Below, piece by piece: positions 1 through 64,000 of a stretch of DNA of 64,000 bases. The notes beneath the pieces were generated by a model. That model was not told where the DNA came from and did not search any database. It worked only from the letters and a program-made list of their open reading frames with translations. A program made the position numbers and the translations under genes. Every line of letters begins with the position of its first letter. Position 1 is the first letter of the stretch. This DNA comes from Acidimicrobiaceae bacterium (GTDB lineage Bacteria > Actinomycetota > Acidimicrobiia > Acidimicrobiales > Ilumatobacteraceae), in contig CANFGT010000007.1 in the NCBI GenBank assembly GCA_947446815.1, positions 62,001 through 126,000 on the forward strand, in the 5' to 3' direction.

Positions 1-752
1 AACAAGCCCGTATTGATGTTCAACACCACACCGGATCGTTCCGCGATTTCCCAACCGTGACCAGCAAGTCCATAACCCGTCACATCAGTCACGGCATGAA
101 CATTTTGATGATGAGCTTGCAATGATTCAGCGGCTGCTCTGTTCAGTGTGCGCATACCAGCGATTGCGACTCGCTTGTCTTCTTCCGAACCTTGCGCCGT
201 TACTAGCCCAGTACCAAGTGGCTTCGATAAGACCGCAACATCACCTGGCTGAGCTCCGCCTTTACGGAAAATTCGTGAAGGATCTACAACCCCCTGAACA
301 GCCAGCCCAAAAATTGGTTCAGGGTTACGAATGGTGTGTCCGCCTGCAATCGTTCCGCCCGCTTCCAACACAGTTGCTGATGCAGCGGCAAAAATTGCCG
401 CGATGACATCGGGAGGAAGTTCTTCGGGAAATGCAGCGATATTGACGGCTATCACCACTCGGCCGCCCATTGCGAAAACATCGCTACAGGCATTCGCCGC
501 GGCTATGGCACCAAAGTCGGACGGGTCATCAACTAAGGGCGGAAAGAAATCTGTCGTGCTCACCAATGCGAGATCGGGAGTCAGTTGATACACGGCTGCA
601 TCGTCGAACGGAGCAAGACCAACCAATAAAGAGGTGTCAAAACCTGTTGGCATCTCTTTCACCATGCCAGCCAGTAAAGAGGCCCCCCACTTAGCGGCAC
701 AACCACCACACGAAGTCCACTCGGTCAGTTTGATGGATGCGTTATCGGGCAT
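1..752 (-). CDS. selD: selenide, water dikinase (selenophosphate synthetase), 3' part outside window
   Basis: Makes selenophosphate from selenide and ATP, the selenium donor for SelA. I translated the minus strand by hand: it starts MPDNASIKL and runs open to the window edge (about 250 residues). The motif SCGGCAAK near residue 15 carries the catalytic Cys and Lys; the Cys of GGC replaces the Sec found in some SelD proteins. Further SelD signatures are DDAAVY, STTDFFPPLVDDP, FAMGG, GGHTI and TDVTGYGLAGH. The start at 752 is 26 bases from the divergent selA start. The C-terminus is missing only because the window begins inside the gene. Confidence 0.93.
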   Translation of the reverse strand, partial: MPDNASIKLTEWTSCGGCAAKWGASLLAGMVKEMPTGFDTSLLVGLAPFDDAAVYQLTPDLALVSTTDFFPPLVDDPSDFGAIAAANACSDVFAMGGRVVIAVNIAAFPEELPPDVIAAIFAAASATVLEAGGTIAGGHTIRNPEPIFGLAVQGVVDPSRIFRKGGAQPGDVAVLSKPLGTGLVTAQGSEEDKRVAIAGMRTLNRAAAESLQAHHQNVHAVTDVTGYGLAGHGWEIAERSGVVLNINTGL

Positions 753-759
753 GGTTCGC

Positions 760-772
760 AAACTACTAGGTT
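760..772. promoter_or_regulatory. back-to-back -10 boxes for selD and selA
   Basis: The 26-base selD/selA gap holds AAACTA (760-765; TAGTTT on the minus strand, 7 bases before the selD ATG) and TAGGTT (767-772, 6 bases before the selA GTG). Both fit TAnnnT at the spacing expected for leaderless transcripts. There is no room for separate leaders or ribosome binding sites. No clear -35 element is visible. This is inference from sequence pattern only. Confidence 0.45.
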
Positions 773-778
773 GACCAC

Positions 779-2077
779 GTGACGACTACGACGACACACC
801 CGCCTTCAGTTGACTCGCTCGCACGTCAACTGTCCCAGACGAGTTCTCTTCCACATTCCCTGTTGGTGGATTGTGCCCGTCGTGCAATTACGAGCGCACC
901 AACCAATGCAGTTGCTATTGCAGAGCAATACGCACACGAACTCTCTTCTGCACTTCTGACGGACGTCATCAATGCAACAGGTGTGTTACTACACACCAAC
1001 CTGGGTCGGGCACCTCTGGCTCACCACAATGCTGCTCGCCCCAGCAATATTGAATTCAATCTCTCTACCGGTGAACGCGGTTCTCGACAGACTGCAATCT
1101 CAGCTCTCGTTTCATCACTCATCGGTGCAGAAGCAGCCATCGTGGTGAACAACAACGCAGCTGCTGTCATGTTGGTTCTTGCGGCACTTGCAGATGGGCG
1201 AGATGTCGCAGTCTCGCGAGGTGAAAGTATCGAGATTGGTGGGGGCTTTCGCATTCCCGACGTCATGGAGCAATCGGGCGCACGACTCGTTGACGTTGGC
1301 ACCACTAATCGCACGAGATTGCGCGACTATGCGAAAGCCGTTGATAACAAGCGCAACGACATTGCGCTCATCATGAAAATTCACCCATCAAATTTCGCTA
1401 TCGAAGGCTTCACTGAATCAACAACTGTGGAACAACTCGCAACATTGTCCGTTCCTGTGGTGTCCGATATTGGTTCAGGTCTTCTCGATAACACTGCACC
1501 GTGGCTGCAAGGTCATACGCCCACTGTTCCATCGTGGTTAATGAATGAACCAGCAGCAAAGCAAGCACTTGCAGATGGCGCATCCCTCGTTACTTTCAGC
1601 GGCGACAAACTTCTGGGTGGCCCACAGTGCGGCATCATTGCTGGACAGGCAGATCTCGTTGCTCAATGTGCATCACACCCTCTCATGCGTGCACTTCGCC
1701 CAGGTAGCTACACGATGATCTTGTTGCAACAGGTATTGCTTTCGTACGCCTCTCGCAGTGTGTGTACCGATGTTCCCTTCTGGCGCATGGTCGCAGCTTC
1801 GATATCCGACTTACGCGAACGCGCCGAGAGCATCGTTTCTTCAACAGGAGTTGGCTCGGTTGTCGATGTCGAGTCCCTCGTAGGGGCTGGATCAGCGCCC
1901 GGCAGCACGATTGCATCTGTCGGCATTGCGATCCCTGGCGACATTCGCGCCAATCTTCGTCAGCATTCAATACCAGTGATTGCACGCACACTTGGCAACA
2001 CCACTTATATAGACATGCGCAGCATTGCACCCACCGACGACCATGTGGTGGTTGAGGCAATCTCCCACTTGAGCTAA
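779..2077 (+). CDS. selA: L-seryl-tRNA(Sec) selenium transferase
   Basis: PLP enzyme that converts Ser-tRNA(Sec) to Sec-tRNA(Sec) with selenophosphate. The 432-residue product has the family signature FSGDKLLGGPQCG, with the PLP-binding Lys at residue 277. It also has INATGVLLHTNLGRAPL near residues 64-80 and VVSDIGSG near 227. Length is close to the usual 450-470. The GTG start follows a TAnnnT box by 6 bases. selB begins 2 bases after the stop, so the two are co-transcribed. Nothing suggests damage. Confidence 0.96.
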   Translation: MTTTTTHPPSVDSLARQLSQTSSLPHSLLVDCARRAITSAPTNAVAIAEQYAHELSSALLTDVINATGVLLHTNLGRAPLAHHNAARPSNIEFNLSTGERGSRQTAISALVSSLIGAEAAIVVNNNAAAVMLVLAALADGRDVAVSRGESIEIGGGFRIPDVMEQSGARLVDVGTTNRTRLRDYAKAVDNKRNDIALIMKIHPSNFAIEGFTESTTVEQLATLSVPVVSDIGSGLLDNTAPWLQGHTPTVPSWLMNEPAAKQALADGASLVTFSGDKLLGGPQCGIIAGQADLVAQCASHPLMRALRPGSYTMILLQQVLLSYASRSVCTDVPFWRMVAASISDLRERAESIVSSTGVGSVVDVESLVGAGSAPGSTIASVGIAIPGDIRANLRQHSIPVIARTLGNTTYIDMRSIAPTDDHVVVEAISHLS

Positions 2078-2079
2078 TC

Positions 2080-3765
2080 ATGACTGTCATCGCGACCGCT
2101 GGACATGTGGACCACGGCAAGTCATCTCTCGTCCGAGCCATCACAGGTACTGATCCTGATCGGTTAGCGGAAGAAAAACGTCGCGGCATGACGATTGATC
2201 TTGGCTTTGCGCATACAGACACTCTGAGCTTCATCGATGTGCCCGGGCATGTTGACTTTCTCAACACAATGGTGGCTGGTGTGCACGGCGTTGACATTGC
2301 ACTTCTTGTAATCGACTCTGTTGAAGGGTGGAAACCACAAACGGTAGAACACCTTGACATTCTGATGTTGATGCAGATTCAGCACTATGTGGTGGCCATT
2401 ACAAAATCTGATGCTGCGACATCAGATGCCATTGCAGAACTTGTTGATGTGACCCATACAGAATTCTCTTCGCGCGGTATTACACCTCATGACATCATCA
2501 TCACCTCGGCTCACACTGGGACAGGAATCGAAGACCTTCGCACTGTTCTCGCCAGACTTACTAGTGATGCATTGACGCTGAATACTTCAACAACTCCACG
2601 ATTGTTTGTTGATCGAGTTTTCACTATCGCCGGGTCAGGCACTGTTGTCACAGGCACATTGGGTGGTGCATCGATTCAGATCGGCGACGATCTCATCGTT
2701 GCTCGCACACAGCAGTCGACCAAAGTAAGAAGCATTCAACTGCACGGAGCGTCTAGCCCAACAGCACTCCCACGGTCTCGCTGTGCGCTGAATTTGTCAC
2801 ACCTCACAACAAATGACATTCGCCGTGGGGATGTACTTGTGGTCAATAACTCTTGGCACACAACAGAAGTATTTGATTGTTCGATAGAACCAGCGTTCAG
2901 TACTCGCCTGCTGCACGACCCACGCAAACCACTTCGCAACGGTGGTGGCTACACATTGCACATTGGTACTGCTCGTCGCGCTGCATCAGTGCGATTCCTG
3001 AAAAATGACTCCGCCACTATGCGCATTCGTTTCAATGGCGCACTTCCACTTATTCCAGGGGACAGATTTCTTCTACGTCGCACCGGTGATGACAGCACCG
3101 TGGCTGGTGGCTCAATTCTTGACGTCATGCCCGTCGTCCGCACGACTCGCGCGACCCCCAACGGCACTGCGGAATCAATTCTGGAACACCATGGATGGGT
3201 CACGATTGAAAAGGCACAGCAGTTGGTGGGGGTTCCAATGGCAGCCACTGTGGGTGAATGGGTAGCCGCATCGCACACAGTCGATGTCACCACTAAGGAA
3301 TTAGTGGAACTGCTGTCAGAAAAAGGAGAAGTCGATATCTCGCGGCTGCAACCATGGGAACGAGCACTAATAACCACTCTTCCTAACGTGACCATCTCGC
3401 AAAACATCGCCACTCGTGGTGTGAGCAATCCATTGCTTTCTCATCCGTATGTTGAGCTCTTTCTCACTTCAGGAATTGTCACCCCAGACACCAAGACGCT
3501 CGACAGAGACATCATTCGTCGACTCACACATGCAGGAATTGTGTTCGAGCACGACAACATTGCATTTCATGCAGACACATTGCAGAGCCTTCGTCCTACT
3601 TTGCAGAATCTCTGGCACAAACATCCTCAAGGATTCTCGGTCAGTGATTTACGCGAAACGCTGGGCATCACACGCAAACACGCAGTGCCGTTAGCAACTT
3701 GTCTCGACAAGGCCTCGCTCACCAAGCGAGTAGGAGACACCCGCATTCCTGGATCTGCGTGGTGA
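2080..3765 (+). CDS. selB: selenocysteine-specific translation elongation factor
   Basis: GTPase that brings Sec-tRNA(Sec) to UGA codons marked by a SECIS hairpin. The 561-residue product has G1 GHVDHGKSS (residues 8-16), an RGMTIDLGF switch region, DVPGHVDF (G3) and TKSD (G4). EF-Tu-like beta domains follow, and a C-terminal part of winged-helix type should bind the SECIS (the last 120 or so residues, with SVSDLRETLGITRKHAVPL). It is slightly shorter than E. coli SelB. It is the second gene of a selA-selB operon. Its TGA stop ends at the base before the 3' end of the antisense tRNA-Sec gene. Confidence 0.96.
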   Translation: MTVIATAGHVDHGKSSLVRAITGTDPDRLAEEKRRGMTIDLGFAHTDTLSFIDVPGHVDFLNTMVAGVHGVDIALLVIDSVEGWKPQTVEHLDILMLMQIQHYVVAITKSDAATSDAIAELVDVTHTEFSSRGITPHDIIITSAHTGTGIEDLRTVLARLTSDALTLNTSTTPRLFVDRVFTIAGSGTVVTGTLGGASIQIGDDLIVARTQQSTKVRSIQLHGASSPTALPRSRCALNLSHLTTNDIRRGDVLVVNNSWHTTEVFDCSIEPAFSTRLLHDPRKPLRNGGGYTLHIGTARRAASVRFLKNDSATMRIRFNGALPLIPGDRFLLRRTGDDSTVAGGSILDVMPVVRTTRATPNGTAESILEHHGWVTIEKAQQLVGVPMAATVGEWVAASHTVDVTTKELVELLSEKGEVDISRLQPWERALITTLPNVTISQNIATRGVSNPLLSHPYVELFLTSGIVTPDTKTLDRDIIRRLTHAGIVFEHDNIAFHADTLQSLRPTLQNLWHKHPQGFSVSDLRETLGITRKHAVPLATCLDKASLTKRVGDTRIPGSAW

Positions 3766-3861
3766 TGGCGGAGGCGGACGGGAATCGAACCCGCCAGACG
3801 GGGGTTACCCGTCTCGTCTGTGTTGAAGACAGCGAAGCCCACCAGGTACTTATACGCCTCC
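3766..3861 (-). tRNA. selC: tRNA-Sec, anticodon TCA
   Basis: On the minus strand the 96-base gene starts GGAGGCGT and ends CCGCCTCCGCCA, with encoded CCA. The acceptor stem has 7 clean pairs plus a T/C mismatch at position 8. The T arm is GCGGG-TTCGATT-CCCGT. The anticodon loop CTTCAAC carries TCA, which reads UGA. The long variable arm folds as AGACGGG-TAACC-CCCGTCT, 7 pairs, typical for tRNA-Sec. It sits antisense between selB and the selenoprotein genes, with zero bases between it and the selB stop. Confidence 0.95.
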
Positions 3862-3874
3862 ATGTCCGAGGGTA

Positions 3875-3880
3875 TAGCGT
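3875..3880 (+). promoter_or_regulatory. -10 box for the thioredoxin-like/selenoprotein operon
   Basis: TAGCGT fits TAnnnT and lies exactly 6 bases before the ATG at 3887, which has no Shine-Dalgarno sequence. This suggests a leaderless start independent of selA-selB. The box also falls in the region that should hold the promoter of the antisense tRNA-Sec gene, so the two promoters may overlap. Pattern-based inference. Confidence 0.45.
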
Positions 3881-3886
3881 TCGACC

Positions 3887-5332
3887 ATGAGCACCACCGC
3901 TCCACAGTTGCCCGACGGTTTCGTTGTCATCGTTAAACACGAATGTGCGACATGCCAGATGGTTGAACCGGTCCTTGCGGCCCTTGCCGCCAGCGGTGCG
4001 GCCCTCACCGTCTACACCCAAGACAATCCAGATTTTCCAGAATCTGTTTCCCACATACACGACGACAATCTCTCGGTGTCGTGGCACAACGAGATTGAAA
4101 CCGTGCCCACTTTGATGATGGTGGTTGATGGAGTTGAAACCGAGCGCACCTTCGGATGGTCTCGATCAGAATGGCAACGCATCACCGGCATTGACACCTT
4201 GGGTGCAGATCTTCCTGCCACACGACCTGGATGCGGATCCATGAGTGTTGACCCTGACCGCGTCGATGCATTACGCGCTGCGTTTACCGATTCACCTGTC
4301 ATCTCACGACATGTTGAATTCTCCGCAGCAGAAGACGAATTTGAAGCAATATATGCACGTGGTTGGACAGACGGCTTGCCCGTCATCCCACCAACGCGTG
4401 AACGCGTACTTCGAATGTTGACTGGCACAACGCGGCATCCACAAGAAGTAGTTGCTATTGCCCCACCAGATCTTGTTGAACTGACCGTCGAGAAAATTGC
4501 AATCAACGCAGTGATGGCGGGATGCCTACCTGAATACATGCCGTGGGTGATTGCTGCACTCGAAGCTGTGTGCAACGACCAATTCAATATGCATGGCGTC
4601 TTAGCAACGACGATGCCCGTTGGCCCCGTCATTATTTGCAACGGCCCTGGCACGCGCGCGATTGGCATGAACTCTGGCATCAATGCTTTTGGTCAAGGTA
4701 ATCGCGCCAACAACACAATTGGCCGCGCAGTGCAATTGACGATTCGCAATGTTGGTGGCGGTCGACCTGGCGAAGTAGATCGCGCGACTCATGGCAACCC
4801 CGGAAAGATTTCATTTTGTTTTGCAGAAGACGAAGAGAACTCACCGTTCACTTCACTCGCGACAGAGCGTGGAGTGCCCGAAGGCAAGAATGCTGTCACT
4901 GTGTTTGCAGGTGAAGGTCCACGTTGTGTTGTTGATCAACTGGCGCGAACGCCTGAAGAACTCACAGAGTCTCTTGCGGCATGTCTTCTTACGGTTAACC
5001 ATCCGAAATTGGTGATCGGTTTTGATGCAATCCTCACGCTCAGCCCCGACCACGGTCGTGTCTACGCCGAGGCTGGCTGGTCCCGAGAGAAATTACTGGA
5101 AGAAATTGCCGCGCGAACTTTGCGCCCGGGCACAGATCTCGTGCGTGGGGCTCACGGAATGGCTGAAGGAGCGCCCCTTCATTTGCGCGACAGCATGCTG
5201 CCCAAGTTCCGTAAGGGAGGGCTGTTGCTGACCTATGCCGGTGGCGGCGCAGGTCTGTTCTCATCCATCGTTGCCGGATGGGCAAACGGTGCCATCGGCA
5301 GTGATCCCGTCACGCGCATCGTTGGCTCGTGA
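3887..5332 (+). CDS. thioredoxin-like domain fused to a large uncharacterised domain; probable UGSC selenoprotein partner
   Basis: 481 residues. The first 100 or so look thioredoxin-like: FVVIVKHECATCQMVEPVL has a CxxC at residues 21-24 and is followed by VPTLMMVVDG, where the cis-Pro is expected. The remainder begins at ARGWTDGLPVIPPTRERV and contains conserved-looking blocks EKIAINAVMAGCLPEYMP, GPGTRAIGMNSG, GRAVQLTIRNVGGGRPG and LLTYAGGGAGLFSS. I do not recognise a named enzyme for that part. The gene stops 12 bases before the UGSC selenoprotein, so they are surely co-transcribed. I infer a two-subunit redox enzyme in which the CATC domain may reduce the Sec centre. Confidence 0.75.
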   Translation: MSTTAPQLPDGFVVIVKHECATCQMVEPVLAALAASGAALTVYTQDNPDFPESVSHIHDDNLSVSWHNEIETVPTLMMVVDGVETERTFGWSRSEWQRITGIDTLGADLPATRPGCGSMSVDPDRVDALRAAFTDSPVISRHVEFSAAEDEFEAIYARGWTDGLPVIPPTRERVLRMLTGTTRHPQEVVAIAPPDLVELTVEKIAINAVMAGCLPEYMPWVIAALEAVCNDQFNMHGVLATTMPVGPVIICNGPGTRAIGMNSGINAFGQGNRANNTIGRAVQLTIRNVGGGRPGEVDRATHGNPGKISFCFAEDEENSPFTSLATERGVPEGKNAVTVFAGEGPRCVVDQLARTPEELTESLAACLLTVNHPKLVIGFDAILTLSPDHGRVYAEAGWSREKLLEEIAARTLRPGTDLVRGAHGMAEGAPLHLRDSMLPKFRKGGLLLTYAGGGAGLFSSIVAGWANGAIGSDPVTRIVGS

Positions 5333-5344
5333 CATACTGAACAC

Positions 5345-5875
5345 ATGGCATCTGGGCTCACCATTCTCGATCCGACAAGCGAGTCGAATCCGTCCACTCG
5401 ACAACTGCTCGCACGCCCAACAGATATCAAGGGTCACACCATTGCGCTACTTGATATTTCAAAGCCACGTGGCAATGTCTTTCTCGACCGCATCGAAGAA
5501 CTTCTGACCGAGCGCGGTGCTCATGTGAAGCGCTACGCAAAGCCCACTTTTACAAAGCCTGCTCCCGTTGATCTTCGACACGAGATTGCCACTCAATGCA
5601 CTCTCGTCATCGAAGCCCTTGCCGATTGAGGCAGTTGTACGTCGTGCAGTGTGCATGACATCGCAGACTTAGAACTTCGCGGCCTTCCTGGAGTATTTGT
5701 GGCATCTGCTGAATTTGTTTCGGCCGCCACTGCACAATCAGAGGCTCTGGGCTTTCCTGACATGAAGCGCGTCTTTACGTCTCATCCCATTCAGGATCGC
5801 ACCGACCAAGAAATGCGCGATCTGGCGGATCAGTTTTTCCCTGAAATCCTTGCTGGCATCACATCAAGCCAGTAG
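5345..5875 (+). CDS. UGSC-family selenoprotein, Sec at codon 95 (TGA 5627-5629)
   Basis: Two open segments (5345-5629 and 5630-5875) are in the same frame and are separated only by a TGA. Read as Sec, the product has 177 residues with the motif UGSCTSCSVHD directly at the TGA. That is the defining motif of the UGSC family, known in Sec and Cys forms; its function is unknown to me. N-terminal features are LTILDPTSE and ALLDISKPRGNVFLDRIEELL; the C-terminal half has LRGLPGVFVASAEFVSAA. A strong SECIS hairpin follows the TGA by 11 bases. The full Sec machinery and tRNA-Sec lie just upstream. An annotation that stops at the TGA would split this gene in two. Confidence 0.93.
5641..5659 (+). promoter_or_regulatory. 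bacterial SECIS element
   Basis: GTCGTGCA-GTG-TGCATGAC forms an 8-pair stem (one G-U) closed by a 3-base GUG loop. The apical GU lies 20 bases after the UGA, within the 16-37 base window known for bacterial SECIS elements recognised by SelB. The hairpin is inside the coding sequence, as required in bacteria. Confidence 0.88.
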
Positions 5876-5888
5876 TCGATGCGCCTCG

Positions 5889-5894
5889 TAAACT
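5889..5894 (+). promoter_or_regulatory. -10 box for the histidine phosphatase/MFS unit
   Basis: TAAACT lies exactly 6 bases before the GTG at 5901, with no ribosome binding site between. It fits the leaderless TAnnnT-N6-start pattern repeated across the window. Pattern-based inference. Confidence 0.45.
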
Positions 5895-5900
5895 AAACGG

Positions 5901-6503
5901 GTGACTTCCCCCACTCGCATCCTCATGCTCCGGCACGGTCAGAGCGAATGGAATGCAATGGGTCGCTGGCAAGGTCAGGCCGACATTGAGCTCACAGACC
6001 TCGGCTATGAGCAAGCGCGAAGGGCCACTGAGAAGTTAGGCATGTTCGATGCCGTGATCTCTAGTGATCTTCGACGCTCTCACATGACCGCAACCATTAT
6101 TTCGAACGGACTCGGCATCGGGTTATTGCCCCCCGACGTTCGCCTTCGCGAAACGCATGTGGGTGAATGGCAAGGCATGACCCACGATCAAATCGAACGC
6201 GATTGGCCCGGTTATCTCAAAGAACACAAGCGACCCCCCGGCTTTGAGACAGATGAATCCATTGTTGCGCGAGTCACGGATGCACTTATTGACCTTGCAT
6301 CTGAATACCCAAGCTCTGAAGTCTTGTGCATTGCCCACGCCGGAGTCATCCGCGTGATGCGTCGTGCGTATGGCGCTTCTGATCCACGAATCTCCAATCT
6401 GGGTGGCTGCCATTTCATCGTGCGCCCCGGTCATCCGTCGCCTATCGAAGTGGGCGACGTTGTTGATCTCTTTCAACATGGTGAATTGGGCGAAGAGCTC
6501 TAA
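5901..6503 (+). CDS. histidine phosphatase family protein (phosphoglycerate mutase-like)
   Basis: 200 residues. The phosphohistidine motif LMLRHGQSEWN is at residues 8-18. The second conserved half includes SSDLRRSHMTA, LRETHVGEWQGMTHDQI and the late His in VLCIAHAGVIRVMRRA, completing the RHG...E...H catalytic set of the branch. Members dephosphorylate varied small substrates; the substrate cannot be told from sequence. The GTG start follows a TAnnnT box by 6 bases, and the TAA stop is followed at once by the GTG of the MFS gene, so they form an operon. Confidence 0.9.
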   Translation: MTSPTRILMLRHGQSEWNAMGRWQGQADIELTDLGYEQARRATEKLGMFDAVISSDLRRSHMTATIISNGLGIGLLPPDVRLRETHVGEWQGMTHDQIERDWPGYLKEHKRPPGFETDESIVARVTDALIDLASEYPSSEVLCIAHAGVIRVMRRAYGASDPRISNLGGCHFIVRPGHPSPIEVGDVVDLFQHGELGEEL

Positions 6504-7673
6504 GTGTTCTCACGTTTCGTTGACGATTCCTACGCGCCAGTCGTTCGCAAGAACATCGATCGTTTGGTGTGGGCACGACTTGTGTCGAACTCGTGTTATC
6601 GATTCGCTCCACCATTTATTGCGGTTATTGCGCGTGGATTACACGTCACCGTGGGCCAGATGGGCATCGCATTTATGGTCGGCGAGTTCGCAGGTCTTCT
6701 CTCGCCCATCATTGGGCGATTCATTGATCGAGGCAATCGACTCGTATCGATGCTTGCAGGCATCACACTCATTTCTCTCGCGATAGTCATCGCAGCGACA
6801 TCGCAGAACCTTGTTGTATTCGCAGGCGCAATGTTTCTCATGAGCGCATCAAAGGTGTTGTTCGATACCGCACTCATTGTGTGGGTGAATGATCATGTGC
6901 CATACGAAAAGCGCGGACGCATTGTTGGCGTCATTGAAACTTCATGGGCGCTATCGCTATTTATCGGTGTTGCCATCATGGGAATTGCGACAGCTCTCAT
7001 TTCATGGCGCGCAGGTTTCATGGTCGGCGCTCTCGCGATGATGTTCACCGGAGCATTGCTTGCAATGGGGCTCCCGCGTCATGACGCACATGCACCTGTG
7101 AGCGAACATGCGCGCGGGAAAGTGCCCGCCAATGCATGGTTCGTATTCGCTTGTTCCTTCATGCTGATGGGTGCGAGTCAGTGTGTCGGCATCACATTTG
7201 GCCCATGGTTTGAAGATGAATTTCATTTCACCAGCGGTGGACTCATCGCAATCGTCATTGTTTTAGGCGTCTTTGAGCTTGTCTCCAGCGTGAGTAGTAG
7301 TCGCGTCACCGATACGTGGGGCAAAGAAATCAGCGTTCGTCGCGGCGTGATATTGATGGTCATTGCCGGCGTCACGATGACTGCAGGCAGTCACATCAGT
7401 TTCGTTGCAATCCCAATGTTGGTGTTGTTTATTGCTGGTTTTGAATTTGCACTCGTCAGCATGTTGCCTTTGGCAGCCAACCTGGTTCCCACTGCTAGTG
7501 GAATCGGTCTTGGCCTCACTGTCGGTGCTGGCACCTGTGGTCGCGCAGTGTTCAGCACAGTGGCAACAACGTTGTACGACTCGGTGGGTCCTGTCGGACC
7601 TTCACTCACAGGCACAGCACTTGCAGCACTCACAGTGCTGGCGATTACTGCTTACGCGCGTTCTGCGCGATAA
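6504..7673 (+). CDS. MFS transporter
   Basis: 389 residues with about 12 hydrophobic segments. The loop RFIDRGNR between the first helices and YEKRGRIVGVIETSW in the middle are MFS-like motif A and C regions. The substrate is unknown. It starts with GTG immediately after the phosphatase stop. Its last 22 bases overlap the end of nadE on the opposite strand. No signal for specific regulation is seen. Confidence 0.85.
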   Translation: MFSRFVDDSYAPVVRKNIDRLVWARLVSNSCYRFAPPFIAVIARGLHVTVGQMGIAFMVGEFAGLLSPIIGRFIDRGNRLVSMLAGITLISLAIVIAATSQNLVVFAGAMFLMSASKVLFDTALIVWVNDHVPYEKRGRIVGVIETSWALSLFIGVAIMGIATALISWRAGFMVGALAMMFTGALLAMGLPRHDAHAPVSEHARGKVPANAWFVFACSFMLMGASQCVGITFGPWFEDEFHFTSGGLIAIVIVLGVFELVSSVSSSRVTDTWGKEISVRRGVILMVIAGVTMTAGSHISFVAIPMLVLFIAGFEFALVSMLPLAANLVPTASGIGLGLTVGAGTCGRAVFSTVATTLYDSVGPVGPSLTGTALAALTVLAITAYARSAR

Positions 7674-9328
7674 CCGTTTGTAATCGGCACGCGGCGATCT
7701 TTGCCGAATGCCTTTGTTGAAACACGAACACCTGGTGCACATTGGCGACGCTTGTATTCGTTGACATCAACAAGTCGTGCAATACGTGCAACAACTGCTT
7801 CGTTGAAACCAAGTTTCACAATTTCGCTGACCGTGAGATCGTTATCCACGTAGTGACGAAGAATCGGGTCAAGTTCTTCATACGGTGGAAGGCTTTGGTC
7901 GTCACGCTGATCAGGGCGAAGTTCCGCTGAAGGTGGCTTGCTGATCACTGTCTCCGGAATGATTTCGCGACCAGCACGCTCGTTGATGCGGCGGCACAGT
8001 GCAAACACTTGTGTCTTGAACACATCCTTGATGACGGCGTAACCACCAGCAGAGTCACCATAAATCGTGAAGTATCCGACAGCTATTTCGCTCTTGTTGC
8101 CGGTGGTGAGAACCATCCAGCCGAACTTGTTCGACAACGCCATCAACGACATACCGCGACAACGACTCTGCAAGTTTTCTTCGGTGAGATCTGGGTCGCG
8201 ACCTTCGAACGATGGTGCAAGCATCTCCAAATAGGCACTAAACGCTGGCTCGATTGAAATAACTCGATGGTCAATGCCCAGTGCTTTTACTAACTGATCT
8301 GCGTCATCCAACGAGCCTTGGCTGGAATAACGCGATGGCATTGCAACGCCATGCACGTTCTCTGCACCGAGTGCATCAACTGCAACCGCGGCAACGATGG
8401 AAGAGTCAATGCCGCCAGACAAACCGATCACAACACTCTTGAATCCGTTCTTGCGAACGTAATCACGTGTGCCGAGAACTAGTGCTGCATACACACGATC
8501 AAGTTCAGATTCAAAAGGAACGATGTCGGCCGGCGCAACAGTTCCATCTGCTGCAATGTCGACAATGGCGAAGTCACTTTCGAACGACTTCAGACGACAC
8601 GCAACAGTTCCATTCGCTGCGATGACAACACTGGAGCCGTCAAAGACCAGTTCATCTTGTCCACCCACTTGGTTGACATAGACAATGACCGCGTTGTTGT
8701 CGCGCGCACGCTGCGACAACATGTCTTCGCGTTCGGTGTTCTTTCCTTGATGAAATGGCGATGCATTGAGATTCAAGATCACGTGTGCACCATTGGCAGC
8801 TTGCGCTTTCACCGGACCATCTGCAAACCAAATGTCTTCACAGATGGAGACACCGACAGTCACGTCGTTTAACGATGCAACACCCGCAACGGATCCATCT
8901 GCGTTCTTTGGAACACCTGGCTCGAAGTAACGCTCTTCATCAAATACGGAATAGTTCGGCAACAGTTGCTTGCGATACACATCGCGCACGACACCGTTCA
9001 CGCACACAGCTGCTGCATTAAAAAGTTGCGCACCCTCGCGCAACACAAACCCGACGACTGCAGCACATGCACCAGTGGCCAAAGCGAATTCATCAAGTGC
9101 TTTTTGGTTGTCGGCGATGAACGCGCCCTTCAACAGAAGATCCTCTGGCGGATACCCTGTGACACTTAATTCTGGGAACACGACAACCTGCGCACCGGCC
9201 TGCACAGCCCGTTGATAGTCAGCCGACATGAGGGCCACATTGCCCTGCAGGTCTCCGACAATCGGGTTCAGCTGCGACAAAGCCACCCGAAGGCCCATTT
9301 TGGGGGCGGGAGCAGTCGAATTGGTCAC
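7652..9328 (-). CDS. nadE: glutamine-dependent NAD+ synthetase
   Basis: Makes NAD+ from deamido-NAD+, ATP and glutamine. The 558-residue product has an N-terminal nitrilase-type glutaminase domain with Glu in FPELSVTGYPPEDLL, Lys in RKQLLPNYSVFDE and Cys in VSICEDIWF. The C-terminal synthetase domain has the PP-loop VIGLSGGIDSS and GNKSEIAVGYFT. The end DRRVPITNGYR is typical for this family. It is convergent with the MFS gene and overlaps it by 22 bases. The next gene (glnII) is divergent across a 184-base gap. Confidence 0.96.
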   Translation of the reverse strand: MTNSTAPAPKMGLRVALSQLNPIVGDLQGNVALMSADYQRAVQAGAQVVVFPELSVTGYPPEDLLLKGAFIADNQKALDEFALATGACAAVVGFVLREGAQLFNAAAVCVNGVVRDVYRKQLLPNYSVFDEERYFEPGVPKNADGSVAGVASLNDVTVGVSICEDIWFADGPVKAQAANGAHVILNLNASPFHQGKNTEREDMLSQRARDNNAVIVYVNQVGGQDELVFDGSSVVIAANGTVACRLKSFESDFAIVDIAADGTVAPADIVPFESELDRVYAALVLGTRDYVRKNGFKSVVIGLSGGIDSSIVAAVAVDALGAENVHGVAMPSRYSSQGSLDDADQLVKALGIDHRVISIEPAFSAYLEMLAPSFEGRDPDLTEENLQSRCRGMSLMALSNKFGWMVLTTGNKSEIAVGYFTIYGDSAGGYAVIKDVFKTQVFALCRRINERAGREIIPETVISKPPSAELRPDQRDDQSLPPYEELDPILRHYVDNDLTVSEIVKLGFNEAVVARIARLVDVNEYKRRQCAPGVRVSTKAFGKDRRVPITNGYRAERA

Positions 9329-9408
9329 GCCCTGAGGCTAACCACCTACCCCGCCAAACCCTGTCCCCATAAGGCTTCCCGCCCCTGGGGGACCCATACC
9401 CGCACCTC

Positions 9409-9435
9409 TTTACACAGCGTTCACAATTGGGAAAA
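9409..9435 (+). promoter_or_regulatory. candidate GlnR-type binding box upstream of glnII
   Basis: The 184-base nadE/glnII gap holds TTTAC-N6-TTCAC-N6-GAAAA, three 5-base blocks at 11-base steps. This approximates the actinobacterial GlnR pattern gTnAC-N6-GaAAC. A glnR-like gene lies two genes downstream and glnII is a classic GlnR target. The match has mismatches, so this is a hypothesis. The rest of the gap is C-rich and ends with an AAGGA ribosome binding site 8 bases before the glnII ATG. Confidence 0.4.
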
Positions 9436-9512
9436 GGGAAAGAAATCCCTACCTGCCATCATTAAGGCACTCAGAAATCGGGATTTATCCCCCAGAGGCA
9501 AAGGAATCCTCA

Positions 9513-10526
9513 ATGCCAATTCAGGCCGAATACATCTGGATCGACGGAACGTCACCAACACCATTGCTCCGTTCGAAGACAAAGGTCATTCCTGACTTCG
9601 CTGGCTCAGTGACTGATATGCCAATGGATGAGTGGGGCTTTGACGGTTCCTCCACCGAGCAGGCAACAGGCGATGCATCTGACTGCATCTTGAAGCCAGT
9701 TTTCCAGTGCCCAGACCCAATCCGCGGTGGCAAGAACGTTCTCGTGTTGTGCGATGTGTACATCGCAAAGACCGGTGAACCACACCCAACAAACACTCGC
9801 GCTGCATGTGCAGCAGTTGCTGCAAAGTACGCATCAGAAGAGATGTGGTACGGCATCGAGCAGGAATACACCATGCTTCGCCTCGACGGTTCACCATTCG
9901 GTTTCCCCGTTGGTGGTTTCCCTAAGCCACAGGGTCCTTACTACTGCGGCGTCGGCGCAGGCCGCGTTGTTGGTCGTGACATCATCGAAGAGCACACACA
10001 GGCTTGCATCGATGCAGGTCTCCTCATCTCCGGCACCAACGCCGAAGTGATGCCTGGCCAGTGGGAATTCCAGATTGGACCTGGCGATGCACTCACCGTG
10101 TCCGACCACATGCATGTTGCACGTTGGTTGCTCCACCGCATCGCAGAGGACTACGACGTGGTTATCTCCTTCGATGCAAAGCCAATGAAGGGCGACTGGA
10201 ACGGCGCAGGTGCGCACACCAACTTCTCCACCAAGGCAATGCGTGAGGGCTACCCAGCAATCATCGCAGCTTGCGAGAAGCTTGGTACTCGCGTTCTTGA
10301 GCACGTTGAGAACTACGGCGATGACATTCAGAGCCGTCTCACCGGTAAGCACGAAACAGCACCTTGGAACAAGTACTCGTACGGCGTTTCCAACCGTGGC
10401 GCTTCCGTGCGTATCCCTTGGCAGGTTGAGCGTGACCAGAAGGGTTATGCAGAGGACCGTCGTCCAAACGCAAACGTTGACCCATACACAGTCACCCGTC
10501 TCATCCTTGAGACCGTCTGCGGCTAA
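9513..10526 (+). CDS. glnII: glutamine synthetase type II (eukaryotic-type)
   Basis: Forms glutamine from glutamate, ammonia and ATP. At 337 residues it is the short octameric/decameric GSII class. Signatures are EYIWIDGT at the N-terminus, MDEWGFDGSST, WYGIEQEYTML, GPYYCGVGAGR and GDWNGAGAHTNFSTKAMR, and a C-terminal RRPNANVDPYTVTRLI. Codon use is C/G-ending and strongly biased, which suggests high expression. A possible GlnR box lies upstream and a strong terminator downstream. Confidence 0.95.
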   Translation: MPIQAEYIWIDGTSPTPLLRSKTKVIPDFAGSVTDMPMDEWGFDGSSTEQATGDASDCILKPVFQCPDPIRGGKNVLVLCDVYIAKTGEPHPTNTRAACAAVAAKYASEEMWYGIEQEYTMLRLDGSPFGFPVGGFPKPQGPYYCGVGAGRVVGRDIIEEHTQACIDAGLLISGTNAEVMPGQWEFQIGPGDALTVSDHMHVARWLLHRIAEDYDVVISFDAKPMKGDWNGAGAHTNFSTKAMREGYPAIIAACEKLGTRVLEHVENYGDDIQSRLTGKHETAPWNKYSYGVSNRGASVRIPWQVERDQKGYAEDRRPNANVDPYTVTRLILETVCG

Positions 10527-10550
10527 GCCCAGAAAACACACACTTTGTGA

Positions 10551-10578
10551 GACGGGGGGCCGAAAGGTCCCCCGTTTT
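10551..10578 (+). terminator. rho-independent terminator after glnII
   Basis: ACGGGGG-GCCGAAAGGT-CCCCCGT followed by TTTG. The 7-pair GC-rich stem can be extended inside the loop (GCC/GGT with a GAAA tetraloop-like tip). It lies 25 bases after the glnII stop and separates glnII from the next glutamine synthetase gene. Confidence 0.8.
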
Positions 10579-10596
10579 GCTTTCTCAGTAGCCCTT

Positions 10597-10614
10597 TGCC
10601 CCTGACCGGGGGCA
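10597..10614 (+). promoter_or_regulatory. stem-loop just upstream of the glnA2-like gene
   Basis: TGCCCC-TGACCG-GGGGCA is a 6-pair inverted repeat ending 6 bases before the GAAGGA ribosome binding site of the second glutamine synthetase gene. It has no T-tract, so it is not a standard terminator. It could affect translation initiation or be a protein site. Nothing more can be said. Confidence 0.35.
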
Positions 10615-10633
10615 GACTGAAGGAATGAGCGAC

Positions 10634-11971
10634 ATGCTTGATCAACACCGCGACTACGTATTGCGCACAGTGGAAGAACGTGGAGTGCGCTTGGTGCGCC
10701 TCTGGTTCACCGATGTGCTCGGCACTTTGAAGAGCTTCGCCATTAGCCCTGCGGAACTTGAGAATGCTCTCAACGACGGCATGACATTTGATGGTTCATC
10801 CATCGACGGCTACTCGCGCACCGAAGAATCTGACGTGCTTGCGATTCCTGATCCGAACACGTTTGAAGTTCTTCCATGGGTGGACAACAAGTCCGCTGAA
10901 GCTCGTGTGTTCTGTGACATTCACAATCTTGATGGCTCTAACTTCAGTGGCGACCCACGTCAGATCTTGCGCCGCACACTTGATGCTGCTCGCGCACAGG
11001 GTTATGAATTCCTCATTGCTCCCGACATGGAGTACTTCTACTTTGAAACTCCGAAGCGTGGCGAGTTGCCGGTACCTCTTGATGAGGGTGGCTTCTTTGA
11101 TCTCACCACCACTGACGTTGCATCCTCACTTCGCAAAGAAACGATTCGCACTCTCGAAGTAATGGGCATTCCTGTGGAGTATTCATTCCACGAAGATGCA
11201 CCAAGTCAGCAAGAGATCGACTTGCGTCATACCGATGCGTTGTCGATGGCCGACTCTGTCATGACATTCCGCATGATCGTGAAAGAGATTGCTGCAATGC
11301 ACAATGTGCATGCAACGTTTATGCCAAAGCCTCTCGAAGGCGTGCAAGGTTCCGGCATGCACCTTCACCTCTCACTCTTCAAGGGTGACGAAAACGCGTT
11401 CTACTCCGCAGATGATCCGAACAACTTGTCGGCCGATGCGAAGGCATTCATGGCTGGTTTGTTGCGCCATGCTGCAGAGATCACTGCCATCACGAACCAA
11501 ACAGTGAATAGCTACAAGCGTTTGGTTCCTGGTTTCGAAGCGCCCGTGCACATCAGTTGGGCACGCAATAACCGCAGTGGTCTTATTCGTGTTCCTATTC
11601 CGAAGCGCGGAAACCCCAGTGCAACCCGCATTGAATACCGTTCACCAGACCCTGCATGTAACCCATATCTTGCGTTCTCTGTCATCCTCGCTGCAGGTAT
11701 GAAGGGCATTCGCGAAGGATATGAATTGCCTGCAGAAGCGGGTGCAAACCTCTTCCAGATGGACGATGCAGAGCTTGCGAAGTTGGGCATCAACCAGTTG
11801 CCACAATCTCTCAATGATGCGTTGAAGGTGATGGAGCAATCAGAACTCGTCCGCGAAACCCTCGGTGAGCACATGTTCGATTGGTTCCTTCGCAACAAGC
11901 GTCGCGAGTGGATGGAATACAAGACGCAAGTGACACCGTTCGAACTCAACCGCTACCTGAAGTCGCTGTAA
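10634..11971 (+). CDS. glutamine synthetase type I, GlnA2-like
   Basis: 445 residues from the ATG at 10634. I prefer that start because GAAGGA lies 9 bases ahead and the N-terminus MLDQHRDYVLRTVEERGVR then matches mycobacterial GlnA2; an ATG at 10625 would add 3 residues. Signatures are FTDVLGTLKSFAI, GMTFDGSSIDGYSR, FLIAPDMEYFYFE and QGSGMHLHLSLFKG. The adenylylation-site NLYDLP motif of GSI-beta enzymes is absent, so it belongs to the unadenylylated branch. Some actinobacterial paralogues act on polyamines or other amines, so glutamine synthesis is probable but not certain. It lies 7 bases upstream of the glnR-like gene. Confidence 0.9.
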   Translation: MLDQHRDYVLRTVEERGVRLVRLWFTDVLGTLKSFAISPAELENALNDGMTFDGSSIDGYSRTEESDVLAIPDPNTFEVLPWVDNKSAEARVFCDIHNLDGSNFSGDPRQILRRTLDAARAQGYEFLIAPDMEYFYFETPKRGELPVPLDEGGFFDLTTTDVASSLRKETIRTLEVMGIPVEYSFHEDAPSQQEIDLRHTDALSMADSVMTFRMIVKEIAAMHNVHATFMPKPLEGVQGSGMHLHLSLFKGDENAFYSADDPNNLSADAKAFMAGLLRHAAEITAITNQTVNSYKRLVPGFEAPVHISWARNNRSGLIRVPIPKRGNPSATRIEYRSPDPACNPYLAFSVILAAGMKGIREGYELPAEAGANLFQMDDAELAKLGINQLPQSLNDALKVMEQSELVRETLGEHMFDWFLRNKRREWMEYKTQVTPFELNRYLKSL

Positions 11972-11978
11972 GAACACC

Positions 11979-12674
11979 ATGACTTCGTCCGACATGATCG
12001 TTGTCTTCCCAGGCACACCATCACCAGATTTGGCGCGCACCCTTGACTTGGGTGGGTACCGATGGAAGGCCGTGTCTGGCGCAGATGAAGCGACGAAGTT
12101 AGAGCCGAAGAATGGCTGGATGGGCGCGATCATTGCGTGCGATGAAGAGTCAGAAGCAGCGTGGGCATTTGCTCGTGCACTTCGCAAGCGCGACAACCCA
12201 GTGAACTCGGTGTTGTTGTTGGTATCTGGCGCTCAGTTGGCAGATCTTGAATTACGCGATGACTTGTTTGACGACTTCTGTCTCACTCCATTCCATCCGC
12301 GCGAACTGGAAGCACGTCTTCGTCACTTGTTCTCCAACAATGGAGAAGGTGCTGCGGCACGACCTGAACTTGTGGAGAACTCCGGTCTTGTTCTCAACCT
12401 TGAGACCTATCAAGCGAGCTTTAATGGCGCATCGCTTGATCTCACGTTTATGGAATATGAGTTGTTGAAGTTCCTTGCGCAAAACCCGGGCAAGGTGTTC
12501 ACACGCGAGATGTTGTTGTCACGTGTGTGGGGCTATGAGTACTACGGCGGTGCACGAACCGTTGACGTTCATGTGCGTCGTTTGCGTGCCAAGTTGGGCG
12601 AAGAACACGCCAACCTGATCCAGACAGTGCGCTCTGTGGGTTACCGCTTCGGCCAAGGCCGCTGGGGCAACTAG
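11979..12674 (+). CDS. GlnR-like atypical OmpR-family transcriptional regulator
   Basis: 231 residues. The C-terminal winged helix (about residues 135-225) contains LDLTFMEYELLKFLAQNPG, FTREMLLSRVWGYEYYGG and ARTVDVHVRRLRAKLG, very close to actinobacterial GlnR. The N-terminal receiver-like domain (1-115) lacks the acidic pocket and phosphate-accepting Asp in a normal setting, as is known for GlnR, which senses nitrogen state without phosphorylation. Position right after two glutamine synthetase genes supports a nitrogen role. No sensor kinase is adjacent. Its stop shares the palindrome CTAG with the convergent CAP-domain gene. Confidence 0.85.
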   Translation: MTSSDMIVVFPGTPSPDLARTLDLGGYRWKAVSGADEATKLEPKNGWMGAIIACDEESEAAWAFARALRKRDNPVNSVLLLVSGAQLADLELRDDLFDDFCLTPFHPRELEARLRHLFSNNGEGAAARPELVENSGLVLNLETYQASFNGASLDLTFMEYELLKFLAQNPGKVFTREMLLSRVWGYEYYGGARTVDVHVRRLRAKLGEEHANLIQTVRSVGYRFGQGRWGN

Positions 12675-13327
12675 TTGCAGCTGCCGCCTGCACCAAAATT
12701 TTGTGTCCAGTAAATGGATTCTTGACCTTTGAAATCACCCGTAGCCACACCAGACCCAAAATGTCTGTATTCAGGTTTCATAATGTTTGCCCGATGTCCT
12801 GGTGAATTCATCCAAGCGACCATCACTTCTTCCACCGATCGTTGACCGACAGCAATGTTCTCACCAACAGTCTGGTACTCGTACCCCTGGGCTAATGCAC
12901 GGTCAGAAACTTGTCCACCATCAAGGTCTTCGTGCTCAAAGTAATTCTGAGCTGCCATGTCCTTGGAATGTTCAGTTGCAGAGCGAGCCAAAGCTGGACA
13001 CCACGTCAGTGCTGAGAGAGATTCTTTTGCACGTTCTGCATTGACAGAGTTCAGCATCAAACTCTCTTCTGCCGTGATCTGAACTGGCACCGTAGAAGTT
13101 TCAGAGGTGGAGCTGGGAGGCGCTATTTCAACGGTTTTCTGATTTCCCCTAGCGCCAAGGAAGAAACCTATTGATCCAGCCAGCAATGCCACGACAATGA
13201 CGACGGCTACGACTGCTGTAAGTGGATTTACACGCCACTTTTGCTCATGAAATCCCAGACATCCGCGCTCTCCGCATGTTTCACATGGAGAGTCAAAGGG
13301 GTCGTTCATATCCCAAGGGTTCGACAT
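12671..13327 (-). CDS. membrane-anchored CAP-domain (SCP/PR1-like) protein
   Basis: 218 residues from the ATG at 13327; an upstream extension in frame lacks coding character and runs through marC. The N-terminus is cytoplasmic and Cys-rich (CETCGERGCLGFHEQKW). One membrane helix follows at about residues 35-57, then a Ser/Thr linker and a CAP domain (about 85-218) with NSVNAERAKESLSALTWCP, FEHEDL, VGENIAVG and WMNSPGHRANIM. Bacterial CAP proteins are extracytoplasmic and mostly of unknown function. It follows marC by 2 bases, so they share a transcript. Confidence 0.85.
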   Translation of the reverse strand: MSNPWDMNDPFDSPCETCGERGCLGFHEQKWRVNPLTAVVAVVIVVALLAGSIGFFLGARGNQKTVEIAPPSSTSETSTVPVQITAEESLMLNSVNAERAKESLSALTWCPALARSATEHSKDMAAQNYFEHEDLDGGQVSDRALAQGYEYQTVGENIAVGQRSVEEVMVAWMNSPGHRANIMKPEYRHFGSGVATGDFKGQESIYWTQNFGAGGSCN

Positions 13328-13329
13328 GG

Positions 13330-13941
13330 TTATCCCGCGTGGACGAAGGCCGTAACGGAGTTTGCAATCATCTGCACTGCAATGGCAGCGAGAAGCATGC
13401 CCGCGACTCGAGCGAGCAACACGACGCCGGCTGGTCGGATCACCTTGACCACAAGACCGCTGAAGCGAAGCGCAAAGAGCGTGATGGAAAGCGTCACACC
13501 GATTCCAGCAAGAACACTGAACCATTCCGCAACATTGTCTGCACGCTTGAAGAAAACGATGGTGGCAACGATTGTTCCCGGACCAGCCAAGAGCGGTGTT
13601 CCAAGCGGAACCATGGCAATGGAAGTGCGCTGTTCCGGCGATGCTGCTTCATAGGACTCTTCATGACCTTTGCCATAAAGCAACTGGAGGGCCACCAATA
13701 GAAGAAGTAATCCACCTGCGCCTTGCAATGCAGGTACCGAAACATTGAGGTAATTGAGAATGCTCTGCCCACCAATGGCAAACAAAGAAATGACAGCAAA
13801 AGCAGTTGCGACTGCAAGATAGGCAGCACGATGACGTTCCTTGTCAGAAAGGTTCTTCGTGACGGACAGGAAGATAGGCGTATTCCCCGGTGGGTCCATG
13901 ATGACCAACATCGTGACGACGACTTCTCCGAATAAATTCAT
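13330..13941 (-). CDS. MarC family (UPF0056) integral membrane protein
   Basis: 203 residues with about six hydrophobic helices. Family signatures include MDPPGNTPIFLSVT at the N-terminus and the MVPLGTPLLAGPGTI block in the middle. The function of MarC proteins is not established; older links to multiple antibiotic resistance were not upheld. It sits 9 bases downstream of the channel-like gene and 2 bases upstream of the CAP-domain gene in a minus-strand group. Confidence 0.88.
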   Translation of the reverse strand: MNLFGEVVVTMLVIMDPPGNTPIFLSVTKNLSDKERHRAAYLAVATAFAVISLFAIGGQSILNYLNVSVPALQGAGGLLLLLVALQLLYGKGHEESYEAASPEQRTSIAMVPLGTPLLAGPGTIVATIVFFKRADNVAEWFSVLAGIGVTLSITLFALRFSGLVVKVIRPAGVVLLARVAGMLLAAIAVQMIANSVTAFVHAG

Positions 13942-13950
13942 GCTTGGAGG

Positions 13951-15987
13951 TTACTCGCGACCATCTTCGATCTCGATCACGTTGGAGTTCAAACGTGTGA
14001 GGACTACAACATCATCTGTTTTCGAGACGACAACATCGTTATTTGGATTCATTTGAACAAATGGAATTCCCGTTATTTCATTGATGGTTCGAATAGCAAG
14101 ACCAATTTCTCCGGTCGATACTCGAAGACGTTTTTGGACTTCTGACCACGAAAGAGTTTCATCGGAAACCAAGATTTCGCTTGCGGGAATACCTTGCAGG
14201 AATACGGGTGAATCCCCACCTAGCAAATGCCTCAGCACCGCACCATTTTCCGGATACAAAGCAAACTGCGCCATTGCACATGCGGTCAACGCCTCACTCA
14301 CCAACAAGTCATCTGCCATTCGCACTGCAGCAATGTGTTTGCTGGCGCGCTGTCGAAGTTCCGCCACCACAGTCATCGGCTGAAGATGCGATTCTCGACT
14401 TTCCAGGTGAACTCGACATGCCAAAACATCTGTCAGCACTTTGGCATCACTTTCCTCTTCGGATACCTCATGGTCTGCCATCACGATCACATGATCAAAA
14501 CGAGCTGCAAATGAATCATCGTCAAGTGGTTCATTCACGGCGGAACGAATAACAGTGTCAATAATGCTCCCAGCAAAATGAGGCATTCTTTCCACTTCGT
14601 CCTCAGAATGGAGCAGCAAAGTTGCAGTCGAATTTGATGGCACAACAAGGCTTAATTCACGGATCAGACCTGTCAGCCATTTGTTATGTCCAATAAAGAG
14701 ATAATGCTCCGGGGTTTGCGATTTGTCTCTTCCTGTTCGAATCGCATCCATTCCACTTGGAGAAAGTGACCAACTATTCATATAACGACGAACGGAGTTC
14801 ATACTTTCGCCCACCACGACGATGGAACGTCCATTTGCTTCATCATCCCATTGGGGCCAGAGTTCCACCCTCGATTCATCTGCAAAACCAATAGGAATAC
14901 ATCGATCTGCAGGCATCAGGCTGCCGAATGTTAAATCAGGATGAGGTGGCGCAACGACATAAATCTCATCGCCCTCGAAATCTAAAAGGTCTTTATAGAC
15001 AGCAGAGAGACCACGACTTCGCACAACATTGACTTCAATCTTGTTTCTCACAAGTGCCGGAGTGATCACCTGCATCTTCAAAAGCCCACCGAAAGTATCT
15101 TGACGAGCTGCGACTACTTTCTTGATTCGGGTACTGAACCGTTCAGCAATTTCTTCCGAATCAAATTGAGCGATCACTTGCAACGGATTTTCTATTGATC
15201 GACGTTGAGCCTGCGGAAGTTGCAAAGCCGCCAAAATTGCGAGAACCACACGTGTGTTCCCATGCTCGGAGTGATTGTCCAAGAGGCAAATCACCGCCCG
15301 AGCTTCATCAATTCGACCAAGCGTCAGAAGGTCATTCGTATTGTCACCATCTGCCCGTCGCACGGTAACCCACCCAGCCACATTACGAGCGGTATCGCTG
15401 CTCTGATCAATTTCGTCTTCTCGATGAATATGTTCAGTGATGTAATTCAAAAGCTCTATGGGATCTTTTTCCGTGAAAACAACGACCGATACGTCAACAC
15501 CTTCAATACGTGCAACTGCCAATTCCTCCATCAACTTTGAGGCAGCGTCGTTCCATCCAATAACCACCACATGATTGTGAAGATGCACGGGGCGCCGTCC
15601 GCGACGAACACCTTCAATTCGGCGTTCCAAACTGGAATTGATGATCGAGATGAGAGTCGAGACCAGCAACAAACCAAAGATGGTGACGGTCAGAAGAATG
15701 AGACGACTGGACCATGCCTGTTCCCCAGCTAACTGACCAGGGTCGATTGCTCGTTGCAGGATTTCCCACATGGAGTCAACGAAGTTGAGATGGTCACGAG
15801 TGGCATGAATTCCCGAAACTCGGACAATCGTGGATCCCACAAAAATGAGAACCGCTGTTCCGGCAAACAACATGAAGACTGCAGAGAAACTGCCCGAAAG
15901 CAGAGCACGGTCGAAGCGATTCATCAATCGATTACGCAGATTTCGCATCATTCCCCCCGTTGCACTCGGCCCCTGTGCCGACGACAT
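13951..15987 (-). CDS. CASTOR/POLLUX-like ion channel protein with RCK/TrkA-N type domains
   Basis: About 678 residues from the ATG at 15987; that start has a TACCCT box 4 bases upstream, while a longer version to 16032 would run into the divergent gene. Two membrane segments (about residues 32-57 and 92-115) flank a pore-like stretch with FVDSMWEILQRAIDPG. Then come RRGRRPVHLHNHVVVIGWNDAASKLMEEL and two Rossmann-like regulatory regions, the second near HYLFIGHNKWLTGLIREL. This layout is that of the CASTOR/POLLUX family (plant nuclear channels and bacterial homologues). The ion is not predictable from sequence. Confidence 0.8.
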   Translation of the reverse strand: MSSAQGPSATGGMMRNLRNRLMNRFDRALLSGSFSAVFMLFAGTAVLIFVGSTIVRVSGIHATRDHLNFVDSMWEILQRAIDPGQLAGEQAWSSRLILLTVTIFGLLLVSTLISIINSSLERRIEGVRRGRRPVHLHNHVVVIGWNDAASKLMEELAVARIEGVDVSVVVFTEKDPIELLNYITEHIHREDEIDQSSDTARNVAGWVTVRRADGDNTNDLLTLGRIDEARAVICLLDNHSEHGNTRVVLAILAALQLPQAQRRSIENPLQVIAQFDSEEIAERFSTRIKKVVAARQDTFGGLLKMQVITPALVRNKIEVNVVRSRGLSAVYKDLLDFEGDEIYVVAPPHPDLTFGSLMPADRCIPIGFADESRVELWPQWDDEANGRSIVVVGESMNSVRRYMNSWSLSPSGMDAIRTGRDKSQTPEHYLFIGHNKWLTGLIRELSLVVPSNSTATLLLHSEDEVERMPHFAGSIIDTVIRSAVNEPLDDDSFAARFDHVIVMADHEVSEEESDAKVLTDVLACRVHLESRESHLQPMTVVAELRQRASKHIAAVRMADDLLVSEALTACAMAQFALYPENGAVLRHLLGGDSPVFLQGIPASEILVSDETLSWSEVQKRLRVSTGEIGLAIRTINEITGIPFVQMNPNNDVVVSKTDDVVVLTRLNSNVIEIEDGRE

Positions 15988-16034
15988 GACTAGGGTACTT
16001 GAGGGCTTTTGACTAAATAGGGGTGCTCGCATTC

Positions 16035-16415
16035 ATGTCTTTGTCAAGGCACATATTTCAGCCAAATAGAGCAAGATCTATTGCCGGCAGTCTCCTTGTG
16101 CTCATTTCCCTGCTATCCCTTTCAGCATGCTTAGAAACGGTCCCCACGGATACTGATCCGGATGCCCCTCTGGTCACAGACGCTCCAAGTGACACCATCG
16201 GATTCCGAGACCCGTCCGTCCCCATCATCAATCCCGGAAGTGGCTTGCCAGATTTCGGCGACGGCTATACGAGCACGGATGAAGAGATCGACTGCGACAA
16301 TGCGGAAGACCTCTGTGACTCAGGTGCCTGGGCATGTGATGACATCGCCGACTACTGCGATATCGGACCTGACGACGGCAGCGATATTCCGGACGACTGG
16401 GACTGGGACCAATGA
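16035..16415 (+). CDS. small acidic lipoprotein
   Basis: 126 residues from ATG 16035 (a GTG at 16023 would add 4). A basic n-region is followed by a hydrophobic core and a lipobox LSAC with the acylated Cys at residue 32. The mature part is strongly acidic and ends in Cys-containing repeats (CDNAEDLCDSG, CDDIADYCDIG) that could form disulfides or bind cations. I know no family. It is divergent from the channel-like gene and is followed 44 bases later by the DUF4236 gene. Confidence 0.6.
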   Translation: MSLSRHIFQPNRARSIAGSLLVLISLLSLSACLETVPTDTDPDAPLVTDAPSDTIGFRDPSVPIINPGSGLPDFGDGYTSTDEEIDCDNAEDLCDSGAWACDDIADYCDIGPDDGSDIPDDWDWDQ

Positions 16416-16459
16416 GACCGTTCCAGAAGAACCGAAATTCATTAAAGGTTGGATAAATC

Positions 16460-16663
16460 ATGGGATTCATCTTTCGACGCAGTATCAACCTAGGTTTCTT
16501 CCGAATCAACTTCAGCAAGAGCGGAATCGGCTGGGGAGTTTCGCCACTCCCAGGTTTCATTTCATGGACGCGAACTGTCCATAAGAAGAGATATTGGACT
16601 TTCCGAATTCCAGGAACTGGCATTTCTTACAGAACAAAAATGAAGGGCCACAAGGCAAATTAG
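16460..16663 (+). CDS. DUF4236-like small protein
   Basis: 67 residues. It begins MGFIFRRSINLGFFRINFSK, continues SGIGWGVSPLPG, and ends with FRIPGTGISYRTK. The framework MGF-FRKSI...LSKSGIG...PGTGLSY is that of DUF4236, although the middle is diverged. The function is unknown. An AAAGG stretch lies 10 bases ahead of the ATG. It ends 7 bases from the convergent membrane-protein gene. Confidence 0.65.
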   Translation: MGFIFRRSINLGFFRINFSKSGIGWGVSPLPGFISWTRTVHKKRYWTFRIPGTGISYRTKMKGHKAN

Positions 16664-16670
16664 ACGGCTT

Positions 16671-17738
16671 CTAACGAGCGACGATTTTAAAAATTACCCA
16701 GAGCACTGCGAAGAACATCAGAATATATGCAAAGAGATCTGATGTGGGAATTATCAAAGAGCCGAATTGTGATTGATCCTTCAATCTGATTACTCGCTCA
16801 CGAGAAGCTGTAACGATTCCAACAATTCCTAATATGCCAATAGCAATGGCTGACAATGCTGTGGTATACAGACTTGCCTCAGTGTTTACTGAAGCCCATC
16901 CTTCAACTGATGAAGGCAAAAGCCAAACAAGCGCACGCCCGCCTATCCAGACAAGAACTGTGTACACCAAAGTTACAAACGACAATGCGATTGCCAAAGA
17001 CCCTGCGAGACGCATCACAATTGGCCGTCGGAAAACCGCACTCGTAAGCCACAGTCCTAGACCAAGCCATAGAACCATAATGAGAATTCCACTGCCCAAC
17101 AGAGAGTCTCCCGGAACCTCTGCATGCCACTGTGCTTCCGGATTTCCAAGCACAAGCCAACCTTGATGAACCGTCCCGGTAACTATCAACATTGGAATTA
17201 GTGATGCCAGTTGAATGACGGGGAATTCAAACGATGGCGAATATTGGGCAATTGGTTCCAGTTGTCGAACACAAAGAAACGCAAGAATCAAACTGAATAT
17301 CACCGACACCACAACCCCGGACCCTTGACCTACTTGGGCTTTACTTAAGTCAATTCCCGCAACTTCAATTGCAGGAATAAAGGAACTCACAACCCCCAGG
17401 AGCATCCCTGAAATGGCGGCCATCCAGCCAAGTGAAGCAACAGCGAGACTCAACATGATCATCCCCGTTACGCGACGCCAGATCATGACTATGGAACTAG
17501 TCACTACCGCGACTAACACAGTGATGAGTACGCCAATTCCACCTGGGACATTGGTCAAGTTGAAACTGTTGTGATTCTCGCCAAGAGGACGTATCACAAT
17601 CCAGGGCATCATTGCCCCAATGAAAACCATCACTGCAAGTGTGATGGGAAGCAGAATTCTCGGCTGACCCTCAGAAGACTGGACCACTGTCGTGAACCGA
17701 GGAATTTCAATACTTTTGTTCTGAAATGGATTGTTCAT
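16671..17738 (-). CDS. polytopic membrane protein, last gene of the tubulin-like operon
   Basis: 355 residues with roughly nine hydrophobic segments, beginning after a short cytoplasmic N-terminus (helix at about 28-48). No family or catalytic motif is recognised. Notable stretches are PWIVIRPLGENHNSFNLTN in the first outside loop and DLSKAQVGQGSGVVVSVIF. Its start overlaps the stop of the 85-residue gene by 4 bases (ATGA), so it is translated with the upstream genes of this long operon. Confidence 0.7.
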   Translation of the reverse strand: MNNPFQNKSIEIPRFTTVVQSSEGQPRILLPITLAVMVFIGAMMPWIVIRPLGENHNSFNLTNVPGGIGVLITVLVAVVTSSIVMIWRRVTGMIMLSLAVASLGWMAAISGMLLGVVSSFIPAIEVAGIDLSKAQVGQGSGVVVSVIFSLILAFLCVRQLEPIAQYSPSFEFPVIQLASLIPMLIVTGTVHQGWLVLGNPEAQWHAEVPGDSLLGSGILIMVLWLGLGLWLTSAVFRRPIVMRLAGSLAIALSFVTLVYTVLVWIGGRALVWLLPSSVEGWASVNTEASLYTTALSAIAIGILGIVGIVTASRERVIRLKDQSQFGSLIIPTSDLFAYILMFFAVLWVIFKIVAR

Positions 17739-17992
17739 GAGAAAGGATTCGATGTTCGTGATTCAACGCGAACTGGTAGGTCCCTGATTCCTAGTGCCTT
17801 TCGACGCTCAAGAGTTCCAAGTGTTAGCACAGTGACAAGGCCTAGGGGTCCGAGCAACGCTCCCAGAAGTACTGACGTTGAAATCTTCAAATTTATTGAA
17901 GCACCGACTAACCAGCACAAAGATGTCCATCCCAAAGCCCAGATGGTCGTGACACCAATTATGGCTATGAAGGTCAAAGCCCCTTTGATCAC
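17735..17992 (-). CDS. small membrane protein
   Basis: 85 residues with two hydrophobic helices (about 3-30 and 38-62) and a basic C-terminal tail (LERRKALGIRDLPVRVESR). No family is recognised. It begins 9 bases after the 1039-residue gene stops and overlaps the following polytopic membrane protein gene by 4 bases. Context suggests an accessory membrane subunit of the tubulin-like system. Confidence 0.65.
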   Translation of the reverse strand: MIKGALTFIAIIGVTTIWALGWTSLCWLVGASINLKISTSVLLGALLGPLGLVTVLTLGTLERRKALGIRDLPVRVESRTSNPFS

Positions 17993-18001
17993 AAGACTCT
18001 C

Positions 18002-21000
18002 TTAACTAACTTGCGAGTCATCATCAGGCAAGTCCAAATTGATATCTGAAATTGACATTGCAGATGGAATAAATCCTCTAAATGCGCTCAATGGTGCGAT
18101 GGGTTCTGAGAACTCAATTTTCCAAGCAGCAGCGGTCATTTCTATTCCCGGTTGAACTTGGATTTGACCAGGTCGATTTGAAGAGTTTCCGTATGGTGGC
18201 AACGTTATTTCGGGTATGACTCCACGGAAATTCGTGTGTGAATCACCAATCACATCAGAATCAAAGGGAACTGGCTCTACGGGCATCTGTGAAAGTCCTG
18301 AGAGAAAATCATGAACACTCAAACCAGATAGAGCTCCACCCATTCCACTAACTTCCACAGGTCCAAGAATCTGATCTAATGAATTTGACGCCATATCGGC
18401 TGCAACCAATTCAGCTTTTTGCCGCACCAAATTGTGTTGCAATTTCCCGTCTAACACTTGAACTCTGAAATCGGTTCTTGGGTAGAAAACATCGTCATCA
18501 CTGAGCGGACGCTTGCCAACAATGCTGCCGGAAGGGGCATTATCCGATTCGGGCAAAATATTGTCCCCAGGTCCGATGAGACGGGAATATCTATAGTGAT
18601 TTTCCCATTCACCTTTAAGAATATCGACTATGTCTTGCAACCAACCCGAATGAATTGTCTGTTTCCGGGCATTGAGAAACAGCCGCATTTTTTGTTCGTC
18701 ATCTGGTGTCGAGTTCGCAAGGATAAATGCAGGAGGCCGTCTTACTTCAGACACTCCTTTATTTTCACCGCCAAAAGCAATGTCTCTACCGAATGGCATA
18801 TGCACAACAGTGCGGATTATCTGTTGCCAGTCTTCAAATTGCTCTCTCACTGAACCCAATCGGACTGCTTCAGTAGCAGCGTGTCGACCTTCGAGATATG
18901 CCCGTTCAAATCGATCAATCTCGAGCTTCAAACGATGTCGTGCTTGTACCAAAGCTTTTGCGAGAAGGAATAACTTCACAGCAAGTCCCACAAAATATGT
19001 TGAGAGAAATCCCACCAACAAGAGCAGCGGTAGCGGTGTAAGGAAAATGCTCGCCACTGATGCAGCAATCAACAGAAGGAAGATCATCAAGCCGCGCCGA
19101 GTCCACTTTCTGAACTTCCTCCGAGCAATAGCGGAGGCCTCGTCAGCATGTGGTCGTGCGCTGAGAATTGCAATGCAGTCAGAGAGAATTGATCGTGACT
19201 TATTGAGATTGGTAACCAGAACATCTGATACTCGCCAGAGCAAAGAACCAGTCCGCTTTGCTGACCATTCCGTCCATCTGGAATCCAACTCAAAAATTCT
19301 TCGAGAAATGAAATCCTCCGAAGTTGCACTTGGAAGAAATTTCTTGGCGCAAATATGACCGACATGTACCAACTGGTTTGTTGGGGTATGCAGAAAGAGC
19401 ACACCGTGATCAAATTTGGTACCGCAGAAGTCACATGTCTCGTTCAAACCCCACAATCCACTGACATTTGGATATTCCAAACAGAGTTCTTTATACCGAT
19501 CCTGGCTCTCACCGTATTCACGTTCTATTTGTGCTCGGTCACCACAATAGAAACTCGTCAGCATCACATACTCAGACTGGTCAAAATCTTTATGCGAAGG
19601 CCGATGTCTATCAATATCAGTTTCTATTTTGGGTTGTTCATCTAAATGTGTGGAATCAGACTCTTCCAACACAGATTCGCTGACTTCATCAGGTACTAAC
19701 TGTGTCTCTACTGAAGATGCTTCAGGAATTTGAGGGACCGGAGCTGCCACTTGAATCGTGTTCGGAGCTACGGATTTCAAATTCTGAAGTTTCACATTGA
19801 ATTGTTGAGCACTCTCAACATCAAGAACGCCAATCTGACTCTGGATATCCCGCAAGCCAAGGACATTTCTGTCAAATTCTGAAATCTCAAACGATGCATC
19901 ATCTGGTGATGGACCAATCGCCCAGGGATCTGTGTACACCAACCTATTCGTGGCATTCATCGGCGGCTTGATGGAATCTGGAAAAGCACCACCATCAACG
20001 GAACTAAATGCGACATTTTGAAGCAAACTCCATGGCACGGAATCTCCGATGGGATCAATGTCATCCCCAAGATTCAATTGTCTAATAGCTGAGACAATTT
20101 CATTTTGTTCGGTCTCGGAATCCTGAGGATTGAACTTAAGGAGAATCTGGGAATCTGAACCGAAGGTTGCCCGTTGCACCCAATCTTCAACTTCACCTTT
20201 TATAGATTCAACTAAATCTCGCGGAATTGATCGAAGTGCATCCAGGAACTCTTCAACATAAAGTTTGAGTCCTTCCTTAAATCCCATCTCAGTCGCACGT
20301 CGCTGTTGTGGTTCATTCCAAGGGCTATAGACGAAGCCACCATTGATTGTGAGTGTGGTCAGCACTGATTCCGGAATATTTGTGCCCGGGGAAACTGCAC
20401 GTCCATTAACCAAATCCGGGGGAACTGCCCACGGACCACTAGCGGGGAAAGCCCCCGACAAGACATCATCAGTCAATCGACCTGCACTGACAACTCTTAG
20501 GAATGATCGCGCAAGGCGAAGGGGTTTGTTATTGCCAATTGAAGGATCAACCATCCCTTCGAGTACCGGCGCCACTTGCCAAACAAAACCACCTGAAGAT
20601 GTAATAGCCAACAGTGCAATTAATAGCGCACGATACTCGTCTCGAATTGGTTGGGATGCAACTGAAGTGTCAATTCGAACAATGGGCTCTTGCAGAAGAT
20701 GGACATCCCACACTGGAGCGAACGCCTCCGAAACAACGCCCTCGGCTTCAATAATTGAAACTGTTCCTGTCTGTAGGGAAAGTTTGCGATGCACATCAAA
20801 ATGCTTACGAACTACGCCAAGAATATTTGTTTCTGCGGCAAATCGTGAATGAGCATATTGTGCGAGGTTCCCCTCACGAACAGCCAAGACACTGACATAA
20901 TCCCAGATCTGAGACGTCAAAAGTTCAAAGAATTCGACGTCAACAAGAACGCCATTATTCAAATACTTCACAGATGAAATCTCATCTGGATGTTCTTTAT

Positions 21001-21121
21001 CTACAGAGACCCAGCCAACTGATTGAAGAAGTCCTGCCGCTGACCATTCAGTAAGGACAGCACCCAAATCCTTCTCTGCGGTTGAGAATTCTCCGACGAG
21101 AAGGGTGAGCCTATTCGTCAT
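18002..21121 (-). CDS. large protein with Cys/His cluster and membrane hairpin, unknown function
   Basis: 1039 residues. Residues 1-470 are an unrecognised soluble region that begins MTNRLTLLVGEFSTAEKDLG. A Pro/Ser/acidic linker follows (about 470-530). At 563-591 a possible metal site reads C563-x2-C566 followed by H572, H578, H586, H589 and C591. Two adjacent helices at about 676-725 form a membrane hairpin, followed by a charged helix (ALVQARHRLKLEIDRFERAY). The rest has no motif I know. Its start overlaps the tubulin-like gene stop by 4 bases, implying coupled translation and a shared complex. It could link the filament to the membrane; that is inference. Confidence 0.75.
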   Translation of the reverse strand: MTNRLTLLVGEFSTAEKDLGAVLTEWSAAGLLQSVGWVSVDKEHPDEISSVKYLNNGVLVDVEFFELLTSQIWDYVSVLAVREGNLAQYAHSRFAAETNILGVVRKHFDVHRKLSLQTGTVSIIEAEGVVSEAFAPVWDVHLLQEPIVRIDTSVASQPIRDEYRALLIALLAITSSGGFVWQVAPVLEGMVDPSIGNNKPLRLARSFLRVVSAGRLTDDVLSGAFPASGPWAVPPDLVNGRAVSPGTNIPESVLTTLTINGGFVYSPWNEPQQRRATEMGFKEGLKLYVEEFLDALRSIPRDLVESIKGEVEDWVQRATFGSDSQILLKFNPQDSETEQNEIVSAIRQLNLGDDIDPIGDSVPWSLLQNVAFSSVDGGAFPDSIKPPMNATNRLVYTDPWAIGPSPDDASFEISEFDRNVLGLRDIQSQIGVLDVESAQQFNVKLQNLKSVAPNTIQVAAPVPQIPEASSVETQLVPDEVSESVLEESDSTHLDEQPKIETDIDRHRPSHKDFDQSEYVMLTSFYCGDRAQIEREYGESQDRYKELCLEYPNVSGLWGLNETCDFCGTKFDHGVLFLHTPTNQLVHVGHICAKKFLPSATSEDFISRRIFELDSRWTEWSAKRTGSLLWRVSDVLVTNLNKSRSILSDCIAILSARPHADEASAIARRKFRKWTRRGLMIFLLLIAASVASIFLTPLPLLLLVGFLSTYFVGLAVKLFLLAKALVQARHRLKLEIDRFERAYLEGRHAATEAVRLGSVREQFEDWQQIIRTVVHMPFGRDIAFGGENKGVSEVRRPPAFILANSTPDDEQKMRLFLNARKQTIHSGWLQDIVDILKGEWENHYRYSRLIGPGDNILPESDNAPSGSIVGKRPLSDDDVFYPRTDFRVQVLDGKLQHNLVRQKAELVAADMASNSLDQILGPVEVSGMGGALSGLSVHDFLSGLSQMPVEPVPFDSDVIGDSHTNFRGVIPEITLPPYGNSSNRPGQIQVQPGIEMTAAAWKIEFSEPIAPLSAFRGFIPSAMSISDINLDLPDDDSQVS

Positions 21122-24100
21122 GAAATTTGTTCTTCCTGCTCTCGAACTCTCTTCACAGCTTCACGAACCTGGACATAACCCTTCAAAAGGTCATCCAAAA
21201 TCTCAAATCGCAAAGTGTCTGGCGGGTCGACTTGACCCAGACCGATACGCCAACTCTTCGGGCTCACACCTTCGGCTCGAATCTTGTCAAAAGCTTCGAT
21301 GTTCTGATTCAGATAGGTAATGACGTTGTCGCAGCGTTGCTCCATCGTCTCGCCCTTTGCCTTCTCAGCACGACCCTTATCCATTGTCTCGCGACTAAAT
21401 TGACCTGTTTGAAGGAAGTCGAGCAATTCTCCCTCTACATCAAATGCATCGAGGAGGCCGCCGCCACTTCCATATTCAATAAGAGTGCGATACGCATCAA
21501 AAGCTGACTTGCCCGCAATTGTTGAATCGGCAAACGTCAACACCATCGCTTCCAACAATGCCGGAAGGATGTTGTTGTTATTTGTCTTCGTTAACAACCA
21601 GCGTGGGAATTTATGCACCTGTCCGCCGGCACCAACAATGGTGTTCTGAATCTTGACATCAGCCGTCATGTAACCCAACGAACGTGCAATTGCATAACCC
21701 CTAATCGCAGCTCGACGCAAATCATCGGGAAGCGGAACAAAATTCTCAAGAATTCGTGCACGACGCCACAGCCAGAATGATGCTTGCAACGTATCCGAAT
21801 CATTGATTCTTTGAATTGCTTCGTAAAACGGCTCTGTAAAAGAAGTGATGACACTTGGATGAACTGGATATTTCAAGAACGTTGAAATCAAGACCGATTC
21901 ACTGGACGAAGAATTGAACATTTCATCAAGCGAACCTGGTCGATCAAGAAACCCTTGAAGGATTCCGCGGGTCAATTCCCTTGCTGGGTGCCCGGGACCA
22001 AATGGGAATCCCTGAACATTCAAGTCGTAGTCAAGTGGCATGTCATGAACAGTTGGGTACATGGTTGTGTTGATTTCAACAAGTGGTCGCGATTGACTCA
22101 AGGCCTCTTGCAACCGCTGTGCATACTTCGTCAATCGAGAAGCATGATCAATCACAGGCATGTCAGTTGAAGGATTCACCGCAGAAAGATAATCGCGGAG
22201 ATTTTCATTCATGAAAGTGCTCAGGTCTGTGTTAGGACGCGAGATCCATGCCTCAACTCTGGCAGCAATGTCTTCAACGTCATGTTCAACATGAATCATC
22301 GTTGTTGAATCTGGAGACCATCGAGGTTCAGTACTCTCCGTCCAGATGAATGGCAATACAGAATTATTTTTCTGTTGACCAGCAAAATTTCCTCTCAGAA
22401 TGAGGATTCTTGCTGCATCCACTGAATTCGAGGGCAATCCTTCAAAGCTTGAAACCGCATCCTTTAATAGATTTCTCATGGTTTGTGGCCACGATGCAAC
22501 ATCTTCAAGGAAAAACTCCACAGGACTTGGCATGAATCCGACCGGCACTTCACCACTTGTCTGTGGCCATTCCTCAATGATTGCGTCTTTGCCATTCTGG
22601 GGAGCGAATTGTGTCTGTAAACCATTTAAGGCTTGTGTCAACGCAGCTTCAATTCCGGTCAACATCGAAGTAGCAACGGATTCAATTGTTGAGGCAACAC
22701 GATCACGGATAACTGCTGTCCACTCGTAGGTCACAACAACAGAGGCTGAAGTAATGCAATCAGACACTGGACCACTTCCAATGCCAATGCCGGACTTGCC
22801 ATCACCTGCAAGTTTCTCCATTTCGCCCATGTAGTACTGAATCTGCTTACGGTCTTCGATTGCCAACTGCCGCAACGAAGCAGCACTTTCCAAAAGTTCA
22901 GCACGCATCATCTGAATCATCTTGTTGGCAACTGGAATACTGAATTGTGCTGCCGACTCACTCGCGACATTCATAATTCGCTTAATTGCATCAGTTCCCC
23001 ACTTGGCAAGGGTCTTTTCGAACTCCGCATTTGCATGACTCAGCGAATCAATTCGGGCTTTCGTAGCCTCATTCTTAATTTGTCCAAGCCATGTACTGGC
23101 AGTTTGATTCTGAGAACTTGGAAGACCTTGACGGATGAGTGTCGCAACACGACCATTTTCCGCAGCCTGCATTTCACTGGAGGCAAAGAGAGACGAAACT
23201 TGAGTCATTCCGTCTTTTTCTCGCAATTTGCACTCAACTATGAACTTCTCATAATTAATCCTTGCAAGTTCGCTGATTTTTCCTTCAGGGGTTTTCAGCA
23301 CATCCGAACCATCGCTAGGAAGATGTCGTACTGCAACGTTGTATCCCTCAACAAGTCGTTCAACTATGTTTCGATGAAGCAACTTTGTGAGATAAGAACG
23401 GAAACGATCTCGACCAATCGAAACCGTCACACTTCCAAATGAAGAAGCAACGCCCTTCATGTATGACTTACCAAATCCATATCCACCAGCATTTGCTTTC
23501 GCCTGATTATCCCAGTTGGTGGTAATGAATTCGTGATAGTTCTCTTGAACATTGATGTCGGTGACCACAGCAGCAAGCGCTTCACCAACAGCTCGGTACA
23601 CATTTCGGGAGTTTGACAAGTCAAGTCCGTCAATATTGCGACGGCCAATGACGAAAACACTGTGAGGACCACGTGTCGTAATTGGTACTGGACCTGTCAC
23701 GAGATGATTGTCGGTCGGCTCATTATCCCAATACGCGGACATCAGTTCTGACATAAACGCAGCCGAATTTGCTGTCATCATGTCAGTCTTCACATCTCCA
23801 AAAATGTCTGGAGTGAATGCAACGAGCACAGGAAACTGACCATCATCATCTGTTCGCCTGATGAGGTCAACGACGTCCAACGCAATTCCTGCTCCGGTAC
23901 CACCCGCCATAGAGCCCACCACAATCGTGATCGGCTTGGGAGTTGGTGCACCTGGTGGGACATCTACTCCAAGAAGGCGAGAAATCTGTACGAGTTCTGC
24001 AGCACCTGCTGAACACTCATCGAATGCATGCTTCACACGAACTTTTGCTTTGGTTTGCAGAGCGAGGACTCCAGCCGCGCGACCCACTGCACGAAGCTGC

Positions 24101-24447
24101 CCAGCTCCACTACTTAGTGGAACAGCAACTTCTTCTGGACTTGGGCGCCAACCTACTAGTTCCTTAAATGCAGCCTCATGTGGCGGGAACTTGGACAACA
24201 GTGCTCCATTCAATGCAGCAAAAGTGTCATATTTCAAAGAGACGCTGACGTAATCACTTGTAGGAAGAAATGGAACACTTGGATCTTCCTGCTTAGAAGG
24301 TGTGTCGATTCCTACGAATTGCCACGCACGTGGGAAGTCTCCCGTCCAACCTTGATGTGCAAGGTGGCGTTGTACTGCATCGCGCACATATCGGATGGAT
24401 TTCTGTCCGGATCCTCCACAGCCAATCATGATTACTGGTCTAAGCAT
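21118..24447 (-). CDS. tubulin-like (Tubulin_2 type) GTPase, intact copy
   Basis: 1109 residues. The N-terminus MLRPVIMIGCGGSGQKSIRY is a nucleotide-binding strand-loop as in FtsZ/tubulin. Residues 178-187 (GSMAGGTGAG) are the tubulin signature glycine loop (GGGTG[ST]G type), followed by ALDVVDLIRR and APDIFGD-like sequence (FTPDIFGDVKTDMM). RGPHSVFVIGRRNIDGLDL and GGYGFGKSYMKGVASSFGS follow. The long C-terminal half is helical and specific to this family. The length far exceeds FtsZ (about 400). AGGAG lies ahead of the ATG. It lies 24 bases after the vWA gene. A cytoplasmic polymerising GTPase is likely; whether it polymerises is unknown. Confidence 0.85.
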   Translation of the reverse strand: MLRPVIMIGCGGSGQKSIRYVRDAVQRHLAHQGWTGDFPRAWQFVGIDTPSKQEDPSVPFLPTSDYVSVSLKYDTFAALNGALLSKFPPHEAAFKELVGWRPSPEEVAVPLSSGAGQLRAVGRAAGVLALQTKAKVRVKHAFDECSAGAAELVQISRLLGVDVPPGAPTPKPITIVVGSMAGGTGAGIALDVVDLIRRTDDDGQFPVLVAFTPDIFGDVKTDMMTANSAAFMSELMSAYWDNEPTDNHLVTGPVPITTRGPHSVFVIGRRNIDGLDLSNSRNVYRAVGEALAAVVTDINVQENYHEFITTNWDNQAKANAGGYGFGKSYMKGVASSFGSVTVSIGRDRFRSYLTKLLHRNIVERLVEGYNVAVRHLPSDGSDVLKTPEGKISELARINYEKFIVECKLREKDGMTQVSSLFASSEMQAAENGRVATLIRQGLPSSQNQTASTWLGQIKNEATKARIDSLSHANAEFEKTLAKWGTDAIKRIMNVASESAAQFSIPVANKMIQMMRAELLESAASLRQLAIEDRKQIQYYMGEMEKLAGDGKSGIGIGSGPVSDCITSASVVVTYEWTAVIRDRVASTIESVATSMLTGIEAALTQALNGLQTQFAPQNGKDAIIEEWPQTSGEVPVGFMPSPVEFFLEDVASWPQTMRNLLKDAVSSFEGLPSNSVDAARILILRGNFAGQQKNNSVLPFIWTESTEPRWSPDSTTMIHVEHDVEDIAARVEAWISRPNTDLSTFMNENLRDYLSAVNPSTDMPVIDHASRLTKYAQRLQEALSQSRPLVEINTTMYPTVHDMPLDYDLNVQGFPFGPGHPARELTRGILQGFLDRPGSLDEMFNSSSSESVLISTFLKYPVHPSVITSFTEPFYEAIQRINDSDTLQASFWLWRRARILENFVPLPDDLRRAAIRGYAIARSLGYMTADVKIQNTIVGAGGQVHKFPRWLLTKTNNNNILPALLEAMVLTFADSTIAGKSAFDAYRTLIEYGSGGGLLDAFDVEGELLDFLQTGQFSRETMDKGRAEKAKGETMEQRCDNVITYLNQNIEAFDKIRAEGVSPKSWRIGLGQVDPPDTLRFEILDDLLKGYVQVREAVKRVREQEEQIS

Positions 24448-24471
24448 TGCTATCTCCTAGTTAGATGTTTC

Positions 24472-27222
24472 TTAGTTAGCGAAGGGATTTCGCGGCTTAT
24501 TTTCAGATGGGGGTTCAACAGAAGGCGATACATCCTTCTTCTTGTTCTTCTTCTGCTTCTTTGGTTTTTCAACCTCAGACGAAACCATGGACGCATTTGG
24601 AATTGAGCTAGTTGCAGTGACATTGAACGGATTCTTGTTGACCGAAGAATTATCTGATTGATGATCTACAGAGACCTTCAAATCATTCTTTTCGTGAGTC
24701 TCAGACTTATTCTTCGCTACTTCTACAATTTCTCGAATCGATTCAGGAACAGCACTTGAAACAATTGACGTACCCAAACTCTGCATCTGTCCATCCATGT
24801 GTTTGAAGTCATAGGGGTCGAAGAAAGCTACGACTTCACCTGAAATTGAACTTGTCCCGTTTGCAAGACTCTCGATTTCATTCCTCGAGACACGGAGCAC
24901 CCATTGATTTCGGAGAGCCAGATTTACTAGTCCGATTGATAGGTCATTGCTCATCCGCGAACTAGATGAGCCAAAAACATGTGTATCAGCCGCCGAGGCC
25001 TGTCCAATCGGGGTAACTGTGGACTTTAGAAATGTTCGCAACGGTGAACAGCTAAAGCGGATTCCAAATAGATCGAATTCACGAACCGATTCGCTATTTT
25101 CAATCGCATAACCATCATCAATCAACGCGAATTGGGCGGAGCCGCGGGGTGAAATTCGTCCCGAACTGTCAATGGAGACCGGAATACGGCCACGCCGGGA
25201 GGTGCCATTGAGTCGTGCGAATCGTGTCATCAGTATCGCAAAGCCAGCGCGAAGCGAACCCTGAACTAAAAGAAAGAGAGCAAGAAGTTCAATCGCTCGC
25301 CGAATTCCGGGGCCAACAGGTGGTTCAGTCTTCATGTTGACACTCGCAACATGAGAAATCTTTTTTGTTTCAGACGAGGTCTTATTCGTGTAGGTGATAG
25401 TCAATGGAACGCCGTATGGTCCGTAACCTTTTACTTCAGGCTTGATATCTACTTGGCACGTCTTTTCTCGCCCTCGGGGTACTACGCACTCTTTTTGTTC
25501 GATGACTGTGAACTTCTTCGGATTACGGGTCAGACTTTGATCTCCCGATGAAAATTCAACTTTCGTATCTGCAGCATCTGCACCTGCGAATGTGAAATAC
25601 GCGGTCCTCTTAGTTGTTCCTTTGAATTCCAATCGCTTTCCATCAGCCCCAAGAATTGACTTAACAATCGGTTGTTGGTCGCCGTCAGTAATCTGCACGT
25701 CGTGCAAAAACGTTGGGTGATATGAAATTGAGACGTCGTCGCCCTTTTCATCTTTCAGACCGAGAACGTACCCAAGCGGAAGTGCAGAAATATCAACTGA
25801 GCCTACGGATGCAAATTTTCCGCTATTTGATAAGAGTTGAGCGATGGCATTTTTTTCAACTTTGAAACTATTGTTGCCTATGGACTGAGCAATAATTTTT
25901 TGCTCTTCTTGCAAGTATTTAAAAGTGAATTCAATTGCCTGAATTCTCGAACCTTCTGAAACTCTTGACAACTTTGCTGTCAAACCCGTCGTCTTGAATC
26001 GATCAATAGATCTCAGTGGCTTGTCGGTGCCATCCATAATTCTCAAGGTGGTGTCACCTACAAAACTGACTTTGCCTATGGCGGCCGATGCATTTGGCCC
26101 CAAGAAACGAATCTTCCAATGTCCTTCGATCGACTCACCTTTTTCTCGAAGGACATCGAGAAGAACCTTCGTCGATGTCAACGATGTAGCTGTAACTACA
26201 TCAATAGGGTGTTTCTCTTCGCCTTCAAAGAGAGAGAACGAATCACCCTCGCCAGCAGTTACTACAGTTGAATTGACTCCGGTCTCGGGAGTAGTCACCA
26301 AGAACCTGAACCGAGAGACCGTCTCGTCCACTTGGAAAATAAATTCGTAACACTCTGGAGTTCCGTCGGCACACTGATTCGGATGGACAGGCTCGCCAGA
26401 GATAAGAGCATCAATGAGGCCATCAGCTTCGTTCACCCATGTAAATTTTCCGATGCCAGGCTGCTCACCACATCTAGTCAACGTAAGGCCATCGCTCTTA
26501 AAAAGCCCATCGCGTACTGCAATGATTTTCATTAATTCCATGGCCTGAGAACTGTCGTTCAGGCCAACTGCTTGTATGAATACACCGTTCTCACGAAGTT
26601 GATCGACATAACCACCAGATCTACATAGGTCATAAGAAATTTGCCGTTTTTCAAATTTTGACAACCCTCGAACGTCGTCATAATCATGTTGTCCGTCGCT
26701 AAACCAGATTAATAGTCGACAAGAATCGCCATCGTTGGTTGACTTCTCAAATGAAGCGACAGCTCCTTTCATTGCTTCGTTATAACGAGTGTGAAAGTCC
26801 GTATTTCTCTGTGCTTGTTTTGCAAGTTCTAGAGAAAAATCAGAAATTGTTTCTGAGTCGAGTGACATCCAATCTTGGTGGGGCGTATACCCGTCTCCAA
26901 AACCGGCAATTGAAGCTTCAACATCAATGCGGTCTTGCTTGTCGCCATTCGCCAACGAGGCAAGTGCTGTGGCTGAGGCCTGCAGTGCCTTGACGCGTAA
27001 ATTTTTGGGGTCGGTTCCCTTTGGATTTTTCTTATTTTTAGTCAGGCTGATTGATTCATCAACTAAGAAGAGAACAGAGAGTTTGTGCTGCTTTGAAATG
27101 CATTCATCAAGAGGCTTTTCTTCTTGAATGATTTCAGTTGATGCATGACTCGATGTGGCACCAAGCAATCCCAGCGAACTAGCAATCAGAATCGCCAATA
27201 CTTTCTTCGTAGAAGCACTCAC
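24472..27222 (-). CDS. secreted, membrane-anchored von Willebrand factor A protein
   Basis: 916 residues. A signal peptide (1-28) precedes a vWA domain (about 48-260) whose MIDAS motif is D55-x-S57-x-S59 in LFLVDESISL, with a further FSDGQHD. A beta-rich extracellular region follows to about 640. One membrane helix (about 640-662, IELLALFLLVQGSLRAGFA) and a cytoplasmic part end in a Lys-rich stretch (KPKKQKKNKKKD) and NKPRNPFAN. So metal-dependent ligand binding outside is tied to a cytoplasmic tail next to the tubulin-like protein. It overlaps the upstream small membrane gene by 4 bases. Confidence 0.82.
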   Translation of the reverse strand: MSASTKKVLAILIASSLGLLGATSSHASTEIIQEEKPLDECISKQHKLSVLFLVDESISLTKNKKNPKGTDPKNLRVKALQASATALASLANGDKQDRIDVEASIAGFGDGYTPHQDWMSLDSETISDFSLELAKQAQRNTDFHTRYNEAMKGAVASFEKSTNDGDSCRLLIWFSDGQHDYDDVRGLSKFEKRQISYDLCRSGGYVDQLRENGVFIQAVGLNDSSQAMELMKIIAVRDGLFKSDGLTLTRCGEQPGIGKFTWVNEADGLIDALISGEPVHPNQCADGTPECYEFIFQVDETVSRFRFLVTTPETGVNSTVVTAGEGDSFSLFEGEEKHPIDVVTATSLTSTKVLLDVLREKGESIEGHWKIRFLGPNASAAIGKVSFVGDTTLRIMDGTDKPLRSIDRFKTTGLTAKLSRVSEGSRIQAIEFTFKYLQEEQKIIAQSIGNNSFKVEKNAIAQLLSNSGKFASVGSVDISALPLGYVLGLKDEKGDDVSISYHPTFLHDVQITDGDQQPIVKSILGADGKRLEFKGTTKRTAYFTFAGADAADTKVEFSSGDQSLTRNPKKFTVIEQKECVVPRGREKTCQVDIKPEVKGYGPYGVPLTITYTNKTSSETKKISHVASVNMKTEPPVGPGIRRAIELLALFLLVQGSLRAGFAILMTRFARLNGTSRRGRIPVSIDSSGRISPRGSAQFALIDDGYAIENSESVREFDLFGIRFSCSPLRTFLKSTVTPIGQASAADTHVFGSSSSRMSNDLSIGLVNLALRNQWVLRVSRNEIESLANGTSSISGEVVAFFDPYDFKHMDGQMQSLGTSIVSSAVPESIREIVEVAKNKSETHEKNDLKVSVDHQSDNSSVNKNPFNVTATSSIPNASMVSSEVEKPKKQKKNKKKDVSPSVEPPSENKPRNPFAN

Positions 27223-27557
27223 CTGACAGCATCCTTCGCGGCCGAAATTGCAAGCAGTGCAATATGCGCGAATGCAACCAAAATTACTGCGTATCGAATC
27301 ACTCGCAATGTCGGAGCAAACCAGTCCTTGCTGGCATAGTTGACATCTGCACGCCTTTTCTGATCAAGCAATGCAGTGACCCCACCAGTTAAAGATGCGA
27401 CAACGCTGAGACCATAACCAAGCGCGTTTGAGATGGGAAGAGCCACCAGTGAGAGAATCAAAATTGCAACTGTTGTCCAAAGAAACTCAACGGGTGGGTG
27501 AATCAATGCGGAACTCGTGGGCTGGACAGCAACGCTGCCATTCATCCAATCGGCCAT
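27219..27557 (-). CDS. small membrane protein upstream of the vWA gene
   Basis: 112 residues from the ATG at 27557 (MADWMNGSVAV). I chose it because a G7 run (27564-27570) lies 6 bases ahead, where a Shine-Dalgarno would sit. Starts at 27623 or 27629 would add a Cys-containing N-terminus and place the G7 run inside the gene. Two helices near residues 27-66 and one at about 88-109 enclose a basic loop (DQKRRADVNYASKDW). No family is recognised. Its stop overlaps the vWA start by 4 bases (ATGA). Confidence 0.6.
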   Translation of the reverse strand: MADWMNGSVAVQPTSSALIHPPVEFLWTTVAILILSLVALPISNALGYGLSVVASLTGGVTALLDQKRRADVNYASKDWFAPTLRVIRYAVILVAFAHIALLAISAAKDAVR

Positions 27558-27686
27558 GCCGTACCCCCCCATTGATTGCTCATTGCAATTCAAAAGCCGA
27601 CAGTAGTTCGGTATTTCTGTCATAGCCACATTTAGTCAAATAGTTTTAAACACTCTATTTAGTTGCGTAAAACCATTTACAGATTA

Positions 27687-27711
27687 ATGTGAACATATAT
27701 ATGACTCACAT
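27687..27711. promoter_or_regulatory. inverted repeat in the gap before the vWA/tubulin-like genes
   Basis: ATGTGA-N13-TCACAT, with an AT-rich centre that contains TATATAT. It lies in the 352-base gap between the frameshifted tubulin-like gene and the small membrane gene, where a promoter for the downstream genes would be expected. The gap also contains the M50B remnant. The spacing is too wide for a CRP site. It could be an operator or chance. Confidence 0.3.
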
Positions 27712-27788
27712 GAACTCTTATTTGGAGAAATCCCTGGCCAAATCTGCCATGAGCAGGCCAGTCCGCTGTACGAGAGTTGAGATCCACA

Positions 27789-27862
27789 TAACGATTTCTG
27801 ACCAGTACGGCTGAATGGCGAAATAACCTGCTGTACTACTGAATCTCATACACATCAATGAG
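27789..27862 (-). pseudogene. remnant of the 3' end of a duplicated M50B-like gene
   Basis: The minus strand here encodes AGYFAIQPYWSEIV followed by M-W, matching the last residues of the intact M50B-like protein (AGYFAIQPYWSEIVNWFS), with the nucleotides nearly identical over about 40 bases and recognisably similar over about 74 (compare 31274-31347). A TAA lies in frame a few codons upstream, and the original stop is lost. No other part of the M50B gene is present. It sits downstream of the second tubulin-like gene and marks an old tandem duplication with later loss. Confidence 0.8.
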
Positions 27863-27909
27863 TTCTTTTAAGAAACTCTAAAATCTCCAACACGCTAAAC
27901 AATGAAATC

Positions 27910-30900
27910 CTATGGATTGAGCCAAATTCGAATTGCATTCAGAACCTGAACATACGCACGCATCAAATCCGGGAGCAGCTCGTAAGTCAAGGTGTCTATC
28001 GGTGTCACAGTCCCGTCAGAATTTCTCCAACTCTTCGCATCTGGCCCTGAGTACCCCAAATTCTTAAAACGCTCAATGTTGCGCTGCAGGTACTCAATAA
28101 TCTTCGCACTCCTCTCGAACCGGTCATCACCCGCCACAAAATCAGCCCGAGTTTGGTCCACGACTCGCACTCCGTCGTAATCACCCGTCTCAAGGAAGTG
28201 CTCCAACAGGCCGCCGACACGGAACTCACCATAGAAGCCATCGCCTGTCCCATATGCAATAAGCGATTCATAGGCCTCGAATGCGCTCAGACCTTTTGTT
28301 GGGACATCCGCAAATGCCAACACCATCGACTCAAGAAGCGCAGGCAACAGGTTTCTTTGATCAGTGGAGGTGAGAAGCCACTTCGGGAATTGTTTATCTC
28401 CATCACGATCAGCAATCACATTTTGCTCTCTGTCTTCAGCGGACATCACACCCAGTGCCCGTGCAATCGCAAAGCCACGGATCGCTGCAATCCGCACTTC
28501 ACGTGGCAGGGGAACAAATTCTTGAAGAGAACGTGCCCGGCGCCACCTCCAGAAAGAAGATTGCAACTGCACATGATCGTTATTGAAACCATGAATACTT
28601 CTGCCAAGCGGTTCAGTGATTGAAGTAATCACACTTGGATTTACCGGATAACGCAAGAAAGAAGAGAGAAGAACTGATTCACAATCGGTTGATGTAAATG
28701 CATAATCAAGAGGACCGGCACTATCTAAGAAACTGTGAAGAAGTTGTTCCGTTACTTCACGTGCCGGATGACCAACTGCAAAGGGAAAACTTTGCATATT
28801 CATTGTCAATGACATTGCTTGTGGATGAACCGTCGCGTACATCTTTGAATCGATTTCAATAAGAGGTCGAGACATCATCAACGCCAGCTGCAATTTTTCT
28901 CTAAAGGTTTCCATGCGATGCAGATGGTCAGCCACTGGCGTGCCGGTGATTGGGCTTACTGGATTGAGATACGAACTTAAGCCTTCGTTTAAAACAAAAT
29001 TGACTTCAGTTGCGGGTCGAGATAACCAAACATCAATTCTTTCTAAAAGTCCGTGTATCGAATCGTCAATCTTGATTTTTGTCGAGCGGTCTAGCAACCA
29101 ATCAGGCTCTGACTTATTCCCTTCATCCCAAATCATTGGTAGTAGAGATTGCCCAGCACTCGAATTGCCGAATTCACCACAAATGATCAATGTGCTCGCA
29201 GCTGCAATTGGGTCAAGCGGTAATCCTCCATGATTATCAAGTGTTTGATGAATCAGTTCCCTTGCGCGTTGTGGCCAACTTGTGTAGTCCTCAAGAAAGA
29301 ACTCAACTGGGCTTGGAGCAAATGCAATTGGAACTAAGCCATCATTGCTCGGCCATTCTGCAGACACAGGGGGCAAGCCATCTTGCGGTGCAATCAATTC
29401 GCCGATACGCACAAGTGAGATTCGAAGTTCGGCTTCCAGCCTTGCCAATATCGTAGAAGCCACTGACTCAAGAGCCGAAGCTAATTTTTCTTGTACATCA
29501 GCGCTCCATCCCCAGACAATTGACTTTGCAATTTCGTTGACCGTCTCTTGGATTAGTGCGGATGACGCCTTAACTCTTCTTTTCCGACCATTTAATTGCA
29601 CTCTGAATTTCGCTTCTGCGTTAGCCATATTTGAGTGGGATAGTTGCACTTGTTCTCGCAATACAGATGCACTGTTCATTACATCAGCACGAACAAACTC
29701 AAGCATTAGAAGAACAACTGGAAGACTTAACGTTGCCGAAAATTCATTGCATGAACGAAGTACACGTCGATATACCCCAGATATCCATAATTGAATTGAT
29801 TCGTCATTGAGTGAACCTTTGGTTTCTTTATTCCAAGATCGGCTGATCTGCGCCTGTGCGAGGATTAGTTGTGCCCAGGATTCAAAACTCTGCGCTTCAG
29901 ATGACGGAAGAGAACTATTTATTAATTGAGTAATTTCAGAATGTTGAGATCTCATTTCCTCATTTGAATAAAAGACTTCACTCAGTTGTTTGACTTCTAA
30001 GCCACAGTCAAAAAGAAACTTTTCTTTATTTCTGCGAGCAAGCTTTTCAATTTTCAGGGGAGTGGAAATAGTCTTTGCTTCCATCTCGCCAAAAGTTTTT
30101 ATTGTTGTATCCTCATAACCATGAATGAGCTGCTCAACAACTGAACGCAACAGAAGTTTCTGCATGTAATCGCGGAAACGATGTCGACCGACTGAGATTG
30201 TTGCGCTTCCAAAAGATAAAGCAACACCTGGAAGAGCCTGTTGTGCAAAACCGTAGCCACCAGCATTTGCAGCCTTCAGCATCGGCCAACTCACAGTCGT
30301 GTAGTTATGAAAATCTTGCTGAACTTGTATTGAAGTAGTTATCGCAGCCAATGTGCTGCTAATTGCACGATAAACATTTCTTGAATCTCTGAGATCAAGT
30401 CCATCAATGTTGCGTCGTCCAATCATGTAAACGCTATGAGGACCACGAGTGTGAACTGCAACCAATTGCGGAAGAAGACCATTCTCGGGCATCTCATTAT
30501 CCCAGTATGCGTTGAGTAATTCCGACATAAAGGCTGAAGAGTTCGCAGCCATTCCATCGTTGTGTAAATCACCGAAAACATCAGGCGTCAGAGCAATAAG
30601 TGTTGGGAACGCACCGTTTACATGAGTTCTGCGAATGAGCTCAATGACATCCAACATGATTCCTGAGCCAGTCCCCCCCCGCAATTGAACCAACAACCAT
30701 CACAATTGGATTTGATACCGGTTGCCCTGGGGGAACTTCTACGCCTAAGGCTCTTGAAACATTGGAGAGTTCTCCTCCACCTTCTTCGCATGATTGAAAA
30801 GCTTCTCTAATGCGATCTTGCAGATGCCTTTGCATGGAAAGAAGCGCAGCGATACGACCAACAGAACGGAATTGTCCTGAAGAATCTCTAAGTGGAATAT

Positions 30901-31231
30901 CTATCCCATAGGGATTTGGTCTCCAGCCAATCAATTCCTGAAATTGGTTCGCCTGTTGATTGTGAAGACCAAACATGGCTTCTATCGCGTAATTCAACAT
31001 TTGATAACTATTGAACTGATTTGCGAGGTTTACAAAGTCACTCTGAGGAAGAAATGGAATCGAAGGATCATCGAGGGACCCGTGCGAATCGACCCCGATG
31101 AATTGCCAGGCGTGTGGAACACCCTGATCCCATCCGGCTTCCTTCAATCGACGTACCACTGCATCGCGTGCGTATCGAACAACCTTGTTGCCCGCTCCAC
31201 CGCATCCGATCATGATTATTGGACGCAACAT
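27910..31231 (-). pseudogene. second tubulin-like GTPase, frameshifted at a G8 tract
   Basis: Two reading frames (31231 to 30641 and 30696 to 27910) together match the intact copy from end to end. The N-terminus is MLRPIIMIGCGGAGNKVVRY. The break falls in the signature loop: 186 residues end in VVGSIAGG, and the other frame continues GGTGSGIMLDVIELIRR. The cause is eight C on the plus strand (30673-30680); seven would restore SIAGGTGSGIML and a protein of 1106 residues, almost the length of the 1109-residue paralogue. The rest is intact, so this is a recent mutation, a slippage switch or a sequencing error. GAGGAG precedes the ATG. It lies 28 bases after the M50B gene. Confidence 0.85.
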
Positions 31232-31259
31232 AATTTTCTCCTCTATTACTTAAAACTTT

Positions 31260-32066
31260 TTACGAAAACCAGTTAACGATTTCTGACCAATACGGCTGAA
31301 TGGCGAAATAACCCGCCGCACCGCTGATTCCCATACACAGCAATAAGTGCCCTGATGCAACTAACCGTGCAGGAAGTCCGGTCACCTGTGACATTGCTTC
31401 TGCATCCACCCCACTACCGGGGGATTGTCGCACCAATTTCAATTGGATCTGTGCGAATTCAATTCCGTTCATCGCTAAGAATCCAGCGATTGCTGCGACT
31501 CCCACGCCCACCCATTCCGCAGACACCAAGCGGAGCCCGAAAAATGAAGCAACAACAACTCCGGTCGTCCAGAAGAATCCCCAGAAGTTACGTATTAATA
31601 GGACAATCGCAATAGCCAGTACCGCCATGGAAAAGACAGCCCACACCTGGGAATGGCCCATTTGAATTGCCTGAATTGCAGCAACCGCAGCGATGCTCGG
31701 GGCTGGATACCCCGCTGCTGATACAAGGAAACTTCGGAATCGACCCCAGTTTGGAGCTAATTCAAAGATGGCAAGACCAGCTGAACTGGGCTGAATGAGA
31801 ATGGTCTTTGGTTTGGCAAATAGCGCTCCAGCCATAAACGCGTGCCCCAACTCATGCACGGCAGTCGAGAAATACCGCAACAACATCTTTGCCGGTGATG
31901 CTTCAAGGACAACTCCGGCCGCAAATCCCACAGCCACAAGAAATGCTGATGGTGATCCGTCATGTGGAGCCATCCAATGCAGAGCATCCACTGCCTGAAT
32001 CGGCAGATTCTGATGTGTTCCGAAAAACAAAGAAACAAGGAGTACCGCAACCGAGAGAATCCACAT
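31260..32066 (-). CDS. M50B-like membrane metalloprotease
   Basis: 268 residues, about seven hydrophobic helices. H71-E-L-G-H75 in YFSTAVHELGHAFMAG is the zinc-protease HExxH motif inside a membrane helix, as in the M50B branch (site-2-like). I did not find a clear second-site NPDG motif, so activity is unproven and some M50B members may not be proteases. It is the first gene of the minus-strand operon and lies directly upstream of the frameshifted tubulin-like gene. A remnant of a second copy lies at 27789-27862. Confidence 0.75.
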   Translation of the reverse strand: MWILSVAVLLVSLFFGTHQNLPIQAVDALHWMAPHDGSPSAFLVAVGFAAGVVLEASPAKMLLRYFSTAVHELGHAFMAGALFAKPKTILIQPSSAGLAIFELAPNWGRFRSFLVSAAGYPAPSIAAVAAIQAIQMGHSQVWAVFSMAVLAIAIVLLIRNFWGFFWTTGVVVASFFGLRLVSAEWVGVGVAAIAGFLAMNGIEFAQIQLKLVRQSPGSGVDAEAMSQVTGLPARLVASGHLLLCMGISGAAGYFAIQPYWSEIVNWFS

Positions 32067-32148
32067 GAATCTTGACCCTAGACCAGCGTCAAGAGATCGA
32101 TTTCACCGGTCCTATTTCTATTTGGACAAATCTGGTCCATCTATTCCC

Positions 32149-32154
32149 TAATAT
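32149..32154 (+). promoter_or_regulatory. -10 box for the zinc-ribbon/RDD genes
   Basis: TAATAT lies exactly 6 bases before the ATG at 32161. It is the best -10 match among the leaderless-style boxes in this window. The 94-base divergent gap to the M50B gene holds no other clear element. Confidence 0.5.
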
Positions 32155-32160
32155 CAAAGA

Positions 32161-32667
32161 ATGGTTCTCAGCCCAATGATGCAGCTCGTGACGCAAGTTG
32201 GACGAATGTTCGGAAATGAGATTCTCACAGGCATTGGAAAGTCCGTTAGTGCTATTGCCGAAAGTGGAGAAAAACGACAAGGCACCACCACTGATTTCCG
32301 ATGTCCTTCTTGTCAGAAGATTGGCCACTTTCAAGTGAAGAAGTCGATCAAGATTCTGAAATGTGAATGCAGCTACTCATTCCCCATTGTTCATGGCATT
32401 CACCGTTGCACTTGTAATTCTCTCTTCGAGCCTGTCAATAAAGCTCAAGAGATTTCAGCTTGTCCTATGTGTAAGAAGTTTTGGAAAGTTCAACAAACGA
32501 CAACTGTCTTTTGCATCTGCGAATGCGAAAATGTCTTCTCATTCAATGCTGTAAAAGATCCAAACGAGACCTCCAGTTGTTGCCAGCAACCTATGGCCCG
32601 TATAAACAAAATCTTCTATATGGGACCAACTTCGAAAGTTCTGTCAGAAGCCGAGCGCAATCGCTAA
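32161..32667 (+). CDS. Cys-rich multi-zinc-ribbon protein
   Basis: 168 residues. The first 40 residues are hydrophobic and amphipathic (MMQLVTQVGRMFGNEILTGI). The remainder holds repeated Cys pairs: C48/C51 with C68/C70, C83/C85 with C101/C104, C118/C120/C122 and C140/C141. This suggests three zinc-binding ribbons in tandem. No named family is recognised. It is divergent from the tubulin-like operon and 32 bases upstream of the RDD gene. A role as an adaptor is possible but not shown. Confidence 0.65.
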   Translation: MVLSPMMQLVTQVGRMFGNEILTGIGKSVSAIAESGEKRQGTTTDFRCPSCQKIGHFQVKKSIKILKCECSYSFPIVHGIHRCTCNSLFEPVNKAQEISACPMCKKFWKVQQTTTVFCICECENVFSFNAVKDPNETSSCCQQPMARINKIFYMGPTSKVLSEAERNR

Positions 32668-32699
32668 TTAATCTCAACAAAATTAAGTAGGAACACAAA

Positions 32700-33146
32700 A
32701 TGACATCAGCAACATACGGAAAGCGCGTTGGCGCACTACTCATCGACTTTTTGATGTCTTACGGAATTGGTGGTGCAGTTTTCGTTTTTGGTCTTGCTCT
32801 GGCATTTAGCGAATCAACAGCAGGACTCGGCGTCTTTTTCATCATCGTCGGTCCCCTGGCTGGTCTAGTTATCGGCATCTGGAACAAAGTCTTTAAAGAA
32901 GGTAAAACGGGCCAATCAGTTGGCAAAGCACAAATGGGCATCTCGCTTGTCGATTCAACAACTGGCATGCCACTTGGACCAGGACGCTGTTTCCTTCGCG
33001 AATTCGTCTTCGGACTTCTCAACGGAATTACCGGAAGCGTCTTCGGACTTCTTGATTACCTCTGGCCTTTGTGGGACCAGAACAATGAGCGCTTGATGGA
33101 CAAGATCATGACGTCACGGGTCGTAAAGTCCGGAATCACTCTCTAA
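32700..33146 (+). CDS. RDD family membrane protein
   Basis: 148 residues. The N-terminus YGKRVGALLIDFLMSYGIGG carries the R and D of the RDD domain, and GQSVGKAQMGISLVDSTTGMPLG is the usual central block. Three to four helices are present, and the C-terminus LWPLWDQNNERLMDKIMTSRVV is typical. RDD proteins are of mostly unknown or transport-related function. It follows the zinc-ribbon gene on the same transcript and is convergent with the next gene. Confidence 0.85.
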   Translation: MTSATYGKRVGALLIDFLMSYGIGGAVFVFGLALAFSESTAGLGVFFIIVGPLAGLVIGIWNKVFKEGKTGQSVGKAQMGISLVDSTTGMPLGPGRCFLREFVFGLLNGITGSVFGLLDYLWPLWDQNNERLMDKIMTSRVVKSGITL

Positions 33147-33162
33147 ATACCTGATCAATAAT

Positions 33163-34074
33163 TCAGAAATACTTTCTACTCTGATCAGACATGTCTTCCC
33201 ATGGGAAGCACAGAGCAACACAGCATGCGAATGTCACTGGATTAGGCCAAGGGCGTACTGTTCCGTCTGTAAGTAGAACGTTGGCGACAAAGCTCAGTAT
33301 CGAGAAAACTCCAATGGGAATAGCAACACAGTTTCTCCAAGGTGAGACCATGAATCCTGTTGCCACCAACAAAGCAATGAACACCCACTCAAAGATGCTA
33401 TTTCCAGTCATAGATGCGGGAGAGAAAATGAACTGCCAGTCGGTGAGATTTCTGGCAGCGAGAAAAGTCAAAGCTGCAACTACTGCAAGAGAAACATGAA
33501 CTGGATTTAGATCTTCTGCAAACCAGCTTTGAAATGGCTTTTTCCAGGGAAAAGAAACACCAACGACAGCAAAACCCAATATTCCAATGAGTTGCGAAAG
33601 AACAACCAACCCTTGATCGGAGTACCAACCCTCTATCAGAGCGTCAGCAGCACGAAGCGCGACTAACAAAGCTGCAACAGCACTCACCAATGCAAATCGG
33701 TCATCCGAAACAACCAGTCCGAGAAACTTTCGTTCTCCCAATAAAGGTATTGCCACAATCAAGGCCGGCAAGAGAACGCTGATGGACCAAATCAGTTGAA
33801 TATTTTCATTCCAATACCATCCATCGAGAAATGCGAGCAATGCTGGCAAAGGTGACAAAGCCACCAATATTCGGAGAACTTTCAGGAGCGACTCTTTGCT
33901 TGCAGAAGACACGATCGGGCTCGGCCATTGAGCATCTGGGGCGGCATTGGGAAAGTCATCTAAAAACGGCGACGTGGGCACAGCATCATTTCCAAGTCGA
34001 TTGCCACACGAAGCACAATAGATTCCACCTTGTTGCCGAGCAGTTCCACAAGATGGGCAATATCGAATATCCAT
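33163..34074 (-). CDS. zinc-ribbon polytopic membrane protein
   Basis: 303 residues from ATG 34074, which has AGGAAGG about 9 bases ahead; an ATG 36 bases upstream lacks one. The N-terminus MDIRYCPSCGTARQQGG with IYCASCGNRLG is a zinc-ribbon of the kind found on many membrane proteins. About eight hydrophobic helices follow. No transporter signature is recognised. It forms the outer edge of the accessory region. Confidence 0.7.
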   Translation of the reverse strand: MDIRYCPSCGTARQQGGIYCASCGNRLGNDAVPTSPFLDDFPNAAPDAQWPSPIVSSASKESLLKVLRILVALSPLPALLAFLDGWYWNENIQLIWSISVLLPALIVAIPLLGERKFLGLVVSDDRFALVSAVAALLVALRAADALIEGWYSDQGLVVLSQLIGILGFAVVGVSFPWKKPFQSWFAEDLNPVHVSLAVVAALTFLAARNLTDWQFIFSPASMTGNSIFEWVFIALLVATGFMVSPWRNCVAIPIGVFSILSFVANVLLTDGTVRPWPNPVTFACCVALCFPWEDMSDQSRKYF

Positions 34075-34135
34075 TGGATCAAATCCTTCCTCGTGATTTG
34101 AACTTATCACCCAAGGATTTTGAATAATTCAATTT

Positions 34136-34705
34136 CTAGCGGAGTGAGTCGAACAGCATTAGCGCAGCGAACACAAAGAACGCAATAGACGATCCAATAC
34201 GGATGGCCTTCTCTGGCAAGCGGTCGCCTAACGCCTTGCCCACAACAATTGCTAACGCATCTGCGGCAACCATGCCCACTGTCGAACCAGCCCACACGCC
34301 AACAATTCCATTGTTCGTTGCCAACGTCACCGTTGCCAACATTGTCTTGTCACCAAGTTCTGCCAAGAAAAACACCGTACCCACCGAAATGATGATGTTC
34401 TTCGAAGAGATGTTCGTGCTCGCTTCGTCTTCCTCGGTCAGTTCATCTCCGCGCAACGTCCACAAACCAAAACCAATGAATGCCAAGGCACCCACAATGT
34501 TGATGAACTTTGTAGGCAACGCGGCGCCCATCACACCGCCAATGCCCACCGACACCAAATGAACAATTGCCGTTGCAATAGTGATGGCGATAATCACGGG
34601 CCACGTCTTGAAGCGTGTGGCAAACGCCAATGCCATCAACTGACTCTTGTCGCCTAGCTCAGCAACAAAGATGACGCCGAAGGCGAGAAAGAACGCTGAA
34701 AGCAT
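34136..34705 (-). CDS. TMEM165/GDT1 (UPF0016) family cation transporter
   Basis: 189 residues. The two hallmark repeats are FVAELGDKSQLMALAFATRF (about 14-33) and FFLAELGDKTMLATVTLA (about 112-129), the paired E-x-G-D-[KR]-[TS] motifs of the family, which moves Mn2+ or Ca2+. Six helices are visible. The start ATG at 34705 overlaps the stop of the deaminase gene by one base (TAATG), so translation is coupled. Mn2+ export is the usual bacterial role; here it is inference. Confidence 0.9.
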   Translation of the reverse strand: MLSAFFLAFGVIFVAELGDKSQLMALAFATRFKTWPVIIAITIATAIVHLVSVGIGGVMGAALPTKFINIVGALAFIGFGLWTLRGDELTEEDEASTNISSKNIIISVGTVFFLAELGDKTMLATVTLATNNGIVGVWAGSTVGMVAADALAIVVGKALGDRLPEKAIRIGSSIAFFVFAALMLFDSLR

Positions 34706-36075
34706 TACTTGTTCAGCTTCTGCATTTCTGCAGCAAGCTTGGTGTGAGACTTCATCATCTCTTCCACCTTGTTGCTCACTAGCTGTCCATTGTGCACAAC
34801 ATGTCTGCCGTGCACGATGGTGTCGCGCGCACCAGTCGGGCCGCAACGCAACCAACCTTCCACCGGGTCAGCAATTGCGCCGGCGAACTGAATGCCTGTC
34901 ATATCCCAGATCGCAAGGTCACCCACTTGGCCCACGACGATCTGGCCGATCTCCCCAAGACGTCCTAAACAACCAGCACCACCAATAGTGGCAACTTCCA
35001 ACGCCATACGCGCATCGGCTGCATCGGCACCACTCTTCAATTTGCCCAACAACATCGCAGTGCGTGCTTCCAACCACAACGATGCAGAGTCGGCACTGGA
35101 AGAACCATCAACACCAAGACCAACATGCACGCCGGCTTTACGAAGATCAACAACGGGCGAAATGCCTGACGCAAGAATCAAGTTCGACGATGGACAATGC
35201 GCAGCACCAATACCGGCTGCACCTAACTGCACAATCTCTTCATCGTTCGGCATCACGCAATGCGCCACCCATGTGCGGTTACTCAGCCAGCCGACTTCCT
35301 TCAAGTATTCAAAGGGACGGCAGCCAAACGTTGCAATTGAGAAATCGTCGTCTTCTGCGTTCTCAGCAAAGTGCGTGTGCAAACGCACATCAAGCTTCTC
35401 TGCAAGTTCTGCAGAACGAATCATTAGATCTTTTGTGACGCTAAATGGAGAACATGGCGCAAGAGCAACGCGCGTCATCGCACCAAACGAACGATCATGA
35501 TGACGTTCCACTGCTGCCTGCGATAACGAAAGAATTTCGTCGTCTTCTTGCACCACATCATCTGGTGGAAGACCACCATCTTTTTCAGACAGCGACATCG
35601 ATCCGCGCGTCGGATGGAAACGAATTCCTAAATCTTGTGCTGCAGCAATCTCTGCGCTCAGCAAGTCGCCACCATTACGTGGGTGCAAATACAAGTGATC
35701 AGTCGAAGTGGTGCAACCCGACAACGCAAGTTCTGCCAGACCAATCCATGCAGAAACGTGAGCACTCTCTTCATTCAAGGCACGCCACAACGGATACAGC
35801 GTTTGCAGCCAACCGAACAACGGCGACGATGTCATCGGCGGATACGCACGAGTGAGGTTTTGATACAGATGATGGTGCGTGTTGATGAGACCAGGAGTTA
35901 CTAAACAACCCGATGCATCAATGCGTTCAACAGCTTCAGGCATTGGGTCTACAGATGAACCAACACCAGAAATCAATCCATCGGTAATTGCAATCCAACC
36001 ACCAGGAATTTCACGACGTGTTGCATCAACAGTTGCAACTAAAAGCGCGTTGTAGACAAGCAGGTCAGCAGACAT
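34705..36075 (-). CDS. amidohydrolase, probable 8-oxoguanine deaminase
   Basis: 456 residues. A metal site HHH is in LINTHHHLYQNLTRAYP, with later His in LHTHFAENAEDD and WVAHCVMPNDEE and Asp in GLGVDGSSSAD. The sequence QNLTRA...SLWLEARTAMLLGKL matches the 8-oxoguanine deaminase branch of the ATZ/TRZ group better than guanine deaminase. It would convert 8-oxoguanine to urate. It follows a small membrane protein gene and a RidA gene; RidA-type enzymes also handle nitrogen metabolites. Substrate assignment is probable. Confidence 0.8.
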   Translation of the reverse strand: MSADLLVYNALLVATVDATRREIPGGWIAITDGLISGVGSSVDPMPEAVERIDASGCLVTPGLINTHHHLYQNLTRAYPPMTSSPLFGWLQTLYPLWRALNEESAHVSAWIGLAELALSGCTTSTDHLYLHPRNGGDLLSAEIAAAQDLGIRFHPTRGSMSLSEKDGGLPPDDVVQEDDEILSLSQAAVERHHDRSFGAMTRVALAPCSPFSVTKDLMIRSAELAEKLDVRLHTHFAENAEDDDFSIATFGCRPFEYLKEVGWLSNRTWVAHCVMPNDEEIVQLGAAGIGAAHCPSSNLILASGISPVVDLRKAGVHVGLGVDGSSSADSASLWLEARTAMLLGKLKSGADAADARMALEVATIGGAGCLGRLGEIGQIVVGQVGDLAIWDMTGIQFAGAIADPVEGWLRCGPTGARDTIVHGRHVVHNGQLVSNKVEEMMKSHTKLAAEMQKLNK

Positions 36076-36101
36076 ACAAGTGACCTAACGACTGAGCGAA
36101 C

Positions 36102-36257
36102 TCAGATGTTGGTATCGAGAAGCTCGCTACCTTCGTGACGAATTTCTGCGTCCTTATAGAGAAGGTGACCGAGGAGACCAGCGAGTGCTGCCGTGGACAA
36201 GCCAACAACAACAGGGAATCCAAGAAGGATCGCGGCGATAATCAATGGACCAGGCAT
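36102..36257 (-). CDS. 51-residue single-helix membrane protein
   Basis: Minus-strand frame starting at ATG 36257 (MPGPLIIAAILLGFPVVVGL) and ending at TGA 36102. One hydrophobic segment covers residues 4-35, followed by a charged tail (YKDAEIRHEGSELLDTN). It lies 4 bases after the RidA stop and 26 bases before the deaminase start, so it fits snugly in the operon. No ribosome binding site is clear. No family is known to me. Confidence 0.55.
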   Translation of the reverse strand: MPGPLIIAAILLGFPVVVGLSTAALAGLLGHLLYKDAEIRHEGSELLDTNI

Positions 36258-36261
36258 CGGA

Positions 36262-36792
36262 TTACTTCTTCTTCTTTGCGACGGTCTTCTTCGCCGACTT
36301 CTTTGGTGCTGACTTCTTCGCAGCAGCCTTCTTCACGACTTTCTTTGCGACAGCCTTCTTAGCTGCTGCCTTTTTCTTGGCAGGAGCCTTCTTCGCTGCG
36401 GCTTTTTTCTTTGCCGTCTTCTTCGCTGGCTTCTTTGCAGCAACTGGCAAATATGCCCAGGCTTCAATTTCAACTGCGCCGCCGAAAGGAAGTTCCTTCA
36501 CGCCAATGGTGCTGCGAGCAGGACGAGCCTTGCCGAAACCTGATGCGTACATCTCGTTGAACGTTGGGAAGGTGTCCATGTCGGTGAGGAAGCAAAGCGT
36601 CTTTGCGATGTCATCGATAGTGGCGCCCATTGTGGCTAACTGAGCCTTGAGGTTGATCACGGCCTGTTGTGTCTGAGCGCGAACGCCGCCAGAAACAATG
36701 GCACCGTCCTTCATGCCGAGCTGGCCCGAAACGATGACCCAATCTCCGGCGCGGACGACAGGGGTATATGGAGGATGTGCTGGTGCTGCCAT
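36262..36792 (-). CDS. RidA (YjgF) family protein with a Lys/Ala histone-like tail
   Basis: 176 residues from ATG 36792. Residues 1-117 are a standard RidA enamine/imine deaminase domain: VVRAGDWVIVSGQLGM, GGVRAQTQQAVINLKAQLATMGATIDDI, and the catalytic-type Arg in KARPARSTIGV. From about 118 to the end the protein consists almost only of Lys, Ala, Pro and Val in repeated AKK, PAKK and AAAKK units, like histone H1 or the tail of actinobacterial HU. RidA proteins normally end after the domain. The tail should bind nucleic acid or other polyanions. Confidence 0.88.
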   Translation of the reverse strand: MAAPAHPPYTPVVRAGDWVIVSGQLGMKDGAIVSGGVRAQTQQAVINLKAQLATMGATIDDIAKTLCFLTDMDTFPTFNEMYASGFGKARPARSTIGVKELPFGGAVEIEAWAYLPVAAKKPAKKTAKKKAAAKKAPAKKKAAAKKAVAKKVVKKAAAKKSAPKKSAKKTVAKKKK

Positions 36793-36838
36793 GCCCCTAA
36801 TCCTACGCACCCATTGGGCGGGCATACGATTGAGGACG

Positions 36839-37774
36839 ATGAATCCCTCGCAGATGTTTAGCCGCCGTCAGTTCTTTGCCCTCTCGGCAACAGTCGGCGC
36901 CGGGGCGGCACTCGCCGCATGTGGCTCCGGCGAAGCCACAACAACCGACTCCATTGCCAGCGACTCCACCATGGCTACGGGCAAGGTTTTGGCCGGCATC
37001 GAAGGGTCCCTGCAGATCGCCAAGCGCTTCTCGCCCGATGCCCTCATCCCCGGCAAGATTCGCCTTCCCATTTCCCTTGCCGACAAAACAGGTGTTCTCA
37101 CATCCGCAGGCACCGTGCGCCTACCCGATGAATTGACGGGAAAGGTCATCAACTCGGAAACGAACGAAGTGATTCTGAAGTCCGTCACTGCCAAGCGTTA
37201 TGACAAGAACATGGCCACACCGTATTGGCCATTTATTTTCAACATCAAGCAAGACGGCATCTATGTATTGATTCTTGATGTTGCACCTGACACAGAAATT
37301 TCATTTCAGGTGATGAAGCGCAGTGACGTCGTGATGCCAAAGGTGGGCGACAAACTTCCGCCATTTGATACGCCCACAGTTGATAACGCACGCGGCGTGA
37401 ACCCGATTTGTACACGTCCACAAGGCACATGTCCATTCCACACGATGACGTTGACGGAAGCATTAAAGAGCGGAAAGCCAGTGGTCTACTTCATTGGTAC
37501 ACCCGCATATTGCACAACGGGTACGTGTGCACCTGGGCTTGAAGCCCTCATTAAACTTTCAAAAACCATTGGAAACAAAGCAGTTTTCATTCACGCAGAC
37601 GTGTACAAAGACAAAACTGCAACGGAAGCAGCTCCAGCGATTCAGGCGTACAAACTCAGTTATGAGCCGTTGCTATACATCACGGATGCACAAGGCGTTC
37701 AGGTAGATCGACTCGACGTGATCTTTGATGTGAATGAGATGCGAGAAACTCTCGCAGCCGCAGGGATTAGCTGA
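36839..37774 (+). CDS. Tat-type lipoprotein with thioredoxin-like domain
   Basis: 311 residues from ATG 36839 (TACGAT lies 8 bases ahead). The signal has a twin-arginine motif SRRQFF and a lipobox LAAC. The N-terminal half is beta-rich. The C-terminal half (about 170-310) is thioredoxin/peroxiredoxin-like: VGDKLPPFDTPTVD, PVVYFIGTPAYCTTGTC with paired Cys, KAVFIHADVY and YEPLLYITDAQG. It probably acts outside the membrane in thiol chemistry. It is divergent from the ridA gene and its end overlaps the Fe-S carrier gene by 8 bases. Confidence 0.75.
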   Translation: MNPSQMFSRRQFFALSATVGAGAALAACGSGEATTTDSIASDSTMATGKVLAGIEGSLQIAKRFSPDALIPGKIRLPISLADKTGVLTSAGTVRLPDELTGKVINSETNEVILKSVTAKRYDKNMATPYWPFIFNIKQDGIYVLILDVAPDTEISFQVMKRSDVVMPKVGDKLPPFDTPTVDNARGVNPICTRPQGTCPFHTMTLTEALKSGKPVVYFIGTPAYCTTGTCAPGLEALIKLSKTIGNKAVFIHADVYKDKTATEAAPAIQAYKLSYEPLLYITDAQGVQVDRLDVIFDVNEMRETLAAAGIS

Positions 37775-38087
37775 ACGACTTACCGCAACCGCATGAACGC
37801 GTTGCGTTCGGGTTGGAGATTGCAAAACCCTGCTCGGTGAGGGAGTCCTTGAAGTCAAGGCTTGCACCTTCGAGCATCGGTGCCGACGCTGGGTCAACAA
37901 CAACCTTCACGTCACCAAAAGTGAGCGTGACGTCGTCTGCTGCGATGTCACCATCGAAGTACATGTCGTACGAGAAACCGGAGCATCCGCCGCTCTTCAC
38001 TGAAACGCGAAGTGCAAGATCTTGTGCGCCTTCGTCAGCGAGAAGCTGAGCGACTTTCTTTGCTGCTGTGTCGGTGAGAGTGATCAT
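37767..38087 (-). CDS. A-type iron-sulfur carrier (IscA/ErpA family)
   Basis: 106 residues from ATG 38087, because GGAGG lies 5 bases ahead; an ATG 12 bases upstream would overlap that site. The three conserved Cys are in SVKSGGCSGFSYDM and NATRSCGCGKSF, the standard A-type carrier set. It passes Fe-S clusters to target proteins. The divergent neighbour is an Mrp/ApbC ATPase, another Fe-S carrier, so this is a small Fe-S maturation locus. A TAGTAT box lies upstream at 38120-38125. Confidence 0.92.
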   Translation of the reverse strand: MITLTDTAAKKVAQLLADEGAQDLALRVSVKSGGCSGFSYDMYFDGDIAADDVTLTFGDVKVVVDPASAPMLEGASLDFKDSLTEQGFAISNPNATRSCGCGKSFS

Positions 38088-38119
38088 GATGACCTCCATG
38101 AAGTGACCGGATTCCCTTC

Positions 38120-38125
38120 ATACTA
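38120..38125 (-). promoter_or_regulatory. -10 box (TAGTAT) for the A-type Fe-S carrier
   Basis: On the minus strand TAGTAT lies 32 bases before the ATG at 38087, leaving a short leader with a GGAGG site. No -35 match is seen. The divergent mrp gene has its own box 32 bases away in the same 82-base gap. Pattern-based. Confidence 0.4.
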
Positions 38126-38156
38126 GGCATGGCTAACCGCATTTCCGATACCCCCG

Positions 38157-38162
38157 TACACT
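38157..38162 (+). promoter_or_regulatory. -10 box (TACACT) for mrp
   Basis: TACACT lies 7 bases before the GTG at 38170, with no ribosome binding site. It fits the leaderless pattern. Pattern-based. Confidence 0.45.
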
Positions 38163-38169
38163 TCATTTT

Positions 38170-39369
38170 GTGAGCCAGAGAGTTTCCCCCGCGCCCACTG
38201 AGGAAGAGGTCCGCAACCTGCTTCGCGCTGTCATCGACCCAGAGCTGGGCGACAACATCGTGGACCTCGGAATGGCTGGGGAAATCACCATGGCAGAGGG
38301 CATCGTGACTATCGGGGTCAAGCTCACCATCCGGGGTTGCCCCTTGCGTGCCCAGATTCAAAAGGACATCCGTAGCCGCCTCGAAGTGCACCCTTGGGTG
38401 CAGAAGGTGAAGATCGACTGGGGCGAGATGACTGCCGAGGAACGTAGCGACGTGATGACACGCGCGCGCTGGAATGCCCGCGAGAACGCCACCGACACTG
38501 CAGTACCTACGGCGGCTCGCGTGTTGGCCATTGCCAGCGGAAAAGGTGGCGTTGGCAAATCATCCGTCACCGTGAACTTGGCAGCAGCACTCGCGGCCGC
38601 GGGTAAAACGGTTGGTGTTCTCGATGCCGACATCTGGGGTTTCTCCATCCCCCGCATGTTGGGCATGCCTGATCGTCTCGAAGCGCACAAAGTTGATGGT
38701 CGTGACAAGCCGATGATCATCCCCAATGAACGCATCGTTGGCAAGGGTGTGCTGAAAGTTGTCTCCACCGGAATGTTGGTGGAAGACGAAGGCACCGCGC
38801 TGATGTGGCGAGGTCTCATGCTCACGAAAGCAGTCGAACAGTTCTTGAACGATGTGCAATGGGGTCACCTTGATTACTTGGTGATTGACATGCCGCCGGG
38901 AACTGGTGACGTACAGATGGGCCTGGCGCGCATGTTGCCGCGCACTGATCTTCTTATCGTGACTACTCCCGCCGTGTCTGCGCAGAAAGTTGCAATTCGC
39001 GCAGCTGATATGGCGCGACGCAGTTTCTTACGCGTTGCAGGCGTGATTGAAAACATGAGTTCGTTTGAATGCGAACATGGTGAGAGCTACGCGTTGTTCG
39101 GTACCGGTGGCGGTCAAGCGCTTGCCGATGAAATTGGTGTGGAATTGCTTGGGCAAGTTCCGATTGAACCGACCGTGGCTGCGGGCGGTGACAGCGGCGA
39201 ACCAGTGGTTATCGCTGGTATCGGCAAGGCAGCAGAAGTGTTCTCACGTATTGCGGCTCACATCATCGAAGAAACTCCCGATAACAGCGACATGGCTGGT
39301 TGTTCCGCACGCGACGAAGACGCCGGCGTTGGTGTCACAGTGCGGCGTAGTCCGGATCTCCAGGCATAG
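38170..39369 (+). CDS. mrp: Mrp/ApbC/NBP35-type iron-sulfur cluster carrier ATPase
   Basis: 399 residues. Residues 1-90 are a MIP18/DUF59 domain (VIDPELGDNIVDLGM, TIRGCPLR). The ParA-like ATPase follows, with a deviant Walker A IASGKGGVGKSS at about 121-132 and DMPPGTGDVQM. It loads Fe-S clusters onto apoproteins. I did not see the usual CxxC pair in the last third, where ENMSSFECEHGESYALFG has a single Cys. The GTG start is 7 bases after a TAnnnT box. The 3' end overlaps the Nudix gene by 35 bases. Confidence 0.92.
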   Translation: MSQRVSPAPTEEEVRNLLRAVIDPELGDNIVDLGMAGEITMAEGIVTIGVKLTIRGCPLRAQIQKDIRSRLEVHPWVQKVKIDWGEMTAEERSDVMTRARWNARENATDTAVPTAARVLAIASGKGGVGKSSVTVNLAAALAAAGKTVGVLDADIWGFSIPRMLGMPDRLEAHKVDGRDKPMIIPNERIVGKGVLKVVSTGMLVEDEGTALMWRGLMLTKAVEQFLNDVQWGHLDYLVIDMPPGTGDVQMGLARMLPRTDLLIVTTPAVSAQKVAIRAADMARRSFLRVAGVIENMSSFECEHGESYALFGTGGGQALADEIGVELLGQVPIEPTVAAGGDSGEPVVIAGIGKAAEVFSRIAAHIIEETPDNSDMAGCSARDEDAGVGVTVRRSPDLQA

Positions 39370-40174
39370 CAATACCCATCACGCGGCCGTCAGAGTCAAT
39401 CTTTAACTTCGGCAAAATTGTTTGTGGTGTGCCGACTTGAGCGGCAGCGGCCAATACTTCATCTGCTGTCTTATACGGCAACAAAAACTCAATGTTTGCC
39501 TTCGTCGGTGGCATCAACATCAGGTCTTTTTCGTGGGCACGTTCAATTGCTTCCTGCGGTGAAATCCAGAAGCTTTCAATTGTTTCGCCATCATCATGCA
39601 ATGGTTCCTGCGCCTGAGGTGCGCGTGCAATAAAGAATCGAGTATCAAAGCGACGCTTTTCACCCATCGGTGTAATCCAATGACTGACATAGTGAATGTC
39701 ATCAGTTGTTAAACGCAAACCTTCGCGCTTGCACAGGTCGAGCAAAGCAATCGAACCATCGTGGATGTTCTCACGCTCAGCTTCGAAACGCTTCGCCGTT
39801 GCATCGTCATCAAATCGAACAACGTCTCCTGTTGCTTCGTGACGGGCAAGTAACACGCCTGCTTCTTCGAAGCATTCGCGGATGCATGCAACCCAAAAAG
39901 CAAGTCCGCCATTAGCAATGCCCAGCAATGAACTTGCGTGCGTATCAGTCAAGCCGTCGCACAGTTCAGCGATTTCATCAACACCATCAACGTCGTCCAC
40001 TTTGCCGCCAGGAAACACAAACATTCCGCTTGCAAATGCTGCATTGAATGTGCGTCGCAACATAAACACTTCAACGCCGCCAGCGTCGGCATCGCGCACC
40101 AGCAACACAGTGGCCGCAGGTTTCACCGGCACGGTTGTCGGATCAAACGCTTCTTCATTTGATGTATTGCTCAC
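39335..40174 (-). CDS. Nudix hydrolase
   Basis: 279 residues. The Nudix box is split by an insert: FVFPGGKVDDVD, then after about 45 residues ACIRECFEEAGVLLA, giving RExxEEAGV. This long-insert form is seen in Nudix proteins related to NUDT19-type CoA or acyl-CoA hydrolases. The substrate is uncertain. It overlaps fxsA by 4 bases upstream and mrp by 35 bases at its 3' end. Confidence 0.85.
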   Translation of the reverse strand: MSNTSNEEAFDPTTVPVKPAATVLLVRDADAGGVEVFMLRRTFNAAFASGMFVFPGGKVDDVDGVDEIAELCDGLTDTHASSLLGIANGGLAFWVACIRECFEEAGVLLARHEATGDVVRFDDDATAKRFEAERENIHDGSIALLDLCKREGLRLTTDDIHYVSHWITPMGEKRRFDTRFFIARAPQAQEPLHDDGETIESFWISPQEAIERAHEKDLMLMPPTKANIEFLLPYKTADEVLAAAAQVGTPQTILPKLKIDSDGRVMGIAMPGDPDYAAL

Positions 40175-40641
40175 CGCTCATCATCCCCTTCGAGTGGTTC
40201 CACATCAATCACGTCATTCGACGTTGATAGATACCCCTTGTATTCCACCCTAGGTCCCGAATGTGTTCCCTTTATCACTGTGGTCTTCCCATGAATGCGA
40301 CGACCAACAAGACGAACAATCACCATGCGAACCGGTGGCAACAACAGCAGAATGGCCAACACATCCGAGATGAATCCCGGTGCCAGGAGAAACACTCCCG
40401 CTGCGAGGATGCACACACCGTTGGCAATTTCCTTTGTGAGTTGCTCGCCAGATTGTGCTGCTTCCATGAATCTGCGAAATGCCTTGAGGCCTTCGCGTTT
40501 CACCAATGCAGAGCCAACAGCGGACACAACAATAAGAAGCGCAATCGTGGGGATGAATCCCAACTGATGACCTACTTGGACAATGAAGTACAGCTCGATG
40601 AGTGGCATCACCACGACGAGAGCAACGATGAGAAGAAACAT
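40171..40641 (-). CDS. fxsA: FxsA family membrane protein
   Basis: 156 residues. The N-terminus MFLLIVALVVVMPLIELYFIVQVG and GFIPTIALLIVVSAVGSALVKREGLKAF are characteristic, as is LAAGVFLLAPGFISDVLAILLLLPPVR. In E. coli overproduction of FxsA relieves F-plasmid exclusion of phage T7; the normal role is unknown. It overlaps the Nudix gene by 4 bases and starts 6 bases after the NfeD-like gene stops. Confidence 0.9.
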   Translation of the reverse strand: MFLLIVALVVVMPLIELYFIVQVGHQLGFIPTIALLIVVSAVGSALVKREGLKAFRRFMEAAQSGEQLTKEIANGVCILAAGVFLLAPGFISDVLAILLLLPPVRMVIVRLVGRRIHGKTTVIKGTHSGPRVEYKGYLSTSNDVIDVEPLEGDDER

Positions 40642-40647
40642 GGCCGC

Positions 40648-41997
40648 CTAGTGCGACTTGCGCGCCTCTCGGTAATCGCGCGCCGCGCCTTCAAGTGGTT
40701 CTACTTGCAATGTGATGCCATCAATACCTGCAACACGAATTGCATCGTCTGCGGCAAGAGGTGTTGCACGGTTTGTACGTGCGCGCCACTGCGCACCATC
40801 AACCAGCACAATGCCCTCTGGATTCACTTCACCGACGGCCACACCAGTGGTGCCAATCAAGTTGTCGCGACCAATTGTTGGCGTTGCAAAACGAGTACGC
40901 ACCATCGATGGCATTCCCGCAATAAATGTGAGAGCCACTCCGCCGATGCACACCACCAATGAAATCCATGATGGACGCATTGTGAGTCCATCAACATCGC
41001 GGAACATCGTGAACGATGCGACGATAAACGCCACGAGACCGATGCCGGTCCAAAATCGCGGCACTCCGACTTGTACGTCGATGGCAAATGAAATCATCGA
41101 AAGAATCAATAAAGTCACGCCGAATCCGCTCATCGGTAAAGCACCCAAACCGAGGGTTCCGAGGATGAGACAGACAGCGCCGACAAAGGCACCGACGCCG
41201 ATACCTGCAGTGAAGAACTCAAAGATCAACAATGCAAGACCGATAGTGGTGAGCAGGTACGCCGATGGTGGGCTTGCAACGGTGTGTAACAAACGAGGCA
41301 TGAGGCCCAATTTGAAAAAGCGCACTGTTGTCGCCTCGCGCGTGACTTGATTTGTTTTGCTCAAAACATCAGTCACCGTGTCGAGCTTGACTCCGCGGAT
41401 GGTGAGACCATCAAGCGCGTACAGCATGTTGCGCAACACCGGAACTCCGCGGTCGTCTGTAGAGAACTTCAGCGCATTCTTCTGACGTGCATCAAGAAAG
41501 CCGAGCGAACCGTTGTGTAATTCATCATCAGCCATGCCAAACGACAAAGCCTTGCCATTCACTGTCAACATGGTGCCAGTGCGACCAATGCGAGCACCAG
41601 GCGCCATTGCTGTCACATCGGCAACTGCCAATAACTGCGCTGGCAAGCCATACGCGCGTGCACCACTAGGACCCACCCAAATCGCAACAGGAATCTTCGA
41701 CGCCTGAATCGACGCCGCAAGTTCTGCCATCCGATCGCGACCGATCACTGCACCCTTGGTGTTGAACTGCAGCACAATCGCTTGAGCGCCGTTCTCTTGT
41801 GATCGCAGAATGGACTGTCCGATGTTGTCGGCGACGATGTTGTCTACCAATCCGCTGACCTCGACAACATCGACGGGAGCCAATTTTTCAGCACCTGTCG
41901 CGGCTTGCGCGCCGTTTGCCGAAAGGACTCCCATCACTGGTGCGACAAGAACCAGACCAAGTCCGCACATGATGCGTCTTTTTGCGCCTACCCTCAA
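40648..41997 (-). CDS. NfeD family protein with ClpP-class protease domain
   Basis: 449 residues from a TTG start at 41997, supported by AAGGAGAG just ahead; an ATG at 41970 is the alternative. A signal peptide (MRVGAKRR and a hydrophobic core ending NGAQA) precedes a ClpP-like domain (VDVVEVSGLVDNIVADNI, VAIWVGPSGARAYG, where the serine of PSGARA would be the nucleophile). Three to four helices and a C-terminal OB-fold NfeD domain (LIGTTGVAVGEVNPEGIVLVDGAQWRARTN) follow. These proteins act in membrane quality control with stomatin partners; none is adjacent. Confidence 0.85.
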   Translation of the reverse strand: MRVGAKRRIMCGLGLVLVAPVMGVLSANGAQAATGAEKLAPVDVVEVSGLVDNIVADNIGQSILRSQENGAQAIVLQFNTKGAVIGRDRMAELAASIQASKIPVAIWVGPSGARAYGLPAQLLAVADVTAMAPGARIGRTGTMLTVNGKALSFGMADDELHNGSLGFLDARQKNALKFSTDDRGVPVLRNMLYALDGLTIRGVKLDTVTDVLSKTNQVTREATTVRFFKLGLMPRLLHTVASPPSAYLLTTIGLALLIFEFFTAGIGVGAFVGAVCLILGTLGLGALPMSGFGVTLLILSMISFAIDVQVGVPRFWTGIGLVAFIVASFTMFRDVDGLTMRPSWISLVVCIGGVALTFIAGMPSMVRTRFATPTIGRDNLIGTTGVAVGEVNPEGIVLVDGAQWRARTNRATPLAADDAIRVAGIDGITLQVEPLEGAARDYREARKSH

Positions 41998-42013
41998 AGG
42001 TCTCTCCTTGCTT

Positions 42014-42862
42014 ATGGAACCACACCACTTTTTCACGGCACAGCGTGTCCTCATTGTTGCTGGCAAAGGCGGCGTGGGGAAATCCGCAGTGGCAGGCTCG
42101 CTGGCGTTGCTCTCTGCCCAAAGTGGCCTGCGCACCCTTTTGGTCTCTTTTGATGCTGAAACCATTGCAGTTCCTGACCATGAGCACCTCGAAAAGGTCA
42201 TTGTGACCCCCGGACGGGCCCTCACCGACTATCTGGCCTCCAAGGGCATGGGACTTATTTCACGACAGCTGGCGAAGTCTGGAATCGTCGAATTGGTCGC
42301 CACCACGGCCCCAGGCCTCGACGACCTCCTCGTTCTCGGACGTATCAAAGCCTTCGAGAAGGAACTGCGAGCCGACGTCATCATCGTTGATGGCCCCGCC
42401 GCTGGCCATGCGATTGACCTTGTCCGTGCTCCACTGCAATTGAAGCGAGCATTGTCCTCTGGCCCCATCGCGCAACAAGCAGATGAAGTGTTGGCGATGC
42501 TCGCCGATGGAAATCGTTGCAAAATCATGATGGTCACCACACCAGCGATGACTCCAGTGCAAGAAACTGTGGAAGCAGCAACCGAACTTCGTGATGACGT
42601 GCACATTGTTCTTGCTCCTGTCGTGATCAACAAATGCGAACAAGAAGTACCTTCCATCGACACCAACGGATTGCCACAAGAACTTGTCGATGCGTATCTG
42701 TACGCAACACAACGCGCAACTGCACAACATGATGCAATTGCAACGCTAAAGACTTCACTTGATCTTCCCCAACTCGCCATCACGCGTCACCGCTGTGAAG
42801 GTGTTGAGCTTGTCAATGCCATAGTGAAAGAACTCGCCGAAGTGTTAGAGAAGTTGTCATGA
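42014..42862 (+). CDS. ArsA/GET3-like ATPase, first of pair
   Basis: 282 residues from ATG 42014. A deviant Walker A (VLIVAGKGGVGKSAVAGSLA) is at about 10-28, and IIVDGPAAGHAIDL is the Walker B-like region. In mycobacteria two such ATPases (Rv3679/Rv3680) are encoded side by side and form a hetero-complex; this gene and the next overlap by 4 bases in the same order. The role is probably not arsenite export. The divergent NfeD-like gene starts only 16 bases away. Confidence 0.88.
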   Translation: MEPHHFFTAQRVLIVAGKGGVGKSAVAGSLALLSAQSGLRTLLVSFDAETIAVPDHEHLEKVIVTPGRALTDYLASKGMGLISRQLAKSGIVELVATTAPGLDDLLVLGRIKAFEKELRADVIIVDGPAAGHAIDLVRAPLQLKRALSSGPIAQQADEVLAMLADGNRCKIMMVTTPAMTPVQETVEAATELRDDVHIVLAPVVINKCEQEVPSIDTNGLPQELVDAYLYATQRATAQHDAIATLKTSLDLPQLAITRHRCEGVELVNAIVKELAEVLEKLS

Positions 42863-43968
42863 GCAACGTCACCGTTGACACGATGTGCACGGAAGCACGC
42901 GTGATTGTCACATGTGGTACCGGAGGCGTTGGCAAGACAAGCGTTGCTGCAGCTCTCGGTGCACACGCCGCTGCATTAGGTCGTCGCGTCTGTGTCATCA
43001 CCATCGACCCTGCAAAGCGTCTCGCTGATGCCATCGGATTAGCCTATGATTTAGGCAATATTCCGCAACAAGTCGACATCGTCGCTACAGGCGAATTATG
43101 GGTCACCATGCTTGACGTCCGCGAAACATTCGACAACTTGGTGCGTGATACTTCGCCAACTCCCGAACGTGCTCGTGAAGTGATGGAGAACTCCTTCTAC
43201 CGAAATCTCTCACGTTCGCTCTCTGGCACACGTGACTACATGGCGGCAGAACGTTTGTATGAACTGAGCAATGACGAACGTTTTGATCTCATCATCGTTG
43301 ACACTCCACCATCGCGAAATGCCCTCGACTTCCTGGAATCACCCGAACGTCTCGCGCGGTTTTTAAAACATCCAATTGTTCGACTACTAGTTGCGCCAAG
43401 TCGTGGTGGCCTTCGTTTTGCAAATGCTGCACTCACACCAGTACTTAAAATCATTTCCAACATTGTTGGTTCCGATGCACTCTCAGGTGTCGCCGCATTC
43501 CTTCGTGCATTCGACGGAATGGAGAATGAGTTTGCACGCCGTGCACTCTCCGTTGCCGCTACTTTGCGGAGCAATGCAACAAGCTTCGTCGTTGTCACTG
43601 CTCCATCTCCCGATGCGCTGAAAGAAGCAGACCATTTCGTCTCAGAGCTCGATCGTCTCGGAATCACATTGCGACTCGTCGTGGCTAATCGCATGCCGCC
43701 GCATTTCGGAACCGGAACTTCAGAAGATGAACATCGCCTGGCCACAGAATCAACGGGCGCGCTAGCCGTTGCCCACGCACTCTTGGCCACCATGCAAGAA
43801 GATGCCGAACAAGCCGATGCCGGAATCACGGCCTTCCTTGAGCGCAGCCGCGGCCGATTCGCCGACCTGTCAGAGGCTCGCGCCAACGAACTCCCCTCCG
43901 ACATTCATGACATGGAATCCATATCCCTCTTGGCTCAGCAACTCGCAGCCCCACAGCCTCGGCAGTAG
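42859..43968 (+). CDS. ArsA/GET3-like ATPase, second of pair
   Basis: 369 residues. The Walker A is VIVTCGTGGVGKTSVAAALG (about 14-33), followed by ITIDPAKRLADAIGL, which is typical of ArsA/Get3 switch I. DLIIVDTPPSRNALDFLESP is the Walker B/switch II block. It overlaps the first ATPase gene by 4 bases, consistent with a heterodimer. Compare mycobacterial Rv3680. It is followed 10 bases later by a receiver-domain gene. Confidence 0.88.
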   Translation: MSNVTVDTMCTEARVIVTCGTGGVGKTSVAAALGAHAAALGRRVCVITIDPAKRLADAIGLAYDLGNIPQQVDIVATGELWVTMLDVRETFDNLVRDTSPTPERAREVMENSFYRNLSRSLSGTRDYMAAERLYELSNDERFDLIIVDTPPSRNALDFLESPERLARFLKHPIVRLLVAPSRGGLRFANAALTPVLKIISNIVGSDALSGVAAFLRAFDGMENEFARRALSVAATLRSNATSFVVVTAPSPDALKEADHFVSELDRLGITLRLVVANRMPPHFGTGTSEDEHRLATESTGALAVAHALLATMQEDAEQADAGITAFLERSRGRFADLSEARANELPSDIHDMESISLLAQQLAAPQPRQ

Positions 43969-43978
43969 AGTCACACCC

Positions 43979-44458
43979 GTGCATATCCTGATTGCCACCG
44001 ATGCCCAGTGGGTCGTGAACGAGGTCAAAGCCGCGCTCGACTCCCCCTCCACCACCTTCCAGATTTTCACCAACGGTCGTGAAGTTGCTGGTGCCGTTGC
44101 TGCCAGCACCCCCGACATCGCCATCCTCGATATGCAGGTCGGCAGCATGGGCGGAATGGCCATCACCATGGATCTTCGCCTTGACCAGTCAAGTGGCGCG
44201 TTGCCCAAGGTCCCGGTTCTCATGCTTCTTGATCGCGTTGCCGATGTGCACATGGCACGTCGTAGCGGTGCCGATGGCTGGACCATAAAGCCCCTCGACT
44301 CACTTCGCTTGCGCAAAGCAGTCAACGCAATTGCCGGTGGCGGTTGCTACGCAGAGGGAATCCCCACGCCGGACGTGGAAGAAGAAGTTGTTGCAGAAGA
44401 AGCAACCGTGGCTGAAGAAGTCGCAGCAGAAGCACCTGCTGAAACCGTTGCGCCGTAA
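43979..44458 (+). CDS. stand-alone receiver-domain protein with acidic tail
   Basis: 159 residues from GTG 43979. The receiver fold has Asp51 in PDIAILDMQVG as the phosphate-acceptor candidate and Lys104 in GWTIKPLDSLRL. The N-terminal acidic pair is reduced to D8, and the usual Thr/Ser after beta-4 is missing (VLMLLDR). The last 30 residues are Glu/Ala/Val-rich. No DNA-binding domain and no kinase are adjacent. It is co-directional with the ArsA-like pair and may serve it. Confidence 0.8.
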   Translation: MHILIATDAQWVVNEVKAALDSPSTTFQIFTNGREVAGAVAASTPDIAILDMQVGSMGGMAITMDLRLDQSSGALPKVPVLMLLDRVADVHMARRSGADGWTIKPLDSLRLRKAVNAIAGGGCYAEGIPTPDVEEEVVAEEATVAEEVAAEAPAETVAP

Positions 44459-44467
44459 CGCGACGAC

Positions 44468-46347
<1,880 letters not shown>

Positions 46348-46368
46348 TAGTTGAGTATTGCAGGCGCG

Positions 46369-47631
46369 TTACTTGCGTTCAGGCAATGGTGCGGAATACG
46401 CAGTACCTGAGTCCAAATCAAACGCTGTATGCAACGACTTCACAGCTGATTCCATGTCTGCAGACGACACCACGACCGATACACGAATGGTGCTGGTGGA
46501 GATCATGTGGATGTTGATGTTGTTATCCGCAAGAACACGGAACATCTTTGCTGCGATACCTGGGCTTGTCTTCATGCCTGCGCCCACCAATGAAACCTTG
46601 GCAATCTCGGAATCATGAGTCACGCCTTGTGCGCCAATTTCTGATGCAACACGAGACACGATTTCTTCTGCGACCTTCATGTCTGCTTTTGGCATCGTGA
46701 ATGAAATGTCTGTCAGGCCATCTTTTGATGTGTTCTGCACGATCATGTCGACGTTGATGTTTGCGTTCGCAAGATTCTCAAAAAGCGCAGCAGAGATGCC
46801 TGGACGGTCAGGCACACCAACAACAGTGACCTTTGATTCGCTGGCGTCATTAACAACGCCGGAGATAATGGGCTCTTCCATTGAAGATTCTCCTTGTGAT
46901 TTTTCTGCGCTCACCCAAGTGCCGTGCTCCCACGTGAAGCTAGAACGAACATGGATAGGAACATTGTGATTGCGGGCGAATTCCACTGAACGAAGTGCAA
47001 GAACCTTGCTACCAACGCCAGCCATTTCGAGCATTTCGTCAAACTGCAAACGAGTGAGTTTGCGAGCTTGCGGTGCAATACGCGGATCTGCAGAGAACAC
47101 ACCCGTCACGTCGGTGTAAATCTCACACACGTCTGCATTCAGAGCAGCCGCGATTGCAACTGCAGTTGTGTCACTACCGCCACGACCAAGCGTGGTGATT
47201 TCATTGCTGGTGGACACACCTTGGAAACCTGCAACAACAACGACCTTGCCCTGGGACAATGCATCTCGCACACGCTCACCAGTGATTTCAAGAATCTTGG
47301 CCTTGGTGTGAATCGTGTCGGTGATGATGCCCACCTGGTCGCCGGTGAAACTGACCGCCTCAACGCCAATGCCAGCAAGGGCCATCGAGAGCAAAGACAT
47401 TGAAATGCGCTCGCCAGTGCTGAGAAGCATGTCCATCTCACGCCCCGGGTGTACTTCGGAGACAGCATTTGCAAGAGAAAGCAGGTTGTCGGTGCTCTTG
47501 CCCATGGCAGAAACAACGACGACGACGTCATTTCCGTGCTTGCGAGTGAAGGCGATGTGGTCCGCAACCGACTTGATGCGGTCAGGGTCTGCGACTGACG
47601 TGCCGCCATATTTCTGAACAATGAGTGCCAC
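46369..47631 (-). CDS. lysC: aspartate kinase
   Basis: 420 residues from GTG 47631, which gives the standard N-terminus (M)[18 protein letters not shown]. The kinase domain has [16 protein letters not shown] and [13 protein letters not shown]. Two ACT domains (about 265-420, [19 protein letters not shown] and [20 protein letters not shown]) give feedback control by lysine/threonine. The length matches actinobacterial LysC alpha subunits. A TATCCT box lies 9 bases upstream of the GTG. Confidence 0.95.
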
Positions 47632-47673
47632 CGATGGAAGAGGATACCCGTGAGGTACTAACCTGCCGACTTC

Positions 47674-48531
47674 GTGGGAACAGATAAAAGAGAACGCCAA
47701 AAAGCCAACCGTGATCGCGCCCGACAGGAGCGCATCCGCAAACAGCAGCTCAGCAAGGTCCGCAAGCGCGGTCTGATTTTCGGAATCGGCATTCCAGCCC
47801 TTGTCCTTGCGCTCTTCGCCGTGTCACGTCTCACGGGTGGAAGCAGCACAGCATCCACGACATCGACGCCAATCGAAATCATCGATTCCACCATTGCTAC
47901 TGGCGACACCACTGCCGCCACCAGCAGCACCGTTGCGGGTAAAACCCCTGCAATCGTTGAGGGAACCACTGCATGCCCCGCAACCGACGGCTCTCAGAAG
48001 CGCGTTGCAACCTTCACCGATTCGATGAAGAAGTGCATCGACATCGCCAAGACATACACAGCAACCTTCGATACTTCAGAGGGCACCATCGTCGTTGGTC
48101 TGAACACCAAGTCCGTCCCGGGCACGGTGAATAACTTCGTCGCACTGTCTCGCTACAAGTACTACGACGGCACCACCATCTTCCGTACTGACCCCTCCAT
48201 CGACATCATCCAAGGCGGTGGATTCAGCGCGTCCGACAGCGTTGGATACAACATCCAGGATGAGGGCGGCCCCTTCAAGTACTCCGAGGGCGACCTCGTG
48301 ATGGCTCGTACCGGAACGCCTAATTCCGGTGGAGCACAGTTCTTCTTCGCCACCGGCCCCAACGTTTCCCTCCTTGATGGCCAAGGCACCTACGTCACAT
48401 TTGGGCATGTCACCAAGGGCCTTGATGTTCTGAAGAAGATCATTGGTCTTCATAAAGCCACCAGCGATGGCATGGGCGGAAAGCCAAGTCACAAAGTCAC
48501 CGTCAAGACCATCTCCATTACAGAGAAGTAG
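47674..48531 (+). CDS. cyclophilin-type peptidyl-prolyl isomerase, membrane-anchored
   Basis: 285 residues. A basic N-terminus ([20 protein letters not shown]) precedes one helix (about 33-52), a Ser/Thr linker and a cyclophilin domain from about 128. The domain has [53 protein letters not shown] and a [17 protein letters not shown] end. It probably assists folding outside the membrane. It starts with GTG, divergent from lysC over a 42-base gap. Confidence 0.9.
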
Positions 48532-48604
48532 GCCCCCGGCCTGCGGTTCTTCCAAAAGAAGGGCCTGTTGTTAGCCTCGCGAGTACTCATTCGGGAGGTT
48601 TGAC

Positions 48605-49447
48605 ATGAAGACAATCGGTATTTGCGGCTCAGGCATCATGGGTTCTGGCTTGGCAGAAGTAGCTGCCAAGGCCGGTTACACGGTCATCGTTCGCTCACGC
48701 AGTGCTGCAACAGCACAGGCGATGATCACCTCAATCGAAAAGGGACTCGACAAGCAGTTGCAGCGCGAGAAGATCACCGCTGACGACAAGGCAGCCATTC
48801 TTGGTCGCCTCTCCGCAACAGACAAGATTTCTGACCTTGCTGATTGTGACCTTGTCATCGAATCAGTCGTTGAAGATCTTGCGGTCAAGAAAGCTCTCTT
48901 CGCAGAGCTCGACAAGGCAGTGAAGCCAAGCGCCATTCTCGCCACCAACACCAGCACCCTGCCAGTAGTCGAAATGGCGATGGCAACGGGTCGCCCCGAC
49001 AAGGTCTGCGGCATTCACTTCTTCAACCCAGCAACTGCAATGCCATTGGTCGAAGTTGTGCGTCCCATCACCGCATCAGATGAAACCATCGATGCTGCAA
49101 ACGCATTCACCGCACAGTGCGGCAAGAACGGCGTGCAGGTGAAGGACCGTGCAGGCTTCATCGTGAACGCGCTTCTCTTCCCGTACCTCAACAATGCAAT
49201 TCGCATTTGGGAAACAGGCACCGCTTCAATGGAAGACATCGACACCGCAATGAAGGGTGGATGCAATTTCCCAATGGGACCATTCGCATTGCTCGACCTT
49301 GTTGGTCTTGATACATCGCTTGCAATTCTTGATGCGTTGTACGCAGAGTTCGCTGATGCAAACTACGCAGCTGTACCAACACTTCGTCGCTTGGTTGCCG
49401 CTGGCAAGCTTGGCCGCAAGTCCGGTGCGGGTTTCTACAACTACTGA
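48605..49447 (+). CDS. 3-hydroxyacyl-CoA (3-hydroxybutyryl-CoA) dehydrogenase
   Basis: 280 residues. The NAD-binding motif GICGSGIMGSGLAEVAA is at about 5-21. The catalytic His is in GIHFFNPATAMPLVEVV and the C-terminal domain has DRAGFIVNALLFPYLNNAIR. The size is that of the single-function Hbd type. It oxidises or reduces 3-hydroxybutyryl-CoA. With the MeaA-type mutase nearby, a role feeding the ethylmalonyl-CoA route or butyrate metabolism is plausible. GGGAGG lies 6 bases before the ATG. Confidence 0.9.
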   Translation: MKTIGICGSGIMGSGLAEVAAKAGYTVIVRSRSAATAQAMITSIEKGLDKQLQREKITADDKAAILGRLSATDKISDLADCDLVIESVVEDLAVKKALFAELDKAVKPSAILATNTSTLPVVEMAMATGRPDKVCGIHFFNPATAMPLVEVVRPITASDETIDAANAFTAQCGKNGVQVKDRAGFIVNALLFPYLNNAIRIWETGTASMEDIDTAMKGGCNFPMGPFALLDLVGLDTSLAILDALYAEFADANYAAVPTLRRLVAAGKLGRKSGAGFYNY

Positions 49448-49465
49448 TGTTCAACGGTCGGTGCA

Positions 49466-50107
49466 ATGAAGTTGCCGACTGAATGCAGGTGGACATTTCC
49501 GTCTCCCGACCAATGGCCAACAGATGATGATGTCGTTGCTGTTGGTGCAGATTTAGAAGTTGACACTTTGCTGTATGCGTATTCGCGCGGCATGTTTCCA
49601 ATGCTCTTGGATAAACGCAATCTCGCTTGGTGGTCTCCAATGGATCGCGGCGTCATTCCGCTTGATGGTGTGCGAATCTCTCGTTCTGTGCGACAGAGTG
49701 CCAAGAAGTTCACATGCACCGTGGATACTGCCTTTACCGAAGTGATGACACGATGCGCAACATCTCACACTGATGGCAACTGGATCACAAAGGAATTCAT
49801 TGCCTCGTATACCGAGCTGCACCAACTCGGTCACGCACACAGCGTGGAGGTGTGGAACAACGCAGGAGAACTAGTGGGCGGCCTCTATGGCGTTCGCATC
49901 AACAAGTTCTTTGCCGGTGAATCTATGTTCCACACCGAGACAGATGCCTCCAAGGTGGCGCTCTTGCATCTGGTACAACTCATGACCCTCGATGGCATGG
50001 AACTACTGGACACTCAATGGCGCACAGACCATCTTGAATCACTGGGCTGCATCGCCCTTCCCCGCGAGAAATACCTGCAATTGCTCAACTCTGCTGTCCA
50101 GCCTTAG
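49466..50107 (+). CDS. aat: leucyl/phenylalanyl-tRNA-protein transferase
   Basis: 213 residues. Family signatures are FPSPDQWPTDDDVVAVGADL, LLYAYSRGMFPM, WWSPMDRGVIP, GNWITKEFIASYTELHQLGHAHSVEVW and GGLYGVRINKFFAGESMFH. It adds Leu or Phe to the N-terminus of proteins that begin with Arg or Lys, marking them for ClpS-ClpAP in the N-end rule pathway. It begins 18 bases after the dehydrogenase stop. The length is slightly shorter than E. coli Aat (234). Confidence 0.95.
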   Translation: MKLPTECRWTFPSPDQWPTDDDVVAVGADLEVDTLLYAYSRGMFPMLLDKRNLAWWSPMDRGVIPLDGVRISRSVRQSAKKFTCTVDTAFTEVMTRCATSHTDGNWITKEFIASYTELHQLGHAHSVEVWNNAGELVGGLYGVRINKFFAGESMFHTETDASKVALLHLVQLMTLDGMELLDTQWRTDHLESLGCIALPREKYLQLLNSAVQP

Positions 50108-50151
50108 CAATTTCTGTGGTGAACGAGCCCACCCGTTGCCATACTGATTAC

Positions 50152-52110
50152 GTGACTGATGCAAGCACCCCTCGCCGAGACGATCCATGGTTGATGCGCA
50201 CCTATTCGGGCCATTCCACCGCCGCAGCTTCAAACCACCTCTACCGCACCAACTTGGCCAAGGGCCAGACCGGTCTCTCCATCGCATTCGACCTGCCCAC
50301 GCAAACCGGATACGACCCTGACCACATCTTGGCGCACGGAGAAGTGGGCAAGGTCGGCGTCCCTGTTGCACACCTCGGTCATATGCGCACGCTTCTTGAG
50401 TCCATTCCTCCCGGCAAGATGAACACGTCGATGACCATCAATGCCACCGCTGCATGGATGCTGTCTCTCTACGTTGCCAATGCTCGCGAGCAAGGCACCA
50501 CCTCGCAAGAACTTCGTGGCACTACACAGAACGACATCGTGAAGGAATATCTCTCACGCGGCACGTACATCTTCCCGCCAGCACCATCGAAGCGACTCAT
50601 TGTCGACATGGTGGCGTGGTGTGCGCAGAACGCACCAAAGTGGAACCCCATGAACGTGTGCTCGTATCACTTGCAAGAAGCGGGTGCGACACCAGTGCAA
50701 GAAATCGCATACTCACTTGCGACGGCTGTTGACATTCTCGACGCTGTTCGCGCAAGTGGCCAGGTTGATGACGCACAGTTCGATCAAGTGTTCGGTTCAA
50801 TTTCTTTCTTCGTCAATGCAGGTATTCGCTTCATTGAAGAAGTGTGCAAGATGCGTGCTTTCACAGAACTGTGGGACCGTATTGGTCGCGAGCGCTACAA
50901 CGTTACGGATGCAAAGGCACGACGTTTCCGTTACGGCGTGCAGGTGAACTCACTGGGGCTCACCGAAGCACAACCAGAGAACAACATTCAGCGCATCGTG
51001 CTGGAAATGCTCGCTGTCACGTTGTCAAAGAATGCACGTGCTCGCAGTGTGCAGTTGCCGGCATGGAACGAAGCACTTGGTTTGCCACGTCCGTGGGATC
51101 AGCAATGGTCGCTTCGCATGCAGCAAGTACTTGCATTTGAATCAGACCTTCTTGAATACGAAGACATCTTCGATGGTTCAAAGGTCATTGAATCTCGCAC
51201 TGCAGAACTGCGCGATGCAGCATGGGCAGAGTTTGAAGAAGTGTTGTCGCTGGGTGGTGCATTCAATTCTGTTGATGAGTTGAAGGGTCGCCTTGTTCGC
51301 TCAATGGCAGAACGTACGCGTCGTATCGAAAGCGGCGACCAAGTGGTCGTTGGTGTGAACTCGTACACCGAGTCAGAAGACAGCCCACTTGCAGTACCTG
51401 GCAACATTTTTGTTGTTGACCCTGCCGTCGAAAACGAAATGATCGCCGACGTCAAAGCATGGCGCTCATCACGTGACAACGCACATGTCGATGCTGCTCT
51501 GGCTCACTTGCGTGCCGCAGCAGAGACAAACGAAAACATCATGGAAGCATCCATTGAGTTGGCTGAAGCTGGTGGCACCACCGGTGAGTGGTCGCAAGTT
51601 CTTCGTGAAGTATTCGGCGAATTCCGCGCACCCACCGGCGTTGGTGCTGCAGTGGGTCGTCGCACGCACGCATTGGCTGAAGTTGCTGAATACGTCAAGA
51701 CAATCCCTGGTGGCCCACCACGATTCCTTGTTGCAAAACCCGGTCTCGATGGTCACTCCAACGGAGCAGAGCAAATTGCTGTCGCAGCACGTGATGCCGG
51801 CATGGAAGTTGTCTACAGCGGAATCCGCCTCACACCAGAACAGATTGTTGCAAGCGCACGCGATGAAGATCCCGATGTCGTTGGACTTTCTATTCTCTCG
51901 GGTTCACACATGCAGTTAGTTCCTGAAGTGGTGCGCCAACTCCGCGCCGAAGGTGTTGATGCCCCTGTCATCGTTGGCGGCATCATCCCCGAGGAAGATC
52001 GTGAATTGCTCATGAGCCAAGGTGTCGCCGCTGTGTACACACCGAAGGACTTCGACATCTCACGCATCATGCGCGAAGTTGCCGAGCTCGCTGCTGCGAA
52101 CCGCAGCTAA
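50152..52110 (+). CDS. meaA: ethylmalonyl-CoA mutase (MeaA-type, B12-dependent)
   Basis: 652 residues from GTG 50152, which puts PWLMRTYSGHSTA at residue 12 as in other MeaA proteins; a GTG at 50116 would add 12 residues. The mutase barrel has GLSIAFDLPTQTGYDPDHILAHGEVGKVGVP and MNTSMTINATAAW. The C-terminal cobalamin domain has the DxHxxG-type motif GLDGHSNG followed by VVGLSILSGSHM. Ethylmalonyl-CoA mutase makes methylsuccinyl-CoA in acetyl-CoA assimilation. Other steps of that pathway (crotonyl-CoA carboxylase/reductase) are not in the window, so the assignment rests on sequence resemblance. Confidence 0.88.
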   Translation: MTDASTPRRDDPWLMRTYSGHSTAAASNHLYRTNLAKGQTGLSIAFDLPTQTGYDPDHILAHGEVGKVGVPVAHLGHMRTLLESIPPGKMNTSMTINATAAWMLSLYVANAREQGTTSQELRGTTQNDIVKEYLSRGTYIFPPAPSKRLIVDMVAWCAQNAPKWNPMNVCSYHLQEAGATPVQEIAYSLATAVDILDAVRASGQVDDAQFDQVFGSISFFVNAGIRFIEEVCKMRAFTELWDRIGRERYNVTDAKARRFRYGVQVNSLGLTEAQPENNIQRIVLEMLAVTLSKNARARSVQLPAWNEALGLPRPWDQQWSLRMQQVLAFESDLLEYEDIFDGSKVIESRTAELRDAAWAEFEEVLSLGGAFNSVDELKGRLVRSMAERTRRIESGDQVVVGVNSYTESEDSPLAVPGNIFVVDPAVENEMIADVKAWRSSRDNAHVDAALAHLRAAAETNENIMEASIELAEAGGTTGEWSQVLREVFGEFRAPTGVGAAVGRRTHALAEVAEYVKTIPGGPPRFLVAKPGLDGHSNGAEQIAVAARDAGMEVVYSGIRLTPEQIVASARDEDPDVVGLSILSGSHMQLVPEVVRQLRAEGVDAPVIVGGIIPEEDRELLMSQGVAAVYTPKDFDISRIMREVAELAAANRS

Positions 52111-52161
52111 TTAATTAGGTTTTCGGGGAATCCATCGCCCTCACATGTGGTTGCATTATGC

Positions 52162-52644
52162 ATGAGCATTTACGCAACCTCCATCGCAACACTGAACGGC
52201 CAGCCCAACGCATTGGCACAAGCCGATGGCAAGGTCACGCTTCTCGTGAATGTCGCCAGCAAGTGCGGACTCACCCCGCAATACGAACAACTTGAGGGCT
52301 TGCAGAAGACCTATGGTGACCGTGGGTTCACCGTTGTTGGAGTCCCGTGCAACCAGTTCCTCGGCCAAGAGCCCGGTACTTCTGAAGAAATCGCTACGTT
52401 CTGCTCCACCACATACGGCGTCACTTTCCCTCTGACGGAAAAGATCGATGTCAACGGCGAGAACCAGCATCCTCTGTATGCAGCGCTCACCCCAGTGGCT
52501 GATGCCGAAGGCGAAAAGGGCGACATCCGTTGGAACTTCGAGAAGTTTCTCATTGGCCGCGATGGCTCGGTCATCGCTCGTTTCCACCCGAAGACTTCAC
52601 CGGACGCTGCCGACATCACATCGGCCATCGAAGCAGCCCTCTAA
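52162..52644 (+). CDS. glutathione peroxidase family thiol peroxidase (Cys form)
   Basis: 160 residues from ATG 52162. The peroxidatic site is NVASKCGLTPQYEQLE, with Cys (TGC codon) where some homologues carry Sec. CNQFLGQEPGT and RWNFEKFLIGRDGSVIARF complete the Gln/Trp/Asn catalytic set. Cys-type bacterial enzymes usually use thioredoxin. It matters here because the organism can make selenoproteins but this family member is not one. Confidence 0.92.
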   Translation: MSIYATSIATLNGQPNALAQADGKVTLLVNVASKCGLTPQYEQLEGLQKTYGDRGFTVVGVPCNQFLGQEPGTSEEIATFCSTTYGVTFPLTEKIDVNGENQHPLYAALTPVADAEGEKGDIRWNFEKFLIGRDGSVIARFHPKTSPDAADITSAIEAAL

Positions 52645-52669
52645 TCTGAGCCTCCGACCAGGAGGATTC

Positions 52670-53086
52670 ATGAACTTCATCACCATTCACTTCGTCGGCA
52701 TCCTTGTTGCCGTGCTGGCAGGCTTTGCCACCGGGGCGTTGTGGTTCAGCCCCAAGACATTTTTCCCGCTGTGGTGGCGCACCATGGAAAAACCAGCCGA
52801 CGAGGTTCCGGGTAAGGGCTCCGGCATGGGCGAAATTTTCACCAGCTTGATTGTTTCGCTCATCGTGCAAGCCGTTGTCTTGTCCGGCGTTATTAACGGT
52901 TTCTATCCACACGCATCTGTCTTGCAAGGTGCATGGGTTGGCGCACTTATCGCAGTTGCATTCAGTGCAATGCCATCACTCGGACATCGACTCTTTGCTG
53001 GTCATGGCTTTTTGGTGTGGGCGTTAGAGGCTGGCAACGACATAGCTGCACTCGCCATTATGGGTGCCATCATCGCCGCAATGTAG
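52670..53086 (+). CDS. DUF1761-like membrane protein
   Basis: 138 residues from ATG 52670 with GGAGG 4-5 bases ahead. Four helices are visible. GFATGALWFSPKTFFPLWWRTM near the N-terminus and a late GHRLFAGHGFLVWALEAGND block are as in DUF1761. The function is unknown. It follows the peroxidase gene by 25 bases. Confidence 0.75.
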   Translation: MNFITIHFVGILVAVLAGFATGALWFSPKTFFPLWWRTMEKPADEVPGKGSGMGEIFTSLIVSLIVQAVVLSGVINGFYPHASVLQGAWVGALIAVAFSAMPSLGHRLFAGHGFLVWALEAGNDIAALAIMGAIIAAM

Positions 53087-53109
53087 CTCGCAGTTTTCCT
53101 GCGAAATAT

Positions 53110-53805
53110 TTATGCGCGTTCGCGTGCGATGAATGAATCGAGAGCATCGCCGCTTTCAAAACTTGTAATCAATGCGTAACGAGGGAAGTCATGGTTGTGA
53201 ACAACAACATGCCACAAGCGTTGTGTGTCCACTACAAAACGTGAACCCTTAGACAGGGGAACACGACGTTCAGTTGCAGGGTCTGGCAAACCATCGGGCC
53301 CGTTGTCCATCAGCAACATGTAGCTGTCGGGACTGTCTGTGAGTTCAACCCATGAACGCACAACCCAACCTTCGTTGTCAGGATTGAAACGATTGTTGTC
53401 ATCGCGATGAATCGAACGAATTGCTTGTTCGCGATCTTGTGGTTCAAGCTTGATAATACGAACACGCCCAAAGTTTGCGCCGACTGAATCAACGTAATTC
53501 TTCAATGTTGGCGCCAGTTCTGCGTTCGATGTCCACATCGCGTCTTTGTCGGTTTTGCCTTTGTCCCAGAAGCCACGACAATCAAGTTCGCCATCAGCGG
53601 AAGCAATCGGAGCGAAGTTTGTATCGCCGCCACTCTTCCAATCGAAGTACTCGAGCGATTCCCATTCATGTTGCGGAACTTCAAATGCGATGGGCTGTAA
53701 TGAAACGAAACCTGTTTCGGAAAGACAATCAAGTCGCGCATGTGGAGTACGCAATGGGATTGCGACGGACCAATGTTCTTGAGTGGGCCAAAACGTTGAG
53801 GTCAT
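53110..53805 (-). CDS. predicted 2-oxoglutarate/Fe(II) oxygenase-like protein
   Basis: 231 residues. IRSIHRDDNNRFNP offers the H-x-D pair, RLWHVVVHNHDFPRYALI offers the distal His and a downstream Arg, and VVRSWVELTDSP lies between. This arrangement fits cupin-fold aspartyl/asparaginyl-hydroxylase-type oxygenases. I cannot name a substrate. TACACT lies exactly 6 bases before its ATG. No partner gene suggests a pathway. Confidence 0.55.
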   Translation of the reverse strand: MTSTFWPTQEHWSVAIPLRTPHARLDCLSETGFVSLQPIAFEVPQHEWESLEYFDWKSGGDTNFAPIASADGELDCRGFWDKGKTDKDAMWTSNAELAPTLKNYVDSVGANFGRVRIIKLEPQDREQAIRSIHRDDNNRFNPDNEGWVVRSWVELTDSPDSYMLLMDNGPDGLPDPATERRVPLSKGSRFVVDTQRLWHVVVHNHDFPRYALITSFESGDALDSFIARERA

Positions 53806-53811
53806 GAATGC

Positions 53812-53817
53812 AGTGTA
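53812..53817 (-). promoter_or_regulatory. -10 box for the oxygenase-like gene
   Basis: On the minus strand TACACT is followed by 6 bases and then the ATG at 53805. It fits the leaderless TAnnnT-N6-start pattern. Pattern-based. Confidence 0.45.
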
Positions 53818-53855
53818 TGAAAGAAAAGATGTCTCATGTGGTCATGAAGAGATCG

Positions 53856-54248
53856 TTATGGCGCCATTGTGGTGGAGGCGCCGATTGCCACAAAACCGTT
53901 ACTGGGCGGGAGCAATAGTTCCGTGCCCGCAGACACACGATCTGGATTTTTTATTTTGTTCAATTCGACAAGTGCTGGAGCACTGAGATTGAATTTCATT
54001 GCGATGGCGAATAACGATTCCCCAGGCTGAACAACATATGTCTTCGGTGCGGTTGTGGGACCAGTTGCAATTGTTGTTGTCGTTGCACCGCTTACTGCAG
54101 TAGTAGTCGCAGCTGAAGAACTTGAACCGCCATCGGTGAGTAATCCGGAGATAATTGCGAGGAACGCAAATACGCACGTGCTCCACAGCAGGTACATGTG
54201 GAGTCGGGTACGCAAGAACATCTCCTTTATGTTACGGCGATGTGGCAT
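53856..54248 (-). CDS. LysM-domain protein with one membrane helix
   Basis: 130 residues from ATG 54248 (an ATG at 54221 is the alternative, but its AAAGGAG touches the start codon). A basic N-terminus is followed by one helix (about 20-40), a Ser/Ala/Thr-rich linker, and a single LysM repeat YVVQPGESLFAIAMKFNLSAPALVELNKIKNPDRVSAG near the end. LysM binds peptidoglycan, so the protein is probably cell-wall-facing. It is divergent from the hydrolase gene across a 60-base gap. Confidence 0.75.
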   Translation of the reverse strand: MPHRRNIKEMFLRTRLHMYLLWSTCVFAFLAIISGLLTDGGSSSSAATTTAVSGATTTTIATGPTTAPKTYVVQPGESLFAIAMKFNLSAPALVELNKIKNPDRVSAGTELLLPPSNGFVAIGASTTMAP

Positions 54249-54280
54249 GTGACTTGTGCGTGCTCCGTATGGGGAGTTTG

Positions 54281-54293
54281 GGACAGCCTGTCC
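54281..54293. promoter_or_regulatory. perfect palindrome overlapping the hydrolase promoter
   Basis: GGACAG-C-CTGTCC, 6-base arms, is directly followed by TAACCT (54294-54299), a likely -10 box 9 bases before the ATG at 54309. A repressor bound here would block that promoter. The same half-site GGACAG/CTGTCC appears in reversed order at 63980-63990. No regulator gene is adjacent. Confidence 0.4.
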
Positions 54294-54308
54294 TAACCTC
54301 GTATACCA

Positions 54309-55217
54309 ATGACGACCGACACTCGCACTTACCCCGGCGCACGACAGCCCGACCGTTTCCGCCGCGTGACTGCCGACGGTGTGGGAATCGCTGTCTATGA
54401 GTGGGGCCGCGAGACAGATCCCGTGGTTTTCTTGGCGCATGGCGGTTCAGACTTCGCTCGAACGTTTGATGTTTTTGGTCCGATCATGGCCGATGCCGGT
54501 TGGCGAGTCGTCACCTGGGACCATCGCGGTCATGGTGACAGCGACTACGCCGCGATGTACAGCTGGGACTCGGACATCCGCGATGCGCTCTCGGTGATGT
54601 CCTCCACCACAGATGCACCCGCTCCAGTTATCGCGCACTCCAAGGGTGGCGCATTGATGATGCAACTCATCGAGGCGAGTCCGTATCGCGCTTCGCGCAT
54701 GGTGAACATCGACGGCATGCCAAGCAAGCGTCGTATGCCTGATGTACCTGACCACGATCAGACACGATTGATGGCAACAGAAATTGGTTCATGGCTTGAC
54801 TACCGACACGACGCAGCGACCGCTATTCGTAAACCTGGCACGTTGGTTGACCTTGCTGCACGACGTGCACGAATGAACCCTCGTCTCTCCATTGAATGGT
54901 TGGAATATCTCGTCACTGTCGGCGCACGACATGATGAAGACGGTTGGAGATGGAAACTTGATCCGTCAATGCGCTTTGGTGGCTTTGGTCCATGGCGCCC
55001 AGAGTGGAGCGCATTGCGCATGGCATCACTTCCCATTCCATTCCTTGGTTTGTTAGGCACTGTGGATGAACCAATGGGTTGGGGTGCACGCGCACGCGAT
55101 GTGTTGCCGTGGATTCCACAGGGTGGTCATCTCGAAGTGTTGGAAGACATCGGACACTTCATTCACATTGAAGCGCCGGAACGTGTCGGCGCATTGGTCT
55201 TGGATTTCCTGTCATGA
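54309..55217 (+). CDS. alpha/beta hydrolase
   Basis: 302 residues. The oxyanion region is VFLAHGGSDFARTFD, the nucleophile elbow is VIAHSKGGALMM (Ser in HSKGG), and the late His is in EDIGHFIHIEAPERV. GTVDEPMGW offers the acid. The substrate is unknown. It overlaps the next hydrolase gene by 4 bases (ATGA), so the two are translated together. Confidence 0.85.
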   Translation: MTTDTRTYPGARQPDRFRRVTADGVGIAVYEWGRETDPVVFLAHGGSDFARTFDVFGPIMADAGWRVVTWDHRGHGDSDYAAMYSWDSDIRDALSVMSSTTDAPAPVIAHSKGGALMMQLIEASPYRASRMVNIDGMPSKRRMPDVPDHDQTRLMATEIGSWLDYRHDAATAIRKPGTLVDLAARRARMNPRLSIEWLEYLVTVGARHDEDGWRWKLDPSMRFGGFGPWRPEWSALRMASLPIPFLGLLGTVDEPMGWGARARDVLPWIPQGGHLEVLEDIGHFIHIEAPERVGALVLDFLS

Positions 55218-55879
55218 GCACTGCATTGAAAACGATTTCTCTTCAACACAACCGCATCACACTTGCATTGCATCAGTTACGTGAAGGCACAGGTCGTCCC
55301 CTTCTTTTGTTACACGGACTGGGTGAAAGTGCCGAAAACATTGCCTCTTTGCCCATTTCTTGGGCTGGACCCGTGTGGGCTCTTGACTTCACTGGTCATG
55401 GCCAATCAACTGTGCCCCGCGGTGGTGGCTACTCATGTGAAGTATTGATGGCCGACGTTGATGTCGCCCTTCGACACCTTGGTGAAGCAACAATTCTTGG
55501 TCGAGGCCTTGGCGGCTACATTGCATTGCTCATCGCTGGTGCGCGCCCCACATTGGTACGCGGTGCGGTCATCATTGATGGCACCGGACTTGTTGGTGGC
55601 GCAGTTCATGCAACATCCAGTTCAGAAATTCCAGTTGCAGGTTCACGTGTGGGAACAACCCCCGATCCGTGGGCACTCATCGAATTGTCTCGTGATGCTC
55701 GCCCTCCGAGTTACGCAGTGACGTTCACACATCTCGCTGTTACATCTTCAGGACTTGATGATCCGATTGCAGTGACCTGCAAAGTTACGCCGCAGTGGGT
55801 GGAAGCAATCCGCGCCGAAGCAGGAGTGATGACAGACATCACGATGCAAGAAGCGTTAGATATCTACGCTGCGATTTAA
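55214..55879 (+). CDS. alpha/beta hydrolase fold protein lacking the nucleophile
   Basis: 221 residues. The fold is recognisable from PLLLLHGLGESAENI, WALDFTGHGQST and LRHLGEATILGRGLGGYIALLI. The elbow reads GRGLGG: the codon expected to encode Ser is GGC (Gly), so the nucleophile is missing, and no C-terminal His motif is present either. It is probably catalytically dead or uses other chemistry, perhaps as a partner of the upstream hydrolase. Its stop shares TTAA with the convergent polyprenyl synthase gene. Confidence 0.8.
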   Translation: MSTALKTISLQHNRITLALHQLREGTGRPLLLLHGLGESAENIASLPISWAGPVWALDFTGHGQSTVPRGGGYSCEVLMADVDVALRHLGEATILGRGLGGYIALLIAGARPTLVRGAVIIDGTGLVGGAVHATSSSEIPVAGSRVGTTPDPWALIELSRDARPPSYAVTFTHLAVTSSGLDDPIAVTCKVTPQWVEAIRAEAGVMTDITMQEALDIYAAI

Positions 55880-56922
55880 ATATTGCGTTGCGTGACAACG
55901 TCTGCAAGATGCACAAGCGCATCGTACGACTCGCCTTGCATCTGAGACTTATCAAGTGCGTGCACTGCTTGTGAATGATTCGATGTGATGAGATCTTCCA
56001 TCGCTTTCAATGCACCGGTGTCAATGACGACTTGCTGAATCTCTGCAATGTCTTCATCAGACAAACCAGGCTGGCCGACCTTTGCAAGAACATCGAGGTG
56101 TTGCTTGTGTGCCATCTGGTGAGCACGCGCCAACAGTGGAGTGGGCTTGCCTTCACGGAAGTCACCGCCCACTGGTTTGCCCGTGACCTCTGAATCGCCA
56201 TATGCACCCAAGATGTCATCACGCATTTGAAATGAGTCTCCGAGTGGCAAGCCGTACGCCGATAGCATCGGCATCAACGCTTGGCCACGCTGCGGGTTGG
56301 CGGCCACTGCACCGATATGGAGCGGTCGTTCAATGGTGTATTTGGCACTCTTCATACGGCAGATGAGGTCGGCTTCAGCAACATTGCGGGTTTCGCGGAC
56401 CGACCCGAGAACATCGAGGTACTGGCCAATGTTCATTTCCAGGCGTAAGTCGTGCCACAGAGGACGGGCTGCAGCAGGCAGGTTGTCCATGAGTGCATCA
56501 GACATGACATAGGTGATGTCGCCAATCAGGATGGTGGATCCTTCGCCATGTCGGCGCGATTCCCCCGTCCATCCGTTGGTGACATGGTGCTGTGCAATGG
56601 TCTTATGAGTCGTGACGCGACCGCGGCGAGTATCAGCATCGTCAATGATGTCATCGTGAAAAAGGGCTGCGGCATGAAGCAGTTCAATAGCAGCGCCAAT
56701 GCGTGCTGACTCTTCGGCATCGGCAGAACCACCAGCGGCTACCCATCCCCAATGGCTGAACTGTGGTCGAAGGCGCTTTCCGCCTCCCATCACCAATGCA
56801 TTGATTTCTACAAACACCTCGTTGAGGTCCGCCTGCACCGCAGTCCAGCGTGCCGCACTCACACTGATGGAGTTTGCCAACACCGCATTAACGCGGTGAA
56901 TCAGTTCGTCTGTCGAACTCAT
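55876..56922 (-). CDS. polyprenyl diphosphate synthase (trans-isoprenyl synthase)
   Basis: 348 residues. The first aspartate-rich motif is LFHDDIIDDADTRRG and the second is FQMRDDILGAYGD; GGGKRLRPQF is the substrate loop. It builds all-trans prenyl diphosphates for quinones, carotenoids or similar; the chain length cannot be fixed by eye. It overlaps xseB by 4 bases, which makes it the last gene of the xseA-xseB unit. Confidence 0.9.
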   Translation of the reverse strand: MSSTDELIHRVNAVLANSISVSAARWTAVQADLNEVFVEINALVMGGGKRLRPQFSHWGWVAAGGSADAEESARIGAAIELLHAAALFHDDIIDDADTRRGRVTTHKTIAQHHVTNGWTGESRRHGEGSTILIGDITYVMSDALMDNLPAAARPLWHDLRLEMNIGQYLDVLGSVRETRNVAEADLICRMKSAKYTIERPLHIGAVAANPQRGQALMPMLSAYGLPLGDSFQMRDDILGAYGDSEVTGKPVGGDFREGKPTPLLARAHQMAHKQHLDVLAKVGQPGLSDEDIAEIQQVVIDTGALKAMEDLITSNHSQAVHALDKSQMQGESYDALVHLADVVTQRNI

Positions 56923-57215
56923 TCGTCGTCTTCGTCTTCATCCTCGAAGTCGTCTTCATCGTCAAAATCCACATCGTCATCATCGTCATCATCGTCATCG
57001 AAGCCGAGATCTGCGACAAGAGCATCTACTGTCATCTGAGCAGTTGCAATTCGTTCATTGCACCAGTTGATAAGGAACGATGCACGTTCGACTTTGGTGG
57101 AAAGAACATCAACGTCAACAAAGGGTGAATCAAGTTCAGAAAGAATTGATTCCACTTCGCGCATTGCTTCTGCATAACCCTTTGGTTCTGCCTGCTGAGC
57201 TTTCTTTGTTGCCAT
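56919..57215 (-). CDS. xseB: exodeoxyribonuclease VII small subunit with poly-acidic tail
   Basis: 98 residues. The core GYAEAMREVESILSELDSP...VERASFLINWCNERIATAQ is the XseB helical hairpin (about 13-65). The last 27 residues are almost only Asp and Glu (a run of nine Asp among them), which is longer and more acidic than in most homologues. The gene overlaps xseA by one base and the polyprenyl synthase by 4. Confidence 0.9.
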   Translation of the reverse strand: MATKKAQQAEPKGYAEAMREVESILSELDSPFVDVDVLSTKVERASFLINWCNERIATAQMTVDALVADLGFDDDDDDDDDVDFDDEDDFEDEDEDDE

Positions 57216-58399
57216 TATGCAACTCCTTCTACGGTGCTGGTGATACTGCCATCGGCAAGCAGTGTGGTGATCTTTTGGCCGGCTGCAACATCATCTTTCG
57301 AGCGAACAACATTGCCGTTTGCGTCGCGCGTAATGCTCCAACCTCGAGCCATTGTGGTGACAGGGTCAAGCAAACGAACTGATGCTGAATGCATTGCGAG
57401 TCGTTGCGATTGACGCTCCAACGCGATGCGGGGACGTGTCGTTAAACGTTCGACGGCCATGCCGATGCGTGAGCGGGCCTGCACGAGCGAACCTTCTGTT
57501 GCACGTCGTAGTTGATCAACGGAGAACGACAGTTCCCCAAGAAATTCTTCAACAAGCGCAATGACAACCTGCGCGCAAGCTGTGGGTGTCTTGTTGGCAG
57601 AGTGTGCAACAACGTCGGCGATGCTTGTATCAATCTCATGACCGATACCTGTGAACACTGGATGTGCACATTTGGAAATCGCCATTGCAATTCCTTCATC
57701 ATCGAATGCCGCAAGGTCTCCCTTTGAGCCACCACCACGCATGAGCAAGACAAGGTCGATGTCATCGCGGCGAGAGAATGTATTCAAGGCGCGAATGATT
57801 TGTGGCGCGGCGTCATCACCTTGCACGCGCACATCAATGAACGACACCGAGAATCCAATGCCAGACTCCAACAGATGTTGTTGTGCATCAGCCCAACCAG
57901 CCGCCTGGCTAGATGAAATCACTCCAAGACGTAATGGCACTAATGGCACAGGGCGACGTTTATTGACTTTGTCAACACCCATTTCTAAAAGCTTGCGAAG
58001 AAGTTCTTCACGCTTGGCTGCAATATCGCCAGCAGAGAACTGAGTATCCACATCGGACACCTTGAGCGACAACTTTCCGAATGGCGCGTAGAAATCAGGG
58101 CGGCCATACAGGCGAACCTTGAGGCCGTTCTTCAACTCAATGCCTTGATTGCGCAACTTGGCCTGAACGTTCTTCAGTGGACCAGCAAACAAGTTGCACG
58201 GCAGTTGCGCTTTTGCACCGCCCACATTCTCAATCAACGAGAAATACGCATGAGGGTTCGGAGAGCGCAGGCCTTCGATTTCTCCTTCGACCCAGACGCC
58301 TTCGTCAAAGGATGCACCCATGACCTGATTCAGGACACCGGCAAATTGACCGACGGTGAAGGAAGGGATTCCGTTGACGAATTCAATCTCTGCAGGCAT
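57215..58399 (-). CDS. xseA: exodeoxyribonuclease VII large subunit
   Basis: 394 residues. An N-terminal OB fold (VGQFAGVLNQVMGASFDEGVWVEGEIEGLR) precedes the catalytic region with LGVISSSQAAGWADA, DLVLLMRGGGSKGDLAAFDDE and VFTGIGHEIDTSIADVVAHSANKTPTACA. With XseB it degrades single-stranded DNA from both ends in repair. The upstream ABC transporter gene stops 10 bases from its start on the same strand. Confidence 0.95.
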   Translation of the reverse strand: MPAEIEFVNGIPSFTVGQFAGVLNQVMGASFDEGVWVEGEIEGLRSPNPHAYFSLIENVGGAKAQLPCNLFAGPLKNVQAKLRNQGIELKNGLKVRLYGRPDFYAPFGKLSLKVSDVDTQFSAGDIAAKREELLRKLLEMGVDKVNKRRPVPLVPLRLGVISSSQAAGWADAQQHLLESGIGFSVSFIDVRVQGDDAAPQIIRALNTFSRRDDIDLVLLMRGGGSKGDLAAFDDEGIAMAISKCAHPVFTGIGHEIDTSIADVVAHSANKTPTACAQVVIALVEEFLGELSFSVDQLRRATEGSLVQARSRIGMAVERLTTRPRIALERQSQRLAMHSASVRLLDPVTTMARGWSITRDANGNVVRSKDDVAAGQKITTLLADGSITSTVEGVA

Positions 58400-58409
58400 T
58401 GCTCACACT

Positions 58410-60221
58410 CTAGAGAGTCGGTGCGGCAGCACCGAAAGAGCCACCGGCGCGGACCTGAGAGGCATAGGCACCATCAAGAGCCATCAGTGCGTCATGGGTT
58501 CCTTGTTCCACAATCCGACCATTATCGACAACAACAATGCGGTCGGCATCGCGAATGGTGGAAAGACGATGGGCAATGACCAATGCGGTTCGTCCGTGCA
58601 GTGCCGCTTCCAGCGCCTCTTGGACCAATGATTCGTTCTCATTGTCGAGATGGCTGGTGGCCTCATCGAGAATCATGATTGCGGGGTTCTTCAACAACAT
58701 GCGGGCAATGGCTACTCGCTGCTTCTCGCCACCAGAGAGGCGATAACCGCGTTCGCCAACGAATGTGTCGTAACCATCGGGCAATGCTGCAATGGTGTCG
58801 TGTATTCGCGCTGCTTCACACGCCGCAATCACTTCTATATCAGTGGCGTCGGGGCGCGCATACAGAAGGTTCGCCTTAATGGTCTCGTGGAAGAGATGTG
58901 GATCCTGGGTCACCACACCGATGGCATCGTGCAGCGAGTCACCCGTGAGGTCACGGACATCATGACCATCAATTCGCACAGCACCAGATGTGACGTCGTA
59001 CAGACGTGGAACTAAGGACACCATTGTGCTCTTACCAGAACCACTAGAGCCCACAACAGCAACCGTTTCTCCTGGTGCAACGTGCAACGAGATGCCCTTC
59101 AGAACATCAACGTCTGGATCGCCCGATGTACCGCCGGGAGTCTCCAAAGATGCAACGGATGATTCCGATGCGGGCGGATAACGGAAGACAACATTGTCGA
59201 ACTCAATCAAACCTTGTGGTTCCACGAGATCAATTGCACCCGGACGATCAAAAATGGAAACCGGTGCATCGAGAACTTCGAAGACACGATCAAACGAAAC
59301 AAAGGCAGTCATCACTTCGACACGAGCATTCGTCAAGCCAGTGAGTGGTTGATAAATGCGGGTGACCAAGGCAGCCAAAGCAACCAATGTTCCTGGGGTA
59401 ATTGACTTCGAAACTACAAGTTGTGCACCAATGCCATAGATGGCAGCAGCGCCCATCGCACCGACAAGTCCGAGCGCCACAAAGAACACTCGGCCATACA
59501 ACGCAGCTTTGATGCCAGAGTCACGAACACCTGATGCCCGCGATGCAAATGTGTTCACTTCACGCTCGCGACGGCCAAACAGTTTGACGATCATCGCACC
59601 AGCAACATTGAATCGTTCACTCATCTGCGTATTCATTTGCGCATTGAGTTCCATCTGCTCACGAGCAATTCCTCCCAATTTGAGACCCATGCGCTTTGCC
59701 GGAGCAATAAATAACGGCAAGACCACGAGTGACAAAAGCGTGAGACGCCATTCGAGAACAAACATTGTCGCCAGTGTCGTGATGAGAACAACGATGTTCG
59801 ACACCACACTTCCCAATGTCGATGTCACTGCTGTCTGTGCGCCAACAACATCGCTATTCAAACGACTAATCAGTGCGCCTGTTTGCGTACGTGTGAAGAA
59901 AGAAATGGGCATGCGTTGCACTTTGTCGAAAAGCGCAACTCGCAGGTCGTAGATAAGGCCTTCACCAATCGTGGAACTCAACCACCGTTGCGTGATGGCA
60001 AGCACGGCATCTGCAATCGCAGCAATCACCAAGATGATGGCCAACGTTGTGATGAGGCCTCGGTTTCCTTGCGGAATGGCGCGGTCGAGAATTGCGCGGA
60101 AGAGCAGAGCTGGCGCGAGGGCAATAATTGCAGCTGCGATAATTGCACCAAGAAACCCGATGATCTGCCACTTATATGGCGATGAAAACTGCCACGCACG
60201 GCGCAAGGACGCACGCTTCAT
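58410..60221 (-). CDS. ABC transporter, fused permease and ATPase (MsbA/MDR type)
   Basis: 603 residues from ATG 60221, with GAAAGG 8 bases ahead; longer in-frame starts up to 60281 lack a ribosome site and run into the divergent gene. Six helices occupy about 1-310. The ATPase has Walker A VVGSSGSGKSTMVS, signature YRLSGGEKQRVAIAR and Walker B AIMILDEATSHLD. It is a half-transporter that would act as a homodimer exporter. The substrate is unknown. Confidence 0.92.
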   Translation of the reverse strand: MKRASLRRAWQFSSPYKWQIIGFLGAIIAAAIIALAPALLFRAILDRAIPQGNRGLITTLAIILVIAAIADAVLAITQRWLSSTIGEGLIYDLRVALFDKVQRMPISFFTRTQTGALISRLNSDVVGAQTAVTSTLGSVVSNIVVLITTLATMFVLEWRLTLLSLVVLPLFIAPAKRMGLKLGGIAREQMELNAQMNTQMSERFNVAGAMIVKLFGRREREVNTFASRASGVRDSGIKAALYGRVFFVALGLVGAMGAAAIYGIGAQLVVSKSITPGTLVALAALVTRIYQPLTGLTNARVEVMTAFVSFDRVFEVLDAPVSIFDRPGAIDLVEPQGLIEFDNVVFRYPPASESSVASLETPGGTSGDPDVDVLKGISLHVAPGETVAVVGSSGSGKSTMVSLVPRLYDVTSGAVRIDGHDVRDLTGDSLHDAIGVVTQDPHLFHETIKANLLYARPDATDIEVIAACEAARIHDTIAALPDGYDTFVGERGYRLSGGEKQRVAIARMLLKNPAIMILDEATSHLDNENESLVQEALEAALHGRTALVIAHRLSTIRDADRIVVVDNGRIVEQGTHDALMALDGAYASQVRAGGSFGAAAPTL

Positions 60222-60263
60222 ACGTGCACCTTTCACGGCATCGGCATCACCGGGGAGAAGCAT

Positions 60264-61820
60264 ATGAGGACCCATTCGCACCCTGTTGAGGCTACGGGCG
60301 AACCTGCGCCTAGTGTCTTCTGTGTGCTGCGCAAAACACTGATTGCTTCTGTTTTATTGGTCTCCATTGCGGGATGTTCATCCGCTTCATCGTCTGATTC
60401 CTCCGTAGACACCAAGCAACCACCTGCAACCTCAATCAAGCCTGCGGTCGGCGGTTCCATTGTCTGGAAGTCATGCCCCGAGGACGCAATGAATGAGACC
60501 ATGTGTGCCACTTTCGATGTTCCTTACGACTATGACAACCCATCTGTCGGTCAGTTCTCTCTCAAGTTGAAGAAGCACATGGCGACGAAGCCAGAAAAGC
60601 GCATCGGTTCCATGTTGGTGAATCCTGGAGGGCCTGGATTTGGTGGGTCTTTCCTTGCCGACAATGCAACGGCGTACTTCGGTGGCGACCTTGTTGAATC
60701 GTTCGACATCATTGGCTGGGACCCTCGCGGGACTGGCGAATCAACACCGTTTGTCGATTGCATCGATAACTACGACACGTACTTCGCAGCGGATCCCACT
60801 CCGCAAACTGAGGAAGAGAAGACAGCACTTGTTGATGCCACTCGATTGTTTTCCGAAGAATGTGAGAAGAACAGTGGTGAAATCCTGCCGTACATATCAA
60901 CGAACAACACTGTGCGCGACATGGATGCAATTCGTGCAGCACTGGGCGAAGAGAAAATCACCTACTTTGGATTCTCTTATGGAAGTGAACTCGGTGCTAC
61001 TTGGGTAACGATGTTCCCCACCACTGTTCGTGCTGCTGTTCTTGATGGCGCAACAGATCCGAATGCTGACTACATGCAAGCCGGACTTGATCAAGCTAAA
61101 GGTTTTGATACTGAGTTCAATAAGTTTCTGAAAAAGTGCTCTGCAAATACGCAGTGCGAGTTCTACAACAATGGAAATGCAGAAGTTGCGTATGACAAGT
61201 TGATCAAACAACTTGATGAGCATCCATTAGTGGTGAGCAAGGATCGCACCCCTGTTAATCAGTCCGTCGCATTTACTGCAATCTCTGAAGCGATGTATTC
61301 ATCAACAATGTGGCCCGAGCTTGAAACTGCTCTTGCCGATGCGCAAGCAGGAAAAGGTGCAGGATTACTGGCCTTGTATGACCAGTACTACCAACGCAAT
61401 GGAGATGGCACATACGGCAATGAACTTGAAGCGTTCTATTCCATCATGTGCCTTGATGATCCAGGTCCAGCAACAGTCGAAGCGACAGATGCATACGTTC
61501 CTAAGTTTGAAGCCGTTGCACCACGTCTTGCACACGGATTTACCGCTGGTTATGGATGCGTGTTCTGGAAAGCCAAGCCAGACCTTCGTATCAAGATCAC
61601 AGGCAAAGGTGCAGGGCCAGTTGTCGTTGTGGGAACCACTGGCGATGCCGCAACTCCACTTGCAAGTTCTCGCAAAATGACAGCTGCGCTAGAAGATGGT
61701 CGCCTCATTGTGGTGACCGCTGATCGCCACACTGGTTACGGCGAGAACACTTGTGTCACTGATGCCGTGAACAAATACTTGATCACCGCGAAAGTGGCCT
61801 TCAAAGAAAAATCCTGTTAA
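60264..61820 (+). CDS. tripeptidyl aminopeptidase-like alpha/beta hydrolase lipoprotein
   Basis: 518 residues. A lipobox SIAGC (Cys38) ends the signal. The hydrolase has MLVNPGGPGFGGS, DIIGWDPRGTGESTPF, and the nucleophile in YFGFSYGSELGATW. The late part with VVVVGTTGDAATPLASSRKM and TADRHTGYGENTCVTDAV is the TAP C-terminal domain with Asp and His. This is the SlpD/SlpE-like family of secreted actinobacterial peptidases. GGGGAG precedes the ATG. Its stop shares TTAA with the convergent AIM24 gene. Confidence 0.9.
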   Translation: MRTHSHPVEATGEPAPSVFCVLRKTLIASVLLVSIAGCSSASSSDSSVDTKQPPATSIKPAVGGSIVWKSCPEDAMNETMCATFDVPYDYDNPSVGQFSLKLKKHMATKPEKRIGSMLVNPGGPGFGGSFLADNATAYFGGDLVESFDIIGWDPRGTGESTPFVDCIDNYDTYFAADPTPQTEEEKTALVDATRLFSEECEKNSGEILPYISTNNTVRDMDAIRAALGEEKITYFGFSYGSELGATWVTMFPTTVRAAVLDGATDPNADYMQAGLDQAKGFDTEFNKFLKKCSANTQCEFYNNGNAEVAYDKLIKQLDEHPLVVSKDRTPVNQSVAFTAISEAMYSSTMWPELETALADAQAGKGAGLLALYDQYYQRNGDGTYGNELEAFYSIMCLDDPGPATVEATDAYVPKFEAVAPRLAHGFTAGYGCVFWKAKPDLRIKITGKGAGPVVVVGTTGDAATPLASSRKMTAALEDGRLIVVTADRHTGYGENTCVTDAVNKYLITAKVAFKEKSC

Positions 61821-62500
61821 CGATTTGCGTGTGAATGTGTCGCGTTCGCGAACTGATCAAACCAATTCGGATTACGAGACTGTGCGTAGATTCGCCCAGT
61901 ACCAGAAATCTCGAAGACAAGTCCTTCTCCAGACTTAATGGTGTTCATCCATCCGGACGCCGACTTGCGCAATGTCGCAGTCAAACTGGACTGCAGAGCT
62001 ACAAGGTGACCCGAATCAATGGTGATGGTTTCGGTTCCATTGAGGTCATACACATCAAGTGCGCCATAACAGTTCACGAGTACATCGCCTTGTCCTTGCG
62101 CAAGAACCGCGAAGCCGCCTTCGCCGCCGAGAAGATTCCCCCAGCCGGCCCACTTTGAATCAAGCGTCACACCCGTACCAGAGGCAAGCCACGCACTGCG
62201 CATCAACATCCATGGAGCATCTGGTGTTACTGGCAACGTGATGATGTCACCGGGAAGACCTGGTGCAATATCCACCCAACTGCCTTGTGGACTAGCCGTC
62301 ATTGTCGACATAAAGAATGAATCCCCCGACATCACCGCGCGCTTCAACGACTTCATAAAGCCGCCTTCCATCTTTGATGTCAAAGCGGCTCCGGCAGAGT
62401 GCGCTACCAATGCGCCTGATTCCATCTGAATCTGTTCGTTGGGATCCAACTCCACTCGTGCGATGGCATAAGCGGGCTGATGGCGCAATGTGATTCTCAT
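61817..62500 (-). CDS. AIM24 family protein
   Basis: 227 residues, all beta. The N-terminus has YAIARVELDPNEQIQMESGALVAHS, then GGFMKSLKRAVMSGDSFFMSTM, and DLNGTETITIDSGHLVALQSSL later. These are the blocks of the AIM24/TIGR00266 family. The molecular function in bacteria is unknown. It is followed on the same strand by the end of the MFS exporter gene, 40 bases upstream. Confidence 0.88.
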   Translation of the reverse strand: MRITLRHQPAYAIARVELDPNEQIQMESGALVAHSAGAALTSKMEGGFMKSLKRAVMSGDSFFMSTMTASPQGSWVDIAPGLPGDIITLPVTPDAPWMLMRSAWLASGTGVTLDSKWAGWGNLLGGEGGFAVLAQGQGDVLVNCYGALDVYDLNGTETITIDSGHLVALQSSLTATLRKSASGWMNTIKSGEGLVFEISGTGRIYAQSRNPNWFDQFANATHSHANR

Positions 62501-62540
62501 GTGATCAGTTTGCTACAACCAACCATCATGTTGTGCGTGT

Positions 62541-63920
62541 CTAGGCCGACTTCACTCGATTGGGTTGGAAGAGAGACACAGCCGCAGCCGCAAGTGCGAA
62601 AGCAATTGCAACCTTCCAGCCGTTACGGAATCCACCGATGCCCTCTGTCTGTGATTGCACTGTGACAACCAACGCCACACCCACTGCCGCACCTACCTGG
62701 CGGAAGGTGTTGTTGATTGCACCACCAACTGCGAAGCGATTCTGAGGAAGACGCAGGACGGTGCTGGCCGACAGAGCGGGGAATGTTGCACCAAGTCCAA
62801 TACCGAGGACAAACATCAGCGGAAGGAATGGGAACCACGGTGTTGGCTTGACATCAAGGAAGAGAATGGAGCCCATCACTGTTGCCGACATGATGAGCGG
62901 TCCTGTCACCATGAGGCGCTTGTAACCAATGCTGGCCATCTTGCGTCCAACAATCATTGATGTCACTGCCACGGTGATGGGCGACAACACGGAGAACCAT
63001 CCGGCTTTTGTTGCGCTGAACTGCCAGATGGTGCGCTGGAACAGAACGTTATTCAAAATATTGCCGCTAAATGCCGCGCCGTAGAGGAAGGTGCTGATGT
63101 TTGCCAACGTAAACGTGCGTTCCTTGAACAAGTCTCCCGGCAGAAGTGGATCGGGGTGATTCACCGAGCGATATGCGACAAACAATCCAAAGATCAATGC
63201 GATACCAAAGAGTGAGAGGACGGATGAATCGGTCCATCCCAAGTCTTCTGAACGCGAGATGCCCCAGACCAATGAGGCGATAGCAAGCGTGAAGATGATT
63301 GCTGCAGAAATATCGGGCCTTGAGCTCTTCTGTTTCTCAGATTCTTTGGTGACACGCCATGCAAGAACAAGAACGAACAAGCAAATAGGAACATTGATCC
63401 AGAATGCCGAGCGCCAACCGAACGTTGAAACAAAGAAAGCGCCAAGTGTGGGGCCAGATGCAACTCCGAGTGCACCGATGGAACCTGTCCACGCCATCAC
63501 TTGTCCGCGCTTTTCTGCAGGAAACACACCAAGGAGCAATCCGGTGGAAGCGGGCGTCATCATTGCGCCACCTATTCCTTGAATCGCACGACCAGCAATC
63601 AACAAGCCCATGGTGGAAGCAAGTGCGCAGAACAGAGAGCCTGCGAGAAAGAAAGACGTTCCGACAAGGAAGAACTTCTTGCGACCGGCTTGATCAGCGA
63701 GTCGGCCAGACACAACGAGCAGTGAACCGAAGAGGATGGAATATGCCGTGACCACCCATGAAATGGTGGAGGCAGAATCTTTGGGGAAACTCTTGTGAAT
63801 CTCAAAGAACGCCACATTCACAATGGACATATCCAATGTGGAGATGTAACTCGCGATGGCACAGACGGTGAATGTTGCCCATGGGCTACGCACCTTCCGT
63901 ATTGCTTCTGTTGTGTTCAT
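62541..63920 (-). CDS. MFS exporter, DHA2 (EmrB/QacA) family
   Basis: 459 residues, about 14 helices. LDMSIVNVAFFEIHKSFP near the N-terminus, SGRLADQAGRKKFF (motif A) and GIGGAMMTPASTGLLLGVFPAEKRGQVMAWTGSIGALGVASGPTLG (motif C region, shown in part by GPTLGAFF) fit drug-proton antiporters of this family. GAGGGGG lies 6 bases ahead of the ATG. A short palindrome upstream (63980-63990) may be the operator of a regulator outside the window. Confidence 0.88.
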   Translation of the reverse strand: MNTTEAIRKVRSPWATFTVCAIASYISTLDMSIVNVAFFEIHKSFPKDSASTISWVVTAYSILFGSLLVVSGRLADQAGRKKFFLVGTSFFLAGSLFCALASTMGLLIAGRAIQGIGGAMMTPASTGLLLGVFPAEKRGQVMAWTGSIGALGVASGPTLGAFFVSTFGWRSAFWINVPICLFVLVLAWRVTKESEKQKSSRPDISAAIIFTLAIASLVWGISRSEDLGWTDSSVLSLFGIALIFGLFVAYRSVNHPDPLLPGDLFKERTFTLANISTFLYGAAFSGNILNNVLFQRTIWQFSATKAGWFSVLSPITVAVTSMIVGRKMASIGYKRLMVTGPLIMSATVMGSILFLDVKPTPWFPFLPLMFVLGIGLGATFPALSASTVLRLPQNRFAVGGAINNTFRQVGAAVGVALVVTVQSQTEGIGGFRNGWKVAIAFALAAAAVSLFQPNRVKSA

Positions 63921-63979
63921 GATGTCCCCCTCGATATCAAGAAATCTTTTTGTTGTTTAGTTCAACCAGCAAGCCGTGT

Positions 63980-63990
63980 CTGTCGGACAG
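63980..63990. promoter_or_regulatory. palindrome upstream of the MFS exporter, candidate operator
   Basis: CTGTC-G-GACAG, 5-base arms, about 60 bases upstream of the MFS start. DHA2 exporters are often controlled by an adjacent TetR-type repressor acting on such sites. No regulator gene is visible because the window ends here. Inference. Confidence 0.3.
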
Positions 63991-64000
63991 TTGCTAGCAG

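What the first reader, a model, noticed from the sequence alone, without database searches (positions are those of the whole stretch)
16671..32066. Large tubulin-like/vWA/M50B operon: candidate membrane-remodelling system with unassigned parts
One minus-strand run encodes a membrane metalloprotease-like protein, two 1100-residue tubulin-like GTPases, a secreted vWA protein with a cytoplasmic Lys-rich tail, a 1039-residue protein with a Cys/His cluster and membrane hairpin, and three small or polytopic membrane proteins. Several neighbours overlap by ATGA. From memory, Makarova and Koonin described FtsZ/tubulin-like families tied to vWA proteins and proposed membrane remodelling; this locus differs in having two GTPases, an M50B-like protein and unrecognised partners. 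The layout suggests an outside sensor (vWA) linked through the membrane to a cytoplasmic filament.
Basis: partly seen in the sequence, partly recalled or inferred. Interest (0 to 1): 0.88.

Follow-up and report, generated by a model that had tools for sequence, protein, structure and literature searches.

The report
Tubulin-like operon with paired tail codes
This bacterial gene cluster makes a tubulin-like protein, an outward-facing sensor-type protein and a membrane partner; it belongs to a known kind of cluster, but the last three amino acids of the tubulin-like protein and of its partner change together from species to species, which suggests that both ends plug into the same socket and gives a direct handle on how such clusters work.

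Summary
The operon is real, but one of the two 'GTPases' is broken: tub1 is two ORFs (30641-31231, 27910-30696) split at a G8 run. It is the fast-evolving orthologue of the single tubulin gene of a sister genome and looks like a leftover allele. The intact copy (21118-24447) has a confidently predicted FtsZ/tubulin fold. vWA protein - tubulin-like - big membrane protein is a conserved actinobacterial core, already within the published FtsZl1/vWA (2010) and tubulin/GAP1-N2 (2020) systems; the window lacks GAP1, FNIII and DO-GTPase. M50B and two tubulins are not conserved. New here: tubulin-like and big proteins, without detectable sequence homology, share a locus-specific C-terminal peptide (window QIS/QVS; sister TVA/VVA; others PEF/PEF, RG/RG, EVF/EVF). 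Last residue identical in 36 of 49 dereplicated loci (5.7 expected); 0 of 5000 permutations; 26 wins, 0 losses, 5 ties among 31 nearest-relative pairs; replicated in 10 further loci; not detected in 10 loci of sister types. A second, weaker code links the vWA tail and accessory membrane proteins (NPF here; DPF, PPPRP elsewhere). I infer a locus-encoded reader of both tails, like alpha-tubulin/EB1 -EEY read by CAP-Gly; reader and biological role are not shown.

The parts
31260..32066 (-). M50B-like membrane metalloprotease (HELGH); lineage-specific accessory
   Evidence: PF13398 E 1.4e-18; 83% identical in G011, 55% in G014 without the operon
30641..31231 (-). tub1, N-terminal piece (196 aa) of the broken tubulin-like copy
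   Evidence: PF13809 positions 1-173
27910..30696 (-). tub1, C-terminal piece (928 aa); ends WLNP, which does not match the big protein's QVS
   Evidence: PF13809 positions 172-355; groups with G011 tubulin, SH-aLRT 99, quick tree without bootstrap; about 2x faster; C end
30673..30680 (-). G8 homopolymer inside the GTP-binding motif, site of the frame change in tub1
   Evidence: longest C/G run of the window
27789..27863 (-). 3' remnant of an M50B gene, between tub1 and the small TM gene
   Evidence: 86.7% identical over 75 bp to 31274-31348;
27219..27629 (-). small two-TM protein upstream of vWA (real start perhaps near 27557, by comparison with G011)
   Evidence: a small TM protein directly upstream of vWA was called in 31 of 76 loci, but by sequence only the G011 one is recognisably related
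24472..27222 (-). vWA protein: signal peptide, extracellular vWA with MIDAS residues D55/S57/S59, T145, D176, one TM 646-664, cytoplasmic Lys-rich tail with NPF at residues 864 and 912
21118..24447 (-). tub2: intact tubulin-like GTPase (1109 aa), PF13809
   Evidence: E 1.8e-36; model m09215bb5ea9f, FtsZ/tubulin fold
21121..21129 (-). C-terminal peptide QIS of tub2, matching QVS of big
18002..21121 (-). big: third core protein, 1039 aa, TM hairpin about 677-725, Cys/His cluster found only here and in G011 among 49
   Evidence: family HMM hits 83 ORFs; no Pfam family; model pLDDT 78.5
18005..18013 (-). C-terminal peptide QVS of big
17735..17992 (-). small two-TM protein (tm85) whose C end is ...SNPFS
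16671..17738 (-). polytopic membrane protein, about 9 TM, N end MNNPFQ
   Evidence: 76% identical in G011

Best explanation
A membrane-attached tubulin-superfamily assembly. Shown by computation: the GTPase has the FtsZ/tubulin fold; it is encoded with a one-TM, outward-facing vWA protein and an integral-membrane partner (big); the extreme C-termini of GTPase and big co-vary from locus to locus down to the last about three residues. Inferred: both C-tails are read by one pocket encoded in the same operon, so that big and the GTPase are brought to, or compete for, the same site; big would then be the membrane anchor, cap or nucleator of the filament. Also inferred: the vWA ectodomain binds an outside or wall ligand and its cytoplasmic tail, with the tails of the accessory membrane proteins, carries a second locus-specific short motif (NPF here) that holds the membrane components together. 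Ligand binding outside would change assembly or GTPase state at the inner membrane face. The likely role is an inducible cortical assembly in conflict or envelope stress rather than division, because the genome has a separate FtsZ-type gene, the operon is patchy and exchanged in a variable site, and related systems sit with conflict or defence genes. In this genome a second version has entered beside an older one, leaving tub1 as a decaying remnant.
For: C-tail co-variation: last residue identical in 36 of 49 dereplicated loci against 5.7 expected from the residue frequencies; last-three BLOSUM62 sum 286 against -91 +- 28 for permuted pairing, 0 of 5000; fades by position -8. Paired nearest relatives with a change: 26 wins, 0 losses, 5 ties of 31, p 3e-8. 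Further genomes: 10 loci under 60% identical to any used, 53 against -21 +- 15, 0 of 5000. Protein level: of 69 identical residues in the last three positions, 37 use a different synonymous codon. Not seen for tub-vWA or big-vWA (46 loci) or for GAP1, FNIII, DO-GTPase against tub or big (13-16 loci). Fold. Core co-occurrence. Second code: [DNS]P[FW] 44 times in 46 vWA tails against 4.5 +- 2.1 in shuffles, 20 of 46 against 13 of 404 flanking ORFs; in the window 4 NPF in three operon proteins and none in 15,815 aa of other ORFs; shared 3-mers of vWA and accessory tails within 27 loci 126 against 67 +- 10 permuted and 100 +- 9 residue-shuffled. Separate PF00091 gene. Variable site. GAP1/DO-GTPase module of relatives. 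Defence neighbours of a more distant trio on Thermus/Meiothermus plasmids.
Against: No reader domain was found: a scan for co-varying columns was inconclusive. No filament, binding or GTPase data for this family. No significant tail co-variation in 10 sister-type loci, some of them close to each other (737 of 5000), and a Rhodococcus type-A locus does not match (RGAI/GFRF). In the further genomes only 4 of 10 share the last residue exactly. Defence is inferred from neighbours of distant relatives whose third gene has no hit with the big HMM; PADLOC gives nothing for the window operon but one weak hit (ZorB, E 0.045). The one experiment on a Tubulin_2 gene that I met, Synechocystis sll0445, found impaired phototaxis and altered PSII electron transport, not defence (PMC9880817, section read). 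Co-variation of tails could reflect shared degradation rather than assembly.
Confidence: 0.47

Rival explanations
1. Big is itself a degenerate tubulin-superfamily subunit, so tub and big form a mixed filament and the shared tail is a common filament tail, as in heterodimeric tubulins.
For: Foldseek of the big model lists microtubule tubulins among weak hits (7kzm_B2 E 0.30, prob 0.51). In another operon type the gene at the same place begins with a GLGxFG loop, and one member reaches the Tubulin_2 cut-off over positions 256-355 (L160, 36.8 bits, cut-off 27; L158 19.7 bits, below it; the other three of that type scanned, L162, L164 and L165, no hit); an alignment that includes them runs along tub over 272 columns (hhalign E 0.0019, probability 14%).
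Against: No PDB hit of big at E <= 0.001 and the best rows are pore-forming-toxin helices; hhalign finds no tub-big homology and joins the other third-gene family to big only over a 33-column helical stretch (probability 31%).
Confidence: 0.2
2. The shared tail is a co-degradation or processing signal that keeps tub and big in balance, read by a locus protease (for example M50B here).
For: C-terminal tails are common degrons (recalled); 30 of 42 big and 31 of 44 tub C-ends are hydrophobic against 67 of 352 control ORFs.
Against: M50B relatives are in 2 of 94 loci only; tails vary widely (QIS, RG, GD, PEF), which does not suit one host protease; no protease was recognised in the conserved core.
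Confidence: 0.15
3. Plain reading of the 2010 and 2020 papers: a membrane-remodelling or conflict machine in which the tails have no special role.
For: Known FtsZl1-vWA operons (PMC2875224) and actinobacterial tubulin-vWA systems (PMC7159879).
Against: The tail co-variation needs an explanation that this reading does not give.
Confidence: 0.1
4. Artefact: the tail match comes from nucleotide constraints at gene ends or from phylogeny.
For: The big ORF as called starts within 10 bp of, or inside, the tub end in 46 of 49 loci.
Against: Synonymous codons differ in 37 of 69 matches; the big end lies a whole gene away from the tub end; the paired relatives test gives 26 to 0; the other operon proteins tested do not show it.
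Confidence: 0.03

Closest known systems
FtsZ-like 1 (FtsZl1) / Tubulin_2 PF13809 operons with vWA proteins (Makarova and Koonin 2010, PMC2875224)
   Same: Tubulin_2 N-terminal domain, long helical middle, helical C-terminal region; vWA partner with MIDAS; membrane proteins around; separate FtsZ
   Different: No OmpA, protein kinase or P-loop GTPase was recognised among the operon proteins; the paired C-terminal tail code is not described in the parts that I read (2 of 5 parts and passages)
Actinobacterial tubulin-containing GAP1-N2 / DO-GTPase systems (Kaur and others 2020, PMC7159879)
   Same: Tubulin with helical C-terminal domain plus membrane-bound vWA protein; 29 of the 51 loci with at least 9 kb downstream hold the GAP1 gene behind the same core
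   Different: No GAP1, FNIII or DO-GTPase in the window or in 22 of those 51 loci without the GAP1 gene; the core is separable. The main text holds none of the terms C-terminal motif, C-terminal tail, linear motif, NPF, DPF
alpha-tubulin / EB1 -EEY motif read by CAP-Gly domains (PMC3303835)
   Same: A tubulin and an unrelated partner end in the same short peptide; one replicated locus even ends EIEY/PLEY (L145)
   Different: Here the peptide differs from locus to locus; no CAP-Gly domain found; functional analogy only
Synechocystis sll0445-sll0447 cluster (Tubulin_2, FtsA-type and DivIC-type proteins; PMC9880817)
   Same: A Tubulin_2 protein in a gene cluster; mutants have impaired phototaxis and altered PSII electron transport, so a Tubulin_2 gene does matter to a cell
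   Different: Partners named there are FtsA- and DivIC-type, no vWA is mentioned; its tails were not examined here

Membership tests
FtsZl1 / Tubulin_2 | Tubulin_2 domain above the curated cut-off | tested here: met
   tub2 126.6 bits, cut-off 27
FtsZl1 / Tubulin_2 | FtsZ/tubulin fold with GTP-binding glycine loop | tested here: met
   loop reads AGGTGAG, a variant of the printed GGGTG(S/T)G
FtsZl1 / Tubulin_2 | neighbouring vWA gene | tested here: met
FtsZl1 / Tubulin_2 | GTP hydrolysis and polymerisation | not testable with these tools
   no biochemistry
GAP1-N2 / DO-GTPase conflict system | GAP1 protein | tested here: not met
   no Pfam GAP1 hit among operon proteins, no hit of a GAP1 HMM built here in the window ORFs
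GAP1-N2 / DO-GTPase conflict system | DO-GTPase and FNIII-repeat protein | tested here: not met
GAP1-N2 / DO-GTPase conflict system | tubulin and vWA components | tested here: met
CAP-Gly / EEY recognition | CAP-Gly reader domain in the locus | tested here: not met
   no such Pfam hit among operon proteins
CAP-Gly / EEY recognition | shared C-terminal peptide on a tubulin and a partner | tested here: met
Anti-phage defence system | protection against phage | not testable with these tools
   no experiment; PADLOC: one hit at E <= 0.1 for ten proteins, ZorB at 0.045

The most novel reading that the evidence does not exclude
Actinobacteria have a locus-coded counterpart of the tubulin-tail recognition system: a tubulin-superfamily filament and its membrane partner, perhaps itself a degenerate tubulin, carry the same private C-terminal peptide read by an operon-encoded receptor, while a second private motif (NPF, DPF, PPPRP, FG) clusters the vWA receptor and other membrane proteins. 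Each locus keeps its own pair of passwords, so that co-resident or incoming versions stay insulated; tub1 in the window is a version left without its partner.
Probability: 0.3. Interest if true: 0.9.

Novelty: new variant of a known kind. Interest (0 to 1): 0.74.

Why it matters
The FtsZl1/vWA operons have been known since 2010. In the listings of the searches I ran I met one experiment on a Tubulin_2 gene, the Synechocystis sll0445 mutant (PMC9880817), and none on a vWA-tubulin operon of this type. The tail co-variation names two interacting or co-read proteins and the exact residues, so the question of what this cytoskeletal system does can be entered by three-residue swaps. It also separates the conserved core from the GAP1/DO-GTPase module and corrects the picture of a two-GTPase machine.

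Tried and rejected
Two working GTPases as a dimer: rejected; tub1 is frameshifted, has 150 unique residues against 74 for its G011 orthologue with tub2 as outgroup (91:50, 88:46 and 88:57 with three other outgroups), departs at 4 of 33 near-invariant columns (the 51 other rows: median 0, maximum 4), and no other locus was called with two. Programmed frameshift at the G8 run: not supported; G runs at this motif are at most 5 in the 51 tubulin genes where the motif was found, and the one other gene broken near there that I looked at (G821) has no G run in the 150 bases printed. Sequencing error cannot be excluded. General hypervariability of the core: not supported as a rule; in several close pairs (L026/L027, L083/L091, L070/L094) the core is as conserved as its flanks, though in L047/L055 vWA and big (62-63%) lag behind the tubulin (84%) and flanks (83-95%). 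The 34-51% identity of the core proteins between the window and G011, against 96-98% for the outer flanks, therefore points to replacement of one version by another. Zn cluster as a family feature: rejected, 2 of 49. Big homologous to tub or vWA by profiles: not found. Tail code in sister types: not detected, 3 of 10 last residues identical, 737 of 5000. PDB profile search of big gave helical or membrane segments, best E 2.7e-5 to a chain named sc-CC-6-95. Rows dropped: one search used 71 of 94 loci (both genes complete) and 49 after 60% dereplication (last residue identical in 58 of the 71); one search used 27 of 34 loci with callable accessory tails (67 had vWA and tub). The alignments for structure prediction left out the mycobacterial rows by my choice and also L095, L097, L107, L112 (tub) and L040 (big): 50 of 59 references used for tub, 48 of 58 for big, 38 of 46 for vWA, the window row added to each. 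The TM calls are a simple 19-residue hydropathy window. Odds changed on checking: best explanation from 0.50 to 0.47, because I had overlooked the Synechocystis experiment, which speaks for a non-defence role of one Tubulin_2 gene.
Full report
What is there. On the minus strand from 32066 to 16671 lie, in order of transcription: M50B; tub1 as two out-of-frame ORFs; a small two-TM protein; a vWA protein; tub2; big; a second small TM protein (tm85); a polytopic protein. G+C is 45-48% in the 2-kb windows of 14-34 kb against 51-55% elsewhere in the window. The intact tub2 hits Tubulin_2 at 126.6 bits and its AlphaFold2 model (pLDDT 89, pTM 0.84) matches FtsZ, CetZ, tubulin and TubZ in the PDB (32 matches at E <= 0.001; probability 1.00 in the 50 printed rows). 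The vWA family has conserved MIDAS residues and conserved cysteines; the window's member has one TM segment; 27 of 39 family members hit VWA_2. Big has no Pfam family: the window's member has no hit, and of 49 members scanned at most 3 share any hit.

The broken copy. tub1 changes frame at eight G within the GTP-binding motif, the longest C/G run of the 64 kb. In a quick tree of 30 rows it groups with the single tubulin of the sister genome G011 (SH-aLRT 99), with tub2 outside; it has 150 unique residues against 74 for its orthologue. A 3' remnant of M50B follows it (75 bp, 86.7% identical). G011 has one tubulin and otherwise the same order at the same place. I read this as two tandem versions of the operon, the older one largely deleted. 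The site lies between a glnA-like gene and an amidohydrolase; of the 12 genus relatives (of 22 searched) in which both flanks lie on one contig only G011 has the operon, and G014 has M50B alone. Tubulin_2 is rare: 3 of 61 genomes, the own one included, and 14 of 296 genomes of the class, the own one included, with the tub2 protein as query.

The core is conserved and known. Of 80 loci fetched from named genomes, 76 gave a callable tubulin gene; vWA was called in 66 and big in 67 of these. Of 51 with at least 9 kb downstream, 29 hold the GAP1 gene; in the one locus scanned with Pfam (L070) the following genes are an FNIII-like protein (below the cut-off), GAP1-N2 with GAP1-M, and a DO-GTPase2-like protein below its cut-off. 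This is the actinobacterial tubulin system of PMC7159879 (section 29 and passages read). The other 22, like the window, lack the GAP1 gene there. The wider kind is that of PMC2875224 (parts 1 and 2 of 5 of the text read, plus passages). A PF00091 (FtsZ-type) gene lies on another contig of the genome.

The tail code. The C-termini of tub and big match within a locus: window QIS/QVS, G011 TVA/VVA, L026 PEF/PEF, L043 RG/RG, L045 YG/YG, L067 EVF/EVF, L050 DGD/EGD. In 49 loci dereplicated at 60% tubulin identity (from 71 with both genes complete, of 94) the last residue is identical in 36 (5.7 expected from the residue frequencies), position -2 in 19, -3 in 14, falling to background by -8. The last-three score is 286 against -91 +- 28 under permuted pairing (0 of 5000). 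Controls: tub against vWA 249 of 2000, big against vWA 1374 of 2000 (46 loci); GAP1, FNIII and DO-GTPase (15, 16 and 13 loci) show nothing; the 309-aa protein of the GAP1 module reaches 376 of 3000 against tub and 80 of 3000 against big. Of 69 identical residues in the last three positions 37 have different synonymous codons. Among 31 disjoint nearest-relative pairs with a change the matched pairing wins 26, loses 0, ties 5 (p 3e-8). A replication set of 16 loci from further genomes contained 10 under 60% identical to any used, two of them with broken tubulin: 53 against -21 +- 15, 0 of 5000, last residue identical in 4 of 10. Against: a Rhodococcus plasmid locus does not match, and 10 loci of sister types, three Thermus/Meiothermus plasmids among them and some close to each other, show no significant code. 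So the code belongs, as far as seen, to the window's own family of operons.

The second code. Cytoplasmic tails of membrane proteins carry short motifs that differ between loci: in the window NPF twice in the vWA tail, once at the C end of tm85 and once at the N end of the polytopic protein, none in 15,815 aa of other window ORFs; in G011 DPFA ends both vWA and the tm85 homologue; in L043 DDLPF ends two proteins; PPPRP or a close variant occurs in three proteins each of L062 and L113. Counts: [DNS]P[FW] 44 in 46 tails against 4.5 +- 2.1; 20 of 46 tails against 13 of 404 flanking ORFs. Within-locus sharing of 3-mers exceeds permuted pairing (0 of 5000) and, less strongly, residue shuffles (3 of 2000), so part of the effect is composition. 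That these tails are cytoplasmic rests on hydropathy only. The motifs recall endocytic NPF/DPF/DPW and SH3 ligands (recalled, no call).

How it may work. Two proteins without detectable homology that keep the same last three residues while these change between relatives must, I think, be read by a common partner that changes with them, hence one encoded in the locus. The known parallel is alpha-tubulin and EB1, both ending -EEY and both read by CAP-Gly proteins (PMC3303835, abstract and passages). Big may also be a degenerate tubulin: weak structural matches, and in another operon type the third gene has partial Tubulin_2 similarity above the cut-off in one of the five members of that type scanned, but profiles do not join big to tub. 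A conflict role is suggested by the variable site, the version replacement, the GAP1 module of relatives and, in Thermus, Allomeiothermus and Meiothermus plasmids, a vWA-tubulin-third-gene trio (third gene without a hit to the big HMM) beside brxL and other genes of a defence island; none of this is proof. Against it stands the only experiment on a Tubulin_2 gene that I met: mutants of Synechocystis sll0445 have impaired phototaxis and altered PSII electron transport (PMC9880817, section 9 read).

Verdict. The finding is real but belongs to a known kind; two of its distinctive claims fall. None of the listings of my searches in the open-access library showed a description of the paired tail codes; I read only parts of six of the papers, and subscription journals and preprints were not searchable.

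Noticed in passing
window 13951-16032: Castor/Pollux-type ion channel protein (PF06241 E 2.7e-9) next to the operon; no homologue among the ORFs of the G011 locus.
   Followed up: partly
window 3766-3861: Selenocysteine tRNA gene (ARAGORN and Rfam).
   Followed up: no
L152, L153, L154: vWA - tubulin-like - third gene trio beside brxL on Thermus/Allomeiothermus/Meiothermus plasmids, with RecQ-type helicase, DUF1156, Swt1-HEPN or HmaC-like genes nearby in one or another: a candidate defence-island version.
   Followed up: partly
L164, L165, L158, L160, L162: Operon type in which the gene after the tubulin-like gene begins with a GLGxFG loop (seen in L158, L162, L164, L165); one member, L160, is over the Tubulin_2 cut-off: a possible second tubulin subunit.
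   Followed up: partly
L168, L169: Two ORFs of about 500-570 aa near each other with Tubulin_2 matches; in L169 both have a GGGTGSG/AGGTGSG motif, in L168 one; a P-loop GTPase-like gene is close (my naming).
   Followed up: no
L121 (G001) 1911-5912: The same chromosomal site holds an ATPase-like gene, apparently in pieces, and other genes instead of the tubulin operon, as in a variable island (my naming from sequence).
   Followed up: no
big and tub C-ends, 42 and 44 rows: C-terminal residues are mostly hydrophobic (30 of 42 and 31 of 44 against 67 of 352 control ORFs).
   Followed up: partly
L149, L139, L145: Strong tail matches in the replication set: RSRA/RSRA, REFL/REFL, EIEY/PLEY.
   Followed up: yes
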